DNA of 64,000 nt from Pigoraptor chileana (taxonomy: Eukaryota > Opisthokonta > Filasterea): positions 1-64,000 of the forward strand of contig CALSCR010003217.1 in NCBI GenBank assembly GCA_943704495.1, given 5' to 3'. The notes under the pieces were generated by a model, which did no database searches, was not told the origin of the DNA, and was given only the letters and a program-made list of their open reading frames with translations. The position numbers and the translations under genes were made by a program. This document shows, in pieces, positions 1 through 64,000 of this stretch (position 1 is its first letter; each line of letters starts with the position of its first letter).

Positions 1-148
1 GGGGGCGTTTGAGTGCCGTCTGCCTGCCTGCTGGCACATGCGCGAGTGCGCCCGTTATCTCAGCGCAGTATTTGTCAAGTGGGCAAGGCTGGTAGGTTGT
101 GTGTCCTACGCCCGGTTAATCAATAATCGCTCCGCTTCTTTTCTACAG

Positions 149-339
149 ACATCGCTGTGGTGCGTGGCAACAGCATTCGGTCTGTTCCATTACTAGACGA
201 AGCACATGGTCGAGAAACCCACAACAACACAACAACAACAACACACACACAGATAACGCACTCACAACACAGCATCGCGTACACTGCATTTGTAGATAAA
301 AATTCCATTGATTGCCATTTCGCACGAAATCACAATTGA
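149..339 (+). CDS. Possible C-terminal exon of an Sm/LSm protein (partial)
   Basis: A pyrimidine-rich acceptor ending at 148 opens a frame reading IAVVRGNSIRSVPLLDE. This resembles the Sm2 motif and tail of SmG-type proteins (VVIRGNSI followed by a hydrophobic strand and an acidic residue). Sm and LSm proteins form the heteroheptameric rings on spliceosomal snRNAs or on U6/mRNA. The frame then runs through an (ACA)n tract coding Thr/Asn and stops at 337-339. That low-complexity tail is unlike the short C-terminus of SmG, so a downstream splice or a chance match is possible. The rest of the gene would lie left of the window. The call rests on about 15 residues and one acceptor. Confidence 0.3.
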
Positions 340-447
340 ATTTTAGGCCTTGTCACATACAAGGCTGTTCATACAAAGTCCGCCACTGCACGCCGCATTC
401 AAGCTTCACGATATCGTCGGTCAAAACTATAAATCGCACCGAGATAA

Positions 448-1566
448 TCACTTGAGCTTTGAGAAAAGCTTCTGGGACACCTGCACAAATAACGGAGCCA
501 TACATGAACAGATCAGCAGTGTCCAGCACAGATCCACTCACTAAGCACGCACCTTTGCATTGCATCGATCGAGCCCATGACGAATTTGTGGCAATTCAAA
601 ATGAATGCGGGGCACACGGCATTCAAAAGTGTACGGCAACGACAACCAAGAGACAGAACAACAGCAGCAGCACTTACGCAGTGGTCAAGGCAGTGCACAA
701 AGTCAAACAACTCCTGCGAGCACGTTTCGGCGGTTCCCGGGCGGCTGGCGACGCGCGCATTGCACTTTTCAAACTCGCGCGCCAGGGGAGCGCAGTGGTG
801 GGATGCACCGCACTTCTCCTCGAGGGCGACGCGGGGGTCGACGGGCTCCTCCTCCTCCTCCTCCGGGGCAGCAGGCTCCACTGCAGCAGGCTCGTCTTCC
901 GCCTGAAAGCACACGACGCAGGAAATTGTCGCAAACAGTGAGCAATTGGCGAGCCGATATCAGCCTTTCAAAACTCCATAACATGAGCACCACAGCATCT
1001 CATAAACGTTGAATATTGATAATTAAGAATAACCATCGAAAATATGCTGAATAGAATAGATAAAGGGCGTGTTACAAAAAAAAATAAAGAGGACATAACA
1101 AACAAAAATGGAAACAACTTGTAGGAAATGCAAAACTGGCATTATCCTCGCAAAGGTGTCGCCGTTGAAAAGTGAAGTACTCAAGAATATCAACTCTAAA
1201 AAGCTTCAATCGAATTACATAACAAAAAGAAAAGCTTCATGATTACGAACGCAGATGGCATTAAAGCGGCAAAAACCACAATAAAACGAAGGAATACCCC
1301 ACTGAGAGCACAAGTATCGCTCTTCCCCCGCCTCTCGAAAAAAGAAAAACAGCACTTAGAGCAACAAGCGCGTCGTGTTCAGCAGACAGCATCCAAAGCG
1401 CCCCATATGGTGCGTCGGGTGCTCTGAGTGCCGTGGAACGCACCTCAACGGGAACGACAGCCTTCTCCTCCTCCTCCGCCGCGAGGACGGGCTCCTCTGC
1501 GGGGGCCTCCGCCTCCTGCTCTTCCTCGGCGCGCACGACAAACCACCGCTCAAACAGAGACGCCAT
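448..1566 (-). CDS. UQCRH: QCR6/UQCRH, hinge subunit of mitochondrial complex III
   Basis: This is the acidic hinge subunit of the cytochrome bc1 complex, which helps cytochrome c dock at cytochrome c1 on the outer face of the inner mitochondrial membrane. Exons 1566-1444, 902-678 and 480-448 give 126 residues with all junctions in phase 0. Exon 1 supplies a mitochondrial-looking N-terminus (MASLFERWFVVRAEEE) and an acidic stretch. Exon 2 holds EEEEEEPVDPRVALEEKC, the paired-cysteine helices and ELFDFVHCLDHC. The 33-nt last exon gives VSQKLFSKLK and TGA, matching the family's CVAxKLFxxLK ending. Intron 1 is 541 nt, far longer than its neighbours, so exon 1 is the least certain part. The gene is divergent from the RhoGEF gene. 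Confidence 0.9.
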
Positions 1567-2258
1567 CTTCAATATGAATTATGTGCCAGACGACAGACCT
1601 CCGATCAATATGTAAGCAAGTTCATGCGCAAGTAATGAAATCCGCTGCTGGTGTTTATTCTCCTTTCCTTTGCCACTGCAATCCGTGGCGTCTGTCACAT
1701 TCGCCATGGTGTGTGACTGTGAGTGATTTGTAAGTGCGAATCCCAGAAATCTGAGAAGCATTTCCCAGATTTAGGAGTCTAGGGAGCTGTCAAGGACGCG
1801 TATGTTGGCCGCGCGTATTAATTTGGAAAGGGGCTGCTATCTGGAAGGAAATCCTGCAAGCTGTTCAGATTATGAGTCCCGGGTCGCCATTTGTTTACCG
1901 TCCAGAAGCGTCAGTCGCCGCTGCACAACTCCACAACCAACGGTTTCAAGACCAGGGCTCTTGGGAGAGAAGGCGTTTACTCCCAACAGCACGCATGACG
2001 CAGCTATGAGAATGCACACTCGCAAGTAACAAGCTGGTGGGGTAATTGGCTGTCAGCCGCTCGTGCATCATCTCCATAGATTATTGAACGATTGTCTGCA
2101 CAACTCGTGAAACAACACTTGGCACTCCCTACTTGTGGGGTCGGAACATTGTGGCAGTGTCGTTGCTGGGATACTAGTTGCTCTTGCTTCTTGGGTAATT
2201 TATATAGCACGCTCACACGTGCGTCGGCTGCCCTCGGAGAGCGCGAGTGGGTGCCGAG
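1567..2258. other. Divergent intergenic region, QCR6 / RhoGEF
   Basis: These 692 bp separate two divergent start codons and hold no convincing exon. A TATA-like box lies at 2199-2207 and a CACGTG hexamer at 2216-2221, both close upstream of the RhoGEF start. A stretch at 1940-1968 weakly resembles the intronic tRNA-like repeat described at 7024, 9711, 16381 and 37005. Confidence 0.6.
2199..2207 (+). promoter_or_regulatory. TATA-like element before the RhoGEF gene
   Basis: TTTATATAG lies about 52 bp upstream of the ATG at 2259, with a CACGTG hexamer between them at 2216-2221. The position suits a core promoter with a short 5' leader, but no transcript start is known. Confidence 0.3.
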
Positions 2259-5200
2259 ATGGAGGGGGAAGAGGACTCGAACCGCGCCCGCGGACCAGCG
2301 CCCTCGCGACCCCTGCCGGCACCTAAGCCCGCTCAGCCCAGCAAGCCGCTGCCAAAGCCCCCGGGGCCCACGACTGCATCACCCACGCCTTCGCCTACTG
2401 CGGGTGCTCCGGCTTCGTCTCAGTCGCCCGTGTCGTCTCCGAAGCCGGCCCTTCGCCCGAAGCCCAATTTGGCCGCGTTGCCGGCAAAGGGTGCTGGTGG
2501 TGGCGGCGCATCTCCCCTTGCATCGCCCGCGCCGTCGTCTGGTACGCAGCATGTGGTTCCGTTTGGCAAGCCTGCTGAAGAGGAGATACATGGTGATGCG
2601 GAGGCAGTAGAGCCAAGTATAGATGCTTCTGTCTGTCGCCCAACAGCACCGCTCCCGCGCCCTCCCAACTCTCGCGCGGCCCCATCCACGGTCATAGCAC
2701 AGGCTGACGAGGCTGTCCCATTGCAAGAGAGCGTTGCGCCTGCGCCCACCGTATTGACCAATCCCACGCCAGGCAACAACGCGACAGCGTCGTTGGCCAA
2801 GGGTCCGCCTGTGTCTGTGGTGCCTGGAAAAGGTCTTCCCCCAGCACCGCGACGTGCACCCCCGCCACCTCCCCCCGGAGCAACGCCGGTTGCCTCATCG
2901 CCAAGGCCGTCGCCGTCGTCGAGTGTGCGCAATTCAGTTGACTCTGAAAGGGCGGTGGATTCGGCTGCTCTGGCCGCGGCCGTCACCGCCAGCGTTGAGC
3001 AGTCGCCGCCCGCCCGTCGCCCTCCGTCGTTTAAAGCGGCCGTGCCACCCGCATCCGCGGGAGATGAGCCAGTGCGCAAGAAGTCTGCTGCCCTTGTGCC
3101 GCCGACGTTCTCGCAGTCACTGTCGGTAGATGCGACGTCCACTGAGCCCGTGCGCAAGAAATCATTTGCGCCCTCGTCCCCGTTGCCCGTGCTGCCTGTC
3201 CAAGAGGCCGCGAGTGCGGCATCGACTGCGCCTGTAGCACTGCCGATGAGAAAGCAATCGATAGCCCCATCGGCGCCCCTTCCTGAACTCCCTAGGCAAA
3301 CGGAGGAGGTTGTTTCGGCTGTTGAAGGCCCGATTGCGGCCGCGGCTGAGGTCGTTGTTGAGGACGATGATGGCCGCCGGCTCGTCGTGGCAATGTGGAG
3401 CAACGATGCGCAGGAGGACGACGAAATTAGCTTCAAGGAAGGCGACGTGTTTGAGGTCACCAACACTGAAAACAGCGAATGGTGGGTCGGTGTTGCCAAT
3501 GGTAAGACGGGGGTATTCCCCTCGGTGTACGTCAAGTTGATAGATAAGCCCGGGCGAGAGAAGAGCAACAGTATGACGCACGATTCGGACGACGGTACGG
3601 ATGTCGAGTCTGCGGCGCCGCCAAAGGAAACGCCGCCGCGCAAGCTGACTCCCGAAGAAATGCGTGTGAGAGTGATGATGGAGATATTCACGACCGAGAA
3701 GGACTATGTGGACGACCTGAAACTCGTGATTGAGGTGCGTCCGACATGTGTATGTGTGTCTGTGTGTGTGTCTCTGTGTCACTGATGGTCCCCTGTACGC
3801 TTAGCCTCCATAGAACGGCTTGCTTGACTCTTGAATTTTCTGACACGCTGCACGGTTTTTATATCATCGTCAGGGGTACGAGAAAAAGATGATTGAACGA
3901 AAGAACGTCCCGGAAGACGTGTTGGAGGTTCTGTTTGGAAACATTGACGAAATCTACGACTTCCAACAAAAGTTTCTGGTCACCATGCAGCACTGCATGC
4001 AACCGGAAGCAAAGTACGAAACGCAGCTTGGCAAATCCTTCCTTGTCCACGTAAGTTTTATGATTTACTTGCTCGCTCTGCACAAGGCGTGCGGAGGTAT
4101 TGTGTGAGCCATCAGTGCCACGTAACAAGTCGTGCTCTGCCGAAGGCTTCGCGATGCATGGCAGTCTGTTGGACATCTGCTCAATATGAATTATGAATCA
4201 ACAGTCATGTTGCTGTGGCTATACTTGTGTGATTGGGCATTTTCTTTTGATTGGCGGTGGAGGAGTATTGGCACTGGTCTTGAGCTCACGTGAGATACCT
4301 TATCCCTCTTTGAGCGCCTGCAGAAAGATGGTTTCAAAATTTACTCCGATTACTGCAACAATCACCCACGCGCATGCGAGGAAATGGTTCGCCTATTACA
4401 GGAAGAGTCCCTCAAGGCCTTCTTTCTGGTGTGTTCATTGTTATTATTGTGCCCTGCCATGCGACAGTCCTTGTTTGCTTTTTCTTGTTCTTTATTGCTG
4501 TGTTTGAATGTGAATATGTCGGACGGTGATGTGCGCTGAGCCGCTGGTCCCATTGTGATGCCCGCTGAGCGATACAAGAACGCTGACTGTGGCCCTACCC
4601 CGTCTCGTGCCATAATTCGAACAGGGCTGTCGGTTGCTTGTCGATGCCGACATTTCTCTCGAGGGATTTCTGCTTACCCCTATTCAGCGAATCTGCAAAT
4701 ATCCGCTGTTACTGAAGGTAGGACTGCTGCAAGTACAGTGGTGTTATGGAAATTATTGCCTGGATAGATTTCAAAGTCTGCGATACTCTCGTGCTCACGT
4801 GTCCCTGGGTGCGACTCGCCCGTGCAGGAGCTGCTGAAGTACACGCCGGAGGGGCATCCCGACCACGCAAACGTCAACGCCGCCCTCGATGGCATGAAGG
4901 AGGTCGCCATGCTCATCAACGAAACGAAGCGACGGATGGAAAATCTCGAGAAGATCAGCGAATGGCAGCACACGATTGACGGTTACCAGGTGCGTTTTCT
5001 TTATATTTCTTCTCCTTTTTTGTGCTCTGTTTTGTTTTTTTGGTGAGGGTTTGGGGGGAGAATACATGTAAAGGATTCTTTGGGTATAAACCGAGTCGGT
5101 CGATGCTCCCCCGTACATCTGACTATAACCTCTTGTTTTTTTCCGCCGACCGTTGCCAGGGTCCTGATATCACTTCAACAAGCACGGAGCTCATATTGGA

Positions 5201-6207
5201 GGGCTCGCTCGTGAAGATCTCGAGCGGGCGGGCACAGGAACGCTACTTCTTCCTCTTTGACAACGTGCTCATTTACACTCGTAAGGACTTTTTGAAGACG
5301 AGCGTGTACATTTTCAAAGGGCGAATACCCACAGACGGATTCGAAGTCGTCGACATAAATGATGGAGAGGGTGAGCCTACTTCTTTGTTGCGCATTTGTG
5401 TGTCTGTGTACAATTGTGTATCTGTATGTGTGTGTGTGGTGTGTGTGTCTGTGTGTGTCTGTGTGTGTGTGTTGTTCATAGTTTTTTTTGTTGCGGGGAC
5501 TGATGTGATGGGCTGTCGGCTTCTGGTGTTTGTGCTCGCAATACAGTCACTCTGAATGGCTCGAAGGTGAGCAACTGCTGGAAGGTCATTCGGCGGGCAT
5601 CCAAGAACAAGTCGTATGTGCTGATTGCCAAGACCCCCGAGGAGAAGAAAAAGTGGTTGGATGCTTTTGCCCTCGAGCGGGAAAAGGCTGCAAAGGCAGA
5701 CCAGAACGGTGTGTGGGGTGTCGGGCATCCTCCTGTCTCTTGTGCAGATTGCATCATTTCCCTGTTGCTTTGTTTTGCTGAACAATCGGGCCGCTTTTTC
5801 GCCTCCTTTTTCTTAATTGACAGGAACACAACCACAGCGACGAATGCAAGTTGAGAGTGAGTGTTTTTCAATCTCCTCTTTTTGTGCGCTTTTTCTTTGC
5901 CTTGACTGTTGAATCCTGCATCACAAAGTCAGCAACTCATCCGCTTTTGTGGCCTCCCATCACAGAGCCGGGTCAAAAGGAGCTGAAATCGTCGCCGTCG
6001 CTGCGGAGAAAAGATTCCGCCAAGGAAAAGAAGGCGGCTCCGCAGCCCCTTGCCAAGACCGTGGTGAAGAAAGGCCTGTTTGCGGGCGCCGACAAGAGCG
6101 ACAAGAGCGACAAGAAGGACGCCTCGGCATCCCCGTCGTCCTCGCCTTTGATACCCGCCTTCGGAAACGTCATGAAGGAGCTGCAGCAGACTCGTGGCCA
6201 GTCGTGA
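2259..6207 (+). CDS. Rho guanine nucleotide exchange factor, Pro-rich/SH3/DH/PH
   Basis: Dbl-family exchange factor, expected to load GTP on a Rho-type GTPase at membranes. Exons 2259-3734, 3874-4050, 4324-4428, 4625-4717, 4828-4989, 5160-5370, 5547-5708, 5824-5856 and 5966-6207 give 886 residues. Residues 1-360 are rich in Pro/Ala/Ser with many PxxP runs and three RK[KQ]S sites. The SH3 domain lies near 370-428 (ALYDY replaced by VVAMWSND, then EWWVG and FPSVYV). The DH domain starts near 468 (EKDYVDDL) and includes [16 protein letters not shown]. The PH domain spans about 675-790 ([15 protein letters not shown], then KKWLDAF). The tail is basic, rich in KSDKSDKK. The ATG at 2259 is the first in frame. 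Target GTPase unknown. Confidence 0.9.
5396..5474 (+). repeat. (GT)n microsatellite in RhoGEF intron 6
   Basis: An imperfect TG/GT run fills the start of the intron after the exon ending at 5370. It causes no coding change. Confidence 0.85.
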
Positions 6208-6453
6208 CCCAATGATGTTCGGATGACTGTTCCGATCGTAAATAACACTTTTGCCGTCGGAAAATGTTTCAGAATTTGAGTTCTGTCAAAACCCAAAAAA
6301 ATCCACTCGGCTCAGCTGATGATGTGGATCATCCGCGACGCCGTATGTTTCGGGATATACCAGATAATACGTATTAGCTTAAGAAGGCCCCAATCGTAGC
6401 CGACTTGTAGTGGTGATAAATTTGTCTGTTTGTATGAGCTCGCCATCAACACA

Positions 6454-9400
6454 ATGGCCAGGGAACACGATATTCTTGTCGAGTTCCTGGCAATCACCGG
6501 GGCCGATGAGTCCATCGCACAATCACTTTTAGAGGTTTGGACACGTTATCCCTCGTGTCGTTGTATGCTGGTGTGCGTGTGATTTTCAATCTGGACACTT
6601 GCATCCACTTTGTTCACCATCACTTTGAGATATGCTTAGTGTCTTTGCATTTTATTTGCATTCAACTAAAACAGGCAACCGAATGGAACCTTGAAGCTGC
6701 CGTGACCCTCTATCTGGAGGATTCTCCCGCCGCAGCATCCTTCGACCCGGCTTCCGTCGCCAATCAGCGAGCAAGGTAATGGGTCCTTTAGCGCAACTCG
6801 ATCTTGTCTCTCCTTCATGTCTCTTTGCCAATCGCTGTACATAACATTTGAGTCCTGATATCTCCTTGTCGAGTTGTCGAGTCCACTTTATGCCGGACAC
6901 CGTCCCGGCCTATCAAGACACGCAACTGAGGGACTGCAGTTTGCAAGCGCGTAGCGTATGGATATACTTTGAATATGTGTCGTGGGATTGACAAGAGAGA
7001 GGGCGATGGTCCCAATAGATAAAAGGGATTCAAGGCAGGGCTTGGGCGCCGCCTCTGAACTATAGGGAACCCCACAAGAGGGAGTAAAATGGCCTTCGTG
7101 CCAGCGCTCCCTGTAGCTAACTATCCACTGTCACCCGCTTCTCTCTGCAGACCGCCGCCTGCCGACGACGTCCGCGCACCCATTCCACAGACCACGGGGG
7201 TGCTTGTCGACGAGGACGGACCATATTCGTTTGCTCCGCGTGGTGAGCCACAAGGATGTTTCGACTTATTCTATTCTGTATTTATTTCCTGGCTAATTTT
7301 CTTGAGAGAACCCACACCTTATGATCCATTGTCGCGATATCATGTCACAACAGCATTCGTAGACAGGAGAGCTGCCTCTGATATACATGCATGTATTGTG
7401 TGTGTGTGTGTGTATGTCCTTGATGCACGCAGTCAATGTACATCAGGCCGCAAGGTCTGCGGTTTTTGAACCGCTTCGTGACTTCCGCAGCGAACATGGT
7501 GAGTGAGGCTGTGGCTCTAATACCTCCCCCCCCCTCTCTCAAGGAGTGGGAGAGAGTGTGTTTGTGTGTGCGTGTCAGCGACATTGAGAACGGCGGTAGG
7601 TCATGGTGTCCATACCCGTTCGACTGGTGCACTCGTTTCCACTGGACCGGCCAGTCAGTCAAAGTGTTACGTGTCGTCCAGCCACATCGGGTTGTTTGTC
7701 GTGCCGATATACTCCGAACATCCACCCTGAACCCCGTTCAACTTTGCGGCGGGATGATTCAAATGTCCATAGCGCACCATGGAGGCACTTGCTCATAGTG
7801 CGGTCAATGGCTGCCTTGCTTTTCACTCACAGAGGCTGCCGTGCGTGGCAATGCTGCGAACAATGAACGTCAGACTCTGAGCGAGCTCTTTCGTCCTCCT
7901 TTGGACCTTATGTTCAATGGATCTTTGGAAAAGGTGCGCCCTATGCAACCGATTGACTTATTACAGTTCCTCCCCCCCCCTCCCGGGCTGTCATCGTGTA
8001 TTCGCATACCTCGCCGTTCATGTACGATACCCTCGCCTCGACTGTTTTTCGGTTTGCTCCGCCATGCTTAGCGTAATCATATCTCCTTGTGTATTAGGCA
8101 TTGCGGCACAGCTCGGCGTCCAACAAGTGGCTGCTGGTAAACATACAAAAGACGGATGTGTTTGCATGTCAAGTGCTCAACCGCGACCTCTGGAGCGATC
8201 CCGACATGAGGGATTTCATTCGGGAGCATCTGGTGTTCTGGCAGGTGTGACACAATGCATGTGCATCTCCGAAGGGCAGCCTTGATGCAACTCTGGCCTG
8301 ACTGCGCATACAAATTAGATCTGTGGTTTGTTTTGCACACACGTTATGACATACATTCACAGAGACGCCTGCGTGTGTATGTCTACATATAGTGAATCCG
8401 CATATAAACTGACTAGAATGTCTGCATGTTTTTGTACTGCAGGTGTATCACGATTCTGTGGAGGGTCAGGAATATCAACACGTGTACCCTTTCGACGGAT
8501 ATCCGCACATTGCCATTTTGCATCCGGTCACAGGTACGTTCGGCCTCTGTGCCTGGCCTTGCCCTTGGCTTTATCTTCCTCTTCACAGCCCAGTGGGTGT
8601 GGATTGTTTTGATGCAACCACTGACAACCGGTGCTCGCGATGTATTGACTGGCCAATGGTTATTTGTCTCCTGCGTTGCCTCCAGGCGAGCGAGTCAAAT
8701 ACTGGGCCGAGCCCCCCGAGTCCAATGAGCTGCTTGCAACAGGTGAGCACACGCCACACGTGCATTATTGTTTTCGTAATCAACAAACAGCGCTCATCCT
8801 TCCCCGTGTGAGTCTAATTTGTGTGTCGCCAATTTCATCCACAAATTTTTTTATGCAGTTGTCAGTCTTCTGGCACAATACTCGGACAATGATGCCTCCG
8901 ATAATGTAGCTGTAACACCAACAAACCGGAAGGTATGTATATGGTGAATGTGTAAAATTGGTTATTTATTGTTGGACGCCTGGTTGGTTATTATTGTGAC
9001 GCTATTGTGAAGTTGGTTGAATCCGTGCTCTGGGGTTGTTGTGAATTTAGTTAATAATTGTGAATTTGGTTAATTATTGTGATGCTGCTGCACATGTTTT
9101 ATTACGCATTTGTTGTCTCTTGTCATTCTTCGCGATTGGTAGAAGTTGTTATTTTTCTTCTCTGGAAAGTCTTTTTGCTTTATGATATATATGCGTTGGC
9201 GTGGGCTCGCATTCGACAGAGGCGCGCCGTTGACGATGAGGAAATGGAATTGCGGGCCGCCATTGCGGCGTCGCTGGCGGACGCAAATAGTGCGCCTAGT
9301 GTCCCTCCGACTGCAGGTATGTGTGTGTCTAATTTATGAAAGGTTTTTAATGCACTAATTTACTGAGCCCTTGGATGTTCCGCAGATAATCGGTGCTGCG

Positions 9401-10206
9401 ATATTCATTCCCCGTTGATTAATCGTTCACACTTGTTTATTTCCCGTGGTTGTGTTGGTGCTCCGCAGTCGACACCCCTCGTCAGCCATCGCGGCCGTCC
9501 ACTGCAAGTGGCAAGGGCAGGGTGGTTACGGACGTGGTTCCCGTCGAGCCGCCTGCCGGTGCCCCTGCGTCCGACGTCACCCGCGTGCAGTTTCGCATGC
9601 CCGGTGCGTTCTTTATCTGACGTCAATGGGACATGTCAGTCTGGGCTTGAATTCGCATCTCCGTCGCTCTCTTTCTGTCATTACCCCTGAGAGCTAGTGT
9701 GTTGCATCCGAAACCCAAGACCTAAGACACAACACTGGCTTGAATCCTAGCTTTCTGTTGCTTGCGTCCTTATCTACACTTGTTGGCGTCATTAATAGGC
9801 CGTGCTTTCCCGCTCTGATCCGTGTTCTATGCCTTGCTTCATTTGTCACTCGGCGTCGCTGGCAACCCGTGTGTTCCCTCGATTGCAGACGGGAAGCGTG
9901 TTGTGAGGCGGTTTTTCAAGAATGATATAGTGGCAGGTCTCTATGCCTTTGTTCGCAGCTCGGATGCAGCTCTGGAAACAACGCCATTCGAAGTGGGTTT
10001 TCTGAGATTTCGTCTTTGTGAATTTTCACCTTGTTATGTTTCTATATTACTCTTGTTCTGCCTGATGAACAACAGCTGAATTACCGGGTGCTTTTCTCGA
10101 TCTCCGCTAGATCATGGTGCACAGGGACAAACTCGGGGACAAGAAGGACATGACTCTTGCTGCTGCAGGCATTCAGGACGCATTGCTTACCGTCACGTGC
10201 ACGTAG
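6454..10206 (+). CDS. UBXN7: UBXN7-like UBA-UAS-UIM-UBX protein (p97/Cdc48 adaptor)
   Basis: Predicted ubiquitin-binding adaptor of p97/Cdc48. Thirteen exons give 413 residues: 6454-6534, 6675-6775, 7151-7242, 7433-7498, 7833-7933, 8098-8244, 8443-8533, 8686-8742, 8859-8932, 9220-9316, 9469-9603, 9889-9992, 10111-10206. A UBA domain opens the protein (LVEFLAITGADESIAQSLLE). The thioredoxin-fold UAS domain spans about 120-245 (LSELFRPPLDLM, KWLLVNIQ). A UIM lies near 276-291 (DEEMELRAAIAASLADA) and a UBX domain near 340-413 (TRVQFRMPDGKRVVRRFF to the end). This domain order is that of animal UBXN7, which links p97 to cullin-RING ligases. The usual FPR-type p97-contact loop of UBX reads VHRDKLGD here, so p97 binding may be altered. 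Two introns carry a dispersed repeat. Confidence 0.88.
7024..7052 (+). repeat. Dispersed tRNA-like repeat, copy C
   Basis: GGGATTCAAGGCAGGGCTTG and the following GGCGCC, in UBXN7-like intron 2 (375 nt), match the B-box half of the copy at 37005-37085. The upstream A-box half is not recognisable here. Confidence 0.35.
9711..9750 (-). repeat. Dispersed tRNA-like repeat, copy D
   Basis: On the minus strand the segment reads TAGGATTCAAGCCAGTG, then CTTAGG and CTTGGG. It shares the B-box-like core and the CTTGGG tail with the other copies. It lies in UBXN7-like intron 11, which is 285 nt long. Confidence 0.35.
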
Positions 10207-10380
10207 TCTGATGCGGGCGCACGGCCTGAATGGAGCCTGACGGGGTCAGCGCACGTGGGATACTAATGAACCTTCATTGCTGCCTCAAATACTCGTCACT
10301 GACTAGGGTTGGAGGGGCCTGCGCCTAAGCACAGCAACGGAGGCAAGAGGTGTACGTAGTGCCGGTTATAATTGTACAGT

Positions 10381-13300
10381 CTACAGAAGCTGAAGCGCCG
10401 ACCCTGTGTCATGAATTGCCTCGACCCAGTCGTCCCGCTCCATGTCGTTGCTTGCTGCAAGGATGTACTCGCGTGTGTTTCCGTCAGCATCCGATACCGT
10501 GATGCGGAAGGCATGTGGCTGGCCCAGGAATGGGGCGTCAAGCACTTCGGCGCGCCCCTGGTCCACACGCCACAGCCCTTTCGGCCACCACGCACCCGCC
10601 GCTCCGTAGTAGAATACGAATGAGTCGTTGAGGACAATGTGCCGCTCCTGGAACTTGTCGAGATTCAGTCCACCGAGCTTCAGAAGAACACCCACCTGCA
10701 TTCATACACCAAAGAGAGCGGTTATATGCAGCAGTTCAGATAAAATGCACAATGTGTCATTGAATCGTTGCATTAAAGTCAATTATGTTACAGGTCTGGT
10801 CAGTCTACCTTTGTCGCGTTCCGCGACACGTTGTTGTAGCCGAGGTCTCCAAAAACGACCTTGGCAAGATCGGCTGCCTTGGGATATTTGCTGTAAATGT
10901 TCTTCAGACGCAATTGCGCCTCGTAGCATTTGACGGCAATAGGCACGAGGGATGCGTGGTCCTTCTCAAGCTCCCGGATGCGTGACGATGCGTCCCCGGC
11001 GGCGTCCTCCGCCTCCCGCAGTGCCTCACTCAGCCGCATCACGTGCGCCTCGCTGTGTTCAATCGTATCGAGCGCATCGGCAAGGTTGGCCTCCGTTGCC
11101 GCAAATGTCTGTCGCAGCGCCGCAGTCTCAGCTTGTAGGGCGCGCAGCTCACGGCGCGTCTTCTCGGCAGCCGCATCACGTGACCAGACGGCCGCGGCGT
11201 GGTGCTTACGTATTTCGTCGAGTTGTGCGCGGAATCCCTCGGCGTCGCTTGTTCGGGCGGCGTATTCGGCCCGCAGGCGCTCCCGTGCTTCTGCGGTCGC
11301 TGTTTTCTCCGCCGCGAGCGCCGACGCCGTCTGCACCGATCCCTCCGCCAGCAGGGCATTCGCACGCTCGCGCTGTCGGAGCTCGGCCTCGAGGGCCCGT
11401 ATGCGCTGCTCAAGCTCCGCGATGCGGGCATTGGCGGCATCCTGCTGCCGAGCAGAATGTCCTTCGGATTCCTGCAGGCGCAGCCGGCAGTTTTCGAGGG
11501 ATGCGACGGTCAGCTCCTTAGCGCTCACCTCAGCAGCGACCGTCCGGCGCGCCTCCTCCAGTGCAGCATCAAGGGACTTGCGGATGGTGCGGGAAGCGTC
11601 CTCCGCCGCCGAAGCGCGGGCTGTCGTTTCTGCAAGCGCCGCCTGTGCCGACTCAAGCGAGGCCCGGAGGCTTTCAAGAGCCGCATCGCGCGACTGCAAA
11701 GCAACCTCTGCGGCTGACAGGCGCGACGACGCCGATGCAAGCTGGGCCCACGTCGACTCCTTGTCTACCGCCTCGGCCTCGACGGTCTGGCGCAGATCGC
11801 CAACGGTTGCCTCCAGGGCTCTCCTGGCCGCCAGCTCCGCGGCGAGTGCGCGTTCACTCGCGTCTTTCGCAGCGGCTTCCGCACGCGCCATCCGCACGGC
11901 CTCATCAGCGGCCGCCTGCGCCCCGGCCCGCACGGTATCCGCCGCCGCCGCCTCTGCCTGCGCAGCATCACGTGACGCCTCGGCAGCATCAAGCCGCCGG
12001 CCGAGCGTGGCTGCTTCCCCTCTCAGCTGCTCTGCCGCTGCCTGCGCCTCAAGCGTCGCCTGCCGCTGCTCATGCGATTCTTGGTGTGCCGCGGCACACT
12101 GTGCTTCCAAATCGCTCAATTTTGTCAGCAGAACAGCACGCTCTGCTTCGGCGGCCGCACACCGTGCTTCCAGTCGGTGCTGGGCGTCGAGTTTCTGTCG
12201 GCGCCGTTCGGCTTTCTGTTCGATGCGGATTCGCTCAGCTTCCTCGCGCAGGTGGCGTTCAAGGGCCTCCGCGTTGGCACGTGACATGGCTTCCACGGCG
12301 CGGCGTTCGCGGGTGGCCGTATCCGTCACGAGACGGCCCCTCGCCCGCTCGACAGACGCACGGAACACGTGGAGGACGCGCACATATACACATACGGCAC
12401 GACGAAACCGTCGGATGCGCCTCACCTTGAGCAACAGGGGCACGAATCTGCGGGCTGCACGCAACGCGAAAAATGCCGCCCGAAACCGTTTCCTACGCAC
12501 AAATACCCACGCAAATGAGCAACAAAAACAATGCATTCGGGAGACAAGTGCCATTTTGGCACGAAAAGAACGAGAACGCACCTTGCGAGCCACACACGGA
12601 CCCTGCCAACGACGGACTCCATCTGCTCACGTGATCCGGAGAGCAGTTCCTCGAGGAATGCCAGGCGACCCGCTCGGAAAAACACCTTGGAGAGGCCCAT
12701 CTGGAAGTCACGCCCCCCGTGCAAGTCCAGCGCCACAAGAAGAGCTTCGCAGAACGTGGCCTTCCGGAGATGCGCGATGGATGCCGGCATCAGTGACGAG
12801 TACCTGTGGGGAAAGCAAAACGGACAGCGGAGGTGGATTAGCGTCTAATACGTAGTTGGAATCACATCTGCGGCAGCGCTGTTCCAAGTGATGGGTAGAG
12901 GCGCCTCACCGTGCATGCAGTTCGTCAAACGAGCAGCGTGTCGGATATCCCTTCTGCATCAGGAGCAAGGCGGTGCACATGCCGGCGTAGCGCAGCTGGG
13001 CCATGACCTCGAGCCCCTCGAATGCGTCCGGCTGCTGCGCCTGGTTTGGCTTGATGCAGCGCACAAAGTGCGAGTGCGTTTGTGTGAGGCGATCCATCAG
13101 GTCTTGAAGCTGCCGCTGGAACACGCCAACGACCGTGCGCACGCGCGGCTGACCAGCACCGCTGCTCAGGCGTCGTCGTGTGTCCGCATCACCGCCGACA
13201 GACAATGTTGCGCCATACCCACTCGCCGACGTAGCCGAGGCGAGTGAGGCGACACTGTTACCCGCCCTTCCGATCGAGGCGAGGCGCGAAACAAATGTGT

Positions 13301-15682
13301 CCGTACTGCCGTCAAGGAGCGCAAGGAGATCCTCCTGCAGGGCATCGTTATTGCGCTCAAGAAAGCCATCCGTCGAGTACGTCACCTCCCCCGCAAAATG
13401 GCGCACCACAAAAGCTTCAGAGTCAACCAGTGACACGCTTGTCGTCCGCGCTCGCCGGGACACTGGCTTCGGCTTCGAGAGGTGCTGGTTGGCGCCGTGC
13501 ATTGTGTGTATTTTGAGGGCAACGGTGCGGTCGGTAGCCTTTGGCACGAGACACTCCTCATCAATTATTGCCATTATGCCCGTGCGCTTGTTTTCAAGCA
13601 GATCAATGATCGACTACGCTCGGGAAAACAGAAAGTCGTCACGTGAGCGCGCATTTGGTGTCAGAAATATGACCACAGACAGCCAACAAATTCAAAGTGA
13701 TCAGCAGCCTCTGCAAGGTCCATTAAGTGTTAGAGCTTGCACAAGGAGTTGTCAAGACCCAGACAAATAAAACGTACTACTCTTGTGCGATGAGCAACCG
13801 TGACACGAAGCACACCAACGACGAGCGAAAACAGCAATCAATAAGCAACAAAATCACACATGCCCCACCGAATTGTCGTCGTACGGGATTTTTTTCCACC
13901 GCAAGCCCTCCAGCTCGTAAATGAGCTGTTCCTGGCGCAGAATTTCAGCATTAAAGTGTTGCTGTATGCGCTCATTCGCGCTGTTTATGCAGAACTGCTC
14001 AAATCGGTTCGTTTCAAAGACCTCAAATCCTGAAATGTCGAGTATACCAATGCGTCCAGAAACGCGGGTCTCTCCACGGAGGCTGTCGCGGATGCGGCCA
14101 ACGAGCCACTCGAAGCACAGGCCGTACATATGCCGCGCAAATGAGTCTCTCGCCGCAACCGCCTGGGCAACAGACAGAGGAATTTCATACCGCTCCACCG
14201 CCCCCCCGCCGCCTCCCCCGGCGACCAGGGTGCGTGACACAAGCGAGCTGCGGAGTGCGCTCTCCGCCATGCCAAGGAGGCGGGCAGCGTGGGAGACGGC
14301 TGCCGTGCACAAGGCATCAGACTCGTCAATAACAGCCCCTTCCACTGTCTTTCCTCGGCGGTTGACAAATGACACATTACCCAGGTGCAAAATGGCGGCA
14401 ACGACACGGAACACATGGGATTGGATTTCTTTGGGCACCCCAACGGCATCGAGCGACGCACAGACGGACGCATATTCCATGGCGTCGTTTACACCAGCAA
14501 CTCCAGTGCACTGAGAGCGAGACAGATACTTGAATTCATCCGGGCTGCCGAGAGCATACTCCTGAGTTCGTTGCGCATAAGACAAGAGTGTGCAAAAAGG
14601 AGCGGTGGCGCAACAGGAGATGAAGATGAGAAAAAAACAGCCCGTCGGAAACTAAAGCAATTCAAGGTAGTTTTGTGGCAACACACCTCTTTCTCGGATG
14701 CAGCGGCGCCTGCAATAAGCTGGTAGAAGATGTGGAACGTGCGTTCGCCATCAGCCGCCATTGTCACGCGGCACTTCTCAAGGAGATACGTCTCCAGAGA
14801 GGCCCCCGCAATGGCGCCCGTGCGATCAAAATGGACCTCGCTGTACTTGCCGAAGCGGGAGCTGTTGTTGTTACGCAGAGTCTTTGCGTTCCCAAACGCC
14901 TCCAACACGGGATTAGCAGCGAGCAGACGGGCCTCAAGAGATGCGCCAGCCGACAAGGGCTGCTGCGATGGCTGCGGTTGTGCCGGGCTTTGCCGTTGCG
15001 TGCTCTCGGCTGCAAAAGCGAGATAGCGAAGCAGGTGCTTGCATGTCTCTGTCTTGCCGGCGCCGGATTCCCCCGTGCACAGCACAGACTGGTCCTCCTT
15101 CTGCGCACACATCCGCCGATATGCACTGTCACCGATCGCATAAACGTGGGGTGGTAAACGGCCCAGAGAGACACCGCAGTAGCGGCGCATTTGATCGCTA
15201 CCATATCCACTGATTTCCTTGTACGGGTTCACTGCGACGAGAATGGACGCCGTGTAAGTGTATATGCGATCTCCGTCAAGGTATCGGCTACGAAGGTTTT
15301 GGAGGAGTGCAGCCTCGTTGAGGTGCGTTAGTGCTGTGCTATCCTCGACGCCGTCGCTTGCCACGTCGTTTGCGGAAAGCGCGTCCTTGAGCGCAACCGT
15401 CGCCACCTTAAACTCGGCGTCGTACACAGCGGCAACAGCCGCCTTGATGTCCACAGAGCGCACCGTGACACGCCGATAGCACTCGCGGTCGCAGGGGATC
15501 CACGCCTGATCGCCTGCCTTAAGGACGACGGGCGGAGGGCTCGCGTCGTCTGCTGCGGGCACCCGCTGGTCGGCATCGTGCTTGATTGCAGCGGCCAGGG
15601 CCCGGCGCGGGCCGGAGGAGGGCTGCGGCGACAAGGCGGATGACGGGGGCGCGCCACCGCGGACACTGAGAAGCCCCGACAT
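10381..15682 (-). CDS. Myosin heavy chain with IQ, coiled coil and C-terminal PH domain
   Basis: Actin-based motor of 1537 residues. Exons 15682-14687, 14561-13869, 13613-12910, 12803-12582, 12492-10809, 10695-10381. The motor has the P-loop GESGAGKTE, switch I NNNSSRFGKY, switch II DISGFEVF followed by NRFEQFCINSANE, the actin-binding HFVRCIKPN and the converter region SKVFFRAGRLAFLE. A short neck of IQ-like arginine/aromatic repeats follows (FRAAFFALRAARRF). Then comes about 480 residues of Ala/Glu/Arg-rich coiled coil, implying a dimer. A single exon codes the C-terminal PH domain (VLLKLGGLNLDKFQERHIVL to DDWVEAI). A motor-IQ-coil-PH layout without MyTH4 or FERM does not match the classes I know well, so the class is left open. 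The PH domain suggests phosphoinositide-membrane cargo. Confidence 0.92.
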
Positions 15683-16057
15683 TGCCGCCCTTCAGCTAGA
15701 CGGCACGCAGACACACAAGTTGCTGCGATTGCGGGACGCGTTGTTGTTTGTGCTTGCACGCAACTCTGAGTACGCCCTTCTGGTTTAAAGCATTCGTGGG
15801 TTTGGGCCTGACAAGATGCTCACTTTCGGTGTATTGCAACAGTGTTATTCTTGCGGCCTTTAACAGTGGCCCGACGTTATCAAAGCATGCCTCATCACTC
15901 AGATGGCTCGGGAGACTGATGAATGTGCTCAGTTTATACTAAACTTAGTTGCGAAAACAGACTCCAAAGTCCAGCCAGTTACGTCAGGCTGTTAGTGCAC
16001 GTGACATTTTTACCGGCCGATCAGGATTTGACATGCGCAGTACAGAGAACAAAAAAA
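15683..16057. other. Divergent intergenic region, myosin / DTWD2
   Basis: These 375 bp lie between two divergent start codons. A CACGTG hexamer near 15998, inside GTGCACGTGACA, is about 60 bp before the DTWD2 start. No exon or RNA gene was recognised. Confidence 0.5.
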
Positions 16058-17351
16058 ATGCATCGGCAGACACGAAAGAGGTTGCATGAAACAAACCAAG
16101 CAGAGGATTCATGGGCGGAAAGTACGAGGATGGCGGAGAATGCACTTGATGCGGAGTACCCGGGCCGTGCCAACAGGCCTGGAGACACCGACATTACATT
16201 CGATCTTCTCCCCGGGTGGTGCGCATCGGACGGGGAGGGTGAGAGTGGTGCGAGTAGACGACGCCCCATGTGCCTCCGTTGCTGGTATGTTACATGGTAT
16301 GGGAATAGCTCCTTCTATTGTTCTTTTGTGTAGGATATTTCCGGTCGTCTCTGTCTCTGCGACAGTTTTGAAGTCTATGGGCACAGCACCTAAGTCACTG
16401 AGTTGAGCCCTACATCTCTGGGACAGTCGCATTCTCAGTCGTACTACACTTACACTAATGCCGACCGTTGTTACGTACGCAGCCGACCAGTAAGCGCATG
16501 CTTGTGTGCACACCTACCTCCGTCGCCGATTCTCGTTGCGACGCAGGTGCATATCCTTCAGCATCCAAACGAAGTGAGTAGTGTGGTTGCAGTGTGCTGG
16601 CGTGGCAGCCATTTTGTGGCATGGGCCGGGAGCAGTCGCTGACAGAGCCACCCGCCCGCCCGTCCCATCCACCTTGCCACATGCAAGGCAAGCCGACCAA
16701 TGCGCACTTCTCCGCTGATTGAAGCCTGCCTGGGAGAAAAGTGCACGGTGACGCGAGGCCGACGGTTCCCTCCACCTGTGCGCGCTACAATGCCTGACAG
16801 TGGGACGTTTCTTCTCTTTCCGGGAGAGGGAGCACGTGAGGTGCAGTCCGTGAGGCCTGGGGATGTTGCCTGTCTTATCGTGCTCGACGGTACATGGCAG
16901 CAGGTAATTCGACTATTCGCTCCTCTACACCCCATTCCAATCACACATTTACGTCGCCAATGAAGATAAACACAATTCCGCAGTTCTGCCAGCATGGATG
17001 CAGCGCCTGGACGCACTATTCAAGGCATCCCGCTTGCCATTCCCACAGGCTGACAAAATGTTGCATCGCGACCGGTTCCTTAAAGGTCTGCCACGGCTGT
17101 GTCTCCCCTCGGACGTTCATCGCACAAGCGAATACGCGATACGCACTCAGCCAACCGCAGACAGTGTCTCGACGCTCGAGGCAATTGCATTCGCCCTTCA
17201 ATCCATCGAAAGGAGTCAGGCCGTTCAGGAGGTCTGCGCCGCCATCACAGAGTCAGTCTTTGAGCCTGCGGCGTGCTGTGTGTACTGCACTAACAAAGGC
17301 ATGCAGAGCACACAGCAGACACCTGCGTTCAAACCACGTGGTAGTCCATAA
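16058..17351 (+). CDS. DTWD2: tRNA-uridine aminocarboxypropyltransferase (DTW domain)
   Basis: Predicted to transfer the 3-amino-3-carboxypropyl group of S-adenosylmethionine to uridine in tRNA (acp3U). Exons 16058-16284, 16483-16573, 16688-16903 and 17004-17351 give 293 residues. The N-terminal CLRCCRPVSACLCAHLPP carries the family's paired cysteines. Next come HILQHPNE, a SPLIEACLGEKCTVTRGRRF block close to animal DTWD2, the signature DGTW (LDGTWQQ), and LPRLCLPSD with STLEAIAFAL near the C-terminus. The acceptor of the last exon was set at 17003 by reading phase; an alternative at 16983 does not fit. The first intron carries repeat copy B. The start is the first in-frame ATG after a run of eight A, although the frame stays open further upstream. 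Confidence 0.88.
16381..16425 (-). repeat. Dispersed tRNA-like repeat, copy B
   Basis: On the minus strand it reads AGAGATGTAGGGCTCAACTC, then AGTGACTTAGGTGCTGTG. It aligns across about 40 nt with the copy at 37005-37085. It lies in DTWD2 intron 1 (198 nt). Confidence 0.45.
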
Positions 17352-17676
17352 CGGCCAGCATTTTCACCAATTTCGGTTTACTCGTCATACAGGTGCTCAT
17401 GAAGCCGCTGCGTGCGCTGGTCGCACTCCAACTGGAACGCGGCCAAGTTGTTCACCACGCCAAGAGCCAAAGGGGACTGCGAACAACAAGGACCCCGGGG
17501 CAATACCTGCGCAGGCAGCACCACAGTGGCGACATGGTCAATGAAGCGATTCAGCGGCACGACAGCCATGCAAGCACGTGAGCGCTTTCTTAGCCTGGTT
17601 GACGACCCACACCGCCTAAACAGCAGCGCCTGTTGCGTCCTGCCTGTTTACCAGAACATCATACCTGGAGTGTTTC
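17352..17676. other. Tail-to-tail spacer, DTWD2 / PDCL3
   Basis: These 325 bp separate two convergent stop codons and must hold both 3' ends. I see no coding exon in it. Confidence 0.5.
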
Positions 17677-18759
17677 TCATTCATCCTCCTCGTTGTCCTT
17701 GCGGTGTATCGAGCGCGTAAGCACATCGCCTGCGCGACGGTTTTCGCGCGGGTTGGCCTCCATCTCCGTCTCCACAGCGCCGAGTTGTGCAAGGGCCCAT
17801 TCGACGTCTGCCGGGGCATCACAAAGTCATTGGTGGCAGGGGTGAGAGGTTGCGGTACATATCCATACATCCCCGTCTGAGCCACGGACCAGCTGTGAGG
17901 AGGCGAAAACAACCACTCTGTCACGCTGAATGCGACGCAAAAGACAGTCTCACCCTCCATCTTTGTTGACGAGCCACCCATTGTCGAGAGACCGACGATT
18001 TGCCTCACAATTTTGTCATTGTGATAAATGAGCATCGTGGGAAGATTTGCGTCGGGGTAGTTGGGAATGCAGTCCGTTGAATATATCTTCAGAAACTTTG
18101 TTGCAGGAAACTTCTTTGCCAGTCGGAGGAGATGCTGGTTCAGAAGGGTGCTCAGGGGCACACTGGGCAGGGAAGGAAAGGACACATGCCCCGTGAGCCA
18201 GGCAGCAGAGCCACGCACAGGCATTGCCATGGTCATTCAGACACAGCAGATCGTCAAGGGATGTGGTGCTTACCCGTCCTTGTACAGGTGCAGGACGACC
18301 CACACGCCCTCGCCTGCTTTGTTGACTTCTGCGACAAATTCGTGCGCAGAGATCTGCACTAGATCGCCGAAGCGGGCGCGGTGTTGAAAGGCCTTCATCT
18401 CTTGCAGCCGCTTGGCTCTGCGCGCGCAACATACAACACGGAAGTGGTGTGATCGTGAGCACAGCGTTCAAGACACGGAAAGCGCACGTGTAAAAGCTTT
18501 TCACTGGGGCATAACAGGTGGCTCAAGAAATCACGACCCGCCTGTACTGCGCAAGAACACGCTCATCTTCCTCGTCCTCCAACTCATCAAGTTCGTCGAG
18601 ATCCATGTCCTCAAGGCTCTTTCCTTGCTGTTTCTCAGCGATGGTTTGCTCGATCATGTCCACCAGGTCGGCTTCCGTCATTTCCTTCTCCTTTTGAGGA
18701 ATGATGCCGTGCCGCCGAAGGGCATCGTTCCATTCCGTGTCTGCATTAGGGTCTTGCAT
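17677..18759 (-). CDS. PDCL3: Phosducin-like protein 3 (thioredoxin-fold chaperone cofactor)
   Basis: Cytosolic phosducin-like protein, a partner of the CCT/TRiC chaperonin. Exons 18759-18542, 18417-18274, 18162-17954 and 17807-17677 give 233 residues; human PDCL3 has 239. The start MQDPNADTEWNDALRRHGI is nearly the family consensus. The acidic DLDELDELEDEEDE follows, then QEMKAFQHRARFGDLVQIS. The thioredoxin fold has KAGEGVWVVLHLYKDGVPLS and FLKIYSTDCIPNYPDANLPT. The end is DVEWALAQLGAVETEMEANP. The first intron has no in-phase GT donor. The model that keeps the family alignment (YR joined to AKRLQEMKA) needs a GC donor at 18541-18540. Its start codon lies 540 bp from that of the divergent kinase gene. 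Confidence 0.92.
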
Positions 18760-19299
18760 TTTTCACAATTTGAGCCAACAAGTTGAAAGCTTTGGTTCCT
18801 CTTCAATGTGATTACGAGTGCAGATGCAGTACGCCGTCTTCAACTTGTCGTTTACTAATAGTCACTGTGACAGCCGGGTGGCACTGCACTGACACCGACG
18901 CAGAGTGAGTGGAGCGCAAAACGCACATGACCGGCAGCAGTCCGACTTGACCGCCTGCGTGGCCGGGGCTGTTGAGCTGGGCATTCGCGGAATTCCGTTC
19001 GATTTCACCCCCCGCCTTCAAATTGGGGGCGCCGGACGCGGTTTCGCCTTTCCTGGAACTGAGCCGGCAAGGGTATCGAGCCCCGCTAAAAATACTCTGT
19101 TCCGGCCTTCAAGGCTCAGCACAGTACTTGATTACTGCATTAGATTCCCTCTTCAGAGGTGTTTGAGTCGTGTCAGCCGTATTCAATCCGACGCACAATT
19201 TCGGATTCTTGTGTGTGAAAAGAGCTTGCTTGATTTTCACACTTGAGTCGTTCCCTGTATATTTATATCTCGACTGTTGCGGTCTGGAACGGCGCTGCG
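18760..19299. other. Divergent intergenic region, PDCL3 / kinase
   Basis: These 540 bp lie between two divergent starts. Open frames of 64-113 codons occur around 18905-19246, but they match no family I know, overlap each other and lack a convincing start. A TATA-like run lies just before the kinase gene. Confidence 0.5.
19256..19268 (+). promoter_or_regulatory. TATA-like run before the kinase gene
   Basis: TGTATATTTATAT lies about 32-44 bp upstream of the ATG at 19300. It could be a core promoter element with a very short leader. There is no direct support. Confidence 0.25.
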
Positions 19300-20776
19300 A
19301 TGGCGCTCGTGAATGTTGACTCCGAGTTTATTGGAAAGTATAAAGTGCGGTCTGTACTTGGGACGGGCAATACCGGCGAGGTCAAATTGGGCGTCCACAG
19401 CGAGACTGGAGAGAAGGCACGTCCTGAAGTTCTTGTCCATCATGTATTGGAGTGCGTATTTAACCTTGACAAGCTGCAGAATCAACCATATTGAGACGTG
19501 TTGTTGTTTGCCAAAATGCTTTAAGAACAGGTTGCTATCAAGATTATTCCGAAGTCTCCTGCAACCTCTAAGCAAGCTATCAATCTGCGCCGCGAAATAT
19601 GTTATCTGAAGCTTATCGACCACCCAAACATTGTTCGTCTCGTCGACGTCGCGGAGGGGTCGAACTGCACCCTGATTGTAATGGAGTACATCAGCGGGAC
19701 CGAGCTGTTTTATCGAATTAAGGAGAAAATCTTCAAAGAGAAGGAAATGCGTCATGTTTTCAGACAGATTGTCGACGCCCTTGGTGAGTGCAATGTTGGT
19801 ACGGTTCCCATTTCCAGTTCACGTTTGCTGTGCTGTGCTTTGCTCATCATGTCCAAATTGTGCTCCTTTACGCAGACTACTGTCATCGCCACAACATCCT
19901 CCATCGGTGAGTAATTACCTACCGAGTCGCGGTCTTAATGTATGTTGCCTTGGGTATTCATTATGTCTGCTTAACCAAATTTGTAGGGATTTGAAACCAG
20001 AAAATGTTCTGATTGATAAGAAGGACAACATCAAAATCATCGACTTCGGCTTCTCCAACATGCTCGGGGAGGACGGCTATCTCGAAACTCGATGCGGATC
20101 TCCTCATTATCTGGCCCCCGAAATCATTCTCGGTGGGAAATATGGGGCAAGCATCGACGTCTGGAGCCTCGGAGTAATTCTGTATGTTGCGGTGACCGGT
20201 TCGTTTCCCTTTGACGGACGCAACCTTCAGGGCGTGTATGAGAGCATCTTGAAGGACAGGATTGAGTTCCCCCGCGCTCTCTCCCCGGGTGAGTCGATTC
20301 ACTACCTTACTACCTGTATCCTGCGAATCTCTTGGCTTTGTGGTTGATAGCATGCCATGCTCATGCCTACGGAATGTGTGCTTTTGTTACATTCAGAATG
20401 TGGCGACCTGATTGCTCGGATGCTCAACCGCGACGCCGCCCACCGTGCCACTCTCGACGAGGTGCGCATGCACCCGTGGACAAATAAGGGCTATGATGCG
20501 CCACCGACAATGCACCGTCGTCTGTCGATGCATCCGTTTCCCTCCGAGGCCCTCGACGAGAGTGTCCTTTCAGAGCTTGCTGCCATGGGCTTTGCGCGGG
20601 ATGAGGTGGTGACCGCATTGCAATCGGGTTCTCAGAACCTGTATGCAACAGCCTACGTTCTCCTCAGCGAAAAGCGGGCGTTGCAAGCGGCTGTTGGCGG
20701 AGGAGGCCCGTCAGCAACGCCACCGCGCGAAAAGAAGGGCATTTTCTCACGCATCTTGCACTCGGTTCACAAATAG
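19300..20776 (+). CDS. AMPK-related Ser/Thr kinase with C-terminal UBA domain
   Basis: CAMKL-type protein kinase, 360 residues. Exons 19300-19416, 19531-19783, 19876-19906, 19987-20288 and 20397-20776. Catalytic landmarks are the Gly loop GTGNTGEVKLG, VAIK, HRDLKPEN, the DFG motif in IIDFGFSN, and APEII. The activation loop LETRCGSPHYLAPE keeps the threonine that LKB1-type kinases phosphorylate in AMPK relatives. A UBA-like segment follows (SVLSELAAMGFARDEVVTAL), as in MARK, BRSK and SIK kinases. The protein ends about 35 residues later in a basic KKGIFSRILHSVHK with no KA1 domain. Intron 1 begins with GC (AAG then GCACGT): no GT donor keeps the frame into VAIKIIPKS. It converges on RPB1, with only 96 bp between stops. 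Confidence 0.92.
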
Positions 20777-20872
20777 AACTAAATGAAAGATAACAGTACC
20801 ACTTCACCAGTCAGAATTTGAAGTTGTTTAATCCAAAAGCTCAACAGTCCCCTTCGAAAACAGAAAAACAGC

Positions 20873-23800
20873 TCACTGAGTCTTGTCGTTAGGGCTATAG
20901 CTGGGGCTCGTCGGACTGTAGCTGGGGCTCGTCGGACTGTAGCTGGGGCTTGTCGGACTGTAGCTGGGGCTCGTTGGACTGTAGCTGGGGCTCGTCGGAC
21001 TGTAGCTTGGGCTCGTCGGACTGTAGCTGGGACTCGTCGGACTGTAGCTTGGGCTCGTCGGACTGTAGCTTGGGCTCGTCGGACTGTAGCTTGGGCTCGT
21101 CGGACTGTAGCTTGGACTCGTCGGACTGTAGCTCGGGCTCGTCGGACTGTAGCTCGGGCTCGTCGGACTGTAGCTTGGGCTCGTCGGACTGTAGCTTGGG
21201 CTCGTCGGACTGTAACTGGGGCTCGTCGGACTGTAGCCAGGACTACGCGCCGCACCAGGCGAATTTGCGGCGTAGGGACTCGGGCTTGCGGGGCTCCAAG
21301 AATTGAAAGGGCTGCTACCGTCCGACATGGGCGAGAAAGCCGCCATTTGACCGGGGGTCTGCGCAGGGCTCCACGAACTGTGCATTGGCGTCTGGCCAGA
21401 AAATGGGGTTTTGGCAGGGGACATATCGCCCTTGGGACTCTCGGCGTACAGCATTGCATCCATCGGTGCCACTGCATTTGCAAGCGGATTATCAATAGCA
21501 TGCTCCAGCATCTCTTCATCGATATGCAGCTCAAAATCGCCCGTCCCAAGGTGAGCCAGCTGACCAAGCATGATATTTTCGGTGACGCCCTTAAGCCAGT
21601 CCGTCTCGGCAAATGTAGCCGCCTCGAGAAGAACATCAACCGTCTCCTCAAATGAGCAGCGCATGAGTGGGCCGGTGTCCATTCGATTGATGCCATGGCG
21701 CGTGATGGGCATCAGCGACCCGCGGAATGTCATCACATCGCAGAGGAGAGCGAGATGGCGGTAGTTGATGTAGATGCCGTACGTGTTGTAAACGGCGTGC
21801 ATTTCCTTGAGTAGCGCGACACGAACCGCCTCAACACCCAGAGTCTGCAAAATCTCAACAACATCGTTTGAGGTCGTGCGACGAGCATCGACCTTATCCT
21901 GGCTCATAGCGTGAAGGAGATTACTGCCGTCCGTCTCGAGAACGAACTCCTTCTTCATTTCGGTTCCGCCGTCCGGCAAAAATCGACGTGCCTTCTTCTC
22001 CGCAATGTACACGCGAGTGATATCTTCAACACCAGCAAGCGGAAGATTGTTGAGCAGATTGCTTTCCAGCTTCCTCAACACTAGATCGTCTTCAGAGTCT
22101 GCATCAACGAGGCCGCCATCGCCTTTGTTACCGTTATTCGTAATACGGATACGCAGGACAAGCTTTTCGCTGTTGTCGTCGTTGAAGATGCAGTCTAGAT
22201 CGCCCTCAAACACTTTGATAATCTCCGACGCGACACGCTCGTTAGTCATGCGCTTATCCGTCATCGCCTTTCGGTCGAGCTCAATACGCAGCACCCACGG
22301 CGACAATTTGTTCAACTTCTCACCCAAGGGATCTTCAACCTCATAGTAGTCGCGAACGAACTCAATATCCTCCTCCACAAGCGTCTCGGACACTTTCGGC
22401 TCATAGTGGATCTCCGTGCGAGTCGTCAGCTTCCGCAGTACCGTGTACTCGAGAGCACACGCGACGTCCTTTGCGCGCTCCTTGTTCTGTGCGACGTCCT
22501 CAAGGAGATGCACCAGCAGAGACGGCGTCCTCGGTTGCTTTGAGACGTTGATGAGCTCCTTCAGCCGAGGGACACCCAGAGTCACGTTCTTGGCCGATAC
22601 ACCCGCAAAGTGGAACGTATTGAGAGTCATCTGCGTCGCGGGCTCTCCAAGCGACTGCGCAGCGAGTGCGCCGACCATCTCAGTGGGATGCACCATAGCC
22701 ATTGCAAACCGATTCTCAATTTCGCCGAGAAGCCACTTAAAAGCGGCCGAATTGAGACGGTGCTCCGCGACAACAAAGCGGGAGGCCAAGTTCGCGCGGA
22801 GGAAGATCTTGACAAGACGCGTCGCATTCTCCTGCGCCTCACTGCTTATCGCATCGGTACCACCGACGACGGTGAGCCGATCAAGGAGAAGACCCACTTG
22901 TCCAACGACGTCGACGGGACTGAGATCCGTCGCGTCGCGCTTGCTCAGGCGGAACATCTTTTGAGCGTTCCACACCAAACGACTCATATCGAACGGCATC
23001 GTCCATTTGAACAAGCCTTCACCCGTCGGGAAAATTTCCCGAACCGTTCGTCTGTCTTCTTGCAATTGGTGGAACTCACGCTCCAAAATGGCAGCAGAGT
23101 TGGGATTCTCCAGCAAATTATCCGCGGCCTGCGGCTGCAGCTTCGAAACGAGATCGCGACGGTCGATGTCAAATCGGTACTGCCTGTCGAAAGTCGCATT
23201 GTCGATCATCAGCGTTGGCAGTTTTTCAAACTCAAGATGAGCGCCGTCGAAACCGTCCTCGCCATATAGAAACTGGATCACATATCCCAGTGAGTTTCGC
23301 ACTGTGCCGTCGTACTTGACCATCACGTCTTCCATCGCCTTCACGAGTCGACGTTGGAGGTACCCAGTTTCACTCGTCTTCACGGCCGTATCAATCAAGC
23401 CCTCGCGCCCTCCCATCGCGTGGAAGAAAAACTCGCTGGGTGTCAAACCGCTGAGATACGAGTTTTCGACGAATCCACGACTTTCCGGCCCATAATCGTC
23501 CTTGATAAAATGAGGCAGCGAGCGGAAACGGAAGCCGAAGGGGATACGCTTTCCCTCGACGTTCTGCTGACCGACGCACGCAATCACCTTACACCACACA
23601 ACGACACAAACAGCATGTCAGATTGGAAAACAGCGCACGCAGACAGACAAAAGTAGCGCAAATAAACAGCGTCGCTGCTATACGAACCTGTGATATGTTG
23701 ATGAACGAGCCTTTCGAACCCGCGATGACCATCAGACGCATGCTGTTCGACTCGTCCAGCGAATTCTGCGCTCGCTTACCCGCATCATCACGCGCTTCGT

Positions 23801-26482
23801 TCAAAATGCGATTGACCTCGTTCTCAAACGTCTGTCTCAGGGTATTGCCGGGAGTGGGTTCCAGTTTGCCGTGGATGGCATTGAGGATGACTTGCTTCAC
23901 GTCCTCCTACGTAACACAAATTCGAAGTGTGAGAAACGTGTTAGACCAATGAAACAAATTAGTGTATAACTGAACAAAACAGACTGGCATCACCAAACCA
24001 AACCGGTCGCGCACATTTCACGCACACACACTTAGATACAGACATACCTTTGCCTTGGTAATGAGCGCACTGATCGTTTTACTAGTCTCGACGTCGGCGA
24101 TCGTGTCACGGATGCCAATACTGTGACCTTCCGCCATCAGCCAATTATTGACCAGTCGCTGAATGCTACCGAAAAAATTCCGACAGATCTCGTGCCCGCA
24201 CTCCTTGAATATCACGTGGATGAGTCCACCGTCTGACGCGCCGAGAGTCTTTTTGCACATGATCCCTGAGATGAGCTTCCCGCGCTCTATCAGCACGCGC
24301 GTGTCACCGGCCGTCAAGTGACGAAGAGGAGATTTGTCTTCAGCCTCGTCGTGTGTTGAGTGGAAACGCACAATATTGACTTTGTCGGGGATAATGAGAG
24401 AAATGAGCTGCTTGCCGGTCCACTGCGGTTTCGGTTTCAATATCGCGGCCTGCGGAATCCTGCCGTCCCACTCAGGCAGCCACATCAGCAGGTTCATGAC
24501 GACGTCAAGGTCGACAAACGTACTCCGCTTCGTAAACTTCCGCACTCCCGTCAGCGTGTCCTGGACAATGCCCATGACCGGACGATTCGCCTGGGGAGTC
24601 AAGATCTGTCGCGGGACAGCCATAATCTCCGAAATCTCCGCCCTCGTCTCGAGGGACTGAGGGACGTGCATGTTCATCTCATCTCCGTCGAAATCAGCGT
24701 TATACGGTGAAGTCACACTGTTGGCAATTTACAAAAGAAGTATACAAACGATTAACCATTGACACTCAAGAAGCCAATATGTTCTATTACAAGTGTTAAG
24801 CAGCGATTGCCCAGTCGCATTACCATATACTAACCTCAAATTGAGACGGAATGTCGACCACGGAAGGATGCGAATCCGATGGCCCATCATGGACATCTTG
24901 TGCAGCGACGGTTGGCGATTGAAGATGACGTAGTCCCCATCGATAATGTGGCGCTCCACCTTGTACCCGTACTGGAGATGAATGTCGCTGCCAGGTTTCC
25001 GGCTATACTGGAGATTCAAACGCAGCCCATCGTCACGGATGATCGCGAGGGCGCCGGGATGCTCAAGCGGACCCCGCCGGACCAATTCTTGCATCCTGTG
25101 GAAACCCAAGCATAATGACAATGAAAATCATTATTATTGTCCGAGCAGAAACCACACTGTGACAGTGAAATCATGAAAACAGCACAACGAGTCCCACCTC
25201 TCGATATTGTACGGCGTGACAATCTCAGGAAATGTCATGTTCAACGCTATCGACCGTGGAACGCCAAGCTCGTCGAGGCTGAGATTCGGATCTGCCGTGA
25301 TAACTGTGCGCGCGCTGAAATCAACACGTTTTCCCATGAGGTTCCCACGAATACGGCCCTCCTTTCCCTTCATGCGCTGACTAATGGACTTGAGCGGGCG
25401 TCCCGACTTCTGTGTTGCAGGAGGCTGGCCAGGTATCTCATTATTCACATACGTCGCAACGTGATACTGCAGCAGCTTGTGGAACTCCTCGAGAATGTGA
25501 TCGGGGGCTCCGTTTTGTTGCTGCAGCCGCAGGCTGTTGTTGGCGACGATTATGTCGCTCAGCTTGTGCGTGAGGTCGTCCTGCGCCGCCGACGAGCTGT
25601 CCATCATAACGGCGGGACGGACGGCCATCGGGGGGACGGGGAGAACTGTGACCACCATCCAATCCGGGCGCGAGTAGAGAGGATCGAGACCCAGCGCAAT
25701 GCAATCTTGGTCCGATATGCTCTTAAGGCGGTTGAGTACTTCCTCGGGCTTCAGCGGCCGCTTCCGGTCGTGCGATTCGGGGTCAACGTCCTTCCATTCC
25801 ACCGTCAACGCAAGGCCATCGCGGCGAATTACAGGTTGCTTGCGACCGCACCCGCCGTGGCCCACGCCGTGCAGAGCATCGCCATTTGCCATACTGACAC
25901 CATCAACGTCCGTAGGGGTCGCTTCGCACACTGTCTTCGTGCGGCACAACTCCACCATTTTCGTGAAGCGAAGTGAAGCGCGCTTAATCTTGAGATATTC
26001 GCGAAATTTGGGATCGCGTTGGTCGACAAGAAGCTTCCCACAGTGAAAGCACACACAACGCAGTGTCTTGATAATGGTAGTAAGGAATCCAATGGCATAC
26101 ACAGGGCGCACTAGTTCAATGTGTGCGAAGTGGCCGGGGCATTCGCCACTTGTTCCCGTGCAGCTCTGGCACTTGAACCCTTTATCGATGGTTCCCATGC
26201 GTGGATCACACACTCCCCCCGATTTGGGGTGTCCATTCTCGAACGCCTCACGATATTCGATCTTGCAGACGGACATTTGCTTCTGCGCAAGTGCAACGCC
26301 CGACCACAGGTGAGGCCGGCGAATGATGCACAGCCCGCATGAACACCACACCAGCAAACGATCGCACACGAGCGCCAGCCAGCAACACCCAACCCCCACA
26401 CTGGACGTACCACTTCCTCTGGACTGAAGATGCCGAATTGAATGTGGTGGATGTTTCGTAGGGGAGCCGCCGAGTGCGCCAT
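20873..26482 (-). CDS. POLR2A: RNA polymerase II largest subunit RPB1
   Basis: Catalytic subunit of RNA polymerase II, 1673 residues. Exons 26482-26411, 26282-25198, 25095-24835, 24717-24048, 23906-23688 and 23587-20873. The start [18 protein letters not shown] with SPEEV is the usual N-terminus. The clamp zinc site (CQSC, CPGHF) follows, then the metal-binding [10 protein letters not shown] in the third large block. The bridge-helix and trigger-loop region reads [20 protein letters not shown]. After a Ser/Pro-rich linker come 16 perfect YSPTSPS heptads and the end YSPNDKTQ. The CTD is shorter than in yeast (26) or human (52) and lacks an acidic tip. All phases close. The start codon is 754 bp from that of the divergent PLAA gene. 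Confidence 0.98.
20900..21235 (-). repeat. RPB1 CTD: 16 tandem 21-bp heptad repeats
   Basis: Sixteen consecutive 21-bp units each code YSPTSPS with no amino-acid change. The units differ from one another at only about one to three synonymous positions. A seventeenth unit begins at 20899 and diverges after YSP. The CTD recruits capping, splicing and 3'-end factors according to its phosphorylation. Confidence 0.95.
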
Positions 26483-27236
26483 TTTCCTCGAAAAGACCCA
26501 AGGGGTCGTGGGCGAGGCCCAGACGAGTGTGGCAAATGGGCAGCGGAAACTCTCAGCCCTGTGGCGGCGCAAAAGCAGCTCAAATCATATGTGTGGGATG
26601 GATGGCCGTCAATTTACCACACGACGACCACAATGACGAGCAGCTCCCGCAGGCAATAGTGAAAGTCAAAACGCAGCCGACGGCGCCCAACTAGTGTATA
26701 ATAAAACTAAAACGAGTTGTTAATCAGTTTTCTCTCTGCTGAGGTATACAGCAAAACACAAAACGGATGCCGATGATATCGAGAGGTAGGTGCGTGAAAG
26801 ACAGTATGTTGCCTGCGGAAGCAGCCACAGTGCATGTCTGTCTTGTCTGTCGGAGGGATACTTGAGCGCGCGTCGCATCTGCAGGATGGATGTGTCTGCC
26901 AAAGGGACGGGGATGATGGGATGCATCCGTCATCCTCTGTTGTTCTGTGGGCAGCTGGTGTTTCTCTCTCTCTCAGTCTTTCGCATCAGCATACGGGGTG
27001 TTGCAGACGGGGAAAAACGGTTGGCGCCATCAAAATGTCAGCTGATCGTCTGCCGAGATCTCGCAAATGCTCACAGCAGTAACACCCGGAACAGTCCTTC
27101 CGGCTCTCCAGTCAGCACTTTTTTACTTCAGCGAAAATGCAGCACGCAGAATAGCGAAAAGAGAATTAGTCGCGTTTTAAGAGGAAACATTCGTAGAGTT
27201 CCTGTCGAAAAGACGAGCGATCGTTTGCTTGCAGCC
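26483..27236. other. Divergent intergenic region, RPB1 / PLAA
   Basis: These 754 bp separate two divergent starts. The PLAA frame stays open from about 26790 without a stop, but that stretch has no similarity I can recognise and homologues begin at the WD40 domain. A CT-rich tract lies near 26963-26980. Confidence 0.5.
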
Positions 27237-30200
27237 ATGTTCAAGCTTTCGGCGACGCTTGCCGGTCACTCCCAGGATGTAAGCAGAAAGCCGCAATTTT
27301 TTGTAAGCATGACCGGAATATGCCTTTAAAGAGCTCGTGGGAAGCAAAACTGATGCATGAAACGTACGCGCCATTCAACGCAATCAACGCAATCACAGGT
27401 GCGTGCTGTTTGCACGACGCCTTGGGGCCACATCCTCACTGGGTCCCGTGATACGACCGCGCGGTTGTGGGCCGCAAACGAGGCGGCGGGTGCCTACGAA
27501 TGCATTGCTGTTCTAACTGGCCACACACACTTTGTTGGCGCTGCGTGCCATGTGCCAGCGCATGGGCCGTTTGAGCATGGTGAGTGGGATGGTGCGTGCG
27601 CTTGCAACCAGTTGAGTCTTACCGTCAACTGCCTCTCTCCCTCGCGTTGTGGAGTCTGTCATTGCCCAGAGCACTGACTTGCATCCTGCATCTTACTCTC
27701 CTGTTACAGGATTGTTGGCCACTGGCGGTCACGACAAACTCGTTATGACCTACAACCTTGACGACCCGACCGTGGTTGTGCACACGCTCGTTGGGCACAC
27801 GGAGCCAGTTTGCGCACTTGCTGCAGCCGACAACGGCGTGCTCATTTCGGGTTCTTGGGATCGGTTGGTAGCACTTGGGCAATGCAACAAGGCAGTGCAA
27901 TAAGTAGTAAGGGCGTAAGGGAGGCTGAATTATTGCTGACCTCGCGGAACCGATTTTTGTGCAATGGCAGCACCGCTCGTGTTTGGGCGGATGGGCACTG
28001 CGTTGCCGTGCTCACAGGACACGAACAGTCGGTATGGGCTGTCCTTGTTATCGAAAACGGACGTTATGTTACTGGTGAGTGTTTCCTTGCTATTCTGGTG
28101 CGTGTGGTAGATCTGTGGATGCGAGTTTATGTGAACATGCGATAGCTTGAATTCCAATGTTGCTTGAATATCCGCACTGCAGGCTCTGCGGACAAGTCCA
28201 TTCGTCTGTGGGAGGGGGTGCAGTGTGTGCGAGTGCTCACTGGGCACGCCGACTGTGTGCGGGGTCTTGCCCTCGTGCCGCACGTGGGCTTTGTGTCCTG
28301 TGGGAATGACAGGCAAGTGAGGGCCTGTTACCACTTTGTCATAACGATTAATACTATTTGTTACGATGCGCTCTGACTGACCGCTCATATGCTTGAATTA
28401 TGCAGTTCTGTGAAACTGTGGTCGGCCACGGGTGATATGCTCGTCGAGTTTAACGGACACTCGTCATTTGTGTACGCGTGTGCGGCAATCTCTTCCACAA
28501 CGTTTTTGTCATCCGGGGAAGACCGCACCGTAAGGATATGGACCGGTAAGTTTATTTCGGTTTGGCATGCGTTTTGCGCCGTATGTGTTGCGGATTCCGT
28601 GGCGCTAACTTGCGGACTATGCTGGCAACCAGCTGACGGACAGTGCAGGCAGGCTATTCACCACCCAGCCACATCGGTGTGGGCAGTGGCAGCCCTTCCC
28701 AACGGCGATTTTGTGTCGGGTACTTCCGATGGGATGGCGCGCGTTTTCTCTGCTACACAGGACCGGCAGGCGGACGCCGATTCCCTCCAGGCAAGTTGTT
28801 GGTGTGTTGCTGGCATTTACAAACCAAATAGATCAGCGCACTTTTATGAGTTTGGTTGTCAGCTAATGTTTCGAAATATACACGCAGGCTTTTGAAGACG
28901 AAGTAGGGAAGTTCAGCGTGCACAGGTATGCCACCATTTTGTTCACTTGTGCTGTGCCGTATGCTTGTATAGAGCGGGATTCGCATGACTTGGACTTGCT
29001 GGCCCAACACTTTGTTTGTTCCACGCGCAATCGTAATTGTTTGACATGCAGCGAATCCGTGGGAAGCATCAACAAAAAAGACTTGCCTGGCGTTGAAGCC
29101 CTGCAATCCCCTGGTACGCTGCCTTTAAATCCTTTTGTTATTTGGATATTATGTGCTGGCAAACGTGGAGTGGCGCAGTTGAGTTGCGAACGCGAAGTTT
29201 AAAATGAAGATATGTCGGTTTGAGGTTTACTGTACTGTTTGAGGCTTAGTGCTGGCACGACCGCCAACTGCTGTCGGTTCTCCACAGGTACTCGCGACCA
29301 GCAGGTGCGAATGATTCGTCAGGGAAGACTTGTCGAGGCCTACCAGGTACACTGCTTGGCCTTGCTTTGCACACACTGTGAGATCCCAGCTAGACCGACT
29401 GACTAATTTTTTTGTGCTCGTGCACCTTGTCACTAATATCCTTGCTTGCAACAGTGGAGCGCGTCAGAGGGGCGTTGGGTGAAGGTTGGCGAGGTGGTTG
29501 ATGCCGTGGGGTCGGGCCGCCAGGTGCTCGAGGGCAAGGAGTACGACCATGTCTTTGATGTTGACCTTGGTGATGGCCTTCCCACCCGAAAGCTCGGTTA
29601 CAACAACACCGGTGGGAGGCGTTGATGTACCCGTGTTCTTTAATTTCTGTTCCTGGAATCTTAAAAGTGTCGCGCATAACAACTATCTGACTTGTTGCAC
29701 TTGATCCAATTACACAGAAAATCCGTGGGTGGTTGCCCAGGATTTTATACACCGGGAGGAACTTCCGCAGCATTTCCTCGACCAAGTGGCAAACTTTATT
29801 GTCACGAATGCCAAACCCGTAATGCTCGAGGCGGTCGATGATACGACACAATCGCAGTTTGCGGACCCATTCACAGGTAGGTTTGGTGCTGCACGTGACT
29901 GACTGTTTGCGCTTGTGGACTACACACACACTAATTTGACGCTTGTTTGTGCAGGCGCTCACAGTTATGTGCCGGGCAGCGGCAGCGCCGCTCCCCGACT
30001 CCCGACTAATGCAAGTGAGTTCCTATTGTGAATTGACTGGGAGTCGGTTTTTGTGGTCGAGTTGTCAAGTTGGCTCAAAGTGACTGGCTGGCTTCTCTAT
30101 TGCCTGGGTTACAGACTCACCGAATGCGCTGTCTTGCTTCATTTTCGATACGGCGAGTGCCGCACTGTTGGGGAAGAAAGTAGCACAGTTCAGCGACTCG

Positions 30201-31672
30201 CTTCGTGGCGACCAACAGGTTTGTGCAGTATTTGTCGAGTTTGTGCGTGGTTTGGATTCATGCGTCCGCTTGTTCGTATCTCACATATAAATTCCCTGAA
30301 ATCTCGTCATTTGCAGCTGTCCGCTGAGGAAATGCGTGCCCTGGAGACTGCGTCACCGCACATTGAAACGGGTGACAAGGCCAGGCGCTTCAACTTCACC
30401 GCACAACACATTGCCCTTGCAGACAAGATGCTGGGATGGCCGGCGGACATGGTTTTTCCTGGTGCGTCCATTGGTTGTCTGCACCTTATGACCATACAAG
30501 GCTTTGATAGGCGATGGCTGCGCAAAATGTTTGCGCATCGCATTTATAGTCCAGGATGTGCCAGCATTTTCAATTGCTTGTCTGTCTGCGCGACCGTCTC
30601 CTCGCAGGCATCGATATTCTTCGTATGATTGTACTGAATCCGAGGCAGGCGAGCCTTGTGGCGACGCCTGCGCGCACGCGTGAAGTGCTCACAGTGTCGC
30701 GGCTTGGCATGGAAGGCTCCCATGATGCAGCGTGCATGCTTGCTCTGAGGTTCTTTGCCAATGCCCTGTCGGTGGAGGCGTCTGCACCCGTTGTCCTTGC
30801 CGTTGCTGGAGAGGTATTGAGGTCATTTCTTGGATGTTTGAAAGCCGCGATTGTATGTGTGCGTGCGTTTGTGCGTGCGCTTGCGTCTAATCCCACATCG
30901 CTCGCGCGGATTCGTATTGCACAGGTCATCTCGAGACTTCACAAGAGTGGCAATGTGGCAACCAAGAACACCCGCGTTGCCACAGCATCGTTTCTTGCCA
31001 AGTAAGTTGTCGTTCCCTGTTCGTTGGCGGGGTGTTTCATCGTGGAATCGGATCTCGCACTAAATGAGTTTTAATCTCACGTGCTCTTGCCGCACAGCCT
31101 CTTTATTCGGGGAGGGACTTCGGCGGGGGCGTGGCAACAAGGCGCATTGGCACTGCTTTTGCAGGTACTCAATTGTTTCAATGGTATTTGGTGTTGTGGC
31201 ATTATGGCATGCTCTGTGATAATCGTGCTGTGTGTCGCAATAGGCAGTTAACGCAGTGCTCATACCCGCGCGTTCTGAGCAGGGATTTGCCACGGAGACA
31301 GAGCCGGATGTCCTTCTGCGGACACTCTGTGGTCTGACCGCCTTGGTGAGTGTGTTGCTGTGTGTTTTCCGTGTTCTTTTTCACTGTGCTGGTTAGTGAC
31401 CGCCTGTGGTATGGGCCACTGGAAGTAAAATCAACGAGGCAGCCCATCCACAGTGATCCGAGTGGAACGAGCATCACATTGGACGCTGATTCTGGTCAAC
31501 CTGATCATCCACCCGCTCACAGGTCTCCAAGCAGAGGTCACGTGCATCCGACATTGCCGCCAGTGGCGCTCTGCCGCACATACAGCGATTGCTGGACAGC
31601 CCATCTGACCCGGTGCGCAAGATGGCTGCGCAGTTGGGCGAGCTCCTGCTTGCTGCTGGGAAGCACGCTTGA
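27237..31672 (+). CDS. PLAA: PLAA/Doa1/Ufd3: WD40-PFU-PUL ubiquitin and p97 cofactor
   Basis: Ubiquitin-binding p97/Cdc48 cofactor for ubiquitin homeostasis and organelle quality control. Twenty exons give 764 residues: 27237-27278, 27399-27579, 27710-27863, 27971-28074, 28183-28312, 28406-28545, 28633-28790, 28888-28925, 29052-29113, 29288-29346, 29455-29611, 29718-29876, 29955-30014, 30115-30218, 30317-30461, 30608-30813, 30925-31001, 31098-31164, 31244-31345, 31523-31672. A seven-bladed WD40 propeller fills about 1-303. The PFU domain spans about 345-460 (GEVVDAVGSGRQVLEGKEYD, ENPWVVAQDFI). The PUL armadillo domain covers the last 270 residues, ending PVRKMAAQLGELLLAAGKHA. Introns 5 and 7 start with GC. 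The start chosen is the ATG directly before the first blade. Confidence 0.95.
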
Positions 31673-31852
31673 GCTGAGGCGCAACAGGCAGCCTGCAGGC
31701 AATGTGGCACATACGTGCTTTGGCCTACTGTCACTCACGTGCTCTGATTAAACGAAACACGGACGAACAATAGACGACCATAGCAGTGGCAATGACAACC
31801 ACTCTCTAAAAGACAATAAATTGGTGCTGTGCCTGTAAATTATCGTATATTA

Positions 31853-33892
31853 TCACGCTTGTGACTGGGAGGCAAGCCGCTTCAGTGATGCGTTTTCGTT
31901 TCGTAGAGATTCGTTTTCTAATTTCAGTGCGTTGACCTGTCTTCGAAGGTCATCCTGCGGACGAAAGTGGGGAAATGGCATGCACCACACAACTCAGTTA
32001 TCGCTCAACGCAACGCACATGCAGCCCAATTGTGGTCTTCGGTTGACTCACCAATGTGTCAAGGACACGGGAATGGTCTTTAGGACTGTGGAGGAATGGA
32101 ACAAACAGAATTCAGGTCAGTGTCTTAGGCTATCTATACCCATGGACGGCACATGGAAGAACCAGAGAGAATCAGAATTCCAGACATCAGCGCAAATTCA
32201 CCTCCTCACGGATGAGGGAGACAGACCCAGCGATCGCCAACAGAGCCACTCCACTTACCCGCCGGCATCGTCATCCTGTGGCCTTCGCAAGAGTTCCAGC
32301 AGCCGAATGAGCATTTTCTGTTGCTGCACGCCCTGCTGCACGAGCACGTCGATCTTCTGCTGCAGACTGGCTGCGGTCGCCGCACCTGATCCCGCAGATG
32401 GCCTCCCCGCCGCCAATGCGCCCCCCGTTCCCACACCGTGCGCGTTACTGGGCTGCGATGACTGCGCCTGTCCCTGCCCCTGCTGGCCCTGCATGTCCGC
32501 TCGCGTTGCAACCCCGAGGGCGAATCCGTCTGACCGCTCCTGCTCGTGGCCGCCAGCTGCGGCGTCAAACGATGACGCATCACCAGCGATGGCGGGGGGC
32601 GGTAATGCGACGAGGTCACGTGGATCACCATCGGCCCTTCCTCTTCCCAGCGACCCGTCCAATGCCATCAACGTGGCAGGCTGTGTGGGCGATCCCGGTG
32701 GCGTCCCAGTACCTCCAGCTGCGAGCGACTTGCGAGCTGCGGGGGGGGCAGCCCGCCCCGTGACGGGCGGCGCAGCCACACCAGTTTGGGTCGGTGCTGC
32801 AGCATTCGACAGTGAGGGCGAAGCAAACGAGGAGGGCGCGTGCGAGTGGCCCAATGCCGAGGGGGGTGCACCGGATGATAATGATGATGATGTTGAAGAC
32901 GACGGCGGCGGGGGCTGTTGGGTCGCGGGTGGTTGCGTCGCTGGAGTCGCTGCTGACAATTGCGTGGGCTGTTGCACCGACGCCGGCCCCGACGCGTTGG
33001 GCAGCTCGACACAATCGCGCACCGTGAACCGGCCGCGCTTGTAGCGCACCGGATTCATGAGCGACTGAGCTTTGGCACGTGGCTTATCGTCGCCAACATC
33101 AACTATGAGGAAGCGCCGAGGTCGCATACGCGGAGCGGCAGTGCCCTCGTCTCCGGAGTTTACATCCTTTACATGAAAACGAGTCCGGCGCGCAGGCGCA
33201 CCTGCCTCATCCGACTCGTCGTCGGCATCAATGTGAGAGGAGTCCATCCGCATGTTCAATTCTTTCGGCTCCTTATCGGAAATTTGCGCAACGCCTTGTC
33301 GTTCAGTGTCCTCGGGGGCATTCTCCGACACACTAAGATCTGTCGCACGTTCAGCTGAACCAAGAGCCCGTAAAGCACAAAGGGCATTTTTAGAAACATT
33401 ATCAACAAAAAGAGAGATGCCCACACCATCTGGCTTAAGTACATGCCCACCTGCCCTTGAGTCTGAAACCAGGCTGTCGTCCTCCACTGTTTCGACAACA
33501 AAGCGCCGCGCGGGCACATTGTCGGCTCCCACAGGTAGGCCATCACTAGGGACCACAGAAGAACTTGCCATAGGTTCCTCGATGTAATCGGCGGAGAGCT
33601 GTTCCTCCTCCTCCTCCTCTTTAACATTCACAATGCGAAAGCGAGCAGGCTTGTTCCCTGCTACTGCTGCAGCGGCCATTGAAGATTCCGCCGGAACAAT
33701 GGCAGGCGCAGCAATTGGCTCAGCTTCGTCGCGTGCCATACTACTAGCCCCTTCATTCGGCGGACGCGAAGCACTCGAATCACCAGCCATTTGCGCTGCA
33801 GTCGCATCGGCTGTCGGCGGCGCAGGCACAACATCCTCAACAACATGAATCTCAAACCGCCGCCCCACACCGGACATTACCGGTGTCTCCAT
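31853..33892 (-). CDS. TSC22-like zipper protein with six RFx[VI] docking motifs
   Basis: Exons 33892-32259, 32085-32052 and 31954-31853 give 589 residues. Six motifs fit RFx[VI]: RRFEIHVVED near 11, ARFRIVNVKE near 83, RRFVVETVED near 129, TRFHVKDVNS near 237, RRFLIVDVGD near 259 and GRFTVRDCVE near 287. Motifs of this type bind the CCT domains of OSR1/SPAK and WNK kinases. A Pro/Ala/Ser/Thr-rich disordered region fills 300-500. The C-terminus is a coiled coil ending in LRRQVNALKLENESLRNENA then SLKRLAS. This matches the TSC22 box (LxxQ[IV]xxLxxxNxxLxxENxxLKxLAS). The 34-nt exon 2 is required to join phase 2 to phase 0. In animals TSC22D proteins act with WNK and NRBP; a similar scaffold role here is inference. 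Confidence 0.75.
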
Positions 33893-35813
33893 TCGAATTC
33901 CATCAACGCACAAGTCGTCCTGAGAGGATCAGCATACACAATTGCGCAATTATGAATTGTGTTGTATCTCAGACGGACCACCAAGATCCAAGTCAAAACA
34001 CCGAGCGGACCTTCAACTTGATCTGCTAGCAGCTGACAGTGACTACTATTTCGGTTAGTGTGCACCCCTTTGTAAATTTGCCTAAGCTTTGATCCCAAAC
34101 CGAGAAGCCACTCAAATCACGTGACACACAAAACCCCCATTTCGACATCAGATACCAACAACACGGCCGTTCTTCTGCAGGAATCGGTTCTCCCGCTAAT
34201 TAAGGAGACTAACAAGCACTAACTTCCCTTTGGTTCTCGCCAGTTTAAGTGAAAATTGCGGGAACATAATTTGTCGGATGTTTTAAGCAAGGGTCTTGGA
34301 TGTTAATAAGTGCTCGATTTATTGGTTGCTATCTACCCGGGTCTATCCAGTCTATCTGTTGGCAAGTCATAAAAGTCTGCATGAGCCATCGGATTGAAGA
34401 ATTGGATAGCAAACTCCTGAGTATGTCCATTACCCTGCGACGATTTACCACTGCCGTATTTGCGGATTCCAAAGATAATGAAAGGCCTGTGTCGCAATAG
34501 CGTGTGATGTCGTTTTTTATTTGTGCATGAAAAGAAGAAAAAGCACCCCGTCGCACCTTCAACTTCCAAAATAATTTGGTCAACCTTCCAGCAAGTTGAA
34601 GCAAGCCAAAGCTTTTCTAAGACAACACACCCTTACAGGACACGGCCAGTATATAATAATACGTATATTTTTCTCACTTGACATGTCAGCGAGGAAAATT
34701 CGTTCTGTCTATTGTGTAGTATGTGCATGTGTTTGATTTAGTCTCTTGATAGATGCGACAGATGAGAGTGCTCATACACTCATCGAAATAAAGGAGGCTG
34801 TCTGATCAAATGAAATGTTGTGTCGAAAACCTGAAGAAGAAAAAATTAATGCATCATCATCGTATGGAAGAAAAAAACACTGTTACACAGATCTGCTTTA
34901 TACCGTATTATTGTATAACGCAGCAAATAGCAATCAATAGCAAACATACACAAAAACACAAATATCCCACAGTTTTAGTATATAAAACTCAAACAAGAAT
35001 TATATGCGATAATGAAAAAATGATGCACTACTACTGATAAATACGTACGCACACATAACGCACGAAATATTATATTAAGTTTTACCCGTTCGTGCATACT
35101 CTTCTTGAAAAATGATTTGTACATGGCATTAGGACACAAAGAAAAAGAAAAAATTATGCCTTATTAGAAAATGAGACGAATCCATGATCAAAACTCTACA
35201 TCTTAATAAAAACAATCACGAAGGAATGTTCAATTTCAGAATTCAAACGATTGTGCACTAAAATTTGCGCAGCACGTGGAAGAGAACTATCAAAATACAT
35301 GTGTGCATAGTTCGAACAAGTATTAGGTTGGGATCAAGGATTCTCAAGGGATATGGGGACCCTTGGATGGGACGAGCCCGTCAGGGTTTCAAGTTTTCCG
35401 GGAATGCGCTTTTTTTTTTGTTGGGCAGGCACTCCACGAGGGGGGCAGTCACGTGTCACGTGAGTACATCTCGGCTCTGAGTAGTGCCCCCGAGTCAAAA
35501 CAACGTTACAAACGTAAAAGATCAAGACAGCGAAAGGAAGGATAGATTTTTTAAGATGACTTCAACTTTATATTTCATTGTGTGTTCGTTGCGTATGCTC
35601 AATCGTCTTGACGCTGATGGGGTGTGCACAAAGACGAATGGCGAGTGGTGGGTGGGCGGGGAACGTCCGGATGGGCAGTCGCAATATTATCTTCTGCGTC
35701 CTAAGCATAGAAGATAACGCAAGATTCAGCGGTCTATTCTCCTCAACAGTCCATTTACTAAATACATGCACACAGAGTAAGTGAAATTGCAATTTTATAA
35801 AATTGACTTGCCT
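33893..35813. other. Long AT-rich intergenic gap
   Basis: This 1.9-kb gap is the longest in the window and lies between two minus-strand genes. From about 34640 to 35330 the base composition falls well below the surroundings, with many A/T runs. Open frames are short and resemble nothing known. CACGTG occurs near 34117 (about 225 bp before the TSC22-like start) and twice at 35449-35463. I see no tRNA or repeat unit. Confidence 0.6.
35449..35463. promoter_or_regulatory. Palindromic double CACGTG site
   Basis: TCACGTGTCACGTGA is a 15-bp near-perfect palindrome with two E-boxes seven bases apart. CACGTG is the classic bHLH-zip site. It lies about 1.5 kb upstream of the TSC22-like start and 350 bp beyond the eIF2A stop, so its target is unclear. 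Confidence 0.3.
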
Positions 35814-38800
35814 TCAACGGTTGAGTTGCGATTCCAATTCTACCAGTTCGGCGCGCAGAGCAGCCTCAGTCTCTAGCTTTTGAAGCTGAAAATGGAAATG
35901 CAAGGAAACGTGTGAGACATCTTACATGTGAGGCTTATTGCGACTTCTCACTCAAAACCCACCTGATTCACTTCCAGATTTTTGCCCGACCGCTTTTCTT
36001 CGCGTAGGACCTCAATCTGCTTGAGTTTCTTCGTGAGGTTTTTGATCTTCTTTGCAAGTTCCGGATCTTCGGTGGCAGGCGCGATAGGTGATTGCGCCGG
36101 TGATCCTTGAGTGTGTGCCTGGGTCGCTGTTGGTACCGGTGGTTCGCCCTCTCCTTTGGCCTTGGCCTCCCTCTTCTTTTTGTTCTTGAGAGCAGCCTTG
36201 GACAACGTTTCGGCTGATTGTGCGATGAATGCGTATTAGAGCACGGAGCGAATACCGTCATACTAGGAGGGGAAGCAACTCCAACTACGGTACCACTCAC
36301 CTTGCGCAGGGGCCGCATCGAGCCTTTTCGGCGCCTCAAGTTCGTGCTGTTGTAAGCAGTGTCACCAATGCAAAAAGTAAACGGAGTTCAATAGAAACGA
36401 CTTGTGCCTGTGTCTACTCGTGCGGAAGTCAAAAAACTCAGGCAGCATAGCAAACGCACACGACGACGCCCACCAGCTTTATCGACGGTTGCGAGGGAGC
36501 ATCAGTTCCACGCAAATGGGGCGGTCGATACGCAGCCGGCTTCGATGCTGCGAAAACCGAACATTAGTCAAGGTCAACTCCAGATTCAACAGCCGCGCGT
36601 GTGGTCCACCATTTCAAAACTACACTTTGTGATCCTTGCTGTAAATACAAGACATTTGTCCACATCGACGGCGGCCGAACTGCGTACCTTGCTGCACCAA
36701 GGGCTGCACTGACACGGCGGCAGCCACGACTGAGGGGATCACTGCCGCCGGCATGGAGCGCGGCTGCCATCTGGCCTGAAATTGCATAAATTGGGCAACC
36801 ACATGCCGAGTCCTTGAAATTCAGTTTTCAGAGACCCCATCCTTCTCTCTATCTGTGTCTATGACAAAAGTCATGACTTTGGCTCCTGCCTCTCGAATTA
36901 TCCCTCGATATTGCCTTGATGTCTTGTGAAGAACGAGCCAAATCATGAAGACATAAATCATGTATCACATACACACAGAGACACACACACACAAACTCTC
37001 TTCCCTGTCATAGCGCCCAAGACACTGCCTTGAATCCTACATCTCTCTCTCCTAGGTGTTCTGATAACTGGGCCACTAGCTCTCTCACTCTCATTATTCT
37101 CTCATTGCTATTCCATAAAGTGTAATGCTCCTGAAGACAAACAACGAGCAGAACAAGGCGTACAAGTGCCCACCTCCCACAGCTCCTGGCACTGGCCCGA
37201 CGCCACTTGCTGCGAAAAGCGCCAAACCTTATATCTGTTGCACAAACCGGAGCCATTACAGCGTCATTGCGATCAGTGTGATGACAAGCAAGCTGGCCGC
37301 ACAACTGCCAGCAACAGCGGATGAGCCACCACGATGAGTCCCCATTCAGATTGCACTCCTGGCACGACACAAGTGGCTGCAGCGCGTGCCCACCCATTGC
37401 CAACACGCAGCCGCGGGGAAGTCGTGCACGTGAGGATGTGTGTCCCGTCAGGACACCATTCCGTGTGAGTCGAGTCGCTCGCTTGACACTTGGCAAAAAC
37501 AGAAAGCTTCCGACGGTCCCAGAATTCCTGTGCGTTGGAAAGAGTCTCAGAGACGTTAGCAGGATTGGATGGATAAACGCTGACTTGTAACCATTCAAAG
37601 TGCTGCGCCACTTTGGCAGATTACGAGAGGATGTCAAACGAAACACGCAGCACACAAACAAACCATCTCGCCCCGCAGATTCCCGAACCCGCCCAGCATG
37701 ATCACTGCGAGCAATAAAAAAACACCCACAACCAGTCAATTCACAAGCGAAGGAAGCGATAAACGTGTGACAACAACCTCGACGTCGAACAGAGAACACT
37801 TCAAAGCGAACAAAATGAGTCCACGCACCATTTCCGTGTGGGTTGTATTGGACAGTGTTGCGTGACCCAGTCCCAAAGTCGAAAATGGGCTTGCATGTAT
37901 GGTCGTACAGTGTTGCTTTGGCCGGCATGACTGACACGGACAAAACAAGAAAGACACATCAATGAGACATGCATGCAGCCACATCCCAATGCGAGTATAA
38001 TACCAACAAGACACACGCAACAAAGTCAACGCACTTACATCCATAGACCACCACAAAATCCTTGCTGTCGGGGCTCCAGGCATAATCATAAATGGGGCCC
38101 TCTTTGCCTGTAGGAACAAGTATCCGTACGAACAGTAGAGTGGTGAGCAGCGGATTCAAAAGCAAGGCGACCCTATCCAAGAGCTAATCGACAATAAAGT
38201 GCACCCACCCAGCTGAATGTTCGCGTCGTAGTCGCCACCTGCACGAAGGAGATAGAGGCATGTCTCTCCATAGTATGATTTTCCGGAGGTGTCGACATCC
38301 GTCTGGGCGAAAATGAGAATGGCAGAACCTGCAAAAGATCGACGGAGGCATAAGTCTCAACATATCTTGCGACACGCAATCGCATAAAAACTGCGATGCA
38401 TGATGAAAGGGTACGCCATACGCACACACACACCACACACAATACACACACGCACGCACCGGCAGGATTCCACGACAGGACGACCTTGTCCGCCTTGTAG
38501 AACGACTTCGACGCAATGGGTGCCCCTTGGGAAAGAGCCGCAGCGTTATACAGCTTGACAGTGGACGGGGCACCCTGATGCAGTGAAAATACAGGACAAC
38601 CAGGTAAACATGTGAAAATATATGCACACCCACACCACATAATATTTTCACCCCAAATAGTGAGTAACCGATGTGCGAGATCACGTAACGCACCTTTGAG
38701 CCAGGTACAAAGACAGCCAGCTTGTGCGGACCCGATGGCCCTTGGCTGACAGCTATTTTGGCCGCGCCGGGGGCTTCCAGACGAGTCACAATGCCTGCGC

Positions 38801-39893
38801 AATGTCAGCGAGAACACGTGAGCGAGGCTCAGCATCTCACAGGCAATGCATGGCTCATGGGGGGACACGGGACTGATTTTACCTTTGATGAAATTTTTTG
38901 GTTCGTATGCATGAACTTCGCCGGTGCCAAGACGAATCATTGCATTTTCATCAGGCGTCCATTGCGGCTCCCTGCATACAAGAGGAATCATCAGTGTGAC
39001 AGTTCAACAACAGTTGAAGACACACATACACAACACAGAAACACAGGTACATGTATACATGCGGCACGGGCACACAGCATCGACACACACACACACACAC
39101 ACACACACACCCATTCACTCTCAAGGCTCACAAAACGTTGCAGTACACTGCACCACTGTCGAACCAAACTCACCAGTCCTCAGAGCGTCGAGAGATGAAC
39201 CTATGAACTTGTTCTCCGGTCTCCAAAGACCAGACATTGACGTTATCCTTTGGCGGCGCCCCATCCATCCCGACACCTGCCAAACAGAAAGACAGTGACT
39301 CACCGAATCTCACATAGAACACAACAGTATTGCATAAACAAAAAGTGCATACAAGTTTACAAACCTGCGTATCGCTCCCACGTGACAAGAAAGGATCCTT
39401 TGGGAGAAAAGACAAGTTGAAGAACATTTGCCTGCGGAATGACACGGGCGATTGCGTTCCCCGAAATATTCCAGATGACAACTCTGCGAGTCGTGATGAC
39501 CGATTGTGCCCGTGAGCAACGAACTTCAAGGATACGAAGACGAGCCAGTCAGCAGACAACACAAAAATATGCGCACCTTGATCCATCGCTTGACGCCAGC
39601 AGATTGCCGTCCGGGCTAAATTTCGTGCACTTTTGAGCAGCGCCAAACTCGCTGAGCGGTGACAGGAGATGAAATCACAATAGGGAATACATTCAAGTCC
39701 GTGTCGCACGGAGTCAATGAAAATGCTGCATGAGAGCAAACGGATACACGTTGTTCATTTTAAAGCACAACGACACGAACGGAACACTTAAGTCGATACC
39801 TAGGCGGTTGGGAGAGCCGTCCAGTGCCCCACCAACCACGGCAAGACCATCACTTGCGCGCAGAAAGAAGCAGGGGCCACTCAAAGACGCCAT
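35814..39893 (-). CDS. EIF2A: Eukaryotic translation initiation factor 2A (eIF2A)
   Basis: Non-canonical initiator-tRNA and ribosome factor, 589 residues (human 585). Nineteen exons: 39893-39800, 39725-39710, 39651-39577, 39483-39365, 39276-39174, 38971-38883, 38794-38694, 38574-38460, 38328-38209, 38107-38039, 37930-37829, 37704-37664, 37527-37394, 37234-37174, 36775-36688, 36547-36474, 36346-36301, 36213-35963, 35885-35814. The WD40-type propeller has KADKVVLSWNPAG, YGFMPAKATLYDH, FDFGTGSRN, GGFGNLRGEM and EWCPDGTHILT. Then come AAYRPPHLRG, SKAALKNKKKREAKAKG and the C-terminal coil KKIKNLTKKLKQIEVLREEK. The 16-nt second exon is needed for phase and length. The 398-nt intron at 37173-36776 holds repeat copy A. 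Confidence 0.95.
37005..37085 (-). repeat. Dispersed tRNA-like repeat, copy A (fullest)
   Basis: On the minus strand this 80-nt stretch has an A-box-like TGGCCCAGTTATC (37075-37063). A B-box-like GGATTCAAGGC (37037-37027) lies 38 nt further on. It ends AGTGTCTTGGGCGCTATGAC. This is the anatomy of a tRNA-derived SINE head. It sits in the longest eIF2A intron. Related pieces occur at 7024, 9711 and 16381. Confidence 0.45.
39082..39111. repeat. (CA)n microsatellite in an eIF2A intron
   Basis: About 15 perfect CA units in the intron between the exons at 39174 and 38971. A second CA-rich tract lies at 38420-38459, directly beside the donor of another eIF2A intron. Confidence 0.9.
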
Positions 39894-41131
39894 CTTGTTG
39901 GCTCAAAACAAAAAACGCCTCTAAATCACAGTAAAACCTAAGTTAAGTGTTCAAGTTTATACGACTCAATACTGAGGCCGCAAAGCGGCACGTGGGCAGA
40001 CATGACGTCATTGCAGTTCCATTTTCGCGGCCTACGAAGGCGGCCAAAAACTGGACTACTGGCATAATTGAGAGCTGCATCTCGGCTGCTTCGTGTGGAA
40101 GGGAGGCAAGGCATGGGAGCCATGCCAATATGCCGAATGGAGTGGAGGAGTAAGCGTGGGCTTAGTGGTTCATTGCGATCGGTTCAAGACTGCACGAGCC
40201 ACGGCTTGTATATCCGGCATCAAGTCCGTGATTTGGGTTCACTGTTCACTGCTATAGTCTGAAACCGAGACTGCAGATATTTACTGAGCTTCCAAAGAGG
40301 CTGAATATTCCAACGCTGTCTCGCTCTGCTCAACTCCATGCCAAAAACCTTCCGCCTTCGTCAGCGCATGCAAAGCCACCACATCTATTTTGGTATGATG
40401 TCAGCGGAGCACTGCCCAGTGCTCAGCTGGAGTGTCAGCGTTCAACTAACTGAAAAAACCAGACAGAAAGGTTGGCAGTCTCCGCATTGCAAGCCAGAGC
40501 TGCTTCAAGTTTGCCGGATTAAGCGCCATAGATCGTGACCAAACGCTTGAGAGATGCGGCACGTTGGATGTGGGTGCACTGATAAGACGGCACACCATTT
40601 CTGAATTGCAACAGCACTCAAAGAATTAAATTGCGCGATATTTACATGTTAAACTTAAAATTAAAGGAGCATTTCATAAGAGCGCTTTAGGGAGATTTCC
40701 GTCAGTAGTGATACTCTGATAACTGTGAAAGGCCGTCAGTTCGTTAGTCAGACTAAGACTTAGAACGTTGTGTTTTTCGGATTGTATCCCTCCACCCAGC
40801 CGTCAAATGTATTGCAGTGGCCCCCCGAAATATGTGATGATTCCGCTACTTCCTCAAGTTATGTGCGCCGGTAGTCCGCGGAACCCACCCTTGTGTGCTG
40901 GTCAAAGTAGACCACACACAAGAAGAGTGATTGACACGTTGCAACAGGACAGTTTCAGTCTTCAAAAGTGAAGAAGACATCTTTTCAGATTCAAGTCTTG
41001 TTGATATCCTGAATCGCACTGATTCTCTCAAACCGATTTGAAGGGAAAATTTCGTGGACTTCTTATTCGCACGTTCCGGCATTGCGTGCTGTACCGTTTG
41101 TTTTTTGGTTCACCTGTAAGGGGTTGCCAAA
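39894..41131. other. Divergent intergenic region, eIF2A / ATG3
   Basis: These 1238 bp separate divergent starts. The stretch holds a CACGTG near 39991, about 100 bp before the eIF2A start, and an 18-bp inverted repeat at 40407-40424 (GAGCACTG, CC, CAGTGCTC). No exon was recognised. Confidence 0.5.
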
Positions 41132-42786
41132 ATGCAGTTTGTGCAGAGCAAACTGCTTGGAATCGGCGAGTTTCTCACACCGGTTCTGAAGGCATCTAAG
41201 TTTCAAGAAACAGGCGTTCTCACACCGGAAGAGGTAGGACTGTTAATGAATTCTGGCTCTCTTGGTCGTCGTATGGTGCGGAGGCTTACAGGTGGTATGA
41301 TTCGCATTCCCTTTTTGGATTCAGTTCGTGGCCGCGGGAGACTTTCTCGTGTTCAAGTGTTCAACGTGGGCATGGTACGTATCGTTCTATCAAACATTAT
41401 TTCGCGCTGTGCCGTGAGTACGCGGTTGTGACGTGTTGTAAATTCTCAATTCCATGTGGTTCGTGTATGAATGTATGCAGGGAAAGTGGCGAAGATTCGA
41501 AGCGCAGGAGCTATCTCCCTCCTGATAAGCAGTACCTTGTTACTCGGAATGGTGCGTATCGTGCGCCTCTTTTTATTTTTTGCTTTTGTGGCGTTATGGT
41601 GCTCTCGTGCTGACCCACTGTTCTCGTTCTCTTGTGTTAATAGTGCCTTGTTTCAAGCGCGCAAAAAATATGGAATATGTCGATGAGGAACGAACTATCG
41701 AGGACGAGGACGATGAAGGGGGCTGGATCGAAACACACACTGCAGCTGGGGGTGGGTTGGCTTGTTGTAGCTTGGTAGTGTGACTTGGCGTGGCATAGGT
41801 GCATTGGGATTTCTCTTAGGGTCGACTCAAAAGCACAACACATCGTCCCAACAGCTTCGGATGGGGCCCACGGTGACGAACTGGTTGAGATCACCGCCGC
41901 CCTCGGCAAGGCCGCTGTAAGTTCTGGTCCGACAACGGCCGCGCCCCCTCCAAAGAAGAATGCTTCCACGCCTGCTACTACCGACTGTGATTCCTCAGAC
42001 GATGATGTCCCCGATATGGATGATTACGAAGAAGAGAACTTGGAGGAGGAGGATGCGGTTGGTCTTTTGGAATTGTGTTGTCCAGTTGGTTGTTTGTATT
42101 GGATTCGCATTGTGATTGCAGTGTTGTCGGGTCTGATTGTTCATTTGCTCTCGGTTCCGCCACCACACAGGGTGCACTTCCGGCAAAAACAGAGGCATCG
42201 GAGGGCGTGGACAACATTTTGAAATCCCGAACGTACGACTTGCACATTACCTATGACAAATATTACCAAACACCCCGGCTTTGGCTGTCAGGATATGACG
42301 AGGTTGGTGTGGTTATGCTTTGCCAACAGGCTGCCTCTAGCGACAATTAAATGCGATTATTGTGTGATTGATTATGATTTTACTCATAACTGCATGCTTA
42401 ATGACTACGTGCAGCAACGGAAGCCTCTTTCTGTGGAGGCAACGTATGAGGACTTAAGCCAAGATCACGCCAAAAAGACAGTGACAATCGAAAGTCACCC
42501 CCATCTCTCGCTTTCGCTGCCATCCATTCACCCCTGCCGGCATTCGAACGTCATGAAGAAGATCATCCAGAACGTTGGGCTTTCTGGGGGAGAACTTGGA
42601 GTGCACATGTGAGTGCTGGTGATTGGTTGTGTGTCGTTCATCGCTCTCTACGCAAGCTCAAGCTTACTGTCATCATCATTATCTACATATCGCTCCCTCC
42701 GCAGGTATCTCCTCATCTTTCTGAAGTTTGTCCAGTCGGTCATCCCAACGATTGAGTACGATTACACCCGGGAAATTAGATTTTGA
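41132..42786 (+). CDS. ATG3: Autophagy E2-like enzyme ATG3
   Basis: E2-like enzyme that transfers ATG8/LC3 to phosphatidylethanolamine. Exons 41132-41233, 41325-41374, 41481-41551, 41644-41755, 41820-42057, 42171-42302, 42415-42608 and 42705-42786 give 326 residues (human 314). The N-terminal amphipathic helix region reads [20 protein letters not shown], then [12 protein letters not shown]. An acidic flexible insert follows ([19 protein letters not shown]). The core has [20 protein letters not shown]. The catalytic cysteine is about residue 276 in SIHPCRHS. The end is [20 protein letters not shown]. The donor of exon 4 is weak (GTTGGC) and was chosen by phase. The start codon follows the family consensus directly. 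Confidence 0.95.
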
Positions 42787-43538
42787 TCTTGTTGAGTTCT
42801 GGAAACGCGCTTTATCAACCAAACCGTTCTCGTTTCAAGCCCAATCCAATAACCCAACTTGTTCAGTCCCAATACAACTCCGGATAAACACGGATTGACT
42901 CCGCTTTGGGCTGTGGCATGCTGCAAATGGAAATGGAAATTGATATTGAAACTGAAAGTTAAGTAGGGTTTGCTGCGGTTGGATTGATTACCCCTCTTTT
43001 TGAGTATTGCGTCACTATGGCGGCCGCCATTATTTTGGGCCGCCCGGGGGAGGCCCACACTATGGGCGAGTATCAGACAGCGATGGCGATGCTGATTCCA
43101 CTTGGCCCCGATTGATTTGGTTGATTGGGTTTAATTTCACTATGGAAAATGTATCGCAATTACGGCGTGCTCCACCCGCGATTTTGAGCGCGGATTCGAC
43201 GGTCGCGTGCTCAACCGCCGACACCACGCTGCACACGCACACGCACGCACCGAGGCACATACACACATACACACACGCACACACGCACACACACGCACGC
43301 AGAGGCACACACACACACACACACACATACACACACACACACACACATACACACGGCGGCAATCACCTGCACACTATGCAGGCTGTGCACAGTGAGCACC
43401 GGATGGAGCGCTAACGCCATCGCGGTTTGTGCACACCATAAGAGAACCATATATCTCATTCCATGATCAGTCTCTACTTTGTCCCAGTGCTAGTTTATTT
43501 TATCGTATCATTTTGTTAGGCGCAATCTAGCCGCTTTG
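42787..43538. other. Intergenic region, ATG3 / DDX3
   Basis: These 752 bp lie between tandem genes. They contain the large CA-rich microsatellite at 43231-43354 and a GC-rich palindromic GGCGGCCGCC near 43020. No exon was recognised. Long frames here are only the microsatellite read as Thr-His or Val-Cys repeats. Confidence 0.55.
43231..43354. repeat. CA-rich microsatellite upstream of DDX3
   Basis: About 124 bp of (CA)n interrupted by CG and TA dinucleotides. It ends 184 bp before the DDX3 start codon. Confidence 0.95.
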
Positions 43539-46185
<2,647 letters not shown>

Positions 46186-46374
46186 GAGTCTCAAATATTC
46201 ATGCGAATGGGTGCGCTGCGGTTTTGCTTTGACTTTTTGGAACTTTGGGTTGCAGCGTGACGCCCATGGACTACATTCGCAGTACAGTAAAATCGACTGC
46301 AAACAGTAATGCGTGTGTTGTGTTTTTTGTTGTTTTTATTTGAAACGACACAGGCGGGATGACAAGAGAGGGAT

Positions 46375-49300
46375 TTAGAAAGCTTGCGAAGGGGCAGGAG
46401 CCTCAGCAGTGTGCTTTGCATCATCGCTTTCAGTAGGCGCGACCTTCTGCTTTTTCTTGTTGTTGTTGATAATGACAGCGACTACAATGGCAATGAGAAT
46501 GGCGCCTCCGACAGCCACGGGCACTGCAATGGCCACCACATTGACGCCGGAGCTCGACACCCAGGTGAGGCCAAAGTATGTAAACGACGCAAACGTGGGG
46601 CGGACGGCGTACAGGCGGGATTCGGCGGCTGAGGTGAGGGATGCGCTCTCGGCTGCATTTGCGCCCGCAATATAGAAGCCGACAACAACAGAGCCGTCGG
46701 GCTGGTCCACGACAGACGTCACAACGACCGATGACGATGTCACTCCGCTGCTGCCGATTGCACTTGCAATGCCGCTCTTGAGCTGAGCCATGAGCGTCGA
46801 GTTCGCTGCGTTGAGTGTAGCCGCATTCACGCCGTTTCCGCGCAGGCTTGCAAAAATACGGTTGACCGGGACGTTGCTACCTTGGCTCTGGACACCGCCG
46901 AATGTGGTGAGATGGGTCGTGCGGCATGTGATTGTCGTGCTGGTGCGGTTGACAAGGCGAACGCCATCCGTCTGCCACTTCTTTGTGGTCGCGTTGTAGT
47001 ATTTGCATTCGAGCGCTGTGCAATAAACAGTAATAAATGGGGGAATATTGTTAATGACATGTCGATCCAAGTGCTGATTAACAACAGTCCGGCCTATTCG
47101 CGTCGCTGCAAAACCACGTGGTAAAGAAGAATTGTACTCACGTCCAGTTTCGGAGGGGTCGATCTGGATGACAATGTCAATGCCGCTGCTCAGGCCGTCG
47201 ACATCAAACTCTTTGTTTGTCTTGCTGTCTGTAAGCGAGAAGTCGACGATAGTGCTGTCCACACTGCAAGGAATAGCAAAATGCAAATATCAGTTACCGT
47301 AAACAGCTGCGCGAAATGTGAACGAGGAGAGATTGCTGACACATCTGCGCAGGTAAGACGAATGCACTCACGTGGTGCCGCTTCCATAGGGGTCGCTCTT
47401 GTAGGCCGCGTACACGCCGCCGACATTCACCGTGCAGCCCACACCGGTCGCCTGGTCGCAGGCAGTTGTGTTTACAATGTCTCCCATTGCATCACTCGAC
47501 ACCGTTGCTCCGCCACAATTAGATCCTGTGCAGCCCGTTCCAAAGCTAGCCGACGAATTATCCGAAGCCGAATACTGCTGCACCTGCGCAGAAACCGTGA
47601 TCGAATTGTCGCCGGATGTCACAGTTTGGGGTGCCTCGCCTGGCGCCGCATCCGAAATCAGCGCTCCACCCAGATTGGACACCATGTCCGTGACAGTGCT
47701 GTTGCTTGAGCTCGTTCCGTTGGATCCCGAGAGGGCATCGAGTGCAAAACCACACAAATCCTTGTCAACTGCGCCACCGCCGCTTCCGCTAAACTGCGAC
47801 TTGAGTGCGGCGTCAACAACCTTTCCGAGGTAATCCGTGACCTTGGAGCGGACGGTCGCGGGCACGCACGTCCCAGATAGCGTCATTTGGTTAAGGAAGG
47901 TCGTCAGGCGCTTGATGTTGGCGTCGTTCAGCTCCATCTTCGGGTACAGCTTGTCAAACTCGGTCAGCACAAACTCAAGGGCGTCCAGCGCAGTCTGCGG
48001 GCAGTCCGTACCAATGGCGCGATTCACAAGGTCCAGAGCGAGCACCAGAGTCGTCAAGTAGGACGGATAATCGCCATTATTGAACTCTGTGCTTTCGGTG
48101 ATTTTCGCCCGCGCAAGGGCGATTTGAGCAGATACATCGTGGTTGGTGACGGCCGCCGGGGGCTTAACAGTCACCTGGATAGTGGCACGTGTCGACGCGG
48201 AGAACTTGTCGTAAGCAGTGCAGTACACGGTCAGGTTGTAGTTGGCAGACGATGATCCGGTCGGGAATCGCAGCGTCGCCACATTGTTAGGCTTCGGCTC
48301 AACAAGGGAAACAGGGCGCTCGTTCGACAGGACATATCCCCAAGAATACGTGAGTGGCGTGTCGTCGTCGACAAATTTGGCGGTGAATTCAAACGAATCA
48401 CCAGCCTCACCCGTGTATTTGTCAGCGGACAGGTCAATGAGAGTAGGGCCGCCGTTCACGAGAACGTCGATGTCGCTCGTACCCTTGGCGCCCGCAGCAG
48501 TTGCCTGCAGACGGAAGCGGTACTTAGAGCCGGCCACCAGCGTGTCAGACTCAATGCAAAGCGATTGAAGGGTGACCGAACCGCCTGCAGTGCACACATT
48601 CGTCGAGTTGGAGAGATCCACGGTCGCGAAGCCATTTGCGGCAACGTTAGACCACACAAGCTTGGCGCTGACATCACTAGAGCCCGTGATGACGTTGGCC
48701 GTAATGCGCACGCGCTTGTTCGAGAGGACTTTGCCATTGTCGCCCACTTCGTCAAACACAATCGATGGGGGATTTCCCGCGACAACAGTTACAGTGGTCT
48801 CCACAAAGCTGTTGCGGCTGCCCTTGAAGACCGTCATGCGAAACGTGTACTTGCCGGGTGCAAGATACGTCTTGGGCACGCGCACCTTAGCAACCGCGGG
48901 ATCGGCCGCGCGGGCCGACGCATTCGTCGAAAACAGAGACGTACCGACTTCGATGTTGCCGCACACAGAGCCGCCGGCGTCCGCACAACGCCAGCTGAAT
49001 GAGCAGGGGTTCTGCGCAGCCTCGTCATCCGACGCATCGTCGTCAACGCATTCGCCTTGGAGAACAAAGTCGCGGTCGGCAGCAAACGTCTGCTCGGCGC
49101 CACCACTGATGCGCGCAACGAGGTCAACGCTGCCCACGGTGAGGATTTGCGATGCCGATGCAGACACGCTTCCTTGCGTGACAGTCAGCGTCGCAACGTA
49201 CGTTTTGCCACTGCTCAGCGTGTATTTTGGAATCACGAGATTGAGCTGTGTAAGCGCGCTCGCCTTCAGAACAACCGACGGATTGTCAAACGTCCACGCA

Positions 49301-52300
49301 TACTTCAGAGATGCGGTCGTGTTGCACGGGGGCACAGCAATGCCATACAGGGTGGTGGCGGACGAGCGGAAGGGGATTGTCGTAGCGCGCCCGCCAGAGA
49401 TTGAGACCGAAGGGAGGGCCTGCGCACTCTTTCGCAGCACGGCCGACAAAGCGTCACTCCACACTCCAAGGAAGTTCTTTGCTTTGACGACAATGCGGTA
49501 CGACGAGCCCGCAGCAAGGTTTCGGATGACCGCGCGCTCAGTGTTGCCACCGGCGTTTAGGTCAGAAACAATCGCAGACGTATCCTCAACGGGATCGGCA
49601 ACAACAGTCCAGGACCAAGTGACATCACGGCCTCCAGAACCGTCGACGACGCTGTAGCGGATGACAACGTCCGACGTGCACGAGCCAACCTCTTCTGGCA
49701 CATCGACAATGATCTTCACCGGGGCAAGCTCAGTGGGGGGTGACACGCTGAGCGTCGTCGTCGCAGAGCGGAAGAAGCGCTCTCCATTGGGGCTGAGACG
49801 CGAACCGCCAACCGAAATGGTATCGAGGGGGGCGATCGTGGCGCCGCTGCGGAGAGAGACTGTCAGCAGCGACTGCGTCGACCAGAAGCACTGCGCGTTC
49901 TTTCCAAACTTAGCAACGGCCGCATCGTTGAAGTAGCCGTCGCAGGATGTGCCCGTGCGCTGAGTCATGTCGCGGTTGAAGGACACTGCAAACGACCCGC
50001 CGCTCGTTGAAAACTGCGCGACCGATGGTGTCGGTGCGGCAGCATACACAGTGAAGACAGGCGCGCTGTTTTTGTACACAACCGCACTTGCATCACCGTC
50101 GAAAATAACATAAACGCTAAGACGTGCCGAGAACGAGTAGTCAATGCTGCATGAGAGAGACGAAGAATTCGAGAAAGTGACCGGCGTAGCAAAGCGCGCG
50201 TCGGTGTCAACGTTGATGAACACGCACTTGGTGTTGGCGCCATTGTCGACAAATCCGCTGCCAGACAGGCGCACGACGAAGGGCCCAGGGAGCGTTCCCT
50301 CCGTTGGCGCAATGCCGCTGACCGCCACGTTGCCCAGGATGGCAAACGTGACCGAGTTGGTTGCACTGCCAGACACCGTCACTGTGACATCATACTTGCC
50401 GGTCGTAAGCGTCTCAGGAATCGGGCAGTCGATCGCACCCTTCCTGACAAATGTGGCCGTGACTGTCGTCGGCGTGCCACTTGTGACATACGTGCAGAAG
50501 ATCTGCGACTGGCTTGTTGCGTTACCTGTCGGGCCGTTAATGCGCAGTTTGCTCACCAAGCCCGCAATGGCAGCGGCAGGTGACAGGGTCGTGATCTTGA
50601 CGCACGAAGAATCGTCGCCATTGCAGACATTGCACGAGTCGCGCTTGGCAGACCCACGGGGAACGCCAGCACAGTCTGCGCACGTAGAGTTGTTTCCGCT
50701 GCAGACGCCGCAAGCATCCAGGGACGCGTCCTTGCCGTCGCACACGCCGCAGCTGTCCACCTTCGCCTTGCCGCTGCACACGCCTTTGCAGTCAACCCAC
50801 CAGCGCGCAGTGCCATTCTTGTAGCAGAAGCCGCACGAGTCGCGGATGGCCGTTCCAGAGCACTCTCCGGCACAATCCAGCTTCTTATTAAAATTGTCCG
50901 GTGTAGCGCAGTCGCCACACTGGTCAAACTTACTGTTCCCGTTGCACACGCCGGCGCAGTCCTTGAGGTAGTTGGGCGTCTTCTGCGTGCTTCCGCCCGT
51001 GCATTCGCCGCAGTCGTCGCGCGTGGCCTTGCCGCGGCACACTCCTGCGCAGTCCTTAGAAGCGTTGAAGCCCTTGCAGTCGCCGCAGTCGTCGACCTTC
51101 GCCCCAGAATTGGGGACGCCGTCACAGCCAAGGCAGGACTTTCCGTCGCCACCGCACACGTTGCATACGTCGACCTTCTTGTTTGAGCCCGCCACACCAT
51201 CGCATCCTGCGCACGATTTGCCATCGCCATCGCAGACGCCGCAAGCGTCGAAAAACTTGTTTGAAGAAGTCGAGTTGTCGCAGAACATGCGTTTGACGGT
51301 GATAGTGATCGATTGCGCTCCAAGTTCACTGGATGCGTCGAAGTCGGCAGTTCCTAGCGTGCGCAAAATATTGCCACGGATACCCCTATTGGCACCGTCC
51401 CAGGGCAGGACAGTCACAGTCGCATTCGCAAAGCTTTTCTCGGAGGGGAAATAGCGGATGCGAGCATTGCGGTTCAGGAGGTAGACGTTGCGCTGCGTAA
51501 TGTCAGAGGGAAAGTTGATCCAGTTTGCCGTCGAAAAGACCTTCACCTGCCACAGGCCGGCGCTACTGCCGTCGTTAGCAACGCGAGGAGAGAAGTCGAC
51601 GATTGCAATGCCCAAAGCGTCGCCATCAACGTCATCGCCGATCGCGTCAGCAATGGACGGCACAGTGTCTCCCGTTGGCGGGGTTGCCGTCACGTTGTAC
51701 GCAAGGGATGTCAGCGCAAACGAGCCCGCGTTCGCCTTGAGTGTCGGGCGGTCGTTCACGGCTGTGACATCAACGTTTAGCGTTCCCATTTGCGACGATG
51801 CATTCGAGTCGGTCACCGCCGTGGCGTCCCTCTGGATGGCCCGGTATGTCAGGCTTGATTTGCCGACAAAGTTAGCAGCGGGCCGGAAGCGCACATACGA
51901 CCACACGGGGACCACGGGCGTTTGTCCATTGGTGGCATTGAGAGTCCGCCACGTGCCATTCTTGAGGACCTCCCACACGCCATTACCATTCGTGTTGACA
52001 ACAGCAAGGGCGGGAAACTCATTTGCGGAGTACACAAAGACGTCCAAGGCGTTCTGGTTGTCGCTTGCTGTCTCAAGTTTGATTGTGGGGTCAAATCCCT
52101 TGAGAATCGTAGCAAAGACGTCCGCGGGAATGTTCTTGAGGCGCGTGTTGCCATCGGGCGCACTAAGGTCGAGGTTCAGCTTTGTGAGCACGAGCTCCAG
52201 GAGCGGCAAGAAAGTAGCCGAATCCAACGCGCTATCAGCGTCTTCCATGCCCAGGCCAAGCGTCGACAGGCGCACGCCAGGGTTTTGCGCATCAAGAAGG

Positions 52301-54832
52301 TCCTCTGCCATGGCGGGGAGGGTGATCGTCGTGGGGTCCATGCTGGGTGTGTCTGCCACATTGTTCACCTTGACGGTAATGGCAATGGAAAACTGGTCAA
52401 TGTGGTCAAACGCGCCGCCAATCGCCACGCTCTGCGACTGGTTATACACGCCACCGTCCCAGCCATACGCGCGCAGGGTGCCCGTGCCAAAGAAATTCGC
52501 CTCAGGCACAACACGGAGGAGCGTCTCTGGGCGCGCGCGAAGCACCACGGCCTTGGAAATGTCCACCTCGCCAAGCGCCGCCCAAGTAGATCCGTTGTTG
52601 ACAGAGTACTGGAACACTGACTTCTTCGAATCCATGACCATCATCTTGAATTGGCTAAATGCAATAGCAATGCCACCGTTCGACGCATTGCGCTGCGCGA
52701 GAGCGACTTTGAGGAGTCCATCGAGGGACACGGGAAGGCTTGTGGTGTCTTCATCAAACGCCGGCAGGGTGAATGATGTGTCACGGGAGAACACATCGAC
52801 ATGCGCAGTGCAAGGCGTGTTGGCGGGAATGCAGGCATTTTTGATGTCGCAGCGGACAGTGCCCTCTGCGCACGGAGCCACGCAAGGAAGGCTGGAGGAA
52901 ATGCACGCTTGCAAGATATCGCAGTATGATGACCCGGCAGTGCATGTCGGCGGGCAGAACGTGCCAACAACAATGCACGGGTTCGCGGTGGTGGCGCAGG
53001 CGCTGAAGCCGACGTTGCACACTTTGTTGCACGGCTGAGCGTTTGTGATGCATCCGGTCGTCGCCTTGCAAAACCACGACCCCGCAGCGCAGGTTGTGTT
53101 CACGCCACACGCCACAGAGCAGGTGGCATCGGCGCACAGCGTCTCGCCATCCTTGCAGATGGGGTCTTTGCATGTGCCATCCTTGAGCAAGCACGCCGAG
53201 GAAGTCACGCAGTAGATCCTGTCAGCCAGGCACACTCCACCGCAGCGCTCAGTCCGCTTCACGCACGTGTTGGTAGTGTTGCAAAGATACGTCGATGTGT
53301 CCGCGCAGACCACGGGGCAGTTCGCTGTGGCGGGAATGCACTGACCCTTGCTGGCGCAAAAAGAGTACGAAGGCGCACACTCCTGGCCGCACTGGCGGGT
53401 CTTGTTTATGCACGTGCCGCTGCACGAATACTCGTCAATAGAGCACGGGGTTGAGCAGCTCACGGAACAGCGGCCGAGCGCAAGGCAAAACACCTCGTTC
53501 GCCTGGCAGCTCGATACCGCAGCAGAGGGGCTTGGCGTCGGACTGGCGCACGCCCCACTGTCACGTGGTACGCACCCGTTCTGCTGCATACAGAAGATCT
53601 TTCCGGCTTCGCACGTGACCTCGCCACCGCTGGGTGATGGACTCGCCTGCGGAGGAGGCGACGAGTTCCCAGCCTGCGGGGGCGGAGAGCTTCCAGCCGG
53701 GGGAGGAGAGCTGCCAGCCGGGGGAGGCGACGAGTTGCCTGCCTGCGGGGGCGGAGAGCTTCCAGCCGGGGGAGCAGAGCTTCCAGCCGGGGGAGGCGAA
53801 GAGTTGCCTGCCTGCGGGGGCGGAGAGCTTCCAGCCGGGGGAGGAGGGGAGCTTCCAGCCGGGGGAGGCGACGAGTTGCCTGCCTGCGGGGGCGGAGAGC
53901 TTCCAGCCGGGGGAGGAGGAGAGCTTTCAGACGGAGGAGGCGACGAGTTGCCTGCCTGCGGGGGCGGCGAGCTCGCTGCCGGGGGTGGGGATGCGCTCGG
54001 AGGGGCCTGAGACGTCGATGCTATTCGGTGCACACGTCAAGGAAATGCATTAGTGAGTGTCGGTGAAACGAACAAGAAGTTGTTTTCGCATGAACTCGCA
54101 CGAACATGGCACTTACCACTAGGGGGCGGATTGGCGCAAGTGACGTTCACACACTTAGAAGAGGCGACACACCAAACAGTTCCACTGGGGCATGAGACAG
54201 AATCACATGTGTCGTTGCTGTTGATGCACTTTGCCAATGTAGAGCAGAACTTTTGACCTTCAGGGCATGTCGCGTTGGCGGGCTGTGTGTAAAAGAGATG
54301 CCGAAAGAGCGCGAGTAAGGCACAACCGAGACGACGACACACGTGCAGTTTAATGTGCATCTCTCACATGGCAGCCACAAAATGCACAATTGTACTTACA
54401 TTTCCGCACGGGTTCGGGTTCACGCATGAGCGTGTTTCAAGACAATAGACCTGCGCATGGCAAATGCAAACAGCGTTAATGTAACAATAGCGATAGGATT
54501 GCTTCATAATGAGCGAAAGTCCTCACACACACAAGTCAAAACAGCCGTCCAGCAAGTTATTCCATGCTCACCAAGGGTGAATCGCATTGGATTGTTGATG
54601 TGCAGTTCTGCCCGCCATTAGAGCAGTCCTGTCCTCCAACGACGACAGCCCCGAGAGAGGGGTTGCACAGCAACAACGCTGCAATGCGACCGATGAGAAG
54701 TGTCAGTCTCAAAATGGTTGGCCATCGGGAAGACAAAGTTTGGTGAAGGGGACAACAACAATGCAACAAGAACGAGAACCACCAACCTGTTGCAGCGACG
54801 ACGAGCGCCACGGTCACTCGCAAGGGTGCCAT
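46375..54832 (-). CDS. Giant single-pass surface protein: Cys-rich, IPT, REJ and GPS/GAIN-like
   Basis: Exons 54832-54787, 54678-54572, 54450-54400, 54282-54117, 54020-47372, 47263-47142 and 47015-46375 give 2593 residues. In order: signal peptide (VALVVAATALLLCNPSLG); Cys-rich repeats; a PPPAGSS/PPPQAGNSS stalk; many small Cys-rich modules; three cadherin-like/VCBS-style repeats; a CGVC-type Cys array; two IPT/TIG domains; a PKD/REJ-type region; a GAIN-like segment and a GPS-like site. The GPS keeps HLT near 2415-2417 but only two cysteines. About 115 residues follow, then one transmembrane helix near 2538-2563 and a 30-residue tail. Polycystin and adhesion receptors share REJ/GPS, but no multi-pass domain exists here. 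A role in adhesion or mating is inference. Confidence 0.85.
50590..51290 (-). repeat. CGVC-type cysteine-rich repeat array within the REJ/GPS protein
   Basis: About ten units of the type DxCGVCxGDxxSCxxC with the linker GxAxxD code this segment. Variants include CNVCGGDGKSC, CGDCKGF, CGECTGG and CGVCDGK. The unit resembles repeats common in bacterial and protist extracellular proteins. Confidence 0.75.
53637..54005 (-). repeat. Proline-rich tandem repeats within the REJ/GPS protein
   Basis: Alternating PPPAGSS and PPPQAGNSS units, about 15 in all, form an extended stalk. The DNA units are nearly identical, so copy number probably varies between strains. Confidence 0.9.
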
Positions 54833-55489
54833 GTCGCCAAGTTCACTGTTAATGATCAGACGCAGACAGTCCGAATCAAGCGTCCGAGGGGGACGGTTGT
54901 TTAAGATGTAAAGGAAATCAGAGCAGGGTATTTACAGAAAAGCCAAACGAATATCAAGCCCGTCCATGCAATAGTGGTGCCTATTTGAAGGCCGTTGTTC
55001 GTCCTTTTGGCGAAGAGAGGAGATTGCGAAGACATCACACACAGTGTCGATTGTGGAATGTGTGGGCAGAATGCAGAGTGGACAAAAGAGGCAAGCGAGT
55101 GAATGCCTCGTCCGCCCACAGCGTCCTCCTGCCAACCAAGCAACCTTGCTGCCAACCGAATGCGCACACGGAAGCGGGGATCGCTGCGCCTGCCTTTTCG
55201 GGTTGGCCCAATGCGGAAGGTTGATGATCGTCACTGGGGCGGTATCTAAGCAGCCGATGAGACAACGCCCCGTCTGGAAATACAAGTCACGCTAGTTCCG
55301 TATTTACACATTGTGTGGTTCTAATATACACTTAAGGTATATAAGTAATATTATTACTATATATGGTTTGTAGTATAATGTTCATCACGTGCTCGATTCC
55401 ACTTCTCAACTCGGAGTTTTGCACACAGAACTTGTAACCCAAAGTAATCTGCATTGTCAGTACATCTCCTTCTCATCACGAACCCGTGA
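54833..55489. other. Divergent intergenic region, REJ protein / TTI1
   Basis: These 657 bp lie between divergent starts. An AT-rich run at 55325-55370 and a CACGTG near 55386 lie within 165 bp of the TTI1 start. No exon was recognised. Confidence 0.5.
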
Positions 55490-58400
55490 ATGGAAGCATC
55501 TGCATGTATGGCTGAAGGCAACGCGATCATGATGCCCATCGGAGGCAGTGCACAATCACCGGCGGAAGTGCGTATGTTTGAGTCGTCGTTTGCCGTGTTG
55601 CGTCCGCTGTGTGCCAAACTCGCCGCAGAGCCGTCGCTGGACATGTTAGACCTTCTTGCCGTCACGTGGCCAGCGCTTCCTGCTGAGGCGGTACAGGTGG
55701 GTGTGTGTAGATTGTGCAAGCCCTGTTTGTGAAGCGACTGCGGTTCTTTTCTCAATGTGGCATGCCTTGAATTTTACAGGACATTCTCGACTACATAATA
55801 TTCCCGCTGCACCTCACGCTGCGGCGGCCTGGCATCGTCGAGGCCGTATTCATATCGGCACTTGACCAGCTCACCGCTCTTCTAACCGAGCATCATGTCA
55901 CCAACGCGACAATGTTTTATGATTTGTTTGACGACGTGAGTTGTGTACAAAATTCCATGAGTGCGTTTATTTGCCAGAATTACCTTATGTGCACAATTAT
56001 GAAGGTGGTACACATTTTGCATCATACATCTGTGCGGTTTGTCTGTAGAAACTTACAGCAGTGGCTGTGATGGCAATTGAATTGATGTCCCATCCAGCTC
56101 TCGGTTGCGATCAAGCACGGCTCAGAGGAACGACAGCGATCGTCTCTCGTTGCAATGCGGGTGCTGTCTGCGTGCTTGGGGGACACTTCTGGTTTGTGGC
56201 AAAAGCACATTATTATTTTTGAGCTGGCCATCCGCGGTGCCGTTGAGGCTGACGCGAGGATGACATCTGCGAATGCCCCACATACTTTCTTTGAACACAG
56301 GCTCATTACGCGCTCAAGTAGTATCGGACCAGAAATGGATGCCTCGTTTCGGCTTTGTAATTTCGAATCTCCTGGACGTTGCGCGTGAAACCAAGAGCAA
56401 GGAGCTGCGTGTTTTGGCCGTTGAATGCATTGGCCGTCTTGTGCGGGACATATGCCACGGTGCGTGACCATCCTGTAATGTCGACGTCCAGGGGCAGTGC
56501 ATTGTGTCTTTGGTGGGGCAGTTACTTTTTTGTTCGTGGGAAAGTAACCATCTCCTTTCGTTGTCTCGACAGCTCCGTCAGTGGCGCCATTCCTTCCGGG
56601 CATTGCTGGCGGGGTGGGAGGCCTGGTGTGCGGCGACTACAAGCTCGGTAGTCGAACGTTTTGTGTCTCGCTCGACACGCTTGCCGCCGCAATCGCACTC
56701 TCACTGGCTGATGAGCGATGGGAGGGCATGCCGGATGCGGAAAGCACGCGTGTGTGGGCCCTCGATGCCGCCGCGCGGCTCTCTGTGCTTGTGCGTCGCG
56801 TGGCATCACTGCGAGTGGGGCATCCGTCAGCCAAGGTCTGGCTTTAATTGCGAGTGCCATTTCTCTGCCTTGGTCATGTATGCGTTCGCGGATGAACCAG
56901 TGCATTTTTTGTTTCTCGCATGCATAGGTCCGCGAGGCGCTTGTTTGTTTTTCGGCTGCCCTCCTTGAGCGGTGCTGGGTGACGATGGAGGCTTCTTTGC
57001 CGGCAATGGTGGAGGTGCGTGCAATTGCACTGGTTGCGTTTCGATTGCTTTGCTTGTTCGTTGCTAAAATTAACGCGTCATCGTTGTAGGTTGTGGTTGC
57101 GCTGAGTGCCGACGATGTCCCGACGGTTTCAGCGAAAGCCGGCGCACTCCTTCTTCGTCTTCAACAGCGCCCTGGTGCAATCACCGAATCCCTTCCATTA
57201 CTTGCGTGTATTGAGGTTGGTTTGTTGGCTTTCTTAGGAATGCCATTTTTGTTCGTGGTGGATGTCGTCGATCCTTATTCACAATGACTAGAGCTGATCT
57301 GTGCGGAAAATGCAGGACAACCTCGCAGCCCTGCTACTCTCTCTCCCGCGAACGGTAATGGCGGGTGATGATGCGACTAAGCGCAACGCATGCCTTGCAC
57401 TCGCGGGATACTTGGACGTTCTTGGCGACCGGCTTCTCCCTTTTCTCTCTGCCCCCGGAATGGCGGAGCGGCTTGTATCAGCACTTGTTCAGGTGGGATT
57501 CCAATGGTACGGTTAGAATTTGCGCCTGCTCGTTGGACGGGCACGGGACTCACTTTGCCTCCTCGTGTTTGTGCGATTCAGGTGCTTGATGTTGAATCAT
57601 ATGACGTATCCGTGCTGGAGGGCGACCGCGACTACCCACTCGGTGCCGCACTCCGCACTATCGGCGATGGTTTTGCGCACCATGTCCGCCGGCGCTTCCG
57701 CTTGTTCTCCTCTGACGGTGTGCGCGACACTTTGGCGCGTGTGTGCCGGTCTGTTGCTTGTGGGCGTTCGTTTGCGCCGGTGATGGAGCGCCTCCGCCCC
57801 CGCATCGCGCGGGGCTCTCTGCATGCACGCGCCGCTGGCTGCATCGTTGTGGCCTTTGCTTTCTCATCACCACATCTTTCTGATCGAGAGGCGATGAACT
57901 GTAGCGCGCAGCGTGAGAGTGCGGTGGCAAGTTTGCTTCCCGATCTCTTTTTGTGCGCTTCCTTTGCGAGGGATGTAGATGTGCGCGAGGGGTACGTACT
58001 GGCGTGCGCTGCGCTGGATGCCGTCGGGGCATGCGTCGAATGTATGGGGACTCGCTTTCAAAAGCATGTGATGGGAGTCTTGTATTCGACTGTGGGCCTT
58101 GCCGGGGACGAAGATGGCCGTATCGCACAGAGTGCACGTCGCGCATTACAGTCAATGTGTGGCGCCTGTGGATATACGTGAGTGAGATTGCCTGTTTCTG
58201 TGTTTTGATTGTGTGTTTTCTTTCCTTTGGTCTGATGTTGTCACGACACCACTTGCCGGCACAATGTACTAGACATTACTGGCGCAGCACTGGCGCAACT
58301 CTGGCGTCACACTGGGCAAATCGTTTGTTCATGTTTTTCAGGAATGCATCGGCGCTTATTTGTGAAAATGCGGATTACATTGTCGATTCGACTGCGCTGA

Positions 58401-59581
58401 TGCTGCGGCGAGGAGAGACATCGGGCGAGGCATCTCGTGTGCTTGCAGCGACCCTTGCCCTCGGTGGGCCTGCTCTTGTCCCCTTTCTCGATGATGTTCT
58501 GGCTGCTGTGTTGACTTCCATGGACCCCGCCGACGCAAATCTTACCCAGACGTCTGCGATGACCCTTGTTGCTGTGCTCCGTGCACTTGAGGTGTGGGCA
58601 TTGAAGGAATGTGAGCTGGGTGGCATTGCTACAACCACAAACGAGTCCAAGCGAGATACCGTTGTAGCAGTGGGAAGCGTCCTTGCTCGCCTGTGTGCAC
58701 GTTCGGCAAAGACTACTGCGGGAAGCGCACGCGACGCTGCTGATGATGATGCCACTGGCGATGCCCCGGGTGGAGAATCGACGCATGATGCTGATGTGCC
58801 TGATGGCGAGGACGGCACGAGGGGCGACCCCGACAGAAAGGCCGCGCCGGGGGTCACTGCGCTCGTCTCGCGCGCCATGGACGCCATTCTGCCGCTACTC
58901 GGCTGGGAGCCTCGCCTTCGTCGCGCTGCGTTGGCGGGATGCGGCCATGCCCTCGGCGCCCTCCATGCTGCGGGAGCCACAACCGACTTTCTGCCCGCTG
59001 TTCACCGCACTTGGTCGCCAATTGCGCCGTGCCTGGCTGACGGCGATGCGCTTGTCGTTGCGGCCGCCGCGGGTGTGCTCTCGTCTGTCTGTCGAACTGC
59101 GCGTGACTTTGTGCGGACGCGGTTCGTGCGCGATGTGTGGCCGCATCTCAGGGGTCGATTGCTTCGGGCACGGCAGTCCGACGGCACGTGGCAGTCAACG
59201 GACCCGCATGCGCGCGTGGTCCGCGTCGACGTAGCGCTGTTTGGCCTTCTGTGCGCCGCAGCCAACGCCGACGTCCTCGATGAGCCCACGCGCAAAGCGG
59301 CACTCGTCATGTGCGCGGGCCATTTGGTTGCGGGGGACGCCGTCGAGGACCGACAGCGCGCGTGTGCAGAAGCAATGGCGGCGCTTGCTGCGGACGATGT
59401 GGACAGTGCATGGCTGTGCATTGCAGCTACGGGCTGTGCGGGGGCGCGCGGTCCGTCGGTGAGCGCATCCCCTGCGCTGGAACCCGTCTTTGGGGTGCCG
59501 TGGGAGGGCCGTGCGGCGCCGTGTGGTGAGTCCGCCGCCTGCCGTGGCCTGCACGCCATCATTCCGACTGTGGAGCGATGA
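55490..59581 (+). CDS. TTI1: TTI1, TELO2-interacting HEAT-repeat protein
   Basis: Scaffold of the TTT complex (TEL2-TTI1-TTI2) that, with HSP90, matures PIKK kinases such as mTOR and ATM. Exons 55490-55696, 55780-55935, 56098-56236, 56301-56459, 56573-56835, 56928-57014, 57090-57215, 57316-57492, 57582-58177 and 58342-59581 give 1049 residues (human 1089). Landmarks that align with TTI1 are FAVLRPLCAKLA, ILDYIIFPLHLTLRRPG, WMPRFGFVISNLLDVARETK, FLPGIAGGVGGLVCGDYKLG, MCGACGYTNASALICENADY and AVHRTWSPIAPCLADGDAL then ARDFVRTRFVRDVWPHLRG. HEAT-type helices run throughout. The acceptor at 56097 is weak; an earlier acceptor at 56048 gives a frame that stops. A canonical AATAAA follows the stop. 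Confidence 0.9.
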
Positions 59582-59936
59582 CGCTGCCGAATAAACTTTT
59601 GTATAATGGGAATGCCTGGCTTTTTGAGTCATGTGTCGTTGGGAGGTATATTCGTATGTGTGTCTAAGAATGATTGGTCAGCCTGCAAATTCCGCAGGCT
59701 TGTTGCATTGTCTAGTGCATAGTGGCGAGTTTTTGAAGTAGCGAACATGTTACCAGCAGACCCGCAGTCAGGTCAATATTTGCCCCGGACTTGCCCACAA
59801 CTGATCGCCACTGAAAAATAGTCAAGAATTGGTAAACTGAGTCGCATTACTTTGGTGAATCTGCCTTTGCATTAGTTTTATAAAATCTCGCTGTATTGTT
59901 CGTAGTCAGTATTGGGCTCTCTGAATATTTAGAACA
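59582..59936. other. Intergenic region, TTI1 / phytochelatin synthase
   Basis: These 355 bp lie between tandem genes. They hold the AATAAA at 59590-59595 and a perfect 7-bp-stem hairpin at 59680-59700 (AGCCTGC, AAATTCC, GCAGGCT). No exon was recognised. Confidence 0.55.
59590..59595 (+). terminator. AATAAA polyadenylation signal for TTI1
   Basis: The hexamer lies 9 bp after the TTI1 stop codon and is followed by a T-rich stretch. This implies a very short 3' UTR. Confidence 0.5.
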
Positions 59937-61613
59937 ATGGAAGCGAAAGGGATGCGCAAGCAGGACAGTGCGGCGTCACGGCACCCGCCTGTGCGGAGCA
60001 GTGCCATCGCACTCCGTCGTGTGAGTGTGCAGCCGACATACTACAAGAGAGACCTTCCTTACCCTGCGATTGAATTCTCTTCTCCAAAGGGAAAGGTATG
60101 CGTGTGAGTGTGTGAGTGTGTGAGTGTGCCTACAATCGGACGTGATTTGTTACTGCTGTCCTTAGCTTACTAGTTGTGTTGTCCGTGAACCAACAGTCCC
60201 TGTTCCGCGAGGCGCTTGAGGGAGGGACAATGGAAGGCTTCTTTCGTCTGATGGAGCAATTCCAGACGCAGTGCGAGACGGCCTTTTGCGGCCTCGCAAC
60301 GCTGTCGATAATACTCAACGCCCTTGCAATCGACCCTGGCAGACTGTGGAAAGGTGGGCGACGACTCTGGGCAATTAATTCTGTTGTGGAATCCAGTAGC
60401 TATTCACGCCACCTGTTTGTTGTTGCTGTGGATGGCCTGCCTGGCGCGGCTGAAGACAGAGCGCAGCCTTCTTTTTGTGCTCCAGCTCCATGCTCTAATC
60501 TGTTTCCCCTTATTCAATCACGACAACATGCCAACACTGGCTATGCCCTCCACAGGTCCGTGGCGGTGGTTTGACGAGTCGCTCCTCGACTGCTGCGAGC
60601 CGCTGGAGACCGTGAAAGTGAAGGGGATCACGCTCCCAAAGCTGGCATGTTTAGCACGGTGCAACGGTGCCACAGCAAAGCTCGTGTATGCGTCGACAGT
60701 CACAATCGACGAGTTTCGCGCTGAGGTTGCCCGGTGTGCGCGAGGCGACGGCGTGCACATGGCTGCGGCGTACGCGAGGCCTGCGCTGGGCCAGACTGGC
60801 ACGGGCCACTTCAGCCCGATTGGCGGATATCACGCTGCGTCGGATCGCGTGTTGATTCTCGACGTTGCGCGGTTCAAGTACCCGCCACACTGGGTGCCGC
60901 TGAAGACAATGTACGCGGCGATTGTTGAGCCGGATCCCGAGACGCAAAAGAGCCGCGGCTACATTCTGCTGAGTGCCCGAGAGAGTCGCCCGGGATGCCT
61001 GTTCACCGTCACGTGCCAGGCGCCCACGTGGTACTCTGTCGCGCGCTACGTCGCCCAGAAGTTTGGCACGCCTCAGTGGGCAGAAGGCGCTCTCGTGGCA
61101 TCGCGCGCGCCGTGTGCCGCGTCCACCGTCGTGGGCGAGTTCTTGCGGGGACTTCCGCGCGATGCACAACAGTTTCTGTCGGCGCGCCAAATGGTTGACG
61201 GCGTTGAGGACATTGCGGGGCAGCTCATTGAAGACGTACGCGAGGCGGCCATGTACGACTTTGTCCTGGAGACCGCCGGTGGGGCCGGTGCGTCCGCTTC
61301 TGCCGAGTCGTCGGCTTCCTCAAGCGATGCCGCACAGGACGTGTCCGACGCCGCCGTTGGCCAGGCCGTGGTCAACACGCTGCTGTGCCTCCTGTGCCCA
61401 CCGGCGCTGTGGGTGTCTGCGGCACGCCTTCTGTTCGCGGGTGCCCCGGAGGCGGAGGTCGATGCGGTTGTGCAGGCGCTCTCGCAGGCCGCAGACCCAG
61501 CACACCTGGTCCGTTTTGCTGCCGACGAGGTGCGCCATTTGCGCTCGCAAGTGGCCGAGCTCGTCTGTACGAACGAGCGATGTGCGCCGGGCCACACGTG
61601 CATGACAAACTGA
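59937..61613 (+). CDS. PCS1: Phytochelatin synthase
   Basis: Gamma-glutamylcysteine dipeptidyltranspeptidase that makes metal-binding phytochelatins from glutathione. Exons 59937-60095, 60197-60353 and 60556-61613 give 457 residues. The papain-like catalytic triad is visible: Cys84 in ETAFCGLATLS, His190 in GTGHFSPIGGYH and Asp208 in LILDVARFKYPPHWV. The spacings of 106 and 18 residues equal those of Arabidopsis PCS1 (Cys56, His162, Asp180). Also conserved are [20 protein letters not shown] and LDCCEPLE. The variable C-terminal half has few cysteines until the end, CTNERCAPGHTC, a possible metal-sensing motif. The second acceptor at 60196 was chosen to join GK to SLFREALE as in the family. 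Confidence 0.95.
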
Positions 61614-61783
61614 TCACATCTTGGAACAGATTGTGCGTTGAGTTGGTCAGCGTATCGCTTATTTTTCCTGTTGCCAACGCACACTATCATGTATTCTGCT
61701 GTGGGTCTCTTCTCGAGTGCCTACACAAGTGACACGAAAATGAACACATAGAGAACTAATTTAGCTCTGACTCACTGATTTAT

Positions 61784-63460
61784 TCACACGGCCTCCGTGC
61801 GCCCGCACACGAACCGGTCCGACCTCTCCCCCAAAACATCCGGGGTAAGATTTGCATAGAAACTGTACCTGGCCCGCATCTGTGCAACGACGTCGCCTTC
61901 CGCCCGCATCTTTTTCCGCGAGTTCCAGTGCACAACGTGCGCGCGCCGGAGCGCGTCGGCCACGGTCTCGTTAGTGCCCCTCTTGATACAGCGCCACGGG
62001 TCTGCGTTGTCCCCAATCTGTAGATTCCACTCGCACGGCAACTGCCGCACGACGTCCCGCAGGCGCGTGGACCCACCAGCCCCGCCACGCACATCTGACG
62101 CGAGCATTGAGTTGACGATGTCCTGGTCGGCGAGCTGCGCAGCGTACAGGCGCGGCTCATCGGGCCACTTGCGCCGCCGCGAAGCAATCTGCCGGTCCGC
62201 CTCGTCCTCCCACATTTCAGTCCAACCTATGTGTCGGAGGCATGCGAGATCAACAGCCGACACACCGGTGTTCAGGCCGCGTCCGACGGCAGGCCACGGG
62301 AAGCGCACCACGGGCAGGCGACCAAGGTACCTGTGGGGCGGAACAATCAAGATCGGTGGTATCATCAATGGCATAGCACAGTCTCGCACAACACCAATCA
62401 GAATACACAGAACAGGAGCAATCGCACATCAATTCCACTCGCACCCGCAATTGTGAGAGCGCTCCACCCACCAGTCGCTCAGGTTCTCGGCCATCGCTAT
62501 GCACGGCGCCGATCCCCCGCCATCCCCTGGCGCAGCAAGCGTCTCGATCAGCATGCGTATGTCCACGAGTATGAGTACGTCGGTGTCGAGCACCACAGCA
62601 CGAGTCACCGACGGTGGGAGTACCTCATGCAGAGCTAGTTTGAGGAGTCCGTTACGCCCAGAGTAGTGCACGTTTGGCACCCACTCGACACGGCGGAAGC
62701 ACTCTGCTGCGTCGTATATGACGACCTCCACCTCCGGAAGCTCCCACTCGCGCAGCAGTGCAACTAGTGATGACGCGAATTCGTCGTCAGTGACAATGTG
62801 GAAGCGCAGCGGAACAGTGCGCCGATAGAGCACCGACTTGATCATTGTGACGGCCATTCGCGATGCAGTGACACCAGTGCACACAGCAACGACGTCGACT
62901 ACGGCACCGGCAGACTGCAGCGGCCCGCCCTCGCACGGCAGCCGGCGGAATGCGATGCGGCTGCTCGCTACGGCCGGAACCAGCGCGCCCTCGACTGCAA
63001 CCCTCTCGCCAATCAGGCCGGCAAATTCGCCTTCCCGGAGGGCGGGGCGATCCTGGGGACCAGTGGGTATGTCATGCACGACACGAACCGGCCGCACTCC
63101 CGCTGCGTCCCCGGCTGCCGGCTCCGCCACGTCCCCCTGGCCGTGTTCCGCATCTTCAGCGGCTTCATTCTCACCCCCGTTCGGGCCAACGCCGAGGCCA
63201 TGGCCGCCGCCAACGTCTTTTTGTGGCAATGGTTGTCGTTCATCGCGCATGATGCCGTGTACATTGGTCATGCCGTTGCCGTGGGCGCGCCCCGGGGGTC
63301 GGCGCAGGACAGCATTAATGCTGCCCTTCAGTCGGCCCCGACTGTGTGTTTCTTGAGTCCATGAAAAGGCCCAGATGCCTATAGCGCAGAGGGCGATCAA
63401 CAGTGCAACAGTGCGATTCTTACGTCGCACTCGGCAGCACAACCACGGCACAGAAGGCAT
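61784..63460 (-). CDS. LARGE-like type II membrane glycosyltransferase (single GT8 domain)
   Basis: Predicted Golgi glycosyltransferase, 520 residues, exons 63460-62445 and 62330-61784. A cytoplasmic basic stretch (RVRRKN) precedes a signal anchor (TVALLIALCAIGIWAF), then a low-complexity stem to about 215. The catalytic domain has VAVCTGVTASRMAVTMIKSV, WVPNVHYSGRNGLLKLAL, the DxD motif in VVLDTDVLI, and AENLSDWW. Beyond the splice come PWPAVGRGLNTGVS, LADQDIVNS, LPCEWNLQ and VVHWNSRKK. The order and wording follow the N-terminal GT8 xylosyltransferase domain of LARGE more closely than GXYLT. The second (GT49) domain of LARGE is absent: the stop comes soon after the GT8 end. The start is the only in-frame ATG before the anchor. 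Confidence 0.88.
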
Positions 63461-64000
63461 GGTGACCAGACGGACCGCCTCACCGACAGTCCCGCGCCAG
63501 CGAGCCCTCTCCTCAGCGCCGAGTGCGCCACTCGGCTCGATAATACCCACCCAGCCCTGTCACAACGCACACATTGTCAGGAACGGCATCGGCATACTGA
63601 AGCATCAGACGCGCCGGGCAGTGAGTACAGTAGTTGAACGGCCGGTTGTTCCGTTGCACCGACCAAATACTTCACGTGACGTAAATGACGACAGCGGCCC
63701 GCGATGGCGCCGGGGTGGAATAGCCGGGTTGATTCCAACTGGATTGTGGACAAATTAGTCTGTCGGAGAAACAAAACTGCCACTGTGCTGTAGCGGCCGC
63801 GATCTGATATACGTTCACACAAACAAGTTAACTGACGTGACAGAGCTGACTACGGCAGTAAGCATGCGGGTCTTTGTCGCTGCCGTTGGAGCAGCCTGCG
63901 CACACTGTTTCGATCTGAAGTCTCGCGCAAGTTAGTACAAACACAGTCTCTCAAATTTTGACATCGTGACGATTTGTTCCGAGGACTCGAATATATTTAC
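63461..64000. other. Upstream region of the LARGE-like gene, to the window edge
   Basis: No exon is recognised in these 540 bp. A CACGTG within TTCACGTGACG near 63674 lies about 210 bp before the start codon and is followed by a TGACG motif. Confidence 0.45.

Follow-up and report, generated by a model that had tools for sequence, protein, structure and literature searches.

CCT domains bind peptides of the form RFXV/I (PMC4512625, PMC12266122, PMC5346417), and CCT-related domains are present in WNK and NRBP1 (PMC12266109, PMC12266122). In animals, the long isoforms of the TSC22D proteins have a disordered N-terminus bearing two Rphi motifs, RFRV (motif A) and RWTC (motif B), and a dimerizing helix at the C-terminus, and motif B serves as the main NRBP1 site (PMC12266122). 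SPAK is recruited to condensates by TSC22D2, which can bridge SPAK to WNK4 (PMC12266109). The disordered domains of WNK have been reported to be conserved to protists (PMC11472293), and NRBP has been reported to be absent outside Metazoa, choanoflagellates included (PMC12254500, 2025). Our literature search for TSC22 in Capsaspora found nothing. The title of the 2024 paper in which the module was defined (Cell Rep. 43, 114417, cited in PMC12266122) reportedly places the evolution of the TSC22D, WNK, and NRBP families with Metazoa. The 64-kb window analyzed here, by which we mean the whole stretch of DNA at its full length, contains a gene whose predicted product, on balance, we read as a disordered, dimeric, multivalent docking scaffold for CCT domains of the TSC22D long-isoform type.

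The gene lies on the minus strand between an ATG at 33892 and a stop ending at 31853, and its three exons encode a product of 589 aa. Exon 1 (32259..33892, minus strand) is an open frame of 544 full codons plus 2 nt that ends in a GTAAGT donor, and it holds all six RFx[VI] motifs, followed by a disordered Ser/Pro/Ala/Gln-rich middle and a terminal helix. Exon 2 (32052..32085, minus strand; GPKDHSRVLDTL) is 34 nt long, shifts the phase from 2 to 0, and is bounded by the acceptor TTCCTCCACAG and the donor GTGAGT, both of which are strong. Exon 3 (31853..31954, minus strand) follows the acceptor CGTCCGCAG and encodes the leucine zipper DDLRRQVNALKLENESLRNENASLKRLASQSQA in 33 codons plus the stop. 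The 34-nt exon (32085..32052) is needed in the model given that exon 1 joins the zipper exon in frame only with it; the gene span given in a first-pass annotation of this DNA stands, but its exon structure does not, since its two-exon join omitted the 34-nt exon. A model in which exon 1 is spliced straight to the zipper exon was rejected as out of frame. The start codon is uncertain, and the coding sequence may begin in a 5′ exon further upstream, given that an acceptor-like CTCTCAG lies at about 33920 (minus strand), just 5′ of the presumed ATG, and that the frame is open up to it. In a single-sequence AF2 model of exon 1, made without the zipper exon, pLDDT was mostly <50 except in the helix at residues 502-536, and the exon 1 product is predicted to be mostly disordered.

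The RFx[VI] array is real and nonrandom. The 589-aa protein contains RFx[VI] six times, spanning residues 12-291 (~280 residues), and every RF dipeptide in the protein (6/6) is part of such a motif. All six are on the minus strand: motif 1, RFEIHVV, at 33839..33859 (residue 12); motif 2, RFRIVNV, at 33623..33643 (residue 84); motif 3, RFVVETV, at 33485..33505 (residue 130); motif 4, RFHVKDV, at 33161..33181 (residue 238); motif 5, RFLIVDV, at 33095..33115 (residue 260), a candidate equivalent of animal motif A; and motif 6, within YKRGRFTVRDCVELP at 32999..33043 (RF at residue 288), a candidate equivalent of animal motif B. The first-pass annotation had described six N-terminal copies trailed by xxV and acidic residues, and we found them where it had placed them, with acidic residues close behind each and with xx[V/C] next in 6/6, five copies ending in V and one in C. 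Six of the seven Phe residues in the first 320 positions fall inside the motifs. Composition predicts 0.06 copies, and no more than 3 appeared in any of 100,000 shuffles, against the 6 observed; a six-frame translation of the 64 kb gave 25 other RFx[VI] matches in ~124,000 codons, a background of ~0.12 per 589 residues. The codons vary among the copies (CGG, CGC, and CGT for R; ATT, GTC, GTA, ATA, and GTG for V/I), which argues against recent tandem DNA duplication. Together with a count far above chance, this divergence suggests that the peptides have been kept at the protein level. They are RFx[V/I] peptides in a predicted disordered region, the feature of CCT ligands, and the N-terminus contains the motif A form (RFxV) in six copies. 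The reading of the protein as a multivalent CCT-docking partner is thus well supported by the array, the binding itself being predicted.

We compared individual motifs with those of animal TSC22D proteins, in which motif B has the form [FY][KR]RGRWTC (for example, EPYRRGRWTCVDVYE in TSC22D4). Motif 6 reads YKRGRFTVRDCVE, and its YKRGRFTV matches the context of animal motif B without the Trp and Cys. A profile of four animal motif-B segments picked out YKRGRFT at 2.9 bits, compared to ≤0.8 in 5,000 shuffles, in a comparison that was chosen after looking. Animal TSC22D proteins also carry FQITSV near the N-terminus, and by eye motif 1, RFEIHVV, which is likewise near the N-terminus, shares its F-x-I-x-x-V spacing. 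None of the six motifs is a Trp-type motif B; all are Phe-type. The TSC22D2 numbering used here agreed with the published one exactly for motif A and within one residue for motif B (PMC12266122). Neither the motif A/B region of this protein nor that of the animal proteins found a match in the PDB.

The C-terminus is only suggestive of TSC22 identity. The zipper of the TSC-22/Dip/Bun family is preceded by the TSC box, a conserved helix of the form DLVKSHLxxAVREEVE. Against the Pfam TSC22 profile (PF01166), our protein scored 15.2 bits as a whole, 18.3 in 88 aa, and 21.3 in its 44-residue C-terminal end (exons 2 and 3; E 3.2e-4), all lower than the gathering cut-off of 30 bits. Human TSC22D4 scored 101.9 bits, its zipper alone 37.1, and c-Jun 14.1. 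TSC22 was the top, sub-threshold Pfam match for the 44-residue end, covering profile positions 13-48 only, that is, the zipper half, with HALZ scoring equally and bZIP also matching weakly; none of 60 heptad-preserving shuffles reached E 3.2e-4 for any family. The first-pass annotation had seen the TSC22 box pattern in the C-terminus and had proposed this HMM search, which upheld the zipper half as a match to the C-terminal end but left it short of the cut-off, on a par with HALZ, and without a detectable TSC-box half. The zipper has a TSC22-like core pattern, Asn occupying two consecutive "a" positions and the end resembling LKxLAS, and it is identical to human D1-D3 at 12 of 29 positions. 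Compared with human TSC22 zippers, it scored 49.5, a value that 1.2% of register-preserving shuffles equaled or exceeded. GCN4 scored nearly as high in this comparison (47.75), and the zipper alone is therefore compatible with TSC22 but nondiscriminating. The N-terminal half of the TSC box was not detectable, the Pfam match beginning at profile position 13. A predicted helix (residues 502-536; 32285..32389, minus strand; SLQQKIDVLVQQGVQQQKMLIRLLELLRR region; pLDDT ~70-96 in single-sequence AF2) was considered as a hidden TSC box and rejected, given that it aligned to the box no better than ~10% of shuffles. An NCBIfam search gave no match, and viral contigs yielded no relative. Membership in the TSC-22/Dip/Bun family is unestablished because two of its defining features, a score at or above the Pfam cut-off and a recognizable TSC box, were sought and not found. 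We consider kinship with animal TSC22D to be unproven and an even proposition, and its likelihood is raised by the layout of N-terminal RFxV-type motifs, long disordered middle, and C-terminal zipper, together with the motif-B-like context.

The same features bear on how else the protein might be read. It is possible, though in our estimate rather unlikely, that a multivalent CCT-docking protein arose here independently of TSC22D, by convergence that placed RFx[VI] peptides beside an unrelated leucine zipper. Short motifs arise easily, the similarity of the zipper to TSC22 is barely above that of GCN4, HALZ does equally well in Pfam, and no TSC-box half is detectable; however, the order of the elements, the YKRGRFT context, and the rank of TSC22 as the top Pfam match all point to TSC22D. 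Binding of the motifs to another partner seems improbable. In such a case the protein could be a poly-SUMO reader, its motifs pairing a hydrophobic core with acidic residues as SUMO-interaction motifs do, and by eye three of the six fit hydrophobic patterns (IHVV, IVNV, and IVDV) with acidic residues next to them. However, the Arg-Phe that is invariant in all six is foreign to SUMO motifs, and motifs 3, 4, and 6 fall outside the core pattern.

We likewise give little credence to the protein being a nuclear factor, bZIP-like or otherwise, that dimerizes through a generic zipper and in which the RFx[VI] array would be regulatory or incidental. The weak bZIP and HALZ matches of the zipper fit such a factor, but neither a basic region nor a homeodomain lies ahead of the zipper, and the shuffle test argues that a sixfold array is not incidental. 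Least probable of all, and in our view very remote, is an error in the gene model itself, whereby the true gene would be a 401-codon open frame on the plus strand (31839-33044), antisense to the TSC22-like exon, and the minus-strand frame would only mirror it. Part of the plus-strand frame did score positive (40.5) under a rough codon model built from two ORFs of the window. However, it is shorter than the minus frame (401 versus 557 codons) and translates to Cys-rich low-complexity sequence, whereas the three exons of the minus-strand gene stay in phase, its splice sites match the consensus, and it carries the sixfold motif array; we judged the plus-strand frame to be a mirror artifact.

The scaffold reading of the TSC22D long-isoform type can be set beside three known systems. 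The order of elements (docking motifs, low-complexity middle, C-terminal zipper) is the same as in animal TSC22D long isoforms. With the TSC22D1/2/4 long isoforms and Drosophila BunA (PF01166), the protein shares N-terminal CCT-docking motifs, a long disordered middle, and a zipper with two successive "a" Asn residues and an LKxLAS-like end, and the context of its motif 6, YKRGRFT, resembles their [FY][KR]RGRWT. It differs from TSC22D1/2/4 and BunA in having six Phe-type motifs where they have one RFxV and one RWTC, in the want of a detectable N-terminal half of the TSC box, in its short C-terminus, and in its place below the Pfam cut-off. The C-terminal regions of WNK kinases similarly carry several RFxV motifs and a coiled coil in a disordered chain, but our protein contains neither a kinase nor a CCT-like domain. 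Its heptad pattern, in which Leu occupies d and Asn occupies a, is also that of generic leucine zippers such as bZIP and HALZ, from which it differs in having no DNA-binding region ahead of the zipper.

We hypothesize that the zipper dimerizes the protein and that, because each chain has six motifs, one dimer would offer twelve sites at which CCT domains could dock, those of OSR1/SPAK (Fray)-type kinases and perhaps that of WNK. Under osmotic stress, such a scaffold would bring kinases together in clusters or condensates, and this clustering would favor the activation of OSR1 by WNK, in the manner of animal TSC22D2 with SPAK. The partner is likely to be the CCT domain of OSR1/SPAK or WNK rather than NRBP, given that all six motifs are Phe-type with no Trp-type motif B among them and that NRBP is reported to be animals-only; the missing Trp-type motif is in itself weak evidence that fits a non-NRBP partner. 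A six-site protein of this kind could provide a simpler system in which to ask if the valency of docking is what drives kinases to cluster in the control of cell volume.

The window also contains the gene for RPB1, the largest subunit of RNA polymerase II, with YSPTSPS repeats (20876-26552, minus strand). Over 600 residues, this RPB1 scored 712 bits against its human counterpart and 580-645 against those of yeasts, compared to 612-672 for human versus yeasts, making it about as distant from human as the yeasts are, and slightly nearer. This distance argues against a typical animal as the host, which is probably a non-animal eukaryote. The assignment to a protist in the first-pass annotation is thus backed insofar as RPB1 speaks against a typical animal, but RPB1 names no lineage. 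Since NRBP is reported to be absent outside Metazoa, this host is unlikely to have all three members of the animal set, WNK, NRBP, and TSC22D. The presence of a TSC22D-like scaffold in a non-animal would uncouple the scaffold's origin from NRBP's, and, if confirmed, the design of the TSC22D scaffold would be older than animals. More tentatively, and with some doubt, we suggest that a true pre-animal TSC22D homolog may have served OSR1/SPAK or WNK through a Phe-type array before NRBP, and that animals may later have cut the array to the A/B pair and retuned motif B, from Phe to Trp, for NRBP.

Across the window as a whole, genes are densely packed and their introns are short. A likely PLAA/Doa1-type gene (27600-31750, plus strand) meets the TSC22-like gene tail to tail; its WD40-like exons were recognized by eye and its PUL domain by Pfam. 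An unconventional myosin is encoded at 10429-15691 (minus strand), with a motor domain by Pfam and, after it, a stretch resembling a coiled coil; inspection by eye suggests that a PH domain may lie at the C-terminus. A very large open frame of 2222 aa at 47371-54036 (minus strand), probably for a surface protein, contains long SPPP-rich repeats and a REJ domain (E 4e-45), and a phytochelatin synthase (Pfam E 3e-53) is found at 60312-61610 (plus strand).
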